NCBI RefSeq assembly: GCF_037975245.1
Contig: NC_092582.1
Coordinates: forward strand, 9,513,501 to 9,577,500
Source of the DNA: Apostichopus japonicus
Taxonomy: Eukaryota; Echinodermata; Holothuroidea; Aspidochirotida; Stichopodidae
Reading direction: 5' to 3'
DNA: 64,000 nucleotides
In this document: in pieces, positions 1 to 64,000 of the stretch
How positions within the stretch are numbered: position 1 is the first letter of the stretch
Layout of the letters: each line of letters begins with the position of its first letter
Program-made: the position numbers and the translations under genes
The notes under the pieces: generated by a model
What the model saw: only the letters and a program-made list of their open reading frames with translations
The model's database searches: none
What the model was told of the DNA's origin: nothing

Positions 1-1461
1 TTAGCCATTTGCTTAAAAATGAAAACTGTGCTTAAAACATCAACTGGCTAAAATCCAGATACCACTAGCATTAACACTGCATTTGTAAAGTGTGGTAGCA
101 CATGCTGGAGTCAAGTTACATTGTGATGCTATTAGTATGCACATTGGTTCCTCAAAACTTATCAAGTTTTTTGTTGCACCTTCACAAAAGAGTTGGTGCA
201 AGTGTAAACCCTGCATTTTTGGCTAAAGTACAGATTATTGTGAGCTCCTTTTATAACTTATTCAGCCCTCCCCTCTCCCAACCCTTCCAATTGTCTGCCT
301 GTCTGTTAGATGGGTCAAATGCTAAAAGCTTTGCATCCCTACTGATCTTAGATGATTTGAAGTTTACATGTGTAGGTAAAGTAAAAACTGTGATCCATAT
401 TTTGACCAGTTTATTTATAGTAAAAAGTCTCAAGGATATCTTCCATCAACTTGGACTTGAAAACAACTTTGTCGTTCTACATTTAAAAAAAAAAACAGTT
501 TGTGTCCAGGACACACAGCAAAATTTCTGTACAAGTCAGCCATGTCAAGATTGATGAAACAGTACACATATAAATGCACCCACATATTAGTTACCATCTT
601 TAAATTGTTAACTTGGCCAACATATGAGTCATTCTTTAATGTTTTATCGTTGCTTAAACGTAATTTCCTATGAACTGAACTACAGCTTATGAATTCTCAC
701 AGCTCTGATCACTCTCTGGTATTTAGAATCAATCACTTAAGTTTGACTTCACTTTTGTCATCAGTTTCATTTCGGATGGGTTTATCAGGAGTGGACGATC
801 AGAGTGGATTGTCATATCTAGTAGAAGTAAAAAGTGTACTTTTTGACACTAGCCCTCATTGACCTGTGAAACACATCATTCACTCTGGGGTACCTTTGTA
901 TAACCTACTTTTCAGTTTGAATGTGTCCTTATTTGGTTATGCAATTATTTACCAAATCTGTAGATTCGAACATATACCCAACTCCAAACGAAAATACTCT
1001 TCTAACCAGTTTGGGTGGTAGAATGAGAAGGGGGGGGGGGTGGTTGTTGACTGGTACAATCATGACCAGTCGTTGAGGGGACCAGTACTGATAAGGTTGT
1101 CAGTTCACTCTTCTGTAAATGTGGTAGAGCAAGAGTGTTAGGAGACTCTGACTGATTGATTGAAGGATCTATTGATTGATAATAACTAAAACATCATGAT
1201 TTTATGTCAAATAGATCTGTAAAATTAAAGATGCCAAACAATTGTCAAAGATAAACTTATATGCAAAATATGAATAATGAGAAAGAAACAATTATATAGC
1301 TTCTTTTTTTTTACTTACCTATTAATGGAACCACCAACTGTAAAATCGTCTTAGATACTTAATTGTTACTTTGAAGTTTGTTTCATGTTTTTATTCTTTC
1401 TCATTGTAAATTCACAATCAAACAAATCTTGAAATCAAACATATTTTTTTGCCCTCTTTAG
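1..1461. other. Upstream intron or flank, no exon recognised
   Basis: I found no exon here. The first supported exon (1462) begins with two bases of a split codon, so an upstream exon must exist, and it probably lies before the window. Open frames in this stretch show no Ig or FN3 signature and no matching splice sites. It contains a G run near 1030. Confidence 0.5.
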
Positions 1462-1584
1462 GTGAGGGGGATCTATACTTCTCATCTGTCACGCAAGCTG
1501 ATGAAGGGGTGTATTTTTGTGTTGCAACTAATGAGTACGTTGAATCATCTCGTACATCAAGAACTGCTGTACTTGAAGTCAGGG
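1462..1584 (+). CDS. Receptor exon 1 of window: C-terminal half of Ig1
   Basis: The acceptor is ccctctttag and the donor is gtaagt. The exon encodes the end of an Ig domain with [13 protein letters not shown], the typical DxGxYxC F-strand. It starts with two bases of a split codon and ends in phase 1, the usual phase at Ig domain borders. Confidence 0.82.
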
Positions 1585-4127
1585 GTAAGTAACATGGTTA
1601 CTTCTAGTTCACTCTTTAACATACTGCCAACATAGAGTAGATCCACATAGCTAATATTGTATCAGCCTTGTGTTATATAAACAATAAAATTTTGAGGCTT
1701 TTGAGAACATCAGGGACTTGTAGCAAACTGTCCGTAATTGAACTTGTATTATAGCATAATGTCCTTGTACTTATCCTTGTGGATTTGTACTCGAAACTCC
1801 TACTTAAGGCATTTTGGGAGTCTAGTATAGACCCTTGGTAATTATTACCTATTTGTCCTCGAACTTGGAGTCATGTACTCATCCTCACACCAAGGGGAAT
1901 TGCATGTACTCATACTTGTGTTGTTGTCCTCGTGCTCGAACCAAAGGGGAAGTAAACATGTACTCATACTGCACTCATGTCGTTGTACTAGTACTTACAG
2001 CAATGGGGAATTATATGTGTACCTGTACAGTATGTTGTTGTACTCATACTCGTAGTAGTACTCCAACCAAGCTGGAATTGTATGTGTACTCATTCCCATA
2101 CTGTCGTACTGGTACTCATACACACACCAAGGGAAATTATATGTGTACTCATGCTTGTTCTGTGTTTGTACTCTTACTGTACTTCTATGATGTGTTGAAG
2201 AATCAGAATTGGATGTTTCTGCATCATAAACCAGTAAGAATCATGACCAGAAATGGTTATATCACCTTCCAGATGAGAAACACACAATAACTCTTCTAAA
2301 TATTGGGTTAGTTACTAGATGGGGAACATATTTGGTTTGGGCTATTCGGGTATTGATGGGAAATGAGCCTTGACAAACAGATCATGCAGTTAAAGCAATA
2401 AATTAGTTTTGCTCTTATTTAGTTACGTGTCGGATGTCATTCAAACTATATATACGGAAGCAATGATCTCCTGTGTTTAGGAGGAGGTCGTGAGGTGGTG
2501 GAGGTGGTGGTGAGGTGGTAAGAGGGGTCAATGTGGACTCACCTCCCCCCTTCTTGAAGCAAGATCCTTATGTTGAAGTTACTGTGGCTCAACACATGTC
2601 ATTCTCTCATTTCAAAGTATTCAGTTTCTTGGTCTCTTTATTTTGTGCCATTTTTTCAGGCTAGATCTTCATGTAACCGTTACTAATTTTTTTTTATTCT
2701 TATTATTATTATAATTTTTTTTTAATGTATAACCACTTTCTTGTTTTCATTTTTCTAATAGCTGGTGCTTTAATTACGACTCCACCAACAAACACAGAGG
2801 TGGTACTTGGCGACGACCTCTCATTGACCTGTGCTGCAAGTGGTGACCCTGATCCCACCCTAAGATGGTTGAAAGATAATGTTGAAGTCATGGTTGGACA
2901 AAGAGTAACCATAGGGTAAGTCACATGATCAGTCTTTCATATTGATGCTGTTTAATTGTTTTATTAAACTGTTACTTAATTTTTCTACATATAACCAAAT
3001 TTTAAATCTTTTACAATGCTCGAATAGAAAATGGGAAAGTGGTAAATTAGTATTTTGAAAGTGTATAGATGCTATTTGGTTTTGATAGCTCTTACGTTTT
3101 GAGAAATTTTGATAGATATCTTGAGAGTGAAAAAATTTATGATGTTGCAAATGTCAAGCTTATTAAGCTTTTTTTCATAAATTATTCTAATCACCATTTT
3201 TTTTTTCTTTCACAGGGACACTGGGGGACTGTTGCATATAATCGGTATGAACAGTTTAGACCGTGGTACATACACTTGTGAGGCTAAAAATGATTACGGC
3301 ATGGACACAGAGTCTGTTTTTGTAAATGTTCTAGGTGAGTGAGTTACTTCATGATGCAGAGAGCACCTGGCCCTCAACAAAAATAGTCAAAAGCTTTCTG
3401 GAAAATCTTGTAAATATTTAGTGACGTATTTGTGCTATGCCATGTTCATCAAATGCACCAGTAAATATCTCAAGGTTCACTAGAAAAGGCTGGCAAAGAC
3501 ACATGGCAGCCTCTTCTTTATCTACCAGATGTGGTGTAGTTTAACCTTGAGTGGTTTTTAGCTTTACAGTAAAGAAAAGGTTTGGAACTCTGAAGTAGAG
3601 TTTGAAGTATTTACTCATGAGGCAAGAGTCACATTACTTTAATTGCAGCATCTTGGGTTGGAATATGCTTAATTTTTTATGCTTAGTTGCATAGTGAAAG
3701 ACAAATATTGAAGTCAAAAGTATTAATTTATTGATGGTTAATTCATGATAAACTTTTGATGTTCATTTTGAGAAATTTCTCAAATGCAATATTTGTCCGC
3801 TTTCTAATATTCAGAAAGGTACTGACCAGTTTACAACTTGTTAGATTTGCTTATACCTAGCTATCAAATGCACCCTTTCTGATGTCCAGATGTCATGATT
3901 AAATAATAGCTACAGTAGTTTGGCTGATTAGGATCAAGAACCATACATGACTGTTCTGTCAGTTCTAGAAAAACATCCAAAGGTTTAATATGTACAACAA
4001 CAACAACAATTTGGCGTGTAATCACACATCAATAACAACAGAATGCATTGTTTCAGTGATTTTAAACATTTTTGTGTGTTTTTCGATCCCTTCTTCGCAT
4101 CACCATGTTTGGTTCCTTCACAAGTAT

Positions 4128-4169
<42 letters not shown>

Positions 4170-7100
4170 CAAAAACAAACATCACTTGGAAACAAGTTTG
4201 AAAAAACAGGAAAAAAACCTGTTTCTGAGGCTCTCATCAATTCAGTTTGCTTTTTGGATCTGTAAATCTCCTACGTGAGTCAACCACCTCTTTTGTGTTT
4301 TTAAGACATCTAATGCCAGCTGTAAAATCTATTTTGGTCTCTGGTTCAGTTCAGCTGACATTTTCCTGCTGATAATATTGTGACAGTCATAAATTGGATT
4401 CAGCCTCAAGGGTATGTAAACTCATAAAAACTGCAATTACACAAATAAAACTGTTTTCCATAGTTTTCCCATTTCTCACGTTTATCTTTCTGCTATTGCT
4501 TTAATAAACAAGTAAAAAAGCATCAAGAGTTTAGACTGTAAACTACTTTCAAAGTTTTATATAAATTTGTAGGATTCTTATGTTGTCTTCTTTCATTCTT
4601 TATCTCTTGCTAACAAAAAGTTTGCGCTCTGTATCTACATGATTCATTTGCATTTGATAAAGTTAGAAAGATTTTGAGAGAGAGGACAGAAATTTTGTCA
4701 TGAACAGGATTCCAAACATTGTCCTCCAGGATTAAACTCATGAGGCGAGTGGTTCGTAGACTGTTCTTGTCAAAGATTTCTCGGCTCTTTCAGAACAGGT
4801 ATATAAATTCCCAGTGTTTTTTCCATTGTGAATTAAGACACAAAACCCAATCGGAGACAGTCGGACATACATCCATCAACAAATGAAATAAACAAAAGCA
4901 GATTAATTTACTCGGCTTTGAATGTCTCTCAAGAAGAAAATGATTGACATGATGTTTTAACGGTGTAAATTCTTAGCTTTTCAGTTTTGGCAGAATTGTT
5001 CCATTGTATCTGAGATCATTGCATATGTATTGTATAGATGTTTTATATTGAAAAAGACCTCTAGTGTGTCTGTGGTACCAAATCATTATCAACAACTAGA
5101 GTTTTAGTTCTTAAATGTTACTCTTTTCTATCCTCAAAAATTGGAGAAAAGTTAACAATTTTTTTTTTTAAATTTTCATTTTTTCTAGTTCCACCACGGC
5201 TAGTTTCGTCACCACTCGATCTCGGTACAGGGATCGGTACATCAATATTAATGCCCTGTCGTGTGATAGCTGAGCCACCAGCAACCGTGTCGTGGTTCAA
5301 AGATGGGGAAGAGTTGACCTTTGACCCTCCTGGAAGCCATTATCAGAAAACAACTGATGGGCTCTTCATCTCTGATGTACAGCTGTCAGACAATGGTGTT
5401 TACCTCTGTATGGCCGAGAATAAAGTCGGTATTCTGGAAGCGAATGGAACAATTACAGTTGAAAGTGAGTGGCCCTCGTTTCTATACCTATATATATATA
5501 TATCTTAAGTGAATTTACACCAATTTACATGCATAAAAGAATAAAAGGATTGTATCAAATATAAAAGAATTGTGTTAAATATATATTGTAATGTTTGTCA
5601 CAGTGTTTTCAAATAGTGAAAGCCTGTTTTCAGACTCATACCTCGGAATGGGCATGATTTAAGTTTAAATATATTTCATTTATTAGTAAGGTCCCTTTGT
5701 GGGATCAATTGTATGTCTTATTGTGAAATGTAAAACATTCAACATCATACTTGAAGACATCATGTCACAGGACATGGGAGCACTCCTCAGTGTTTGTAAT
5801 CAGCAAAGATAACATTGTGTTCCTGCAGTTGATCAACTAAGCAAAAATCTGTTCTAGCTAAAAGAGATTCCTTTGCTCTCCCAACATATCATACCATTTT
5901 CTATAGTTTCTGTTTTTCATTCACTATGTAGTACATAACTCAGAGCCTAGTAGCAATGACAAATGTATATAAGTTTGGCTTGACTGTCAGTCCTATTCAA
6001 ATTTGCTTCTCTTGAAACCAAAGCTAAATTGTCAGATCAAGATAAAAGTTGACAACTCTTCTGAACCTGGAAGCCTTTTTATTCAAAGGCATCCTAAGAC
6101 ATCTAATTTAGAAGTTTATTGAGACTGTCAGGTGGATTTGATTAGCTATGTTGCCTTAGGGAGGGATAACCTGGATCTAATCTATACATCTTGTTTCTAA
6201 TTAACAGTAAGAGTTATTCATAAAGTCCCTCAGGTGATACAGTGTGTATTGTTCACACCATCAATGCATGTCAAAGATTTTTCTCTTTGCCGATATGCCA
6301 GACTATTTCGCTTATTTGTGTTGTTCACTAATTACGACACACAGGAAGTTGTAACTTGTCTAAATGCCTGTTTGAACCTCTAACGTAATTTTGAACAGGA
6401 AATTATACATCTCGTACAATTACCTCAAAAGAAGTCGATAACTTATGGATTTCATCCACAGTGAGGTGTCGTTGAAATCTTCATATTTGTCCCTTTTCCA
6501 TGTTCTCTTAGTGTTTAGAAAGTTAATTTGATTTCCCTTAAAACTGATTAAATTAATTTCCATTTTACAGATCGTATCAATAAGAGTTAAGTTCACGTCA
6601 CGTTTTTTAATAAGGTGAGAAGTTTCTCCACTGATCTAAGGAAATGTTAGCTGTCTGGAGTTGTGGAATCATAATGTATTTTCATCCTTGTTAGCCATTT
6701 GGTTTTCTTTGAATAAATTTGAATGATTATGAAGAGCTCCATCTTTGTGAGAAATTAAAGACATGAGTATTTTTGGTGAAAGTTCCTGCTATGAGAGATG
6801 CCCTGAAATTAAATTGTTCAACAAAGGGTTCTGTGTTAAGACAATAAGAACATTATTCCCGTAGATAGAAACTGCAACAATTATGCAGAGAAGGAAAAGA
6901 GGATCTTGACCTTCACCTTGCCTCTTTAGCCTGTATTAGTTGTTTATTGATTATTAAATTATCAGCATTTTCCAGATCATTAAACGACTAAATTCAGATC
7001 ATGGAATGCTACTTAATATAAATTTGATTATATCATTTAAAAAGAAAAAAAATTATTTTCCCCCTCATCGTCATCATCAGCTGTACCAGTGTTTTCTCAA

Positions 7101-10100
7101 GGACCAGAGAATCAAACTGTGAGCGAAGGTTCTGTGGTGACATTCCATTGTATGGCCGAGGGCGTTCCACCACCCACCATTTCCTGGGCTTATAACCATG
7201 GTTCTCTACCCTCTGGTAGTGGCCTCTCCATGAGCCATCAAGTGTTGACAATTCCGTTAGCTACGAGAGACCTGAATGGCATGTATACGTGTAGAGCTGA
7301 AAACTCACAGGGATTGATAAGGAAGGACGCGTATCTCAGTGTTCAGAGTAAGTCTTTCAGTTAACTACAAATTCTTAATCGATTGACAATTAACTCATCA
7401 GTCTTTCATTTGGTTTTCCGTTTCACTTTCATCGACGCTGCCTGTTGTGAGCTTTTTCTGTTTCCCAATCAATACAAGACATTGTATGACAATCATTTAG
7501 GACAGAGGGAGGGATGGATTTTTTATTTACAAATTAGGGCAAAGAAATATTGTCCTTTGTAGTCCTCAGCCTCCTTGCCTATTCTTTTATCAATCTGAAT
7601 TTTAGAATTTACAATGTCATATTTCCAATTTGTTGAAGACTTTAGACCTGCACCAGAAAACACATTGTAAATATGCAAACTTCATGATAAAAATAGGAGT
7701 TTTCTCCTTTTGTCATCCACTATGAGTTTTATGGAGTATGAAGTGTTAGTTCCAGTTAATTAAAAGATCACATTTTTGTGTCATGAATACAGTAGTGGTC
7801 TTCAACATAATTTATAACATTTTTGTCACCAAGGACCCAGAGAAGCACTTTGTATGATATCAAATGTTTTCCCAACAATGCCGGCGGTTCTTCCTGCTTT
7901 GGGGAAAACATTGATCAAAACAATTTGTTTGGAAAGTCCCATGATATAACAAAATTCTGGGGTTTTTATTTGGCAAAATGTGGTGTTTAAAAAGTTTGTT
8001 ACTAGAGCATACCTTACAGTAGACACACATGAACTGTGTATGAATTTTACAACACAAAAAAAACAACACACTAGCATGCAGTGTTGTACTATAATTGAAG
8101 ACGAGTGATAAAATTCAATATGAAATACAAACAAACATCGCAGGAACAAATGAGGTATTCCAGGGCAGTTACTTTTATTCTTTCAAGCTTAAAATCTATA
8201 TGTTTTTTTTTATAATTGCACGAGAAGGGTTTTGATATGAAAGTGATAACATGTGTCTAACAGAATTAACTAACACACCTCAAACACAGCTTTTTGGACT
8301 TGCTATAAGGTCAGCTAAAGTTGCTGTTCATTCCTTTTCTGGCAATGACACCATCTCTAGGTCAGGGTTAGTGGACAGGGAATGTATCTGCTTTTAATTT
8401 TTTAGCTGATGGAGAAAGAGAAAACCTGATTATATATATTGTCTCTTTCATACACAATATTTCTTGTTAAATCTAGCAAACCTGTTTTGAGGTTTTATGG
8501 TTACTTTACAAACATTACTTTACAAACGTTTGTGAGTTGACAACACTTTTGGTTCATTGTCCAACAGTAAGAGTGCTTTCCTAAATAGCGACAAATTTAA
8601 TCACCAATTAAGGTGATCATTTGCAGTTATTAGTTGATTCTAAAAAGATTATTATCCAGTTGTCAAAGTGGCTATTTGCAGGAAAACAACCGTCACATGT
8701 TTTTGTGGTTGGATATTGGCCTGGATATTGAACCCAATTGTTCTACACCAAATGTGTTTAAGGCCAGGAAGTACCATCAACAAATTTCTTTACCAACAAT
8801 CAAATATTATTTCCTGCAATTAATCAACTTCATCCCTGAACTTTTGTATTTTAAAATTTAAGATATACCTCAATGGAGGAACTTTTATTTTTCGAGGGAG
8901 CTGTTTCAGTTTAAACCTCATCATATCATAATCTCTGTACTTTGAATACTAAAGGCACTGAAGACTAGCCCCAAACCGCGTGCGGCCATCTGAAAAAGAT
9001 AACTTTCTGTTGCTTGCAAGTGACGTTTTGTTCGTGTCGCTACAAAATGCAGACAGTAATGAAATGTGATACCTTGTTATCTTTAGCTGGACCTAAGGAT
9101 GTCCATCGCTGTATCGTTCATACACTGTGCTGTGGGTATTGACCGCAGCTGTATGTATTGACTGTACACTAGTGTCTAAGTACCGACGGTGGCAAGCTGT
9201 GTGCGTACTTTCTGGGACCTATGGTGGTGTCTAAAACTTCTGTTACACCTCATTCGAAACTAGGTCAGATTACCGGCATAAGACGTTTCTTTTTGCGCGA
9301 GTCTTCACACCCTTGAAGCTTTCACTTCACTATTTCAGGTCCTCCTGTACTTCAGCCAATCATGAATGTAACAGCCGACACTGACGAGACGGTTTCAGCC
9401 ATCTGTGATTCTCTTCATGGATTTCCTGACCTGACTTTCTCTTGGTTGAAGGAAACCAACATCCTCACAGCCAGTGGTGACCATGTGCAGTTTCCTCAGC
9501 CAAATGAATTAAGGATCAAACTTCAAGGCAATGAAGATCAAGGTAAAAGAAGTAAAAAGAAAAATAATCTGACCTTGGCTCTCTGAATCAAAATGTTTGT
9601 CGGTTTCTATAATTTATTAAAGAGCAGTTGATTGCCCTTGCAGTGTAGTTTCCTCTTGTCACACCCGAGTGCAAAATGTGTTGTTAACATTACATTGATA
9701 TCACAACAGATGTTTAACACTTTGAAAAGTACCACCGTTCAAATGACACAGATACAATTTTCATAGCAGATAGCCTACCCTACTTGAATAATCAGGGCTG
9801 TAGTTGAAATTGTTAGAACTAGAAAAAACGATATCTCCTCTGATTTTGTTTTGGAAGGAGTTATTGTTCATTCAAAATTCTCGTTGACTTAATCTGTTGA
9901 GAGAACTCGGTAGTAAAGAAGTAGTACAGAAATGTAACTTTACTAATGAAATACGACCAAGATGTTTTAAGTGATCATGACTGACAGTTGGTGTAGCCAA
10001 CCTCCCCACCCCTCCCCCCCCCAAAAAAAAGAAGCACACCCTCATGAAATGTTAGCATTTTAATATTGGCTCTGTGAATTGCTGCTTCCCTATGTACATT

Positions 10101-13100
10101 CAAGCAACAAATTGCATCTCATTACTTTAGGTGCATAGCCATATTAAGGGTTAACAACAAGTTACTGGTGCATAGTTTTATACCTAAGTTCTGGCCAAGA
10201 ATGTAAGATTTGCTGGTGTTTAAGTGACCCATCCTAACAGTGGACGTTAAATTCATAGTCTGCTTCATTTATGCAAAGTAGGACTATCCTGAGGTAACTG
10301 TTACACCTAGAATGAAAATGTTATACAGTAAGTCTCAGCTAGGCCTGAGTTTATATACACCTGCCATGATGAGGATAAATGATAAGGAAAAGACTGTGGA
10401 GGTAAAAAGCTTCGAAAATGGCCTCCACATCCTAGGCTGACCCTTTGAAGCAAATCAGTTCCAGGAAAAATCATCTTATTAAGGATGTGGGTTGAAATAC
10501 TGAGATTTTCCCCCTTCTTTGTTTTTTTTGGTCGTCCATGGTAAATAATTATGCTCATAAAAGTTGTGTTTGATTTGATTCAATGTTCATTTGATTTCCT
10601 TCCTTTTCATTGTTTACAGGCTGGTATACCTGTGTAGCTACCAATGCACTTGGAAGTGCAAGAGAAAAATTTTACATATCTGTTCTTGGTGAGTATTTTA
10701 TCGTTTTAAATTCTGGATTAAACCTTTCAATCTCACCTATTCCAACCTGTAAAGGTTCAACAGTTTCGTTTTGTGGTTTTTTGGTAAAAAAGTTGGTAAT
10801 GGCAAAAAAGGCAAATCTTTTATAATATCAAGCATTTTATGAGGTAACTTTTATTTTTCCTACGATTCTTAAATTTTACTGGAGACAAAATGTTAAGGGT
10901 TGAATTTAAATTTAACTTAATATGTGGTACGACCCTGTGAATTAAAGTACATCACCTTGGAAAGGAAAAGATGAGGGTCAATTTCCATTTGCAAACTGTC
11001 TGAAAAATATGATTGAAAAGAGTAAACCTGGATTTTTTTATAATGAATGCACCAAGTAAATGTATTATTTAATTGATTGAGTATTGCAATTGACTTTGAG
11101 TAATTAGGTGCTATATAATATTGTTTTGATTGCTTGATGGAAGGACATTTATGTTCAGATGAATGTATCATAAATATGATGTGCTGAATGTCTGTTAACA
11201 AGACATTTGTGTTTGTGAAACTGAAAAACCAAGAGTTGAAATCCAGTCATTGACCGTAATCATACGTGTTACTCTCGGAATGTTAATCTATTTATCATAT
11301 TTGTAAAGTATCAGTAGGATCCTGTTTATCAGACACAGGTAATGACATTTAAATATTGAATTGTAAACAGGAGAAAGAAATTTGGCACTGTAGGATTCAA
11401 GCATAAACTCAGGTGTTCAAGTCCTCTCCGGTTGATCGATTTTTGCAATATCTTTCTGGGTCGTGCTCGTGAGAAGTGGTTGCAACTTACGACTGATGTG
11501 GAGCATGTCCTTGTTTTGCTTAATAAAACCAGCCAAACATAGACAGATTGTAAGAGACATACAGAATTACTTTTTTATTTCTTTTCTTTTAAAATACACA
11601 TGTAAGCTAATAATAAACAGATCTAGCAATGATCTCTATTTTGAGGTTGATCAATTTTTGCAATATCTTTCTCGGTCGTGCTCGTGAGAAGTTGTTGCAA
11701 CTTATGACTGATGTGGAGCATGTCCTTGTTTTGCTTAATAAAACCAGCCAAACATAGACAGATTGTAAGAGACATACAGAATTACTTTTTTATTTCTTTT
11801 CTTTTAAAATACACATGTAAGCTAATAATAACAGATCTACTGTAGCAATGATCTCTATTTTGAGGTTGATCAATTTTTGCAATATCTTTCTCGGTCGTTC
11901 TCGTGAGAAGTTGTTGCAACTTATGACTGATGTGGAGCACATCCTTGTTTTGCTTAAGAAAACCAGAAAAACATAGACAGATTGTAAAAGACGTACAGAA
12001 TTGATTTTTTTTTTTTTTTTTTTTAAATACACATGTAAGCTAATAATAAACAGATGTAGCAATGAAATTTTGAATGTGCGAAAAAATGCACAAATTAAAA
12101 GAAAATATAAGAAATTTTGCTGGAGAGCTTGCATTCCCTCCTTTCACTGACTTAAATCCTGTCCTAAACGAAGTGTATTCTAAGTTTCCTTGTTTACATT
12201 AGTATCTCAAAAACGGAAAATATGGATAAATCTAGGAACCTTGGGAAAGGCAGTGAATAGGAAGATGTTGACTTTTCTCTGTTTCTTGGTATTTTTATGA
12301 TCAGAATGGCAGAACCTATCACCCTTTCATACCCAATAGGTTCAGCCACTTGCGACCTTCAAGGATTCAATAAATATATCCACAGTTGTTGTTTTTAGAT
12401 TCTTAAGAGTGGATCAGATCAAAATATCATTAAGATATGAAATGATCATAGAAAATATCCAAAAATATTGACACAAGAATTTACTGTCAGCTGTTTAATG
12501 CATGAAAAGATCTTTATAGCTGAGCATGAAGCAGAATTAGGATCAGATTTACCATTATAGGGGAAGTAGGGGCATAAATCAGTGTTAGAAATTTACAAGA
12601 ATTTTGTTAAGTTTTTCTATTTTATTTTTTATTATTTTGGTTTGTGAAATGAAGTGATAAAAAAATGGTTATTCTGATGTTATGTTAGAATTAAAAAGTA
12701 GGCAGTTTTTTCCCCTTTTTTTGGGGTGGGAGGTGGGTAAAGTATTACTGGGTCCTTTTTTTGGGGTGGGAGGTGGGGTAAAGTATGACTGGGTCCTTTT
12801 TTTGGGGTGGGAGGTGGGGTAAAGTATGACTGGGTCCTTTTTTGGGGTGGGAGGTGGGGGAAGTATGACTGGTATGTTCTTTCACCTCTTTCCATGTTAT
12901 TTCATGACTGCGGAGCAACAATGAATGTCGCATCGAAACAAGATCTCAAAAAGTTACATTATATGGCTTTACAATACACCATGTTGCATTTGCTTTTACT
13001 CTTAGATATTCCACAAGTACCTGAAATTCTAGATGTTATAGCACTAACAGAGACTAGCCTTTTGGTCACATGGGATGCTGGAGCATATCCTGAAGATACG

Positions 13101-16100
13101 GAGACCTTTGACCTTGAGTACAGGATGAGGTTAGTCACAGTTTATGATAGTTAATATGTAGGTTAATACTAAGTTGTGAGTGTTCATATTATCTTATGTT
13201 ATCTTACTATGAGAGTAATTTATGCGTATGTAATAAGTGATAAAATAAAAACTACCAGGCATGGAAGGCATCCAATAAATTATCAACATGATATAGAGAC
13301 ATACTTATTTGGATGCTACATTATCACAGTCAATAGCAAACATACTGTAAACATACCAAGATTTAATGTTCAAACTTTATATATTCTCTACATGTATCTT
13401 TTTGCAAACCGTTAGCCTAGAAATGTAGTGGAAGTTTGTATATTTTGTATATATATTTGTTTCATCACAATTTACAGTGTGACGGGAAGTCTCCTATAAA
13501 GCCTGCAAGGCTTAACAAAGTAGGAGACTCCCCAAAAAGAAAAAAGAAAGAAAAAACTTAAGAATAGAAAAAGAAAAGTTAATAGTAGCATCTACAGTGA
13601 TGAAATAATCGAATTGACTCTACTTGAAATTAATAATGTTAATAAGCAATCCTAACAATCTTTATAATGATCTTAATCGCAAACACACACAAGAATAAAT
13701 CCATCAATAGTGAGAAATAATTACAGTTTGGAGATTCCTTTTGAATACAGAGTAAGAAGGCTTATTCTTAACATTATCCTGGAGATTATTCCACGTTTTT
13801 ATAGCACGAATACGAGGGTTAAAAGAACTTAAAGTACTTCGTTGGGATAAAACATGGGCGTTATTACAATGGCGTGTTTGATGGTTGTGGATTAGTCTAT
13901 TACTATATATAAAATCTTTAAAAGCCTCGGGTAGCAATCCATTCCATGCTTTATATGCAAATGTTGCAAGCTGGACTCTTATAATATCATTTAGTTTTAA
14001 TAAATTTAATCTTTTGTATAATGGGGTAGTATGATCACGTGGTGCAGCATGTGATATATGGCGGATAGCTCTCTTCTGGAGGACACATAGGTGATTAAGA
14101 TTTGTAGAATAGGTTCCTGACCAAATAGTCGTGCAATAAGTTAATTGGGGTAAAATCAGAGTTATATAGAGTGTTCTGAGTATATTTGGAGGTAAATAAT
14201 GTTTTAATTTGCATATAATACCAGTGTTTCTAGCCACTCTGTTACAGACTGCTGATATGTGATCACGCCACGAAAGTTTATTGTCTATGTGTACACCCAA
14301 GAACTTAGTAGTGTTAACCCGATTAATAATTTTATCATTCATGGTAATATTGTGATCCCATCTGAATGAGTGACTAGCATTAAACACCATATAATTAGTT
14401 TTCTCTATATTAAGAGATAATTTGTTTGCTGCAAACCAGCTGGAAAATTTAGTTAGTTCAGTAGAAACAGTTTTATGTGATGAGAGTAGAGTTTGGGAAT
14501 CGAAGAAAATATTTGTGTCGTCGGCAAATAATATTGTTTTAGCAATAAAGATATAGGGCGGTAATTCTCAAAATGACTGGGGTCTCCTTTTTTAAAGATT
14601 GGTTTTACTTTTGCTATTTTAAGCTTATCCGGAAAAATGCCGGTGTTAAAAGAAATATTGCAGAGATGAGTTAAAGGCTTTACTCCTCAGTTCATTCTCC
14701 TCTCATCCCCAACTGTATTTTATTCATCTTACTTTAATTCAACTTTAATATATCTGTAGCACAGAGGTAGTAATAGACTTGTATATTACTGTACATTTAT
14801 AAAACAATACAGTACTAATATTGTGATGATCTAGCATATGATAGGATACAATACATTAAAATACAATACATTACAATACAATACAGTATATAACAATACA
14901 CTACAATACATTAATATACATTACACTACAATACTATCCAAAACAATATAATACAAAACATTACAATACAATACCATACATTACAATATAATTTAATACA
15001 TTACAATACTATACAATACAGTACAATATAATACATTACAATACTATACAATACAATATAATACATTACAATACTATACAATACCATACATTACAATATA
15101 ATTTAATACATTACAATACTATCCAATACAATGTAATACAATACATTACAATACTATACTATACAATACAATACAATATAATACATTAGAATACTATACA
15201 ATACAATATAATACATTACATTACAATACTATACAATACCATACATTACAATATAATTTAATACATTACAATACTATCCAATACAATGTAATGCAATACA
15301 TTACAATACTATACAATACAGTACAATATAATACATTACAATACTATGCAATACAATACAGTACAATATAATACATTACAATACTATACTATCCAATACA
15401 ATACAATTCAGTACAATATAATATAATACATTACATTACAATACTATCCAATACAATGCCATACATTACAATATTATACAATACAGTACAATATAATACA
15501 GTACATTACAGAGCAATACAGTACATTACAATACATTACATTGCATTACAATACTTTACAATACATGAAATGTTTGATTAAAGAGTCAAGGAAAATGTAA
15601 ACAAGTTTGTATGAACAAGACCGTAAGATAAACGTATTATTTTATTTTTTATGATTATTTTCACCACAATATGCTACTTTCTTTTTTCTTCTTTTTTTGG
15701 GGCCAACCTAGTATTAAAATGTCAAGGAAACTGTTTTATTAAGGTTTATCCTTGCAGATGCCCTTTGCATTCATGAGTAAGCAGAACTGGAGAAAACCAT
15801 CAGCTATGTGTTTGTCGATTGTAACGCATAGCATCATTGCAAATGTTTTGATTAGTTTTTATCATTGGATGAAATGAAAACAAGGCCAGCTTTCTGATGG
15901 ATTTACCATCTGGTTTCAAAGAAATCTGTTCCTTGGTGACTTTCATGCTTGATTGATAAAGGATTCCATTTTATTTGGTTGAAATAACCAAAAAAGTGTT
16001 TCTTGAATATGATACAAAAGATGATGCTTGTGTCATGGTCAAAAGTATCAAGACAAGATTGAAAGTTATTTATAGGTAAAGTGAAATGGTTATAATGGGA

Positions 16101-19100
16101 CAAACAATAGAGGGCGCAATCATATATCAGTGCTATCTAGTTCCACAAAACAGCCGTTGCTATGGCTTTTATCACCATCAACATGGAATCACCAGCAGAA
16201 GTGTAGTGGTACCAGTAGTTGATCACCATTAATTTATTTCTAATTACAGAGTCGAACAAACTTAATGGATCTTGCAAGTTCTGTAAGATAAAACAAGAAA
16301 GAAAGATGATTGAACTGTTTCATGAAAAGAAAGAAAAACATATCAGAGAAATGATTTTACAAGATAGCTTCAAGATAGCTCCTGTCAAATAATCTGTTGC
16401 ACAACTGTAATAATTAATCTGTTATCTTGTCGTGAATTGCTAAGCAAATCTAATGATTGACCAATTTGCTACGCAAGTCCAAAAGTACGTAGCAGTTTCT
16501 GTACAGAAAACGATGGCGTTTGAGGTATATTATGACTGCGAAAATTGAGAAATTATTCCCTGCGAAATTTGTTCCCAGCTCCAAGTGACTGCCAAATGGG
16601 CAAACATGTTAATGAGTAAATGATTATCGTATGAATGCATAACCTAACGATTCCATCTGAATTTTTACCAATGAACAAAGTTTCAAATAGAACCAGGTTT
16701 ATTTTGCATGGTCGAACGTGGAAATGTAGCGAAGATATTGCTAGACAAACAAAGGTATAGCTTTTTCATTTTCATAATATTCTAGTTTTGAAGACATTGT
16801 TATATGACGTCTTTCTCCCCTCCATAGCGGAGATTCCTGGAGGGTCGCTGAAAGCAACATTCCCAATATCGTTGAGATCGGTAGTTTGGTCATCGAAGGA
16901 CTCACAGAGAATAGAGAGTACCGTATAAGAGTTCGAGCACACAACAGACTAGGGAGCTCTCCACCCAGTAGTCACTATGTTGCATATACTCCATCTGTGT
17001 CAGGTCAGTTTAGTATTTGGTATTTATAGTCCATTAGTTAAGAGACTTGTATGCTCTTAGCCAAGCATGCACTTTGTAGCTTAGACCCCATCTGTGTCAG
17101 GTCAGTTTAGTAGTTTGTATTTATAGTCCATTGTTAAGAGACTAGGAAGGTCTCCACCCAGCAGTCACTATGTTGCATATACTCCATCTGTGTCAGGTCA
17201 GTTTAGTATTTGGTATTTATAGTCCATTAGTTAAGAGACTTGTATGCTCTTAGCCAAGCATGCACTTTGTAGCTTAGTTCCCATCTGTGTCAGGTCAGTT
17301 TAGTAGTTTGTATTTATAGTCCATTGTTAAGAGACTAGGAAGGTCTCCACCCAGCAGTCGCTATGTTGCATATACTCCATCTGTGTCAGGTCAGTTTAGT
17401 ATTTGGTATTTATAGTCCATTAGTTAAGAGACTTGTATGCTCTTAGCCAAGCATGCACTTTGTAGCTTAGACCCCATCTGTGTCAGGTCAGTTTAGTAGT
17501 TTGTATTTATAGTCCATTGTTAAGAGACTAGGAAGGTCTCCACCCAGCAGTCACTATGTTGCATATACTCCATCTGTGTCAGGTCAGTTTAGTATTTGGT
17601 ATTTATAGTCCATTAGTTAAGAGACTTGTATGCTCTTAGCCAAGCATGCACTTTGTAGCTTAGTTCCCATCTGTGTCAGGTCAGTTTAGTAGTTTGTATT
17701 TATAGTCCATTGTTAAGAGACTAGGAAGGTCTCCACCCAGCAGTCGCTATGTTGCATATACTCCATCTGTGTCAGGTCAGTTTAGTATTTGGTATTTATA
17801 GTCCATTAGTTAAGAGACTTGTATGCTCTTAGCCAAGCATGCACTTTGTAGCTTAGACCCCATCTGTGTCAGGTCAGTTTAGTAGTTTGTATTTATAGTC
17901 CATTGTTAAGAGTATAGGAAGGTCTCCACCCAGCAGTCACTATGTTGCATATACTCCATCTGTGTCAGGTCAGTTTAGTATTTGGTATTTATAGTCCATT
18001 AGTTAAGAGACTTGTATGCTCTTAGCCAAGCATGCACTTTGTAGCTTAGACCCCATCTCTGTCAGGTCAGTTTAGTAGTTTGTATTTATAGTCCATTGTT
18101 AAGAGACTAGGAAGGTCTCCACCCAGCAGTCACTATGTTGCATATACTCCATCTGTGTCAGGTCAGTTTAGTATTTGGTATTTATAGTCCATTAGTTAAG
18201 AGACTTGTATGCTCTTAGCCAAGCATGCACTTTGTAGCTTAGTTCCCATCTGTGTCAGGTCAGTTTAGTAGTTTGTATTTATAGTCCATTGTTAAGAGAC
18301 TAGGAAGGTCTCCACCCAGCAGTCACTATGTTGCATATACTCCATCTGTGTCAGGTCAGTTTAGTATTTGGTATTTATAGTCCATTAGTTAAGAGACTTG
18401 TATGCTCTTAGCCAAGCATGCACTTTGTAGCTTAGACCCCATCTGTGTCAGGTCAGTTTAGTAGTTTGTATTTATAGTCCATTGTTAAGAGACTAGGAAG
18501 GTCTCCACCCAGCAGTCACTATGTTGCATATACTCCATCTGTGTCAGGTCAGTTTAGTATTTGGTATTTATAGTCCATTAGTTAAGAGACTTGTATGCTC
18601 TTAGCCAAGCATGCACTTTGTAGCTTAGTCCCCATCTGTGTCAGGTCAGTTTAGTGTAATGGCCATGGGTGAAGTGGCAAAGAATATATTGTTTCCAAAC
18701 CATGCTATTGGCCAAGCATAGAGGAAGGAACTTTCTCCTAGAGTACATATTTCCCAGAGTCTCTCATATGGCTATTGTGTGCTTTACCCCAGAGAACCTG
18801 GGTTCCATGTTTAAGGTTTTGCCTCCTCTCTCCTTCCTTTTAGTTATAATTGTATGTACCTGCAGCTTGCAGACAATGAGGTATGCCAACGGTGACCATT
18901 TTACTTTGAATTCAGATTGTCAATTTATGATACATGTGATGCTCATGGCTACTGTAAGGTGCGAGACTGGTGACCCAGGCATTGCCACTTGGAAATAATA
19001 AAAAGAAGAGTCTGGCTTTTGGTGCATCTATTAGTATATACTCAATGTATTTGAAGATACTCAACTGTATGCGAGGTGCACTCTGTGAATAATGCTAATG

Positions 19101-22100
19101 AGATGTGTGAAGAAACATAAATGATGTAACTTGATCACTTTAAAGCATAAACTCTACTTGTGATCATACTACATTCTATTCACAGGGCCATCTGCCCCTA
19201 GACGTCTGAAAATCCTCTCCTTCAATGCCACCACTGTTCAGTTGGAGTGGGAGATACCAGAGAGGAGGAGCAGTCCCATCGAAGTCTACTTCATCGATTA
19301 CTACAAAATCAGAGACAATTGTGAGTACAGGCGCATAGCGAAGGGGGGGGGGGGAGCGAAGGGGGCGACCACCCCCCCACCTTGAGCAATTTTTTTTTGT
19401 ATATGTTTTTATGATATCGCTAGTAATTTCAAAATAGAAAATGGTTAGATGCAACTTACAAGGCCTGGGAAGTGCCATTTCCAGCGATCAGGGAGGCATT
19501 TTTGGCCAAAATTTTCTCATACGCTCGCGCCAGCTCAGCGCTACGCTTAGATAGTTTCCAGTGCAGAATCTACGACTCTAATAGTTTGCCAACAGGTTCG
19601 CCCCACCCTTTGGTAAATTCCTCACTACGCGCCTGTGTGAGTAAACCATTATCAGGTGGTGACGTAATCCAAAAGTGTGTACAACTTTTTAAAAGGTATT
19701 ATGTCCAGCAAGGAATGGAAGAGTGAAAGAGCTCATCCTGTCAATTCAGTTGACATTGCATCTGTTCAGGGAATAATTAATGTGTAAAAGTAAGTTGGCC
19801 TGACATTTTGATCCTAGCAGGATCTTCTTCAGAGACTAAGTTTTTAGTCTCTGAAGAAGATCCTGCTAGGATCGAATGTCAGGCCAACTTACTTTTGCAC
19901 ATTCTCTTACACAGGCTCTCTAGTAGATAAGCAGTTTGCTAACAGTTTTATTTTATTCATTTTTATAGGGAATAAATAATAACGTATTGCATCTCAAAAT
20001 GCTATTCGAAACGGTCAAGGTAATGGTCAAGTGTGAAGATGTATAACAGTTTTCTACACAGAAACCATAGTATTTTTATATGAGACAAAACTATAGCACT
20101 CATTTTTCCCTGCTGTTTCCCCCCCCCCCCCTTATTAATGAAAATGCAAATCTTTTCCCATAAACCTATGAATCATGAAGAGAAATTCCTGTAAGTTTTT
20201 GAGTCACTGCGATAAATAAGTACAGCAATCTTGATATACTTCTTGCTGTTGTTCCATCAATTCTAATGCCTCACATCGATCTTTTACAGTCCTTCAAGTT
20301 CATTGATCAGAGCCAGTATATTTTTATTTATTTTAAAACCATCAACAGGTCAGTTTAGTTGGTAATATCTTGATTTGTATATTTTTCTTATTTTTAGCCT
20401 CGAGGACGATAGAAGTACCAGGCGAAGGTAGATACACGATAGATCACGTCGTTGACAACCTTCAACCGAACTCGCTCTACGCCTTTCAAGTCTGCGGAGC
20501 TACTTTTTCATCCGAAGGTGAAATCCAGCTTGGAAACTGTTCCTACAACGTACATCAGGTCACTGCGACTGCAGGTTAGAGAGAGAGATAATATTTTAAT
20601 TGATATTTGACAAAATTTATGGTGACTTTTTAAAAGAAATTAAACTTCTACCTATATGGGTTTCATCCCCTCTGGTGCCATATACACTTTTTTTGGGAAA
20701 ATGTATTATGAATTTTATTGGTATGGGTTACATTTTAAGGCTTTTTCCTTGTCATCAGAGGGACACTCAGGCCTTACATATTGGTTGTCTGAACAGGAGA
20801 TGTGGTTATTCTGAAAAATATAGCAAAAAAACAAAGACCAGTATGTACACGGTGAAGAAAGAACACCAGATTTTGGGTTGATACCAAGTTATCATTTTAC
20901 CTATTTGGGGGGTGGGGTGGGGTGGGGTGTGGGTAGGGGGTGTATTCAGGTACAAGTCAATATGAATTTGATGTAAAGAACTAGTTGTCCGCGGGACAAC
21001 TTCCACAGCCGAGTTTGGTTAATCGTCCAAACATACATTTGGTCGTCTCCGAAGACCGGACTATACCATTAAAAATTTACACTGTAGTACGACAGAGGTT
21101 GTAAACTTTAAAGTGACTCTCTTGAGTTTCGAAACAAAATATGAACACTTAGCCACTGTTCTCTCTGCCAACTCGGCTCACAGGTTCAAAAAGAGTTTGA
21201 AAGATTCTGGAAATAGTCCAAACTGTTTGATGGCTGCATTATTACCAGGTACTCTCTCTGGAATAAAATTAACCACAGTTTTAGGGTCTTTCTCTTTATT
21301 TTTTTAAAAGTTTTATGTTTACATATTTCTTGATAGCTCCTGATGCAGCCCCAACAGATCTCCAGTTGACTGTAGAATCATCAACAGTAATAACAGTTTC
21401 TTGGTCGGTGAGTAGATCGTTGTGAATATATTTACCCAAACTCTCTTATCATGGTTTATTTACAGACACTTTCCAAAAGTGTTTTCTTAATATTTAAACA
21501 TAAGAATAAAAAATATTTCTCAAGAAGACCAGGACCGGGAGCCTGAATTTTGGTAACGTTTTTCTGACAATGCATTATCTTGTTTGTTTATGCCTAAATT
21601 TTTATTCTCAGTCGCTGAAGACATATCAAATAATTATTTTATGTCCATCCATCAGTCGGAACCAACTTAACTTTTCCAGGAAACGGTAGAATTTGAATAA
21701 CTATGATGTCCGCATTTATTCTCATACATCGATATCAAACAGTCCTTATACTTCAAAATAATAGTTTGAAACTATTCCCTAAAATATTACTAGAATCTTC
21801 GTTTCATTCTCTTCTTTTTTCTCAGCCTCTGCCAGAAGAAGTTCAAAATGGAGAAATCCTTGGATACAACGTGACATATATGTCTTTAACATCTAAGGAA
21901 GTTAAATCAGTTGCTACGTCGGAGATGACGACATCGATCGCTAACCTTGATCCTTGGACTGAGTATGACATCTACGTAGAGGCTTACAATGCAGATGGAC
22001 TTAGCCCTCCCAGTGTTACTGCTACAGCCAGAACTAAAGTTGCAGGTACACTCACACTTTCTTGATTAACATTTTGTTACAAGCCATCAACTTTTTCAAA

Positions 22101-25100
22101 ATTTGTCACCTGACATCCACCGTATCCCCAGATACATAATTATTAATATACACACTAGAATCAACAGAGAAACCCTTTTCTCTTTTATATCAAAAGAATT
22201 TAAAGGGTTAATGCCTCTTGTCCCATGGTGCTATTGTTAACTACAAGCTTTTAAAATATTCTTGTTAACAAATTTCAGCATTGAAAATTTTAGTGCTAGA
22301 AAAGAAATTTGTGAAGAGAAAAAAAAAAGCAAAATAAATAGAAATACCTCAGAGTTGTTTCTTATTTTGGCAAGCATCATCGTAAGCAGATAAAGGTACA
22401 TTAACAGTCATCAGTATTGCCCCTAAATATTCTGATGTTTACTCATGCAACCAAAATCAACAAACATTCTACTGTTACACTCAAGAGGTTTTTCCCCTCA
22501 GTGAGACAGAGGTTTCTTTCCCTCAGTAAGACATTAATACTCATTGATATCTGGAAATAACATGGATGGTCGCAACCAACAGGAAAACAGTTTGTCAATT
22601 TGCAGCAATTCTTTTCTACTGAATGCTGAACATGTTGAGCTAATTACTATTGCTGACGATTAAAAAATTGTTGGTCAAAATGTATAAAGAAAAGGCTCTT
22701 AAATAATTTACAAAGTGTTTTCCTCCCCCCCCCCCTTGTCATCAATCAAATACTGAAGTGCATTCTTTTCAGCTATGACAATATGTAATCTACCTTGTTT
22801 CTTTTCTGTTTAGCACCATCGGGAGTTCCAACTATCGCTTCAATTGTCGCCGTAAATGAAACTGCTCTGATACTCTCGTGGGAGGTAAGCGGGTTTTAGA
22901 TTGACTTTCTTAATTGCAAGAAGCAACATGTAATGATTCCTACAACATTAGTACAGTGCTGTCAGTGATAACATTAACATGCTCCTTATCTTTCTGGTGT
23001 AAATCGAGATATTTTCACGTAGATAATAATCTGGTGATGATTTTCAGAATATTGCCGAGGACAGTCGTAATGGCCCTATAGATGGTTATATCGTGACGTC
23101 GAGGGAAACAGGATTCACAAATATCACCGATCTAGATGTTGCCAGTCCTCTGACAAATGCAACAATAGTTGGTAGGTCAAATGTTAATTTTTTTTTTCCC
23201 TTTTATATATATGTTCTTTTACATTTTCATAATTGAAGAAGAAAACAAGAAAGTGACATTTTATTTTTTTTAAATTGTGTTCAAAATAAATCAAACTGTG
23301 GTGAAGAGTTATGGTTACAGCAGATCTTGTTTAAAGTTAATGGCTCTTTGGAAGTCCCCCTCACCTCAAATTATGGAAAGGAATTAGCATATATTTCGCA
23401 TGAAGTACGTTATTGTAAGTGCCATAGGTAGGCCCTCAATAGTTTAATATGCTCCACAGTCAACCATGCGACATGTATCTTGACTAATACTCATCAGGTT
23501 AAATCGTTGACTAGACACAAAAAAATACGATAAAATCTTTGCTTCCTTATGTATGACATCTTGTCATTTTCTTTGTGTAATAGTTTTTATTGGTGATTAA
23601 ACTAGCCAGTTGCAATTCAGTATTGTCATCACTATTTTAATTATCTCTCTGTGTGCAATTTATGATTTTCTTCCTCTTAGCAAGAGGTAGGTGATAACTC
23701 ATTTAGTCTCTCAGTCAACAGTTTTAATACAAGAGAAACTTCATTCCCAATATCTTATACGCAATGTAAGCTGTGGTTGTCCTATATATATTTCAAGGTG
23801 TGACTGAAGCACTTTGAGAATTTCGCTTTTGGCTTTGACATAGCAAAACTATCCATAACAGTATTTAGCAAAACTATCCATAACAGTATTTAATAAGTTT
23901 CTCAAGTTAACAAAGGAGCATCAATGGAAAGTTGACTGGAAACTGGAAATAGCAAAGAATTTTTTTTGGGAGGGGGGGTGCTCAGGGTTGCAAAAGACCT
24001 GTGCTCTACCAACTGAGGTATCCAACTTGCCCGTTATCGGTGGCGAAACTGTAGATCATTCTGTCAACCAGTGACGATTTCATCACCGCGTCTTATTTGG
24101 GTAAAGAGGCAGCCAGCTTCTTTTTTTGTCACAGGACAGTGAAGAATGTTTTAATCTGACTGATTTAATCCTCAGGTTTGAAGGTGAGCACAGAGTATGA
24201 AGTTACTGTGTCAGCGTATAATTTAGAAGAAGGCTCCCCCCTGAACGGACCTAGGTCTTCTATAAATGCTGCCACAGCTGATGGAGGTAGGTCTGAGGTT
24301 AAAATGCTGGTATGTGGTACCACTTCATACATGCTCGAGACAAGAAGAGGATTAAGAGTTTCCTTAAATATTGTGCAAATATATTTTGCGTAGACTGTGA
24401 TATTCTTGTAATTAAGGTTAATGTTGCAGCCCGAAATGATTTTGTTAGACTTGCCAAAAATATACTTGCCTGGGAAGATCATCCTCTACATTGTGAACTG
24501 ACCTCTCTGTGCAATAATACAAAATACAATTTAAGAAATCCTCAGCTCACTCCAAGTTTTAGAATCACACTTTTTAGAAATTCCTTCATTTACAGAGCTG
24601 CACTTTTTACCCAAGAAAGAGTTTTAGAACCCTTGTTATAATCATCTGAAGTATTTTAATATTCAATGGTTTTCTTTAGTATACTTTTTTCTTCCTCAAA
24701 TTTGACCTCAAACTAATCATTGTAATTATATGTTTCTTTTATGTACTTCTTATCCTATTTATAAATTTATATTTATACTGGAATAAATAAAAAATAAAAT
24801 GAAAATAGCCCATAGGCATAGGGTACTGCTCTAAACGGTAATTTCGTTAGAGGCAGTCGAGTGAGAGGCAGACGAGGGTAGAAACAAATATCATATAGAC
24901 TGAGATAAGTGACGGCAGAGTTAGGCCAATTCCTTACAAACATATTGACTCTCAGTAAATTTTTCACTTCATTGCATTCAATTGTGTTTATATCAACGAG
25001 ATATTAATAAATGTAGTTGACTTTATATAACTCGGGGAATACGAAAACAATCAAATTCAGTATGAGATGTTACTTTCTTAGAGTTTACATATAACATGTG

Positions 25101-28100
25101 ATTTAAATACTGCAGTTTTTCAAAGGAACATTCCATCTGTTCAAATGTTTGGGAAGGAGGTCGGGGAGGAAGGGGGTTAGGGTTTTCTTTCAAGTTCTAT
25201 TTGTCCTCAAAACTGTTGATTGGAGAAACAAAATACTCTGTAGTAATCTTCCAATCTATAAAAAATTTAGTATCCTTCATCTTAATGATCAGATTAGTGT
25301 ATAAAGTAAAATTAAACTGCAAACTTGATAGGCAATATATTGTCAACATAATAGCCATGAATATATGTTTATACCATATTCCTTACATTAAGGTTTTCAC
25401 ATGGTTCTAAGAGTGGGAAGAAATGATATCTATAACAAAATTAATCCTAAATTTTGTCATAAGTGTTTTTAGAGATTAATCTGTACAAGTTTGACAGGAC
25501 AGGAAGTCGAGGTTGAAAACAGTTAATGTTCTTCCATAAATTTCAGTGCCTGGAATGATCACAGATTTGACGATTGGAGATATTGGCCCAACCTTTGCCC
25601 TTTTAAAGTGGTCGGCTCCACTAGAAGAAAGAGGAGATATACTAGGGTATAGGATACAGTATACTGTCATCGAAACCTTAAATTCAGGAAAAGGTAAGGA
25701 AACTAAATTCTTAATCATGTAACACTAGATTTATGAAAGTGAAAAAATGGGGTGGAAGGGATTTTCCTTGCATGTCTTGTTGTGTCGATTTTCAGAGCTT
25801 CCTCGAATTGAATAATAACAGGTGAAATGAGGTTTTTAACATCCTCCTGGTGTTATGATCATCATATTGTCTCTTGATTAATCAAAAAAAAGATGAAGCA
25901 TGGACATTTTGTGAGGTTAAATGATATAATTAATTGTTGGCTTTCACCCATAATGCTATTTTAGAGGAAGGGGAAAGTGTAATGCGCCATCGTTTGCCTC
26001 ATTCTTGTTGCCGAAAAAACTTGTTGTTGAATCACAGCAGAACTTGTGAGATTTTACTGACTGTACATCTTCAAATCATTGTTGTTGAAATAATTGTGTA
26101 TAATCATGATTGTTGTTGAAATATCATGTGTGTATGGTCATGAATCTTAAACAATGTAAGTGGAACTTGATCACTTCTAACAAAGAACTGACTGATTATA
26201 TTTGATGCTTCTAGTATGTAAATATAGCATTGTTGTTAAGTTTCCAATTCTTTTGAGGTAAAAGCAATTTGAAAAACTTTTAACTGCACTATTTTGGAAA
26301 AGAAGCAGAGTTGTGTGTGTTTACAAACCAGTATCTTTTTTTTTGAGTTTGTGGGATAGGAAGTGAAGTGTTTACTTATAAAAGACTACCAGCTGCTTAA
26401 TTTGATTTTAAATGGCTTTTCATATCATCCTGTGGTTTGTAATTGGATCACCAAAATAGATGTATATCTAGAGAAACCCTGTGGTGCAGTTTCCATGGTG
26501 GACAGCTTTTGTGGAGTATAATAGCTTCCCTGGGGGACATGTTAAGGCAAATTATTTGACCCAGTTTATTATGTTAGGTAATAATTAATTGTATCCAATC
26601 ATGGAGATATAAAAGGTAGTTTATTCTTAATCTGAGAGCTCACAACTTTTCATTATCATGTCAAGATTAAATATACTTAGTCAATAACAAAGATAGGGGA
26701 GAAAAATCAGGCAAAGATTCTATCCGCTGAAAATGCTGGAGCAAGGAAGATGTTCGTTAGTTTCAAACGGAGCTTGAAATCAATCTGCTGCACACATAGT
26801 ATAGCAGCATCCTGTTAACTTCCTGTGAATCATATCACACATATATACTGCACACAACAACACAACACAGATCTCCACGAGAAGACTCGAAGGGAAGTAG
26901 TCTCAACGAGCAACAACTCTACGCACGTCGTCACGGTCTTCAGCAAGGAAACCCAATATAACATTACAGGACTGACTTCAGAGACAAACTACTCGTTGAC
27001 CATCATGGCTCAGACGAGCGCTGGATTCGGAGAGGCTCTCTCTTACTTCTTCTCCACAGGTTAGTTAGTCAAATAAGTTTCATTTTAGGGAAAGATTTAT
27101 TTATGATTTCCCAGTTAGCTGTTCTGTTGTTGATTAATAACTTTCCATTTGTATATATATATATGTTGTGGTTCAAGGAAGTAATGATAATGAATTCAGT
27201 ATGTATACAGAACAGTACTATATACATATTCAGAGTTTCATTATTTATATTGTCACATTGGAAAGGGGTGGGGGTTGGAAAGTCACACTCTACGTATGTT
27301 TGAAGTAGACTAATGTCTATTATGAATTTTAAGTTTTAAGATTGTACATGCAATAAAGTGCCTAGGTACTGTGATCAATGCATACTGTACCACTCTCTTT
27401 GATGCACTCTGAATCTGTCAAAGGAAAGTTTGGATGGACCGTTTGTGCCGAATATAATGTAAAAGAGAAAGGACGGTTGAAATATGAAGATCTTAAGGAT
27501 GCCCACTAGCCTATCCCGAAACCAAATTTGGCCCACTGATTTCATATCAAGTGGAGCGGTTTTTAATGTGTAGAGAATAGAACCACAATACACCCCATAC
27601 GTGCATAACGTTCTGCTACGTAAAATGTACGAAACTTTAGGAAAATCACATACTCTTCTCCGATCACTTTGCATATTTTCACAATTTTGCATTCCCGCAG
27701 AGGAGAGTTACAATTCTGTTGATGACTCTACATCTACAAATGGAACAGATTCTACTCCAGAGCCTGGAGAACTAGCCAAGGAAGACTGGACACTTCTGGG
27801 GCTTCCATTGTAAGTCACTCAACATATTCGATTAATAATATAACAGATAATATTCTAGAAAGGTCTACAAATGGACACATTAAATCGATGTTATACAGCA
27901 TGAAGGTTGCTATTGCCAATTAATCTTTGACTAAAGAAACCTATTGTTTAAAGGATTATTTGACTAAAAAAAATTGAAGAAATTTTGTTGTTGACTAAAA
28001 CATCTGACTAAAGAAAATTATCCTTTGACTAAAATCATTCTTTGACTAAATTGATACTGTGAACTAAAGTAGTTAGAAGGATGGACTAAAAAATGTCCCC

Positions 28101-31100
28101 TCCACCCACCCCTTCCCCTCGCCCTCCCCCTAAGAAATAAAGATGACAAAGCTACAAAAGGTATGGAAGAGAGTAGTTAAACATGTCATAGTTGGTGTAG
28201 GTGTGCAATATTATACTGTGTAATTCTAGGTATCATTACAGTCTCAATGTTGTAGTTAATGGCTTGCTAATGATTCTTCAATGAGCCCTGCATGCATGCA
28301 TGGCCTAATGTTAATTTCCTCCCACTACAACATTCCCTCAATATCACATTACAATAATCAGGATGTGGTTAATTTATGGTCCCATTTTTGTTTCTCCATG
28401 TTGCTATTACTGATGAAATTAACTCTGTGAAGATATTTTTTATATGTGCCTTCCTGTTATGGGGAAAATTGTACATGTTGACAATTAGAATGACATAGCT
28501 GCTATAAACATGGCATAACCCATACATGGGATTCTACAACATACAAAGAACAGTCACTCATATTTTTGTTTCTTTCAATCATCTTGTGCCAGAATTTTTG
28601 TTGTGCATATTTGTAAGTTATCAATAAAGTTTATTGGAAAAGATCAGGTTTGATTGAGCCCACCAACTCTACTGGTTGGCAATATTAATTGGAACAAACT
28701 TTCAGGGAGGGGGAAGGGGGTTCCTCTTCCCCTAGCCCATCATTCCAGTGCTATAATCCTATCCTTACATTGTACAGTTTCACTATATGTGTTTGTAAGG
28801 GAATTTCTCAATGATAATGGTTATTATTCTTACTTTCTTCATCAGGAATTCCTTTGCCATCTTTACTTCTGCTGTTGGGCTCGCCTTTGTATTCTTCCTA
28901 TTAGCGGTCTTTTTTGTAACGGCTTGGTGTTCCAGAGCTAGTGGCAAAAAACAAGCAAAGAGCCGTCTTGCTCCACGTAAGTTATCTCGCAGTTTTATTC
29001 CTATCATCCATAGAAATGGGGGAAAATATCCCATTTCGTGTAAATTCTAGGACAAACACTGAATATTTTGAAATCTACTCAAAATCTAGAACTTGTGATT
29101 TTCTTTGGGGATAAGACTTGTACATGGACTACTATTTTATTGTCACTGTCAAACTGATTCTATTTCCTACAAACAATTTTAAACTATTAAAAAGTAGTTT
29201 TGAAATCTAACTGCACATCGTGAAAGCAAGGAAGTCTTTGGTTATTGCCATTTAATGGTTAGATCTGTAAGTATTATTAACACAACAGCCAATGGAAACA
29301 AATTATTAAAGGGTTTGTTTCTGTTTCTATTGACCGATCCAGGCCTAGTTAGCCACTTGCAAAGACTATGGAAAATTCAGAAAAATCTCTGGCATTTTTT
29401 TTTGAATTACAATGCACATCAGTGACTGTAAAGGCATATTACTATGAGGAACAAACAGCCCAATAATATTTGCTGATAATAAACAGTTTTCTAACAATCA
29501 TGACCAGATTTATCATGTTAATAAAAATAATAATAATATTTGATTTTTATATAGGGCTGTATTCCAGCGATAGGTCTCAAAGCGCTTAGGCAGACATTAT
29601 ATAATACCTGGTCAATGATATTCCTTTCCCAGAGACAATCCCTTCAGTCGGCTGCAGTTATATACTGCGCCCAAGGACAAGTTACCTCACAGGTACCCAT
29701 TTAACCCCTGGGTGGAGAAAGGCAATTGAGATACAGCATCTTGCCCAAGGATACAACGGGATGCAGTAGGCAGGAGTAGAACCAGCAATCCTTGGATCAC
29801 GAGTCCGACGCCTCAGCCAATTGGCCACCAGGCTCATGTTGTCTATATTTGTTCTTAATGTTTATAATTGGCAGAAAACTGAAAGTGCATTTTTTAGTTA
29901 TGGGGAAATTATTTTGTGTGCATGTTTTTGTTCCTCCATTTCTTTAATGCATTTTATACTATTAACTTTGCCTTCTCTTCGTTTCATTCTCCAGTGATTA
30001 GAGACGACCAGTTTGTCCAAATTTCCAGCCAATCTGGAGAAGAAGGTGTGGACAATTATTCTAGAACAGAATCCAGGTACTTTTATATACTATAGTGCTG
30101 GGGTGGGTAACCTACAGTCCGTGGACCACATGCAGCACGCCAGTCATTTTTTTGCGGCCTGTGAGATGTCTCAAGAAAAAGAAAAAAAAATCAATCTATT
30201 TTACATCTACCCAAAAAAAAAATTCTTCTGTAACCCACATGGATGGACACGATTACATTTGTGTGTTTGTCACGGTAGAAAATATTCTTCACAGACAACT
30301 GCCCGAGAGAGAGGGGAAAAAAACATGTTTTATTTCAAATAGAAACCTTATGAACCTCATTCTTGCTGACTCTTATTTCCCGTTTGGTGACAAAATAGTA
30401 AGGATGTTCTTTAATGACTTCAGTTTGTTCCTTTTATTCCTTTTATGCTATTCAGTACTAAAATAAAATTTCTTGTTTAAATATAGTTTCATTCAGAAAA
30501 GTATGATTGTTGCATGTGATTACATTCACCGACTTAGTAGAAAACTGCCTCAGCCTCCATATGTGGTCTAAAGTGAACAAAAAATCGTTGTGGATCGCCC
30601 TATAGCATCCTCCTCCCTCCCCCACCCCACCCCACCCCTACTCGTCCTTTAGATATTTCTGGATATGCTCCTAGTATGATCAGTTGATTGAATTATAAAT
30701 TCAATCAACCCTCTCCTCTTCCCCCTGTTTCTTTCTTCTCTCCATACCTTGTCTACTAATCCCCTTACATCTATCTCTTTGTGTTCACCGTGCTCATTAA
30801 CCTGTCTGTATTCTGTATGTGTTTTTGTCCCTTCTGTTTCTGTTACTTGTCATTTAGCCTCTGAAGAAGATCCTGCTAGGATCGAAACGTCAGGCCAACT
30901 TACTTTTACAAATTATAAATTCTGTTGTTAAATATTCAAGTTACTGCTGCATGATGGTATAAATCATCTTGATTTCTCTTTTCCAGTAGTCCCACACCCA
31001 GCAGTTTTACCGGTGCTCCGACCTCCTCCCGTGTCTTAGATGAGCAGAATTTAATACAGAACAGACCGAGAGCCAGCTCGTCCCCAGCAAGTGCCCAGCT

Positions 31101-34100
31101 GTCAGTGAGGGCAGTACCCAACCACTACGGAGGAACATCACACTATGGGACTAACCCACGTAAGTCCGCAACTCTGCTTTGCTTTGCATCTCTTTGCGTA
31201 CTGCTTCTCAGCCTTCAATTGATTAATTCCTGTGGAGAAGTTGACGGGTTAATAAAACAAGATTATGGGTAATTTTCTTCATCTCCAGGTCAATACTACA
31301 TCTGCATAGGGTTTTTTTTCACGGCGATGATATGCATTTTTTTCAAATTTGGTGGTATTTGATGCCGTCAATGCAATTCAGTTTGGCAGAGTACTTCTTT
31401 TTCTATACCATACTTAACTCACCGATTCACAGAGGAAAATGACCTTTTTACAAATAAAGTCATATTTTGATAACATTTTCAAATACAGAGGATCCTTTGA
31501 AACGAAGCAAACATTCCATATACATCATCACTTACTGTGGTCATTCCAGGCGGGGGGAGGGAGGGGGGGAAGGGGGGAAGAATCAAGAGTTTAACCAGTT
31601 AAAATAGTTACATCCAATCTACCAACTAGTGAGACAAGGTCTTGAACTAACAGCGTGAAATATTGCCTGCCTACCGGAATATCCCTTTCATGCTTGAAAC
31701 GATGCACAACATACTTGTGTGCTCTTTACTGAATGACATAGCAGAGCCAGTTAGTTCTATCTGTCAAAGTTGATGATTCTCAAACTTATGAATACACATT
31801 ACAAAGATAGAAATTATAATGTACATTGTAGATCACCAAATGAATAGTAGAGTATTGAATGTTACTGTGAATCAATTCTATCTTTCGGTCCTCCTGTTGG
31901 CCCATTGTGCAAATCATATCAGACATATCTACATTTGCAAATAATATCTACGATAACGAATGTAATAAATAATTAGTCGATTGATCACAGAAAATTGACG
32001 ACTTTTGGATCAGTCCATTGAATTGGTGATCTTGGCATGTAGTCTAGAAAAGATTGCAAATGAATGACAATGGAGTGAAACATATTTGGATTTTTCTATC
32101 ATAGTTTGCTAATTATATTATTAATTTGTACCATCATTAAAATTACAGCTGTTTTGCTCACAGCAGTTCATTATATTGGTGAGTATGTTCAACACATTAA
32201 AAATTGCCCAAATTACCAAATCTTTGCAAAGGACATTTTATTTGCTTTTTGATTTCTCAATATGATTTTGGTTTAAATTTGGCAGCAACATACCATCTCT
32301 TTTGGAGCCCTTTTTCCATTTTTTTATTCATACTTTTGCATATTTTGTTTAAGTGGGGAACAGAAAATGCCTTGTCCCAGTAAGTATATTCACAAAGCTA
32401 CTGCTGTGTTTGGTTGCTTGTATTCACATCAGCTTATCGGTTAGTATCCCAAACTATGCAGAACAAAAACCATTTGCCAAAGAGCGAAGAGCTACTACTA
32501 AATTTGGCAGCAACACCATCGCTTTTGGAGCCCTTTGTTTTCATCTTTTTTCATACTTTTGCATATTTTGTTTAAGTCGGGAACAAAAAACCCATTGTCC
32601 CAGTAGGTTTATTAACAAAGCTACTGCTATGTCTGGTTGCTTTAGAACACATCAGCTTATCGGTTTATATACCAAACTATACAAACAAAAACCATTTGCC
32701 AAAGAGCGAAGAGCTACTACTAAATTTGGCAGCAACACCATCGCTTTTGGAGCCCTTTTTTTCATTTTGTTTCATACTTTTGCATATTTTGTTTAAGTCG
32801 GGAACAAAAAACGCATTGTCCCAGTAGGTTTATTCAAAACGCTACTGCTATGTTTGGTTGCTTGAGTTCACATCAGCTTATTGATATATACCAAACTATG
32901 CAGAACAAAACCACTTTGCCAAAGAGTGTCTGTAAAAACAGTATAATAATCACTGAATTTCAAATGCTTGGCTGGCATTCCTGTATATTCATTGTCTCGC
33001 TACGTTTATCAGTTGAATGATTTGTGCACGCAAGGAGGCTGCCTAATAATACCCTTTTATAAATTGTGCAATGGGTTTCAATACAGATATAGGGACAATT
33101 GTTAAAATATAAAGTGAGTAAACAGTCTAGTCTGTTGTTTACCTAACACTTATTTTTGGGCAAATTCACCTGCTAAGCTAGCAAAGCTTATCACTATATT
33201 GACACTATTGAGTGGTACAATCATCCCATCGTAATGATTCAAGAGTATTAGGTGCTACCATTCTTGGCTACTGATACAAAACAAATTTCATCACTTTCAA
33301 CATTTGATATAGGAATTAGTTCCTAAAGTGTGAAATTTGAGGGGAAGGAGGCATTGCCTAGCAAATGAATATGTGATAACAATGCAAAAATTACCCCCCC
33401 CCCCCCTATTTTTTCAAATTCAATTGTATTCTTATGGGACAGACACCCTTGTTTTAACTGTAACTTTTTAAATTACAGATTGACTCAAATATCTCCTAGT
33501 TCCTTCTGGTTTTGTCAATACATTGGCCTGTGATATCTGTTTAACTACAAACTTTTTCACAAACACTGACTGTTTGTTTTTCCACACTTTATTTACCTTG
33601 CTAACGTCCACCAGGACTGTAGGTATAATGTGCATATAAGGCTTTCGTCTAAAGTCCTTGTTATTGCTGCCATGAAGTACCTGTTGGATTCACTGCATTG
33701 CACTGTTCAAGCAGAAGGAAGTACAGTATATGATTTATATGTTGTGTTACATATCTATATCATTTGTGTGCAATTTTAGCATAACATTGTCAAATATTGA
33801 TGCTGCAGGAATTCTTAGAACAGGGAGCGAAAGTCGTTTATGTCGTTCTTATTAACCTGCAAAAGTACAAAATAAATAATCATAATTCATTGGCTGTTTC
33901 ACTTTCTGTTGCCTTAGTAACATGTTGAGAGTAATAGATGTGTCATAGTAGGCTATTTAGTATCATCATCAAGAGTGACTGGTATATATAGGTACTCTTT
34001 ACCTGATGTATGAGATGTACTGTATATATATTAGCATCAATACTGTACTAAGTGTGGTAGCATAGGTATTAAACCTGTCCATTATCTTATTGCTAATTGC

Positions 34101-34852
34101 TATACAAATTGGGCCAATATTGCTATGTTGATACTTGCAAGTTCCATTCACTGAAGTGCACACACACTATTTCCAGTATTTGATGAGATAATAAGCTTCC
34201 TAATCCTGAAAACACAAACTGTAAACACTAAATATAAGAAACTGCTAAATATAACTGCTCAACTGCAAACTGCTCAATATAAGAAACAAAGTGATGTGTG
34301 TATGGATACCATATATAATTAGCATGATATCAATATTGTGCTGTTGTTGTTGATTAATATAACATTAAGTGTTGACATATGCATAGATGTGCAAGTTGTG
34401 ATAATTTTACTTCATCATTCAATTACAGGACAAGAAACCAGCAGATCAGCCAGGTCCCTGGATACATCCCCAGACCAATTGGATGATCTTTATCAGAAAG
34501 TGAGTACAAAATCAATGTTAAATTTTGTAAAGTGTTATATGACAGAATCTTTCCTGTATTTGTTAAAAATGTTTTGCAAGTCTAGGGAAGGCGTTCAGGG
34601 TTAGTGTTTACAATCAACTTTCTCTAGATTTTAAATGGCAAGGTGAAATCACCCCTGTGTTATTTTTTTTACTGACCTCAAATGTATTGTTCTTTTCAGG
34701 TGAACAGGACGTCGCGTGGTCCGAGTAGATTCAAGAAGGACAGCTTGGCAGCCATAGCGGCGTTACTTGACCAGGAGGAGAGCGACAATGAAGGGAGACC
34801 GCCAGATAGTCCACCATCAGTAGTGATCGCAGATCAAAGGACAATACTGTAA
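1462..34852 (+). CDS. Ig/FN3 transmembrane adhesion or guidance receptor (3' part, 25 exons)
   Basis: The exons join as 1462-1584, 2762-2915, 3216-3334, 5189-5464, 7081-7347, 9339-9542, 10620-10688, 13006-13129, 16828-17003, 19186-19320, 20398-20574, 21337-21407, 21826-22045, 22814-22884, 23048-23171, 24176-24286, 25547-25693, 26871-27059, 27701-27809, 28846-28976, 29995-30076, 30987-31159, 32149-32178, 34429-34499 and 34700-34852. All phases agree, giving 1,167 codons plus a stop. Rough residues within the window: Ig1 end 1-41, Ig2 42-132, Ig3 133-224, Ig4 225-313, Ig5 314-404, FN3 repeats 405-919, stalk 920-955, membrane helix about 957-982, then a cytoplasmic tail. Ig domains show the Cys...Trp...(D)xGxYxC pattern. 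Such proteins act at the cell surface in adhesion or axon guidance. The count of at least five Ig plus five FN3 resembles the L1/neuroglian or DCC/protogenin classes, but I see neither an FIGQY ankyrin motif nor a DCC-type tail, so the subfamily is left open. The start is not in the window. Confidence 0.88.
1735..2180. repeat. Degenerate ~60-bp tandem repeat in intron 1
   Basis: A motif of the type accaaggggaattatatg followed by tgtactcatactcg recurs near 1888, 1938, 1998, 2062 and 2125 with many substitutions. Open frames through it are by-products of the repeat. Confidence 0.7.
2762..2915 (+). CDS. Receptor exon 2: first half of Ig2
   Basis: The acceptor is tttctaatag and the donor is gtaagt. 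It encodes the Ig2 B and C strands, with Cys in LSLTCAASG and Trp in TLRWLKDN. It enters in phase 1 and leaves in phase 2. Confidence 0.85.
3216..3334 (+). CDS. Receptor exon 3: second half of Ig2
   Basis: The acceptor is tttctttcacag and the donor is gtgagt. It encodes the F-strand cysteine in [14 protein letters not shown], closing the Ig2 fold. It ends in phase 1. Confidence 0.85.
4129..4166. repeat. (TA)n microsatellite
   Basis: A run of TA dinucleotides of about 36 bp lies in the intron between exons 3 and 4. Confidence 0.9.
5189..5464 (+). CDS. Receptor exon 4: complete Ig3
   Basis: The acceptor is ttttttctag and the donor is gtgagt. One exon carries a whole Ig domain: Cys in [11 protein letters not shown], Trp in [10 protein letters not shown], and [11 protein letters not shown]. 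It is phase 1 at both ends, so this domain is a symmetrical module. Confidence 0.9.
7081..7347 (+). CDS. Receptor exon 5: complete Ig4
   Basis: The acceptor is catcatcag and the donor is gtaagt. It encodes a whole Ig domain with Cys in VTFHCMAEG, Trp in TISWAYNHG, and [11 protein letters not shown]. It is phase 1 at both ends. Confidence 0.9.
8950..9318. mobile_element. Inverted-repeat MITE, copy A, next to exon 6
   Basis: The ends are imperfect inverted repeats of the type aaaggnactgaagactcg, seen at 8951 and, inverted, at about 9295-9318. A shorter copy of the same family lies in reverse orientation at 49690-49855. The right end stops about 20 bases before the exon 6 acceptor. No transposase is visible and the superfamily is unknown. 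Confidence 0.6.
9339..9542 (+). CDS. Receptor exon 6: first part of Ig5
   Basis: The acceptor is cactatttcag and the donor is gtaaaa. It encodes Ig5 with Cys in [10 protein letters not shown] and Trp in TFSWLKETN. It ends in phase 1 just before the F strand, which the next exon supplies. Confidence 0.83.
10620..10688 (+). CDS. Receptor exon 7: end of Ig5
   Basis: This short exon has acceptor attgtttacag and donor gtgagt. It encodes [12 protein letters not shown], the F and G strands that close Ig5. It is phase 1 at both ends. Confidence 0.85.
11431..12063. repeat. Three tandem copies of a ~215-bp unit in intron 7
   Basis: Copies start at 11431, 11646 and 11865, each with gttgatcaatttttgcaata or a close variant and ending near acacatgtaagctaataata. 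They differ by few substitutions, so the duplication is recent. The third copy carries a longer T run near 12005-12024. Confidence 0.92.
12715..12873. repeat. Four tandem copies of a ~41-bp G-rich unit
   Basis: The unit contains ttggggtgggaggtggggta followed by aagtatgactgggtcc. The ggggtggg blocks start at 12723, 12763, 12804 and 12844. The + strand is G-rich and T-rich. Confidence 0.92.
13006..13129 (+). CDS. Receptor exon 8: first half of FN3-1
   Basis: The acceptor is tttactcttag and the donor is gttagt. It encodes the start of a fibronectin III domain, with the conserved Trp in [13 protein letters not shown] and FDLEYRMR. It ends in phase 2. Confidence 0.83.
13437..14690 (-). mobile_element. 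5'-truncated, internally deleted LINE, antisense
   Basis: Read on the minus strand, it holds the end of ORF2 of a CR1/L2/Jockey-type LINE: an FKKGDP...ENYRP reverse-transcriptase block (about 14545-14690), then directly the FADDTNIFF active-site block (about 14520), then the C-terminal domain ending at 13704. The segment expected between the two blocks is missing. A 3'UTR with a hairpin (13485-13532) and a tail of ATA-rich repeats follow. The family matches the pieces at 38475-38620 and 55930-60476. Confidence 0.85.
13704..14390 (-). pseudogene. LINE reverse transcriptase C-terminal remnant
   Basis: This open frame of 228 codons is homologous to the end of ORF2 at about 59,640-60,326: [19 protein letters not shown] here matches STRFLGVYIDHELKWCDHI there. 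It holds the region after the RT active site (thumb and C-terminal domain). It cannot make a working enzyme because the catalytic core is incomplete upstream. Confidence 0.85.
14840..15565. repeat. ATACA-type satellite (about 720 bp)
   Basis: This is a long low-complexity tract made of attacaatac, aatacaatat and actatacaat in varying order. Longer sub-blocks (about 130-150 bp, with ataatttaatacattacaat) recur near 14990, 15090 and 15250. It lies in intron 8 of the receptor gene. Confidence 0.93.
16828..17003 (+). CDS. Receptor exon 9: second half of FN3-1
   Basis: The acceptor is cctccatag and the donor is gtcagt. It encodes FN3-1 strands E-G, with [18 protein letters not shown], the usual Tyr-x-hydrophobic-x-Val pattern. 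It ends in phase 1. Its last ~45 bases and donor are the seed of the tandem array that follows. Confidence 0.87.
16958..18655. repeat. 193-bp tandem array of an exon end plus splice donor
   Basis: The marker tagtatttgg occurs at 17011, 17204, 17397, 17590, 17783, 17976, 18169, 18362 and 18555, an exact 193-bp period over nine copies. Each unit holds two related half-units, both containing ctgtgtcaggtcagtttag. One half also carries a copy of the exon 9 end (cactatgttgcatatactcc). Alternating variants (gacccc/gttccc, gtcacta/gtcgcta) give a partial 386-bp higher-order pattern. Confidence 0.97.
19186..19320 (+). CDS. Receptor exon 10: first half of FN3-2
   Basis: The acceptor is ctattcacag and the donor is gtgagta. 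It encodes FN3-2 with Trp in [13 protein letters not shown] and [11 protein letters not shown]. It ends in phase 1. The donor bases are also the left target-site duplication of the transposon that follows directly. Confidence 0.87.
19328..19635. mobile_element. hAT-like MITE inserted on the exon 10 splice donor
   Basis: It is 308 bp long. It starts with caggcgcatagcgaag and ends with the inverse of caggcgcgtagtgagg, and is flanked by a perfect 8-bp duplication tgtgagta (19320-19327 and 19636-19643). An 8-bp duplication and CAG-type ends fit the hAT superfamily. It shares an internal ~100-bp module with elements at 39190-39459, 40545-40640 and 42186-42285. It encodes no transposase. Confidence 0.92.
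19782..19901. repeat. Near-perfect 57-bp inverted repeat
   Basis: Arms at 19782-19838 and 19845-19901 are reverse complements with about three differences and a 6-base spacer. Each arm contains tctctgaagaagatcctgc followed by taggatcgaa. The same motif occurs once, uninverted, at 30857-30914. Confidence 0.93.
20398..20574 (+). CDS. Receptor exon 11: second half of FN3-2
   Basis: The acceptor is cttatttttag and the donor is gttaga. It encodes [20 protein letters not shown] and ends with VTATA. Two cysteines (in FQVCGA and LGNCSYN) are extra for an FN3 domain and could form a local disulfide. It ends in phase 1. Confidence 0.86.
21337..21407 (+). CDS. Receptor exon 12: start of FN3-3
   Basis: The acceptor is tcttgatag and the donor is gtgagt. 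It encodes [12 protein letters not shown]...VITVSWS, the A-B strands with the conserved Trp. It ends in phase 0, the same place as exon 14 in FN3-4. Confidence 0.84.
21826..22045 (+). CDS. Receptor exon 13: rest of FN3-3
   Basis: The acceptor is ttttttctcag and the donor is gtacac. It encodes [30 protein letters not shown] and a closing TAR segment, all typical of FN3. It ends in phase 1. Confidence 0.87.
22814..22884 (+). CDS. Receptor exon 14: start of FN3-4
   Basis: The acceptor is ttctgtttag and the donor is gtaagc. It encodes [11 protein letters not shown]...LILSWE. Its 71-base length and phase 0 end match exon 12, suggesting the two FN3 repeats arose by duplication. Confidence 0.84.
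23048..23171 (+). CDS. Receptor exon 15: middle of FN3-4
   Basis: The acceptor is tgattttcag and the donor is gtaggt. It encodes [15 protein letters not shown], the C-C' region of the FN3 fold. It ends in phase 1. Confidence 0.83.
23985..24035 (-). other. tRNA-like fragment (possible SINE head remnant)
   Basis: On the minus strand, tacctcagttggtagagcac resembles a tRNA D-arm and A box and is followed by an anticodon-stem-like stretch. No B box or acceptor stem follows, so it is not a working tRNA gene. It is probably a decayed tRNA-derived repeat. Confidence 0.4.
24176..24286 (+). CDS. Receptor exon 16: end of FN3-4
   Basis: The acceptor is taatcctcag and the donor is gtaggt. It encodes [20 protein letters not shown] and ends with AATADG. 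It is phase 1 at both ends. Confidence 0.86.
25547..25693 (+). CDS. Receptor exon 17: first half of FN3-5
   Basis: The acceptor is ataaatttcag and the donor is gtaagg. It encodes [11 protein letters not shown], the Trp in ALLKWSAP, and [12 protein letters not shown]. It ends in phase 1. Confidence 0.86.
26871..27059 (+). CDS. Receptor exon 18: second half of FN3-5
   Basis: The acceptor is acaacacag, with a weak pyrimidine tract, and the donor is gttagt. It encodes [20 protein letters not shown] and [12 protein letters not shown], the last FN3 strands. It ends in phase 1. Confidence 0.84.
27701..27809 (+). CDS. Receptor exon 19: extracellular stalk
   Basis: The acceptor is attcccgcag and the donor is gtaagt. 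It encodes about 36 residues rich in Ser, Thr, Asp and Glu, a linker between FN3-5 and the membrane, ending DWTLLGLPL. It ends in phase 2. The Ser/Thr content suggests O-glycosylation; this is inference. Confidence 0.8.
28846..28976 (+). CDS. Receptor exon 20: transmembrane helix
   Basis: The acceptor is ttcttcatcag and the donor is gtaagt. It encodes one hydrophobic helix (from [10 protein letters not shown] to FFVTAW), then the basic stop-transfer stretch [11 protein letters not shown]. This fixes the protein as type I with the Ig/FN3 part outside. It ends in phase 1. Confidence 0.9.
29520..29833 (-). mobile_element. tRNA-derived SINE, minus strand
   Basis: Read on the minus strand it starts with a tRNA-like head: A box tggccaattgg (29817-29827) and B box ggttctactcc (29772-29782). 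It ends in an ATT-repeat tail at 29520-29540. A 7-bp target duplication tcatgtt flanks it (29513-29519 and 29834-29840). It lies in the intron between exons 20 and 21. Confidence 0.88.
29995..30076 (+). CDS. Receptor exon 21: juxtamembrane cytoplasmic tail
   Basis: The acceptor is cattctccag and the donor is gtactt. It encodes [18 protein letters not shown], then DNYSRTES. The tyrosine in DNYS could be a phosphorylation or adaptor site; this is inference. It ends in phase 2. Confidence 0.78.
30857..30914 (+). repeat. Single copy of the gaagaagatcctgctaggatc terminal motif
   Basis: It matches an arm of the inverted repeat at 19782-19901, here with atcgaaacgtcaggcc. A pyrimidine-rich stretch of about 130 bp precedes it. 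I read it as the end of a truncated retroelement, possibly Penelope-like, from memory of similar motifs; this is not proven. Confidence 0.7.
30987..31159 (+). CDS. Receptor exon 22: Ser/Pro-rich cytoplasmic tail
   Basis: The acceptor is ctcttttccag and the donor is gtaagt. It encodes a Ser/Pro/Ala-rich segment ending in [13 protein letters not shown]. No known catalytic domain is visible. It ends in phase 1. Confidence 0.8.
32149..32178 (+). CDS. Receptor exon 23: possible 30-nt microexon
   Basis: The acceptor is taaaattacag and the donor is gtgagt. It adds [10 protein letters not shown] (ten residues) without changing frame, being phase 1 at both ends. Exon 22 can also join exon 24 directly in frame, so this is a candidate alternatively spliced cassette. 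Support is only the splice sites and frame. Confidence 0.5.
32277..32938. repeat. Three tandem copies of a ~223-bp unit
   Basis: Copies start at 32277, 32502 and 32724 with atttggcagcaacaccatcg or a variant and include ccatttgccaaagagcgaag. The copies are very similar. An open frame through the first two is a by-product. Confidence 0.94.
34429..34499 (+). CDS. Receptor exon 24: cytoplasmic tail
   Basis: The acceptor is ttcaattacag and the donor is gtgagt. It encodes [19 protein letters not shown] then LYQK, an acidic and Ser-rich segment. It ends in phase 0. Confidence 0.8.
34700..34852 (+). CDS. Receptor exon 25: C-terminus and stop
   Basis: The acceptor is ttcttttcag. It encodes [20 protein letters not shown], an acidic and Pro-rich stretch, and ends ADQRTIL with TAA at 34850-34852. 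The final residues do not clearly match a PDZ-binding motif. Confidence 0.86.
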   Translation: MNRTSRGPSRFKKDSLAAIAALLDQEESDNEGRPPDSPPSVVIADQRTIL

Positions 34853-36350
34853 ATAACTAAATAAATAACCAAATAAATAAATAACTAAATAGAGTGTGTG
34901 TGTATTCAGACAGATCAGAGGCTTAACATTCCACCATGGAGAGAGGAAACAACTCAAAACATAGCAAGCTGTGTTAAAGAGAAGAGAAATACGCCAGTGT
35001 GATAATGATGATGATGATGATTTCAAAGGTGACTTTTTACTGCAACAATGTGGCAAATACTTGATCGCTATTTCGTTCTTTTTTGAAAGAACTGAGGAAT
35101 AGTGCCATGGTCTGCAACCTATGGATTTGCTACCGAATATTTGAGTTGCAAAGGATTTTCGATTGGGTCGCAAGATCGTTTTAGAAATTGAAGGAATATC
35201 TAAGTGGAATCATCGTTGTCATGGACACGGTGGCCTTGTGAACCAATCTCAGGATTGTTTTGTGTCTTCTTCAAGCCAAGATAGATGATCTTGTAGCAAG
35301 ACACCAGAGCCAACCACCATGACATGTGATATGATAATGGTAAATCCAAGGGGGACTGCCGGTCTTATGTACAAGGTCTTCTATAGTGAAATGAGCTTCC
35401 AAAGTACAGACTTATCATAGTCCCAAGTGGGTTACTTATGCCTGAATAATCTACCCAACCTTTTGTTGCCTTCAAGCACTGGGCTGAATGTGGTATCATT
35501 CCACCGAGAGCAGTATATATTTTTGGAGTATTTTTACAGACATCGGGCTGGTTATTCGAGTGAACCTGATGGGCATGTAGAACAAGTAATAAGAAGGAAT
35601 TTGAAATGTCAGATAAAAGTAATGGAATATCATGAATTAAAGAATACCCTATTAGTTTGTGATAGGAATAGTGTAGTGAAATTATTTGATTTATACCAAT
35701 CATCTGTGTCCTTATCATATTTTCTGCTTCCTGTTCTGACTGTTTTTACAGAAATTAAGGCTACCCAACTTACTACCACAAACCGTCAATATATGGAATG
35801 AGAATATACGTAAATGTGCATGTACTTAATAGCCAATATCTTAAAGCTAACACAGAAGGCAAATAAGTTGATGTATTGAAATTGTAAATATTGCATTTGT
35901 TTACTTATTTATATAAATCAAGATTTTTTTTCTTCTTCTTGCAAATGTTTAATAGATGTGTGCTGTGTTTATTTTTAAAGGAAAGTTTAACCATTGAGTT
36001 TTGCATCAAATCATGTTTCTTTATAACCCATTTCTTACATTCCCATTAGTAAATTGTATGCCCTACTGCTTAAGTTTTTGCTCTGATAGAAGCTACGTCA
36101 TTTTCTCTTTTAACCGTACATGTGTTCACTATGTTATAAAAATTAAAAAAATTGAACATAAATTTGTGGAAACCATGCAATTTAAATGCAGACCACCGTT
36201 GATGCTTCCTTGCAAAACATCTTTGTTTATTTATATCCTCTTTCAATTTTCTCACTCCTTGCGATTTGATAAAAGCATTTTTTTGATGAAACACTTGTAA
36301 TATCTGTATGGACAATAGGCTATTCAATAAACCTGTGCAATTATGCCATT
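34853..36350 (+). other. 3'UTR of the receptor gene
   Basis: No splice signal or coding pattern follows the stop. The first canonical signal I would trust is AATAAA at 36326-36331, giving a 3'UTR of about 1.5 kb. Open frames here (for example 35427-35801) show no recognisable domain. Confidence 0.6.
36326..36331 (+). terminator. Poly(A) signal AATAAA
   Basis: A canonical AATAAA lies in gctattcaataaacctgtg, about 1.47 kb after the receptor stop codon. It is the likely cleavage signal of that transcript, but earlier signals cannot be excluded. Confidence 0.55.
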
Positions 36351-38474
36351 AAATTTTGTACCTGTTAACTTTATTGTATAGAGTTGGTGGGGGTACTGCA
36401 GGGTGTGGCAGCATGTGGGATCTTCCTCAAAAAGTTGAAATATCCCCCAGCCCCCCCCCCCACTAAAAGGACGCCCATGCTTACATAGGATGATCTTTAA
36501 ACAAGATGTCAATGAGGCCTATACCGGATACATATTCATCCATTTATAGTTGTACAAAAGTAGCTATTGGGCCAATGTGGGCTAGGCAGAATTCAATTAA
36601 ATTGTTACCGGCTGTTAACATTGCAATATCGATGTAATAACTGCTATACGGATATTACATCATTAAACGGTAAAGTGTACAACCTGAGCTTCATGTTGTG
36701 TTCATTGTGTAAAGTGGAGACATGTGAGAGCAAAGGAGAGTTGAGAGCATATTTGAGCATATTGCGATTATGGAAGTATTAAATAATTTAATGGTGGGAG
36801 ATAGTTGAAAGTACCAAACAGACTATATTCAAAGACATGAATCAAGAAAATATACAAAAAACAAAAACTTGTTTAGTTTTCGCTCTCCAACTCTCTCTCT
36901 GCATTTCTTACATAGCATATCCTATAAGAAAATACAGGTAGCATATTTTAGGGGTCATATATATTTAGTTGAACCATTTCGATTAGTAATTTCTTAAGTC
37001 CGGTATATAATTGTACAGTACAATGGGTAGTTAACACCGCCCTCGGCCCTGATTCAAGTATTGAAATACTTCCACAGCTTATTATGAACAAAGAGCTTTG
37101 AGGAATTTACCAAAGCAAGATAGTTTTATTCTAGTTTTGGTAAGTTAACTGGATTTTGAATGTTAGAATCATGATAAAAATATATAGTCAAGTAAAGGTT
37201 ACATGCCAAATTAATCTATTCTCTAATATAAAGCTATACTCAAGTGGATTTAACCATATCTGATAAACCTTCTCTCGCAGCGCCAACGTATTCGTAACTA
37301 TTATCGAAATTGAACAGTGAATAACGCGACAGGTAAAATCTCAAACACTTTATCGTCTTAATTCGCTCAGTACAATACATCAACATTCAACGAAGCTACC
37401 AGCTCTTGATATAACATTGCGCCGCGTTATAATCTGACTTGAAGGGACATCGTGATGGTTATCAAATCTATACTTTTGTTCAGTTGAAATTTCGTAATTA
37501 AAAGCTTTGAAATTTGCACAGAACAGGACCTGAACAAAATTGATCAAGGAAAGAATGCTCTCTGCTTATACCGACCAAAATGCGCCTTTTTCATGTATCA
37601 TATCTTCGGCCCTCCCTGCAGAGAAATATTACGATTTAGTAATAACATTTGGCAGGTAAAATGAATCTAAATCAATAGTGCTCTCCAAAGTTGAACTTAC
37701 TTTGTGTTGTATTAGCAGCTGTAAGCCGATTGCTCTTGGTTTACTCAACAAGCATGGCTCCACCTTCTATTCTTAACATCATTTCATTGTCACTACTTAT
37801 CATCGCCTCTACTGAGGAATCCAGATGTGGAAGAGTTCATCAACCTGTCACAAGCTTAGAGAATCCATGGAACGCGTACTGGAAGAAGAAGGAGAAAAAA
37901 AGGTCAAAGGCAAATTACTGCTGCAAGTTGAAAGCATCAAAGTTAGACGGCCTAACGTTTCGAGTCCTAATTATGATTGTCTTGACAGGCAGACCTAAAA
38001 CAAAGAAAACACGTGTAATAGGCAAATGTTATAGACTGCAGGTTAATTGGAACAATGAAACAATGTAAATAGTGTGTTTACCTAAACTTTTAGTGCCTTG
38101 TATAGAACCATGTCTGATAAAGTGTGGCTTGCAATAATTTGACTTTAATTGCCCAACATGAAAACGATTCTTATTGTATACTGCAGACCCCACCAGTCTC
38201 AAGTCTCAAATTCTTCATTGTTTCAAAAGTTGCAAAATAGTAGCACCATTTTGCATCTACCAACTTACCATATACCAAAATGGACGACGATTTAACATTA
38301 TAGCCCCCACCTCCCCGCCAGTACTGAAAGTACTCGCCCGGCTCTGTACTAGAATTTTAGAATGGCAAATAATGGTATATGTAGCACTGTTGGACTATAA
38401 ATTGCCAGGATACCTTAAGGCTGCGATCAATAAAGAGGCTGGTAATGTTTCTATCATCATTGTAGATGTAACTA
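36351..38474. other. Intergenic stretch, nothing recognised
   Basis: No exon, domain or known repeat was recognised. An open frame at 37691-38068 (125 codons) has a hydrophobic start and a Lys-rich middle but matches no family I know and lacks supporting splice or promoter signals. Confidence 0.5.
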
Positions 38475-38620
38475 TTACCTTTTTCTTTCTATTCTTAAGT
38501 TTTTCTCTCTTTTTTTTGGGGGGGGGGGGGGGAGTCTCCTACTTTGTTAAGCCTTACAGGCTTTATAGGAGACTTCCCGTCACACTGTAAATTGTGATGA
38601 AACAAATAAATATACAAATA
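38475..38620 (+). mobile_element. Severely 5'-truncated LINE copy (3'UTR only)
   Basis: It matches, in the opposite orientation, the 3' end of the LINE at 13437-13570: the pyrimidine-rich stretch, the hairpin with ggagtctccta and taggagacttcc (38531-38577), and the aaacaaataaatatacaaat tail. A poly-G run of about 16 bases lies just before the hairpin. Confidence 0.85.
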
Positions 38621-39161
38621 CAAATAGCCATTCCGATTTCCGACACGTACAACTAATACAACTTTCATCAGGCTGCGGAACTCGAGATTTAATGATCTGT
38701 ATTCAGGTGCGTATCCAGGGGGGGGGGGCGTTGGGGGCGCGCGCCCCCCGGGTAAGGAAAAGAGGAGAGAAAAAAAGAGAAGAAAAAAGGGAAAAGGAGG
38801 GGTGAAAAAGAAAAGGAGGATAGGAAGGAAGGGAAAAGAAAAAGAAAAAAGAGAGAAAAAGGAGAAAAGGAGGGAGTAGAAGATAACCAAGGCCTCGGGA
38901 AGAGAAAGAGGAACAGTCATAGTTAAAGCGCTGATCCCTATTATATACACAGGGTAGCCAGTGACAGATCAAGGATTACGGAGGGGGTGTGCGCCTCACC
39001 CTACCCCTTACACCAACAACTCCATTTTGACGTTTCTATTTTTCCTCTCTCACTAGTGTATCTATATAAATACTATATATGGTCTATCATAACGCGTGTG
39101 TGTGTGTATGGACGCCTTAAACAATTGTACAATTGTGCTATATGGAACCAACTGTGGCTGG

Positions 39162-39190
39162 TCTTGAACTCGACCGAGTCGAGTTCAAGA
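39162..39190. repeat. Perfect 13-bp inverted repeat
   Basis: The arms tcttgaactcgac and gtcgagttcaaga are separated by cga. They lie just before the hAT-like remnant and could form a small hairpin. Confidence 0.85.
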
Positions 39191-39459
39191 ACATGACGCA
39201 TTTCGGGAAGGGGGCGACCGCCCCACCCCCCCCCCCCCCACCCGAGCAAATTTTCTTTATGACATCGCTAGTAATTTCAAAATATACAATGCTTAGATGC
39301 AACTTACAAGGCCTGGAAAGTGTCATTTCCAGCGATCTGGGAGGCATTTTCGGCCAAAATTTTTAATGTACGCTTCGCGCCAACTCATGGTGGCGCTTCG
39401 CTTAGATATTTTGCCTACAGGCTTCGCCCCTCCCTTGGCAATTACTCGCAACACGCCTG
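39190..39459. mobile_element. hAT-like MITE remnant related to 19328-19635
   Basis: It shares the core module (atcgctagtaatttcaaaat through cgcttagatag) and the right end (acgcctg) with the MITE at 19328-19635. The left terminus is degraded and no target duplication is visible. Confidence 0.8.
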
Positions 39460-39559
39460 TTCGAATTTGTAAAGCAAAGAGCATATATAACATCATATCA
39501 GTGAGCAATGCATGCATGTTCCACGATGAACAGCCTCAAAAACTGTCTATGTGTGTAGT

Positions 39560-40006
39560 CAAAGGCGTAGGAGCCCAATTGGATTTGGGGGCTGTAATGA
39601 CTTGCCCGAAAAAAAAGCCCAAATTTTTCACGCGCGAAGCGCGCGTTCAACATACCGATGCCAATATCATATAAGCAAGCATCGGTTATTACATTGCATG
39701 GCATAGTGTACCTTACGGTCCGTGAAAGTTGCACATTATACCGCCGGATGCTAATGTAAGCAACGAAATGTCTTATGTAGATGGAGAAAAAGCATACAGA
39801 TCCATTTATGTCAAAACTCTCTTTTACAGTAGTAATGTCGGCCAAGCTTAGACCTTTATTTTAATTACCAAGGAGATCATTTTTAAGCTATTCATTGCTA
39901 TTTATTTTTCTTTCAGTAGGTGCCCGAAAAAGTGGGAAAAAATTTGGTTGCGGGGGGGGGGGGGGTGGGGCTGCAGCCCCCGCCTCCTACGGGACCTACG
40001 CCTATG
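39560..40006. mobile_element. Complete 447-bp hAT-like MITE, nested
   Basis: It starts caaaggcgtagga and ends with the inverse of cataggcgtaggt, flanked by a perfect 8-bp duplication tgtgtagt (39552-39559 and 40007-40014). It sits inside the larger composite element. Confidence 0.88.
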
Positions 40007-40692
40007 TGTGTAGTGTTCGGTTTCGATATACCTGATATTGGAAATATCTGCTATTTTTCGTTTCCTTCAACCAAGTTTTATAATAGCCATTATAAGAGGT
40101 TTTAATATTTCTACACCAATAAATTAACTGTGTCTGAATTTTCGAAAATTTTCTCACCAACATTCTTCATCATACTTTCCTCTACTCGTGCAATTTTGAC
40201 CTGTCTGTTAGGGGTTCAAGGAGGTTTTTCTATATTGGTTGTCAATAGATTGAATTTTGTGCAACATTATGGGTATGTTTTCAAGTGATTTTATTCACGA
40301 GAAATGTGAATTTTCAAATTCTCAATAAATAATGGGCTTAAAACCTTAAAAAGTGGGGCTTTCGGATATTGTGGGCCGTGACGTAGAACCACTTACAAAA
40401 GCAATGATCCATAGGACATGCAATGAGGTCGAACATGGTGTGTGACTGGTGACAATCTTCAAAAAGGTTATGGATGGAAAAAAAAACTTTGGGGAAATAC
40501 TTGGTTATCAGACAAAAGTGTACATCTGGTTGGTCATTTTCAAGCCCGATAAGTGCCATTTCCGGTGATCTGGGGGGTATCAAAGCCAGAAATTTTCTTG
40601 TACGCTCCGCGCCAACCGATGGTGGCGCTCCGCTTAGATAGTACTTCGCGCCCCCCGGGTTAGAAAATCCTGGATACGCGCCTGTGTATAAG

Positions 40693-42044
40693 TGAAACTA
40701 ATTAGCCCTGCCACATTCATTTATGAACATTAGATGTTTAACGGGAAATTACTAAAATGCTAAAAGCTATGATTGACAGAAGCTGAATGATAGCAAAACT
40801 GTTTATTAACATATCAAAAGTAATGTTGCTCATGCATATATTCAACATGTAAAATGCACTGTAATTAGTTGGTGAAAATGTGACGATGTATTTTGATTTT
40901 AACAAGAGAATGCTGCTCTAATCTTCAGTGTTTTAAAATATACCGTATTGATCAACTGATTGCACATGAATACCTTTAACCATTCCCACCCCCACCAGAC
41001 CTTAATAGAGTGTGACTGGTTCCCCACGCAACATATGACAAGCGATCGAGGGGCTTCCTTATAGACGAAGATGGAGTGCCCCTTACTTTGACAGACAGCT
41101 AAATGACTGAAGAAAAGATGAATATTAATTTGTGTAATTTAGGAGTACAAACAATGCATATAGGTACTATATACTGCAGCTAGGCAGGACTACACGTAGG
41201 GCCCTCAAAAGTATTGGTTACCGTGGCGTAGTTTATGGAAGTATAGGCTACACAGTATATATGCCCGTATAAGCATATTACAATTATCGTTCTTAAAATG
41301 AACGGTGGGCACGGGGACACCACACGTACTAGTTAAATATGCTAATTATGACTGATTACTTACATGCTGGATACATGCAGCCTGGTTTCAAACTTTAGAC
41401 TGTACGCATCATGCAACGATTAAGCCAACTCGAACCATGGTCCATTCGATAAAAAATCCGTGTCAAAAATCTATTGGGTGTATACAGGCACATTGCCAGG
41501 CTGTGTTCCCCCAGTGCAGAGTACCCCCCCCCCCCGTGCCATCAGTTGTACACTAGTTATAATACAAGACACGAGTTTTGTGTCCGTCCTTAGTTAAATT
41601 GTTGGTCCCCATCCTTAATATCCCTGGCTACGTGCATTGTAGGCAAATATAGCCTGGTTTATACCACGTAAAGTGTATTGCTGTATATATGGCAATGTTA
41701 ACGATGATACAGACAGTCTGGCTGGATAAAATTGTAAAACAGGTGATCGTTAACTGATCGGATTTATTTCAATAGATTCGTAACATTGTTTGGGAGGTGT
41801 CTTAAATAACTCTCTATTCAATCTCATACGGACACTATAGACAATAAAGACACAATAATTCGAAGCTAATTTGAATATCAAATGATATTAGAACACCGGT
41901 GATTCTAACGGCCTTCGCTAAGATGTCAAAAATCATTGAATCTTGGTAGTGTCTGCAAGCTTAACTTGACTACTAGTTAAAAAGTATAAGAAATTTAAAT
42001 ATCAATGAAACAACAATTTAGGACTCATGCATATCACATTGCAA
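40693..42044. other. Intergenic stretch, nothing recognised
   Basis: I see no exon, RNA gene or clear repeat structure here beyond short homopolymer runs (a C run near 41525). Confidence 0.5.
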
Positions 42045-42052
42045 ACTGAAAC

Positions 42053-42705
42053 CAAGGGCGGCGGAACCGGGGGGGCACAGGGGGCACGTGCCCCCCCACT
42101 TTTCCTCAGGTTAAAAATGTGCCCTTTTTCTACATAAAAATTGAGGTGTCTCAAGTTAGCAAGAGGCTAGGGAGCCACAATGAACACTCGGGAAGGGCCG
42201 TTTCCGGCCATCTGAGGGGTTTGTAAAACCAAAAATTTTCTTGTACGCTCCGCGCCAACCGATGGTGGCGCTCCGCTCAGATAGTCGTGCATACAACTTT
42301 GCAAATCCAGGCTAAGCCCGTGACTTTCAATGAATTTCTGTGGGTCAAACTCAAAGCTATTTCGAATGGAAAAAATTTGTTAAGAAATTAACAAGAAATA
42401 AACTCTAATTCGGAAGATTCCTACATTAGCAATTAGCATGATTTCGCCTCATTTTGTCTCAAAAGAAAACTTGTTCCTTGTTTCCCAATTTGCACATTGG
42501 ATATTGCAGTGCTAGTATGCATATTTTCCTTGAGAGGGGGGGGGGGGGGGGGCGTTGATGGAGTGATGTGTGTACACAAATAAGATAATACAATAAGAGT
42601 TGTAAAGGGTACTAAATATAAGGCTGCATCAGTGCAATCGAATTTCTGCAAAGTGCCCTTTGATGTCGGTGCCCCCCCAGATTAAAAGTGCTTCCGCCGC
42701 CCCTG
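42053..42705. mobile_element. 653-bp hAT-like element with intact target duplication
   Basis: It starts caagggcggcggaa and ends with the inverse of caggggcggcggaa, flanked by the perfect 8-bp duplication actgaaac (42045-42052 and 42706-42713). The internal module at 42186-42285 is shared with other hAT-like elements in the window although the termini differ. A G run lies at 42535-42552. It is non-autonomous. Confidence 0.93.
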
Positions 42706-42808
42706 ACTGAAACACCCTCCATGAACGGAGCAATTGACCACGGGCTCATGATACGTTTCGGATGCACATCGCCCGCAATGACCAAAACAGCACTTTTCTT
42801 TTCACCAC

Positions 42809-43046
42809 TGGAGTGTTAGCTCAGTGGTTAACGCCGGTGCCTCTCAATCATAAGGTCCCCGGTTCGAGTCACACCTAGATTAATGTATGTCGTCCAGTTA
42901 CAGAGTTGTTGACAATTAACAATTCATAATCATGGACGTTAAATATGAATGTGAGAGACTGACTTCGGTCAGCTTTGCGGCTTTGATAAGCCAATGAGGC
43001 TTCTTCGCGAGTTCCTGCTTGCAGGAGGATCTAATATACATACACT
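42809..43046 (+). mobile_element. tRNA-derived SINE (second family), full head
   Basis: The head is tRNA-like: A box tagctcagtgg (42817-42827) and B box ggttcgagtc (42861-42870), both RNA polymerase III promoter parts. A non-tRNA body follows (cagttacagagttgttgaca, cttgcaggaggatc), then a short atac-rich tail. Partial copies lie at 43246-43424 and 56419-56622. Confidence 0.88.
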
Positions 43047-43245
43047 TGAGCTTTGCCGCCATTTTATAACTTAGTAGTTTGATAATTCTTGTTTTAAAGA
43101 AAAGTCACCCATCATAGAACCCGGGTATAAAACAAAATAAAACAATAACACTTGATCCACTCTCAACTTATCTCCAGTCTACTTACATCGAGACTGAAGT
43201 TATCACGTCTTGTTAAAAGAATTCCTGTTATTGTCGTTTCATTGT

Positions 43246-43424
43246 CGAGTCACTCCCAGATTAATGTATGTTGTCCAGTTACAGAGTTGTTGACAATAAA
43301 CAATTCTTCATCATGGACGTTAAAAATGAATGTAAGAGACTGACTTCGGTCAGCTTGCGGCTTTGATAAGCCAATGAGCCTTCTCCCCGAGTTCTTTCTT
43401 GCAGGAGGATCTAATATATACATT
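43246..43424 (+). mobile_element. SINE copy lacking the tRNA head
   Basis: It matches the body of the SINE at 42809-43046 from gagtcactccc to gaggatctaatata. The promoter boxes are absent, so it cannot be transcribed on its own. Confidence 0.87.
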
Positions 43425-44912
43425 TCATCCTCAGCCTCTGACCCAGGTTGAATCGATCTATTTAAAGATTTATATGTAACAAAAGAATATGTTTTTTTCT
43501 TGAAATTGACTATCACTTAGTTTTACCCAATAGAAAACAAACGCACACTTGTAGCATCTAGTCTATGTGAAGGACGGAATTGAAAGTATTGTAATTTGAC
43601 TTCTGAAAAGGTTTACCTTACAGTATCTTTAAAGATAACGTTTCCGATCCATCATTTCAGTAAATACATTAAGAGATATGATTTGCCATATTTCTATAGG
43701 GCCGTCGGTTTCCTTAGAAAATCGAGTAAGTATAGCTTAGAATGGATTACTTGGGGGTCGAGTTTGTATTCATCATTGTACTAACCCGATCAATAGGTTC
43801 ATTATTTAATGTTATTCTTTACACAACCAAACCTTTTCCAAGTTTGGGAGTGGGGGTGGGGGTGGGGGTGGGGGTGGGGGTGGGGGTGGGGTGGGGGTGG
43901 GGGTGGGGGAGGGATTACCATAAGTAAGGCCAAAGTATAAAGAACACGGTTGTAAATCCAATTGTAACCGGAGCTTAAAGCTATCAAGCTTCGACGAAGT
44001 ATCATATACTGATCAAACAGGTCACAATTGTGCTCCAAACAGCCGATTCCCGCACATTTTATTCATATAGAAAATGAGACAATGGAGCCACTGATTCCAT
44101 ATATATTACTTCAAATTCTAATTTGACTCTGAGCTGTTAAATTTTGGTAGACAATTATTTTGTCAAGGCAAGACATCTTTCCTGGTGAACTTTCTATTTA
44201 TAACACTCCTTAAAACTTTTGCGCTTAAACTAATCTATTTTTTTCTGGTAAACTTGACAACACAAAACCCGATTGTAATATACTGGTCAATAAACTAAAA
44301 TTTCTCTAATAAAAGGTTTTAAATGTCGATTATGACAAAACCTAAGGCTTTTAAGACTGCTCGTATGAGATTGTACAAGATACATAATTGTGTTTTGATC
44401 GTTTAATTAATTTTCCTTGCCTGTTGTAACTTCTGTAACTATTTCTTGTAAAGCTTTTACAGCTCACGTGATATCACATACTTAACGGTAAGGATCAATT
44501 CATTGTCATCTTTTATTATTTATAGGCTGTAACCCCGGCCTAAAATCAAATAAGTCATGTAAGCAAATAGTGCCACTCTAAAATAGCGAGATACAGTTCT
44601 TACAAATAAAGAGAACTCCAAACATGACCAGCAACCCAACCTTTGACCATGACTGTCACGACCCAGATAGGAAGTAGTGATACAATAGAAGTACTTGCCT
44701 GAGTGAGTCTGTATGCAAACTTACAATGTGTACATTCATGTATACGGTACATAACAGGCTAGTATGATTGTTTGCTAAGCGGTATAGGCTACTAAAATAC
44801 AAGGAGTCAACTAACTGGCGTGTACAGTTTGTTCCATAACATACGTGTGCTTTACAGTGTACCGAGCCTCGTGATATAAATTATAATACTCAATCTATAT
44901 CATACACTAACA
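43425..44912. other. Upstream flank of GH3 gene; duplicated from about 43783
   Basis: From about 43783 (caataggttcattatttaat) this flank is repeated at 60480 onward, before the second GH3 gene. No exon was seen. It includes the G-rich microsatellite at 43849-43913. A TATA-like gatataaatt lies about 40 bases before the start codon. Confidence 0.7.
43849..43913 (+). repeat. (GGGGGT)n microsatellite, possible G-quadruplex
   Basis: Gtgggg repeats run for about 65 bp, with at least ten G-runs. The paralogous position (about 60533-60568) has a shorter, different G-rich tract, so the tract has changed since duplication. Confidence 0.92.
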
Positions 44913-45039
44913 ATGGCAGTGAAGTTTTTGTTTGCTGGTGTCATCTTTATCATTTCATCCCTTGTAACGGTGAAACTCTGTGCCTGCTGGAGACACATGG
45001 GACTCTCGATACCCTCGTGTGTGTTGTATCTCGTCACTG
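44913..45039 (+). CDS. GH3 exon 1: N-terminal membrane segment
   Basis: ATG at 44913 opens MAVKFLFAGVIFIISSLVT, hydrophobic and signal-anchor-like. The donor is gtatgt, phase 1. The copy at 63453 keeps the same start and donor with few changes, which supports this exon. A TATA-like gatataaatt lies only about 40 bases upstream, so the 5'UTR would be very short or an upstream non-coding exon exists. Confidence 0.82.
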
Positions 45040-48000
45040 GTATGTTACCATTCATTCTTAAGTGATACACTAGTTGGCGTCTTCAATTCTATATTCTTCC
45101 TTTGGGGAGGACCTCCAGACACCCTCCCTTACATGGGAGTTTGTTCCAACGACCGCATGGCCGCACCCCTCCTTTATAAAATCTCCGTTAATTAAAGCAC
45201 CTTTCTTCTTGTATACTATACCATCCAACTAACAAGATACCAGGTACAATGGTCAGTGGACAGGTACGGTAAATGACTTTTATTGATTATCTTTCAGGGT
45301 TGCTTGCTCTTATTGGCATTCTCGTAGGTTGTGCGTTGATCTTCATCTCCACCCGACGTACCTCCAAACATCACACCCTCCTCTCTGCGTTACATCATTT
45401 TATCGTAAAGTATCACCGCCTTTACGTAGGTTCCCGGATGTTGAAGAAGTTCAGAGCTGCTTGCAAAAATCCAAGAGAGGCCCAGGAACTTCTCTTACAG
45501 AAGATCATCAAGACAAACAAAAACACGGACTACGGACATCAGTTTCGACTTGGTGAAATCCATTCCTTGGAAGATCTTCGTCAAAAACACCCGATTACTG
45601 ATTACGACCATTACAGGCGATTTATTATTCGATTGTCTAAAGGTGAAAAGGATGTCTTGACCGCGGAAAAGGTGTCTCGTCTTATATTGACGAGTGGGAC
45701 CACTGGGACAGGCAAAATGATCCCACAAGACGAAAATATTGTTGACAATTTTTTAATTCTGCTAGGTGCCTTTCAACATGAAATGTTTCCCGACATGCAG
45801 CCAATGCAGTCATTTTTTAGACTGCATGTCAACGCAGAGATCAAACAAAGTGAGTGTGGTATAACCAAAGCTTCGGCAACAGCTTTGGAGAAGCATATGA
45901 TGAAAGGTAAGGTCGATTATGCAACTCCCAGTGATGGTTTCCTGATTGATACAGTGTACGAAGCCTTTTACGTACATCTCTTATTTGCTTTGAGAGAAGA
46001 ACAGTTGGGGTCGGCTTTCATAACTTTTGCTAGCATTTTGATTGACCTCATGAAATTTTTGGAAACAAATTGGCCAAAATTAGTTCATGATCTTTCGAAA
46101 GGCACGCTTCACCAGGACCTAAAACTATCCCCTCAAATGAGGGCGACTTTGACGAGGGCCCTGGGATCTGGGGACCATGAAAGGGCAATGAAGGTCAAAG
46201 AAGAATGCGAGAAAGGATTCGATGGTATCATTAAGAGACTTTGGCCAGATGTTCAAGTCATTTCTGCTATTGATAACATCGGTATTCGAAGTTACATGAA
46301 GTCGAGCTTTGGTAAAGGTAAGTCTATCCTTACTTCAAGTATATTATTCTTACTTCAAATTTCTTTGATTCAAAATTAAAAGAAACAAACCCAGACATCA
46401 TCTTTAATTTAAAATGACAGAGATTTGGAGGAAGAACAACTACCCTAAGCAGCTAAGATAAATCCTCTTCTTTGTGGGAGATAAACTAGTTTAAAAGTCT
46501 CGTCCGAGTGATGTCATTTTGTAAATGTATACACGGAGATTTGGAAGAGGACAGTGACCTATACTCAAGATCATTGTTAAGTAGATTTTAAGTACATATG
46601 TATATGAGACAGGTAAGAGAGTATCTGATATCCTCGACTTTCTCCTTGCTCTTTTTATACTTTCAAGGTAGAATGTTAAATGTCTTGATACCGATACCAA
46701 TACCACCATTAGGTTGTGTTAAGAGGCTCAGTATTTTAGATTCAGCATTTATAAAAGCAATCTCCATGACAAAAAAATTAACATTTATAATAAATAAAGG
46801 ACAACATAAGACAAAATGAAGCACATGTTGCTCGATGAAATGTCCTCTTCTAAACTTGATCAATTTAGAATGAGTTAGGTAGATTTAAGTGCATATGTAT
46901 ATATGAGACAGGTAAGAGAGGAATGAAATAAATATCGGCATTCATAAAAAACTAAATAAATCATCCAGATAAGAGACACTTTTAAATGCCAACTAGCTCT
47001 TTTGCGGAGAGTCCGTGGCATGCAGCTCCATGTCGAGACTCCACTACCAACATGACTGTCATCACCAGCAGGACCGTAATGCAGGAACTGTTGGAGGGAC
47101 TCAAACAATTTATGGAGGGGCGCAATACTCGTGTCCTAGAAGTTTCGCACATATGACGAAGGCGCATTTGGGAGGGGGCTGAGCAGTCTGCACGGCGGAG
47201 GCCAGGCAGGGGAAACCTATTGTCCCCGCCACGGGCCTGGGTCACTTGTTGATGATGATGCATGACCAATGTCACAACACAACATTAATGAGATTAATGC
47301 CAGGCTATACCGAACTTGGCAGTTCCTTGTTACACAACATCAAATATTTCATGTTGCTCCTTTCACAGGTATTGAAATATACTCAGCTATGTATATCTCT
47401 TCAGAGGCGTTTATGGGACTTAACCTGTGGCCTTTCGAAGATGGAACGTCGGAGTACGCCCTCAATTTGACAGAAAATGTGTTCGAATTCATCAAAGAGG
47501 AAGACATGTACTAAGTAGTTCTATTATTTCATTCAGATTAATTTAATCGCAGTGTCAAACGCTAGAAGGCTCACAAAATGTGATGATGTTGGGGCAATAC
47601 ATCACTGTTCTGACAAACGAGTGGTCACCTAATTATTCTTGCGGACCACAATGAGTTTTGTACCCGTAGATGACAGCTCAACAGAGGTAGAAATGGATGT
47701 TGATATTCTCCGTTGGAAGCAAGCTGTAGTGTGACTCCACAACCAAACCAAACCGTGTTGTCCCAAACGGTCCTCACAAACGAAACCTATTAATAAATTC
47801 TCCTTCAACATATGTATCAGGTTTGGGAGAGTTTCATTTATTTAATTAGAGATCAACTTCTTTTGATGCAACCCTCTCTGACGTAACTTCGCATACAGAC
47901 CTTCTGTCTGCCTTATTAGGCGATTTCTCAGTTTATCGGGCAGATCCATATGTGGCTCTTATGGGATATTAATGGATGGAGACCTTTGTGAGCAATATGA

Positions 48001-51000
48001 TCATGTAAATGTGATGGTGAACTCGTGAAGGTAGAAGATTCTCACCAAAAAAAAAAAAAAAAATCGGTTTAAAACTAAGAACTAATGAGATATAATTTTG
48101 TTAATAAGAAAGTTTTTTTCGTCAAACTAAGTATAATTTTTTTGAAACCAGACTGGTCAAGGACCCCAGTCAGTATTATACAAAAAGGCCCCGTCTGTGT
48201 TTATATCTTTTGCGAACCTCATTCATTTATGCAGACGGCACCGGTTATTTAAAAAAAAAAAAAGTTTAAATTATATGAATGTGAAAATGTACCACTAAAC
48301 CGTTAGCTCTCTTGTCTCAGTGTTGTCGAGCAACGTATTTCAGATGATTACAAGGTAATTTTTGGTTGATGTTATTTTCGTTTTCAGGGACAAGCCGAAT
48401 CCAAAGACTTACTTCGTAGATGAGGTTGAAGTTGGCCAGAAATACGAGCTCGTTCTCAGCCAGAAATATGGTTTTTACCGTTATCGACTTGGGGACCTCG
48501 TAAAGGTCACGGGATTCTACCAAAACAGCCCGAAAATTTCATTCCTCTACCGGTAAGAAATGCATTCTGTGCTGCACTAAGACGTGAGTGTGCAAGTGTC
48601 AAGGAGGTTGAAGAGCGTCCAACCCCCCCCCCCCCCTTTCCCTTCGAAAGCAGAAAAGACCGTAAGAGAATACGTACCGTAGTACATCAAACCTGATATT
48701 ATTATCTTATTATATCGATGCTTTCGATGTTTCTTACTTGTATAACAGAAAAGCGAGTATCTTGAACTTAGTTGGAGAAAAGGTTGACCAGCACGTAATT
48801 CATGATTCATTGTCTGCTGCCCTCAATCCGTGGAAGGATCAAGTTGAGATGAAACATTACACCTGCGCAGAGAATGTTCTCGTCCCGGAGCAGAAAGGTA
48901 AGTAAATCGGTTTAATAGCCTAGTACTGACCAAGAGAAATCACCGAAGCTAGGTAAGCCTGGCCACGACAGCCTAACAACTTGATCTACTCTCAGCCACA
49001 GTCACCTTACACAGAGACTGTAACAAAGTATAATTATGACTCTTGAAATGCACTTCCTGTCGTCTATATCTTGTTAAAGTAATTTTATCACTGAAGTATA
49101 TATGGAAGCCGATAGGTATGTTGGAAACCAGCAGTGAGTTGGCCTCAACGTGTCCGTTTACCCCTGTCAATGCTATTTACCACAAGTTAGGTATTATCAG
49201 TTCAATTTCAGTTACAGATGTTATGTCATCTCAGCGGAATCCAACAATATTATATGCCGGATTTGGCATGACGTCACCGCGATCCTTTTTATGAAGTTCG
49301 ATTAGGCTAAGAGTCGATTGCAGTTAATATTTGGATATTAAAAACCAAAAACAGACAGCACAGTCTAGATGAGAACTAGTTACGAAAAAACGTACTTGGA
49401 ACATATGGCCTCGGACATCATAGTTTTTAGCAAGATATACTGCCCATTCAGAAATATAAAACTGTCGATTCCTCATCTTTTCATAGATGTGACTGGCATA
49501 CCAGAGATGGCCTCAGAGTGACTGTCATCGAGAGGAAAGAAATTTCTTTGAACAGTTTTTTAATATGCTCTCATATCGTCATATTTTATAGCATTATGGG
49601 GAGGGGGTCTTGGGTAGTTAAAAGTAAACAGTTTATGGGGGCATTTCTAAAATCAGATGTTACGAGCATTCGGAAGGATAGTTTAGGTCTTTAAAGGGAG
49701 CGAAGACTCGCACACAAAGAAATGTCTGATGCCGGTAATCTGACCTAGTTTCAAATGAGGTGAAACTGAAGTGTTAGACACCACCATCGATCCCAGAAAA
49801 TACACACCCAGCTAACTTTTTTTCACAGGGCGACACGCGGTTCAATGCCTTTAAAGGGCGCGTTTTTTTAAATTCACAAATATATATCCTCTTTTTCAAT
49901 GGTTGATAAGTACACCCCAAACCTAAGTGTAGTACAAATTACTGCCTAAGAGTAACATATAGTGGTGTAGAGGATGGAATGTCAGTATCGATGGAAGGCG
50001 TAACAAAGAAGTAAATAATTACGCTTGAAATGATACTCACATGTAAATTTACATTCGACAAATGAAAGAGGAACATATTCTAAGCATCCGGCTAACATTT
50101 CCATTACATTAAATTCATGTGTACCGTTTTCGAGTTAATAACAGTTAAAGTGACACGTTTTTGCAGCAGAAGTTGAACTTGAAGCAAACAGGTGTCATGT
50201 AATGGAACACACCGAGGGAATATTCTTCCTGGTAAGGATGAACGTGTTGGCTTAGCCAATGTTAGTCAAGGTGAAAGATGTAATTTTAAATAATTACATC
50301 AATTAAAACACTGCAGAAAAGAGGTGAACAAAAACGATTCCCTTCTTGCAAAAAAATATATATATATAACGTTTAGGTTACTGTATTACTCACCTGCCCA
50401 TTACAAATAACAAAATACAACAGTGAAACGCACTAGTTCTGGCAAACAAAGTTCCGGCAAGCTAATTGATTGTGTCAAACTCATTGATGGCGACAACAGC
50501 ACTCATTGGGGCTAACACCCGTTATTGGAAACGCACCTGTTGTGGCAAAGGCCTACTCAGTGCTTACAGCGCAAACACACTAGTCTTGGAAAACGAACAG
50601 CATTGTGGGAAACACCCGAACCTTTCGGCATTAGTAGTCATACTAAGGTTATGTGGCTGCTGATAAGCACCCCTCGTCCCTCCACCGCCCCCTCCCTCCA
50701 CAAAAAGAAAAGTACCTTATTATGGCAGGAAAGTTCAGTTTGTAGATCATGCGCCGCATGTATTCTTGTGGCCAGAATCCCTTTCAAATATCATTTCCCC
50801 TTATAACGTCGTAGAATCAACAAGCAAGTTTCTTAAGAAGGCAACACAGTTTTAGTGGCTGACATTTTCTTTCACAGATTCACAGAAGCCAGGACTATAT
50901 TACGTGTTCTTCCTGGAGTTAAAATCTAATTTCGGAGACGAGTTACCTGATGACTTGAACACGGAGATATTGGCTGAGGTAAGCGACTCTAGTGTCAACT

Positions 51001-51746
51001 TTACTGTTTATTAAAATTTAGTATGAGTGACAATGTTCTTTAGTTCATCAAACCCATTAATTTTAGTCAGTTTTTTTTTCTTCAGAAAAGTGTGCACACA
51101 TATCATTTCTGAAAGGTCAGACATTGTCCCCATTATTTCAGGTTTCCTTTCAGATCCGTGAAGGTTTTCTATTTAGTCATTGTACGGTGAAGCTATTCCC
51201 TAACCGACGAATGTCAACACGGTTCATTGTCTTCCAAAGTAGGCACCAGTTGGTCGACGTAACGTTCGTTTGTTGTCCGTAGCCAATACATGGAAATCTG
51301 CTTACCCATACATTTTATGTAATTTGATAACATTTGTGTAAAAGTAAGAGGTGGATAACATCTGCTAACATGTTATACGTCAAATTTACTTTCATGAATT
51401 AAACATACAATATTATATAATAAATGCTAAAGGGAAGTATACAGAGCCGCTTCTTGTGCTTTACAAATTGAAGTTTTCCTGAGTTTGAATTCACAGTTTT
51501 GTTTTTATTTTTAACTTTTAGGTGATCCAGAAAAATCTCTACGAACGTCACGAGTTTTATCGCGTTTTCCACAACACTAAGCAAATCACTATACCGACGG
51601 TCTACTTAACCAAGGAAGGGGCGTTTACTGAACTTAAAGAATACATCCTAGCCAACAGCTCAGCCTCAAGGGCCCAGTTTAAAATGCCATTAAAATTACG
51701 TACAAGAGATATGGCCGAGGTTCTACTCGAACATTCTCTGCCTTAA
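44913..51746 (+). CDS. GH3 domain-containing protein (acyl-adenylase-like), complete, 7 exons
   Basis: The exons join as 44913-45039, 45298-46317, 47369-47507, 48388-48552, 48749-48897, 50878-50978 and 51522-51746, giving 641 residues in one frame. The family is named after plant GH3 enzymes, which adenylate carboxylic acids and join them to amino acids; animal members (GHDC-like) have no settled reaction. Three ATP/AMP-binding signatures are visible: TSGTTGTGKMIPQ (exon 2), MYISSEAFMGLNLWP (exon 3) and YGFYRYRLGDLVKVTGFY (exon 4). Two hydrophobic segments at the N-terminus (about residues 4-24 and 43-59) suggest a membrane or ER anchor that plant GH3 proteins lack. Length is slightly above plant GH3 (about 580-610) because of that anchor. 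The 5' part is duplicated at 63453. Confidence 0.9.
45298..46317 (+). CDS. GH3 exon 2: adenylation domain core
   Basis: The acceptor is tatctttcag and the donor is gtaagt. This 1,020-base exon encodes a second hydrophobic segment (ALIGILVGCALIFI), the nucleotide-binding loop TSGTTGTGKMIPQ near the middle, and the helical region after it. It ends in phase 1. Confidence 0.92.
47369..47507 (+). CDS. GH3 exon 3: second ATP-binding motif
   Basis: The acceptor is cctttcacag. It encodes IEIYSAMYISSEAFMGLNL, matching the YxSSE region of GH3 enzymes. The donor is inferred as gtacta after gacat: it is weak, but it is the only nearby site that keeps the frame into exon 4. It ends in phase 2. Confidence 0.8.
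48388..48552 (+). CDS. GH3 exon 4: third ATP-binding motif
   Basis: The acceptor is tcgttttcag and the donor is gtaaga. It encodes KPNPKTYFVDEVEVGQKYEL and YGFYRYRLGDLVKVTGFY, the latter the family's YRxGD signature. It ends in phase 2. Confidence 0.9.
48749..48897 (+). CDS. GH3 exon 5: C-terminal domain
   Basis: The acceptor is tgtataacag and the donor is gtaagt. It encodes KASILNLVGEKVDQHVIHD, like the segment that begins the mobile C-terminal lobe of GH3 enzymes. It ends in phase 1. Confidence 0.88.
49690..49855. mobile_element. Inverted-repeat MITE, copy B (in a GH3 intron)
   Basis: It is the reverse complement of parts of the element at 8950-9318, about 166 bp, with an internal deletion. 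Both ends read tttaaagg inward, so the target or terminus may be TTTAAA or TTAA. Confidence 0.7.
50878..50978 (+). CDS. GH3 exon 6: C-terminal domain
   Basis: The acceptor is ctttcacag and the donor is gtaagc. It encodes PGLYYVFFLELKSNFGDE, typical of the GH3 C-terminal domain. It ends in phase 0. Confidence 0.87.
51522..51746 (+). CDS. GH3 exon 7: C-terminus and stop
   Basis: The acceptor is aacttttag. It encodes VIQKNLYERHEFYRVFHNTK through QFKMPLKLRTRDMAEVLLEH, the usual GH3 end, with TAA at 51744-51746. A mutated copy of its end lies at 54333. Confidence 0.9.
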   Translation: MIQKNLYERHEFYRVFHNTKQITIPTVYLTKEGAFTELKEYILANSSASRAQFKMPLKLRTRDMAEVLLEHSLP

Positions 51747-54332
51747 CGACCTATGTGGTTGCTGGTTAATTTGCATACTTACAAAATGTAGACTTAAGGA
51801 ATTACTCTCAAAACCCAAAACAACATTTTTAAGTACAATTACTAAATAACGATGACAAAAGATAGGGGAAAAGCAATATTGATAAAACTTGTGTCTTTGT
51901 AGCGCTCTTCGTTGCTAACCTGTTCTACAGTGTCAATTAACACTTCATTGACTTCAAACACTACCAAAGCCCATACAGACTGTTCTGGTGTTTTGACTCT
52001 GGTTAAATTAGTTACAACCTCCTAGAAGTTGTCGTTCTACTCGTTCTACACATTCATGTGGGCAATTGAGGCAACCTCATTATATATGAGGCCCGCAAAA
52101 CCTTTTGGTAAAGAAAGATGTGAAATACGTATTCTTTGTGGATTTGGTAGAAAGGCCTAACTACGGGACTACCTGCTGTAGTATATATTTCAACATAACA
52201 GATTGATAGATTGAAGCCTGAGGATTGTATAAAAAAAAGCAATGTGGCTCGTCAGATCAATTCCGAACCATTGTCCCTGCTTCCAAGTATCATTTCAAGT
52301 GTCGTACGGAGTAGGAAAACAACCAATGAATGTATGGGGCGGAATACATCCAGCGTGTTAGAAGTACGTTTGACGTCGGGATGAAGCAAGTTTGCATGGT
52401 TATGAAATATTACAGGGGGAAGCCTGAGACAATATTGAATCGTCTCGCGTGTGGAAGTTATGAAAATCCACACCCTCCTCGCAAGAGGAATTGGCACCTA
52501 AGTGAAAACTTCGTCATGAGAAAAATGCCGCCAATTGGCACTAAACAATCTAGGAACACCCTCTCCTAACACATAGGCAACCCCGCCCCTTAAATATCTA
52601 GCTATATCTAAAGTACTTTATCTACATGGAATGTTTATTATCATAGCTTATCGATGTATATGGCCTTTTAAGAATTTTCTAGCAGTTGTAAGATATCCGG
52701 AAAATATTTTGGACGAAATCGGTCTCATTTCAATTAATGATGAATAGTTTCAAATATAAATCATCAATTTTTGTTTTCAATTTTTATCCTCTTAGTTACA
52801 TAGTAAGGACATTGGACATGTGGAATCATGAGCAAGGCTTCCAATCTAACAGATTCCGTAACTCTGTTGCTCTAGGCTAGACTAATATAGCAACGAAAAC
52901 TACATCTTCGTATTATACGGATGGGGCTGAGAGAGTTAGAGAGACAGGAAAAATGCACTGGGGAGCCCCTCCCACATCGGTCCTGGATATTCGAGGTGAC
53001 CGACCTCTTTAAGCAGATAATGATCTTTTTGCATTAATTATATATGATTTGCGCATGTGTCCATGGCATGGTTTGTCTATTATTAGGCACCTCACGGGCG
53101 CGAGGGGATACCGAAAGTTTCATAATCTCAGTTGTCAAAGAATGTTGGTAAGCCTCTCAGCATCCAGAAATTTCCATTCCATTATATATGAATATGCATA
53201 GGCTATTCCATCGTTTTAAGTGCTATGCAAAACAGACTACAACATCTTAAATCCAGACAGCTCAATTGATTAATATTAATCATTTTTTTTTTTTTGGCAG
53301 CATCAATTTCATTTTGTTTTTTGCGAAGAGTAATTCTTGTAAACTGGTACACTCAGCTGGAAGGGCAAGCTATTACAACGCAAAAACGTCATAGTAGGTC
53401 TATAACATTAGTTCACTGGGCACGAGGGGGGGGGGGGGAGTCGTTACACTATAGTCTATTTTTGCTGGCAGTCATTTTCAGATTTGTTACACCGCTTTAG
53501 TTGCTGCATTGTCAAAAACTGGTGCGGTCTCGAGTCATGACTCTACTCATGGTTTCAATATCCGCAAGACTGTATAGTCTACAGTGTACGCTTCAAGATC
53601 ATAATATGATGAGGCGCGAGTTGGCTGACATTATACATGTTTCGTCTAATCAAGAATATGTTAAAGTGCTATCGACTGTATTCCTTTGTTTTAACGTTTG
53701 TTTTGACTAATGTATAAATATATAGCAAGAAGTCAAACAACAACTTGTCCAAAGTTTATGCGTCTATAGACCACTTTCCGGGGAAGGGATTACCGGGCTG
53801 CCCATACAACCCCTGGCAACCCCATGCGCAACAAAACTAAAAGAAATATAGTTACCCTAAAACAATGCATCCGTTAACATCTTGGATGTATACCGAACCC
53901 TCTATATGAAGGGATGTATAACATATTTCATATAATTTATTTGACCATTTTAACATTCCAGCCAGGGTGGGACACGGGCGGACTCACACTAGATACGGAA
54001 CAAAGCACACACACACACACCAGGGGGTGTGTAGCCTATATGGCGTTCATGACGCAAATCTGTCTATCGGGTGTCTCAGGCTATAGATCTATATATGCCC
54101 AACCATGGGAACTGTTACCGCGGTAAATACTGGATATTGCTGTTATTGCCGTAACAAAGGTCCCCTTGTCAGCAATATTTCAAGGTCGTAACTTTCCTGC
54201 GCCAATTAATGGGAATAATAAAGCAAAACACTCCTGTCCAATCTTCAATTCATGGGCTTCCAACTATGTACCGTTGTATACATTAACTTTCATTATGTCG
54301 CCTTATAGTTTATATGTAAATCACACTGGATA
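51747..54332. other. Intergenic stretch, nothing recognised
   Basis: No exon or RNA gene was recognised. It has a T run at 53283-53296, a G run at 53427-53438 and a short CA repeat near 54008. No clear AATAAA close to the GH3 stop was found. Confidence 0.5.
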
Positions 54333-54447
54333 GGCCCAGTTTACAATGCCATTAAAATAACGGACAAGAGAAATGGCTAAGGCTATATGCTCGAACATTC
54401 GCTGCCCTAACGACACATGTGGTTGCTGGTTAATTTGCATCATTACA
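54333..54447 (+). pseudogene. Remnant of a GH3 last exon
   Basis: It matches about 51671-51785 (end of GH3 exon 7 plus 3' flank) with scattered substitutions and small indels: ggcccagttt, aatgccattaaaat and tgtggttgctggttaatttg are shared. In frame it stops soon after MPLK, so it is non-functional. The rest of that gene copy is not visible nearby. Confidence 0.88.
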
Positions 54448-55929
54448 CAATATGGCAACATTGAAAGGGAGAAGGAGAAGTTATGGTTAAATGTTGCACT
54501 TGGGTTTCTTTAGAAGGACATGCCATGCCGAATAATGCAGGCTCCTGTAGGTGATCAAGAAATGGAAAGATAAAAGACGGCCTTTAAATTTCTTCAATGT
54601 TGAATGAACGTAGAAGCTTTTATTTATACCGCTATGCCATGGAGACTGCGACAACAGCACATTCCTGTGTTTGGCTACGATCCCCCTACCCACCCCCCCC
54701 CAAAGAAATACCCACAGCACGACGAGAGGAAGGAGGCACAACCACTTTGAAAGCGAACAAGGAGGTTGCTACTGTGGTAGTGAAAATTTGACCTAGAATG
54801 ACTTGGAATAAACCAACATTCGCCGAAATATCCTTTGCGAAGAAGAAACTTCGTCTGCATTTGCTAGATGCGCGTTGCATGCCGACATAAGTTTGTTTTG
54901 AGGGAAATTGGTTCTCAGCTTGTGACGTCACTTTGAAGTTGACGTTTATAAGACTAAGTTTAAGTGAGTGAATTTCATTGGGATGTGTTGCAATGAAGAG
55001 TGGATTTTTATAAGGGACCGGAACGCAGTTGTAGTTTACAAGATCGATGTGACCTTTTGACCTTGATTTTGGTAAAGTGCATTGTGGGGGCAAGAGAAAT
55101 AGGTTCCCAAAGAGAAAGCCATACCGTCTGTGACATGCACATGATTTCAAAGGTGGGAGGGCGGTGGTAGTGGGGGCGGAGGACAAAGGCTACCACATGC
55201 CGTACGGTACCGTCTGATATAAGTAGGGGCATGGACGGGCTATAGGTGTGGCTGTAGGCGAATGGGGAGTGTGGCTGTAGGGTCGTTGAATGCGACCCCA
55301 TGTACGGGGGTATTGTGTTCCCCGCCCCTTCCCCCTTATAAAAGTTAAGAATTCAAATGATGCATTCTGAGGGATATTTAGAGTACCACAGTATTTTTTC
55401 CCCATTAGCCAACCCCTACCCACATTTATACCGAATAATTCAGTACAAAATCTTTCGTGTCCACAGTGGCAATTCAGGAATAACCCGAACGGTCTCACAT
55501 GTTTCATTAACGCAGTGCTCTTTTATTTAAGTTACCTTTTGCGGAAACTTGTCACTGTTCCTGCTACGTACAATTCAACTCACGGTAACATACTTTAACA
55601 TTAGGTGCGGTACCTTAATCTTATCATTATCAGCATTGTCGAATATGCAACCGCTAGACCTTCTATACGATTGTAAAACATTGAATAACCTACATAATGC
55701 CGTGTTAAAAGAATGTTATGCCCTCATTATCTGGAAATATCACTGAAAAACTTTCCATACTGACTTTGGGGCCATTAGCTATTACCGATCGACACCGAGA
55801 GACCTGTTAACACTGTTCCTTGAGGAGAATATATATTTTCTACTTTCTAATGATCTCCGAAGTTCAATAGAGTGTGGTTTTCACTACATCATTGCAAATT
55901 GTATTATTTGAGACAATATTTGGCAGAAA
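54448..55929. other. Intergenic stretch, nothing recognised
   Basis: No gene was recognised. Long minus-strand open frames at 54686-55186 and 55190-55507 show no domain and overlap each other's region; they look fortuitous. Confidence 0.45.
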
Positions 55930-55979
55930 ATTTTATTTTATTCCAATTTTGGAAAACTTTTTCTGCTGGAGATCTCGGC

Positions 55980-56968
55980 AACGACGTCTTGCGACGTTCG
56001 TTAGCCTACAAGATTGTTAGTATGGATTCTGCGACAGTGGAGAAATTAAAGGAGTGTAGCATCAGAGTTGCCGACAGTTCATATGAAGATACTGAACTTT
56101 TGTATGCTATCATGGATGATGTTGGTGAAGATGGAATTGAAAGTTGTGTGAAATCTTCAGGATGCTGGATAATCACATTAAAAGCATAGGAACAAGCTGA
56201 TCTTATTTTGGACAGTGGACTCCTCATCAATGGGAATCAGTGTCATGTTACTGGTGTCAACAGAACGTTCCTAACTGTTAGTGTTTTTGGAGTTCCTTCA
56301 TTCATACAGGACGAAGATCTAACAGGAAAACTTTGTGAGTATGGGTGTAAATAAGAGGCGAATGGAAATGAAAGACCTTCCCCAGATTCCCAAATATCGA
56401 GAACGGAATACGATATGTTCGAGTCACTCCCCGGTTCGAGTCACTCCCAGATTAATGTATGTCGTCCAGTTACAGAGTTGTTGACAATTAACAATTCATA
56501 ATCATGGACGTTAAATATGAATGTGAGAGACTGACTTCGGTCAGCTTGCGGCTTTGATAAGCCAATTAGGCTTCTTCGCGAGTTCCTGCTTGCAGGAGGA
56601 TCTAATATACATATACATATACATATGTACAGTTAGAACTACATGAAGAACACAAGAGCTTGCCTTACGCAATTAGAATTAACGGGATTAATATGAACTT
56701 AAAGCACAATGGTCAAACTAAAGTATGCAACTTGTGTTTGGAAAGCGATCATTTCAGGAGAAACTGTCCTAAACACAAATGTAAAGTTTGCGATGTCCAA
56801 GGGCACCGGGAAGCTAATTGCCCAAAGTTCAGATGCTTTAAATGCCAAGAACTTGGACATAAAAGCTTTAATTGTCCTGAGACGTTTGAGTATCGCCATG
56901 ACAACACAGACGCTGGCTCGACCCTAGATACACATGAAACGAAACACAATATCAGTCTGAGGGATTAG
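55980..56968 (+). pseudogene. LINE ORF1 (CCHC zinc-knuckle protein), broken
   Basis: In LINEs of this kind, ORF1 proteins bind the element's RNA. Three Cys-x2-Cys-x4-His-x4-Cys knuckles are visible in the intact 3' part: CNLCLESDHFRRNC, CKVCDVQGHREANC and CFKCQELGHKSFNC. The 5' part (about 55980-56410) has an early stop near 56187 and a frame change. A SINE at 56419-56622 splits the frame, with the two sides matching in phase around the 6-bp duplication atatgt. Confidence 0.82.
56419..56622 (+). mobile_element. SINE inserted in LINE ORF1
   Basis: It matches the SINE body at 42809-43046, starting within the B box and ending in an (atacat)n tail. A 6-bp duplication atatgt flanks it (56413-56418 and 56623-56628). 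It therefore arrived after the LINE. Confidence 0.85.
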
Positions 56969-57383
56969 TCACTGGGTCAGTTGAACAGGACGATCACGCT
57001 ATTCAAGAAGCTAACGATGCCAGGGCACAGAAATCCGAACAAAACACAGATTCAACAGCAAAGAAGAACAATAACGCGACCTCCAGACACCCGAGTAATC
57101 CTAACCAGGAATCAAAGAAAACCCAACAACAACACAAGACGACATTGCCAACACATAGAGAAGAACAACGGAGAACACAACCCGAGACTGGATCTCAGCG
57201 GATGGAGGGGGCAAGCACACAAAGGGGAATCATCCAACCCCACAAAAGGCAAATATCCCTAGACGAAGACGGCTTTCAAACTATCAGACTAAAGAAGAAA
57301 ACATTTATTCCTAATCTCAGCAGAGCGAGAAATGTCAGAACAAAGGATTCTTCAGCCGAACTTATGCAAAGATGATGGCGTTC

Positions 57384-60326
57384 ATGTTATACATTTATTT
57401 ATTTATAGCGATGCAAGCTGCAAAATACCTTGAAACAGGGGAGGAAGCTATCGCATGCAATTACTACGATATTGATTCACACAACAAGATGTCTAGCGGA
57501 CACATATTGTCTTTATTCCACCATAATAGTCGAAGCCTTAACAAAAACTTAGACGACATTACTACATTCATGTCTCTATTGAAGGACGATTTCTCTGTCA
57601 TTGGATTTACCGAAACCTGGCTTACTGCAGATATATCCCCCCTAATCCATATCAATAACTATACGCTTGTTGAAAGGCATCGTCCCGAAAGGAGAGGTAG
57701 CGGTGTTTGTTTATTTGTTAACAACGATTTAAATTTCAAACTCAGAAACGATATAAGCATTTTCAATGATTCTATTGAGTCATTGTTCATAGAGGTTGAC
57801 ATAACATCAGCAAAGAAAAATTATACCATAGGCGTAATTTATAGGCCTCCAAAAAGTTCACTGCATATTTTTCTGACACACGTAAACGAAATTTTAACCC
57901 AACTCTCGAATGAACGACATAGTGCGTACATTATGGGTGATTATACTATTGATCTTGCTGACAATATTAAATCTGCTGACTTTTTAAACTTACTATATGC
58001 CAGTGGATTTTTTCCTACTATTACCAAACCTACCCGTTTGGGTTGCACGTCTGCAACTCTTTTAGATAATGTTATAACCAATGATGACTGCAAACTAATA
58101 ACTGGTATCTTTGTAACCGATCTCTGTGACCATTATCCAATATTTCTCCAAACTGCCATACACAAAAGTAGGCAAGGGGCCCTATGTATGTAAGGAACTA
58201 CTGCAAAACAAATGTACAGAATTTCTTCTCAACAATCCGAGATGCTTCTTGGGAAAATGTTTCATCCCAAACTGATGCAAACATTGCCTATTCTATTTTT
58301 TATAACAATTTCAATGCCATATATAATCAATGCTTTCCAGAGCAATGCGTCACCAAATCTAAGAGACGTCGAAAGAGACACCCGTGGATTAGTGCAGGTA
58401 TTCTAGTTTCTATCAAAAGAAAAGATAAGCTATTTAAAAGACATATTAAGAACCCGTCTTGTGTAAATAAAACTATTTATTCTCAATATCGCAATAAGCT
58501 CAATCATGTAATCAAATTTTCTAGAAAATTATATTTCAACCACAAATTTTATAATGCGAGGAGTTACCCTAAAGGCACATGGGATACCATTAACCAACTA
58601 CTCCATAAAGGTCGTAAACAATCATCGTATCCCTCTTCTTTCAATGATGGTGACAAAGAGATTAACACCGACCATGATATTGCTAATAAATTTAATGACT
58701 TTTTCGTCAATCTGGGGCCATCACTAGCAAGTAAAACCAACCACAAACGTAAATCACAGGAATCTGTGAACATTGAGTTAACACTCATTCCATGTTTTCT
58801 CATCCTGTCAGTGAGGAGGAGTTGTTAAAAACAGCCTACTCTTGCATGAAACCCGATAAAGAAGCTGGATACGATGATTCTAAGCCTTGTATTGTAAGAC
58901 AAGTTATCCTATTTATTACCAAACCATTAACCCATATTTGCAATTTGTCGTTCAATACCGGTATTTTTCCTGATATGCTAAAAATTGCCAAGATCATCCC
59001 TGTCTTTAAGAAAGGGGATTCAGAAAACTTTGAAAATTATCGGCCTATATCACTATTATCATGTTTTTCTAAAATAGTTGAAAGGCTTATGTATAATCGT
59101 ATTTTTAACTTTATTTCAAAATATAACATTTTATGCCAGGAACAGTATGGATTCCTGAACACTCCACTGAGCTAGCACTAGCTGATGCCATTGACAATTT
59201 GTATAGTAATCTTGACAAAAATAGTACCTGTGTCGGGGTTTTCCTGGACCTCTCAAAGGCCTTTGACACAATAGACCACACAATTCTGCTTAATAAATTA
59301 CACCGTTACGGCATAAGAGGAACCCCCCTAAATTGGATCGACAGTTACTTAGCAAACCGCTACCAATATACATCCTACAAAAATGCTCATTCCCAACCGG
59401 AGAGAATTCAATGTGGTGTGCCACAAGGCTCTATACTTGGTCCATTGTTTTTTATCCTATATGTCAATGACATTACCAATGTTTCTGATAAAGTTAAAGT
59501 TGTTTTGTTTGCTGACGACACAAATATTTATTTCGTATCACAATCGAGAACTTTATCTCATATTGAAGTATCAACTGAATTAGACAAGTTCAGCGACTGG
59601 TTCGCTGACAACAAATTATCATTGAATACTGATAAAATAAACTATATAGTTTTTAATACTTCTAAAAAATTTACATGGAATGCTGATATTACTATGGGTG
59701 GTAAACGACTACAACAAGTCAATAGTACTAGATTTTTAGGCGTATATATAGATCATGAACTTAAATGGTGTGACCACATTACAACTGTCTGTAAAAAAGT
59801 TGCAAAAAACACCGGTTGTTTTAGCTAAGCTTAAGCAATATCTGCCACAACACATTTTAAAGATTCTCTATCAGACATTAATCCAGCCACATATTACGTA
59901 TTGTTGTAACATATGGTCTGGTACACCAATCTGAATCCCATTTGTATTACACAGAAGAGAGCAGTCCGCCATATAACACATGCCAAACCACGGGACCTCA
60001 CAAATCCTCTTTTTAAGCGTTCTAAGTTGTTAAAAACTGATGACATTATTAGGGTTAACCTTGCTGCATTTGCTTATAAGGCATGAAATGGACTGTTACC
60101 AAATGCTTTTAATGACTACTTAATATGTAACAGTGATATTCATCATTACAGTACCAGATTTTCAGGCAATGTACATTATAACAGGTATAATTCTACAATG
60201 GGGATGTTATCACTAAGGGCACGTACAATCAAAACATGGAATTCTGTAACAGACGACATTACAAATAAACCTTCTGCAAAATCATTCAGAAGAAACTTTA
60301 TTCAAAAAATTATTGCATCTTATTAA
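57384..60326 (+). pseudogene. LINE ORF2: endonuclease plus reverse transcriptase, frameshifted
   Basis: An apurinic-type endonuclease comes first (about 57510-58170): HHNSRSLNKNLDD, IGFTETWLT, GVIYRPPKSS, and ATLLDNVITND near the end. The expected GDxN motif reads GDYT (near 57940), a lost catalytic Asn. The linker lies in another frame (58184-58828). The reverse transcriptase has [40 protein letters not shown] and the FADD active site (about 59508). The frame changes near 58190, 58800, 59150 and 59820; the C-terminal part ends at 60324-60326. Confidence 0.9.
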
Positions 60327-60383
60327 TTGAACATGTTCATAATTTCTTATATATTTAGTTTACCTTTTCCTTTTCTTTACATG

Positions 60384-60430
60384 GAGTCCACTACTTTGTT
60401 AAACCATCTGAAGGCTTTTTAGAGGACTTC
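60384..60430 (+). other. LINE 3'UTR hairpin
   Basis: The stem arms agtccacta and tagaggact lie around an inner aaacc/ggctt region. The same fold occurs at 13485-13532 (inverted) and 38531-38577 with a perfect outer stem. LINEs of the L2/CR1 type are known to have 3' hairpins recognised by their reverse transcriptase. Confidence 0.75.
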
Positions 60431-61030
60431 CTAACACATTGTATATATTCACGTGATAAAACAAATAAATCAATCAATCAATAGGTTCATTATTTAATGT
60501 TATTCTTTACACAACCAAACCTTTTCCAAGTTTGAGGTGGGATGTGGAGGGGGGGGGGGGTGGGGGGATTACCATAAGTAAGGCCAAAGTATAAAGAAAA
60601 CGGTTGTATATCCAATTGTAACCGGAGCTTAAAGCTATCAAGCTTCGACGAAGTATCATATACTGATCAAACAGGTCACAATTGTGCTCCAAACAGCCGA
60701 TTCCCGCACTTTTTATTCATATAGAAAATGAAACCATGGAGCCACTTTTTCCAGACCTGCTATATATTACCTCAAATTCTAATTTAACTCTGAGCTGTTA
60801 AATTTTGGTAGACAATTATTTTGTCACGGCAAGACATCTTTCCTGGTTAACTTTCTATTTGTAACAATCCCAGAAACTTTTGCGCTAAAAATAATCTTTT
60901 TTTTTCCTGGTAAACTTGACAACAAAAAACCCGATTGTAATTCTGTTGGTCAATAAACTAAAATTTCTCTAATAAAAGGTTTTAAATGTCGATCATGACA
61001 AAACCTACGGCTTCTAAAAACTGCTCGTAT

Positions 61031-62079
61031 CAGTGGCGTAGGAAGGTACTTTTGAGTGGGGGGGGGGGGGGCTGAAGACTGATGGCCGGCCTGGGGGCGA
61101 ATTTTTTTTTCCCAAACAGGTTTGCAAGTGTGCGTAAATAGTCGTTCATGATTGGTCGGAAAAGTTACGTCATCACCATAGAAACCTTCACTTCGAGGTT
61201 CTGCATCCATTTGTTGCAACGAAGATATACCCGTTCAAAATTACCCGTAGCTTTTCGTACATATATTTAGATATGTTTGGAATTGGTTTAGACATATTTA
61301 GCACACTAGTATTGTATGATCTACTTTGATCGAAGTTTTCTGTGAAGGCGGCGATAAAATCGCACAGTGAAAGTTTCGTACAGGGTACATCACACATGCG
61401 CTGTAGGCCTATATGTATTATAACTCTGTACACAGTGCAATGACGGAAATATATCATACTATACACTATACTGTTTTGCGTATATTCACTCAAGACTCCT
61501 GAACTCGCGTCGTGAAGTTGCTTTTAGTGTAGGCCTACCCATTCCACGAAACGAATTCTGATTTCAATAGAACGGCTCACGAATCTTAGATAACGTAAAC
61601 ACGAACCAAATAGAATGTAGCGTATATGTATCATAAGTGAGGTCAACATGTAATCCAAGCATTAAAAGTAAAGTTAGGGCGTTTGAAGGGAAACCCCTTA
61701 ACTAGACTCAATCAAGTGTCAGTGTGTAACTCAGTATATGTCTTCGAACTTCCAAGCGATGGTTATTATTTATGCTGACGACACGAGCAATCTGATTGGC
61801 TGAAAACTCCGTAATTGCAAACCTGTTTGGGAAAAAAAATTCGCGGCCTGGGGAGGGGTCTAAGTGAAGGGGGTGTCCCCTCCCCTCTGGATTTTTTTTG
61901 CATTTCCAGGTGGCCTCAGATGCAATTTGGTGCAATATAGCACACTTCACACTTTATCATTTATTGAGAAATGAAAAAGGGGTTTTCTGACTTGCGAAGC
62001 GGGGGGGGGGGGGGGCGGAATGATACTTCCGCCACCCTATATTTTTCACTGCCCCCCCCCCCCCGATCCTACGCCCTTG
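61031..62079. mobile_element. 1,049-bp hAT-like element with empty site in the paralog
   Basis: It starts cagtggcgtagga and ends with the inverse of caagggcgtagga, flanked by the perfect 8-bp duplication gctcgtat (61023-61030 and 62080-62087). The paralogous flank has a single gctcgtat at 44359-44366 with no insertion. Inner inverted repeats of about 40 bp (61088-61127 and 61815-61853, with cccaaacaggtttgcaa) lie inside. No transposase frame is visible. Confidence 0.96.
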
Positions 62080-62390
62080 GCTCGTATGAGATTATACAAG
62101 ATATATAATTGTGTTTTGATCGTTTAATTTTTCCTTGCCTGTTGTAACTTCTGTAACTATTTCTTGTAAAGCTTTTACAGCTCACGTGATATCACATACT
62201 TAACGAAAAGGATCAATTCATTGTCATACTTTATCATTTATAGGCTGTAACCCCGGCCTAAAATCAAATAAGTCATGTAAGCAAACAATGCCACTCCAAA
62301 ATAGCGAGATACAGTTCTTACAAATAAAGAGAACTCCAAACATGATCAGCACCCCAACCTTTGTCCATGACTGTCACAACCCAGAAAGGA

Positions 62391-63225
62391 TGTATTATAC
62401 AAAACCTAATTGTATTCTGGTCATATGTTTGGCCAATTGCTCGTTGATTGCATGCAAATTCCGCTCTATTCCACTCTATGAAATAGAACTATGGGTTATA
62501 CTTTTTTGGTAGCACTTTTTTCAATGGTAAGAGAGCAGAGAAACCTGTCTGTTCAAATCAATCTGTTGCATGAGTGCATTTTACCCATCTTAATATAATA
62601 TGTTGTATAAAACAAATAATGGATGGTTTCTATTCGTGCAATAGTGCAAATATTTCATTCGTTGAAAGATGTAAATTGTTCCATTCAACAGGGCTACGCC
62701 TAGTTGAATGGAACAAATTACATCTTTCAACTCATGAAATATTTGCACTATTGCACTCATAACCATTCAAAATTGGTATATTATACAACACCTAATTGTA
62801 TTCTGGTCATTTGATTGGTCAATTGCTCTTTGATTGCATGCACAATCCGCTCTATTCCACTCTATGAAATAGAACCATGGGTTATACTTTTTTTGGTAGC
62901 ACTTTTTTCAATGGTATAGAGAGCAGAGAAACCTGTCTGTTCAAGAGAGCAGAGAAACCTGCGCTGTATATTTGAGCACATACGCTGTATATGTGAGTAC
63001 ACTTATGCTGTATATTTTTCCGTATTTTGTATCAGACATAAGCCTAGGCCTGCACGTAGGCCTATAATACAAATATTCATTTTAAATATGTTGTATAAAA
63101 CAAATAATGGATGGTTTCCATTCGTGCAATAGTGCAAATATTTCATTCGTTGAAAGATGTTATTTGTTCCATCTTTCAACTCATAAAATATTTGCACCAT
63201 TGCACTCATATCCATTCATTATTTG
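62391..63225. repeat. Tandem foldback repeats, insertion specific to copy 2
   Basis: Two units of about 390 bp begin with ttatacaaaacctaattgta (62394) and ttatacaacacctaattgta (62782). Each carries an inverted repeat containing caatagtgcaaatatttcat and its complement: 62624-62767 (arms about 65 bp around gggctacgcc) and 63107-63220. The paralogous site near 44690 lacks it. It could be a foldback-type transposon. Confidence 0.85.
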
Positions 63226-63452
63226 TATACTGATACAATAGAAGTACCTGCATGTTGAAACTGTATGCAATTTACAATGTGTACATTACTATATACGGTA
63301 CATAACAGGCTAGTACGATTGTTTGCTAAGCGGTAGGCTACTTAAATACAAGGAGTCAACTAACGGGCGTGTACAGTTTGTTCCATAACATACTTGTTCT
63401 TTACAGTGTACCGAGCATCTTGATATAATACTAAACCTATCATACACTAACA

Positions 63453-63579
63453 ATGGCAGTGAAGTTTTTGTTTGCTGGTGTCATCTTTATCATTTCATTC
63501 CTTGTAACGGTGAAACTCTGTGCCTGCTGGAGTCACATGGGACCCTCGATACACTCGTGTGTGTTGTATCTCGTCACTG
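63453..63579 (+). CDS. Second GH3 gene, exon 1
   Basis: ATG at 63453, 127 bases, donor gtatgt, phase 1. It encodes the hydrophobic N-terminal segment MAVKFLFAGVIFIISFLVT. By chance, the frame stays open through the intron to 63803. Confidence 0.82.
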
Positions 63580-64000
63580 GTATGTTACCATTCATTCTTA
63601 TAAGTGATACACTATTTGGCGTCTTCAATTCTATATTCTTCCTTTGGGGAGGACCTCCAGACACCCTCCCTTACACGGGAGTATGTTCCAACGACCGCAT
63701 GGCCGCACCCCTCCTTTCTAAAAGCACCTTTAATCTTGTATACTATACCATGCAACTAACAAGATACAAGGTACAATGGTCAGTGGACAGGTACGGTAAA
63801 TGACTTTTATTGATTATCTTTCAGGGTTGCTTGCTCTTATTGGCATTCTGTCAGGTTGTGCGTTGATCTTCATCTCAACCCGACGTACCTCCAAACATCA
63901 CACCCTCCTCTCTGCGTTACATCATTTTATCGTAAAGTATCACCGCCTTTACGTAGGTTCCCGGATGTTGAAGAAGTTCAGAGCTGCTTGCAAAAATCCA
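63453..64000 (+). CDS. Second GH3 domain-containing gene, 5' part only
   Basis: Exons 63453-63579 and 63825-64000 (cut by the window end) match exons 1 and 2 of the gene at 44913 with few substitutions (for example Ser to Phe in FIISFLVT, Val to Ser in GILSGC). Both splice sites are kept. The intron between differs by small indels not divisible by three, as expected for non-coding sequence. Whether this copy is intact cannot be judged here. Confidence 0.87.
63825..64000 (+). CDS. Second GH3 gene, exon 2 (partial)
   Basis: The acceptor is tatctttcag. The exon begins GLLALIGILSGCALIFIS and continues to the window end without a stop. It corresponds to 45298-45473 in the first copy. Confidence 0.87.

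Follow-up and report, generated by a model that had tools for sequence, protein, structure and literature searches.

In the window, a 64,000-nucleotide stretch of Apostichopus japonicus DNA (contig NC_092582.1, 9513501–9577500), a non-autonomous, 308-bp hAT-like element (19328–19635, + strand) sits directly on the splice donor of exon 10 of a receptor-like gene, and the repeats that flank it show that the insertion duplicated this donor. We consider it very probable that a hAT-like transposon landed on the donor by chance and that the upstream copy is now the main donor in use. The octamer TGTGAGTA forms an exact 8/8 direct repeat on either side of the element (19320–19327 and 19636–19643, both + strand), with a probability of 1.5e-5 for such a match by chance at one fixed place, and the inverted ends of the element (CAGGCGCATAGC and ACTACGCGCCTG) adjoin both copies directly. 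These ends are imperfect, with 87% complementarity over 15 nt when the outer A/T pair of the duplications is included. The hAT superfamily is characterized by short inverted ends starting with CAG, as observed here, and the 8-bp target-site duplication likewise belongs to its features, so that the element and its relatives appear to be of hAT type. The original prediction had placed the exon 10 donor inside a duplicated octamer, with one donor at 19321 and another at 19637, and both positions agree with the end of exon 10 as we placed it and with the two copies of the duplication. RNA folding over the insertion region was not unusual (z -0.35).

The host is an Ig/FN3 receptor-like gene on the + strand, part of which lies inside the window. 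Twelve predicted exons (13006–27809), placed by eye with AG before and GT after each, form a single frame free of stops. Exon 10 (numbered as in the original prediction; 19186–19320, + strand, 135 nt, beginning and ending in phase 1) and exon 11 (20398–20574, + strand) supply the first and second halves of one Pfam fn3 domain (E 1.2e-11, residues 3–84), with the exon junction at residues 45–46. Pfam identified five fn3 stretches in the 12 exons and, in upstream exons, two Ig domains. The FN3 part was nearest to LAR-type phosphatases (1.1e-29), followed by contactins and Dscam, and the two upstream Ig domains were nearest to Roundabout 2 (2.5e-54), followed by contactin 2; the FN3 and Ig parts point to different families, and no single assignment is suggested by these similarities. 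An NCBIfam search of the gene gave no match, and three tail motifs looked for in it were not found. A putative membrane-spanning stretch was seen in the translation near 28865. In a genome-wide search for an element-free paralogue, 36 candidates were scored, and the 2 matches of exons 10 and 11 at E 0.001 were to themselves.

The two donors of exon 10 differ on the exon side, reading ATT/GTGAGT at donor 1 (19321–19326, + strand) and TGT/GTGAGT at donor 2 (19637–19642, + strand), where TG is contributed by the element and T by the duplication. The upstream duplication copy begins with the final base of exon 10, so the native exon side stayed with donor 1 and the native intron side went to donor 2. 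Joining donor 1 to exon 11 yields the intact FN3 domain in an open frame, which bears out, for the predicted exons, the earlier statement that this donor keeps the normal protein. The intron so defined runs from 19321 to 20397. It had also been proposed that donor 2 would place the element in the mRNA; this is correct as to the element, but the exon would grow from 135 to 451 nt, by 316 nt rather than 308, since one copy of the duplication is carried along. As 316 is 1 mod 3, donor 2 would shift the frame, and its product would end at a TGA (19383–19385, + strand), which is in frame if donor 1 is skipped, after 21 added residues.

To compare the donors, we scored U1 pairing and a matrix built from the other 11 donors of the gene. 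Pairing energies were nearly equal, at -6.9 kcal/mol for donor 1 vs -7.1 kcal/mol for donor 2, which is marginally better. The matrix gave 4.25 for donor 1 and 2.69 for donor 2, a difference that is weak evidence for donor 1 because both fall below all 11 other donors, and 13 further GTs in 19186–20390 equal or exceed donor 2 in score. Seven of these GTs exceed donor 1, three of them inside the element (19444, 19596, and 19613). G runs near a donor can enhance splicing from that donor. Runs of 12 and 5 G lie within the element at 19343–19365 (+ strand) and begin 23 and 41 positions into the intron, counted from donor 1, while no G runs occur at positions 7–76 from donor 2; the element may thus even help donor 1.

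A rule of order is available from a designed reporter library (PMC6783452), in which the first of two tandem donors was predominantly used when both were at consensus; the same paper mentions earlier conflicting evidence about donor order. The pair at exon 10 resembles that system in having two donors of the same core in a row, with order deciding, and differs from it in being natural and 316 nt apart, whereas the designed donors were closer together, the variable regions being 147–162 nt long. That both exon 10 donors are used to a relevant degree, a reading compatible with donor 1 as the main one, is possible but doubtful. Transcripts from donor 2 would then be decayed or would encode a truncated, anchorless ectodomain, and the output of the gene would be lowered or regulated. 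Donor 2 has the same GTGAGTA with U1 pairing at least as good, and the stop at 19383 is followed by nine or more further predicted exon junctions, a stop upstream of exon junctions being the usual trigger of nonsense-mediated decay. Its exon of 451 nt instead of 135 nt, the lower matrix score of its exon side, and the first-donor rule (PMC6783452) all speak against such use.

We also asked whether the element could have been exonized, with donor 1 spliced to an acceptor inside it and the new exon spliced from donor 2 to exon 11. One of the 23 AGs scored would serve, giving an exon start at 19539 with a score of 8.5, within the range of 4.5–14.5 of the gene's 12 acceptors, and the resulting 98-nt exon has no stop. 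We nevertheless regard this as very unlikely, given that 98 nt is 2 mod 3 and would shift the downstream frame, that the other 22 AGs score at most 3.8, and that the acceptor score was built from just 12 acceptors.

In the history we prefer, a non-autonomous hAT-like transposon would have inserted by cut-and-paste at an 8-bp staggered cut spanning the exon 10 donor, and gap repair would have copied the entire donor to either side of it. The upstream copy would have stayed attached to exon 10 and served as the main donor, and the element and the second donor would be spliced away with the intron, whose length would have risen from 761 to 1,077 nt. On this best reading, the insertion would have been tolerated because the upstream donor remained joined to its own exon. 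We infer the continued use of donor 1 from the intact downstream frame and the published first-donor rule (PMC6783452). The claim that the locus shows how such an insertion is tolerated therefore went further than the evidence, while the anatomy and the two-donor logic behind it held.

To place the element within its family, we searched the 671.6-Mb assembly, in which the terminus CAGGCGCRTAGC has 4,593 exact occurrences, vs 1 for the backward-read control. The search for relatives returned 2,338 first-look candidates, and the 40 most like the element were scored; among these best 40, 39 had 83–88% identity and 1 was the query itself. Both ends and an 8-bp duplication were present in 29 of the 39 fetched relatives at our score cut-off (at most 2 mismatches in the duplication), and the duplication was perfect in 19. 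Two of the perfect cases (L023 and L024) share an identical duplication at a distance of 8.4 kb on the same contig and may therefore represent a single insertion that was copied. The consensus and age estimate were based on the 29 relatives, with the 10 whose end or duplication was unclear omitted. These diverge from their own consensus by 4.3–8.3% (mean 6.4%), and the exon 10 element diverges from it by 7.0%, giving an age that is only rough, since the relatives were selected as nearest to this element. Intact duplication pairs are weak evidence, as 31–40% would be expected intact by chance at 5.6–7.0% divergence. The similarity of 7.0% to the mean suggests that this copy was part of the family's main burst and that the insertion is probably no recent allele; judged from divergence, it is probably fixed. 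If so, an empty allele may not turn up in other individuals.

A search for the transposase source through hAT dimerization-domain matches gave 633 candidates, of which 150 were scored. At none of the 15 scored loci that were examined did a pair of such ends (at most 2 mismatches) span the transposase. Three hAT transposase loci (L046, L053, and L054) each have one terminus-like site, CAGGCGCGGCG, that is related but different. Within the window, fragments related to the element were observed at 39256–39412, 40551–40642, and 42190–42285, with 87%, 74%, and 71% identity, respectively.

For a family this large, a hit on a splice donor is to be expected by chance. GTGAGT was found 0–2 nt from the terminus at five genome sites, the exon 10 site included, and GTAAGT at one. 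These six donor hexamers compare with 6–7 expected from the 4,593 exact termini (6.0 by a dinucleotide model, 7.0 by the window's own frequencies), an expectation that is slightly low because the hexamer patterns used one terminus base less than the count of 4,593. A rough estimate of ~ 2 chance donor hits was obtained from ~ 200,000 introns (an assumed number) × 3 offsets / 671.6 Mb × ~ 2,300 copies. At three of the four other GTGAGT sites (L040, L042, and L043), stops occur in every frame of the 70 upstream codons, which leaves room for a short exon, and at a fourth (L041) one frame is open across the 70 upstream codons viewed. The duplications of the 29 copies showed no strong common sequence. 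Targeting of donors by the family is not supported, as the hexamer counts are at chance level. As far as tested, the donor was struck by chance, an event to be expected from a transposon family of this size.

Transposons that become introns, or supply their splice sites, are known from other systems. The maize Ds1 insertion in Adh1-Fm335 is said to have been found by Dennis and colleagues in 1988 to be spliced as an intron. Like Ds1, the element here is a non-autonomous hAT with an 8-bp duplication in a transcribed gene, and it would likewise be removed by splicing; Ds1 is reported to lie within the mRNA sequence and to be excised from it as an intron, whereas the exon 10 insertion copied a donor that belonged to its target. 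In some Introners, the target-site duplication provides the donor (Gozashti et al. 2022, PMC9860276). The exon 10 element shares with these Introners the inverted-end DNA transposon and a target duplication containing a splice donor, but where those form a new intron within an exon, it lengthened an existing intron and left a spare donor. That the family targets splice donors or creates introns in the manner of Introners could draw on this use of the target duplication as a 5' splice site (PMC9860276), yet we find it extremely unlikely: donor hexamers occur beside the termini at chance frequency, the 29 copies have no strong shared duplication sequence, and the element is not itself the intron, because the intron continues for 754 nt beyond the second duplication and ends at an ordinary acceptor. 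Searches of open-licence papers dealing with donor duplication, transposons, and exon boundaries turned up no instance of precisely this event.

A second and larger repetition of donors was found next door, at exon 9 (16828–17003), which ends CAG/GTCAGT. A tandem array at 16946–18655 begins inside this exon and can be read as 8.9 copies of a 193-bp unit or, from 16973, as 17.4 copies of 97 bp. TGTCAG/GTCAGT occurs 18 times in it at 96/97-nt steps, exon 9's own donor counted, and all 18 donors are identical from -6 to +6. Skipping the first leads to a stop after 8 further residues, so only the first of the 18 keeps the protein. In a genome search that skipped very common words, the 193-base unit matched only at its own place (n=10). 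The array is independent of the transposon, larger in scale, and more unusual than the exon 10 insertion, leaving adjacent exons 9 and 10 with 18 and 2 donors, respectively.

Other features of the window were recorded alongside. A long near-perfect palindrome at 19783–19905, seen by eye in the same intron as the element, is probably another small repeat, and a similar stretch seems to be present near 30860, judging from translations. An open frame of 368 aa at 45273–46379 resembles a GH3-type protein, and frames at 56606–59828 resemble, by eye, a non-LTR retrotransposon with a zinc knuckle, endonuclease, and reverse transcriptase.

The exon 10 insertion is a clean yet chance example of an already known type of event. 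It indicates that a gene need not be broken when a transposon lands precisely on one of its splice signals, because the 8-bp duplication keeps the signal on the exon side. A broader reading, in which the donor redundancy that arose independently at exons 9 and 10 has a common consequence, either an order-based choice that rescues the gene or a decay-coupled dimmer with truncated ectodomains, seems unlikely to us. If it were true, the locus would be a natural measurement of donor choice vs position. The exon 9 array and the exon 10 pair together would offer a test, within one transcript, of first-donor choice among near-identical donors.
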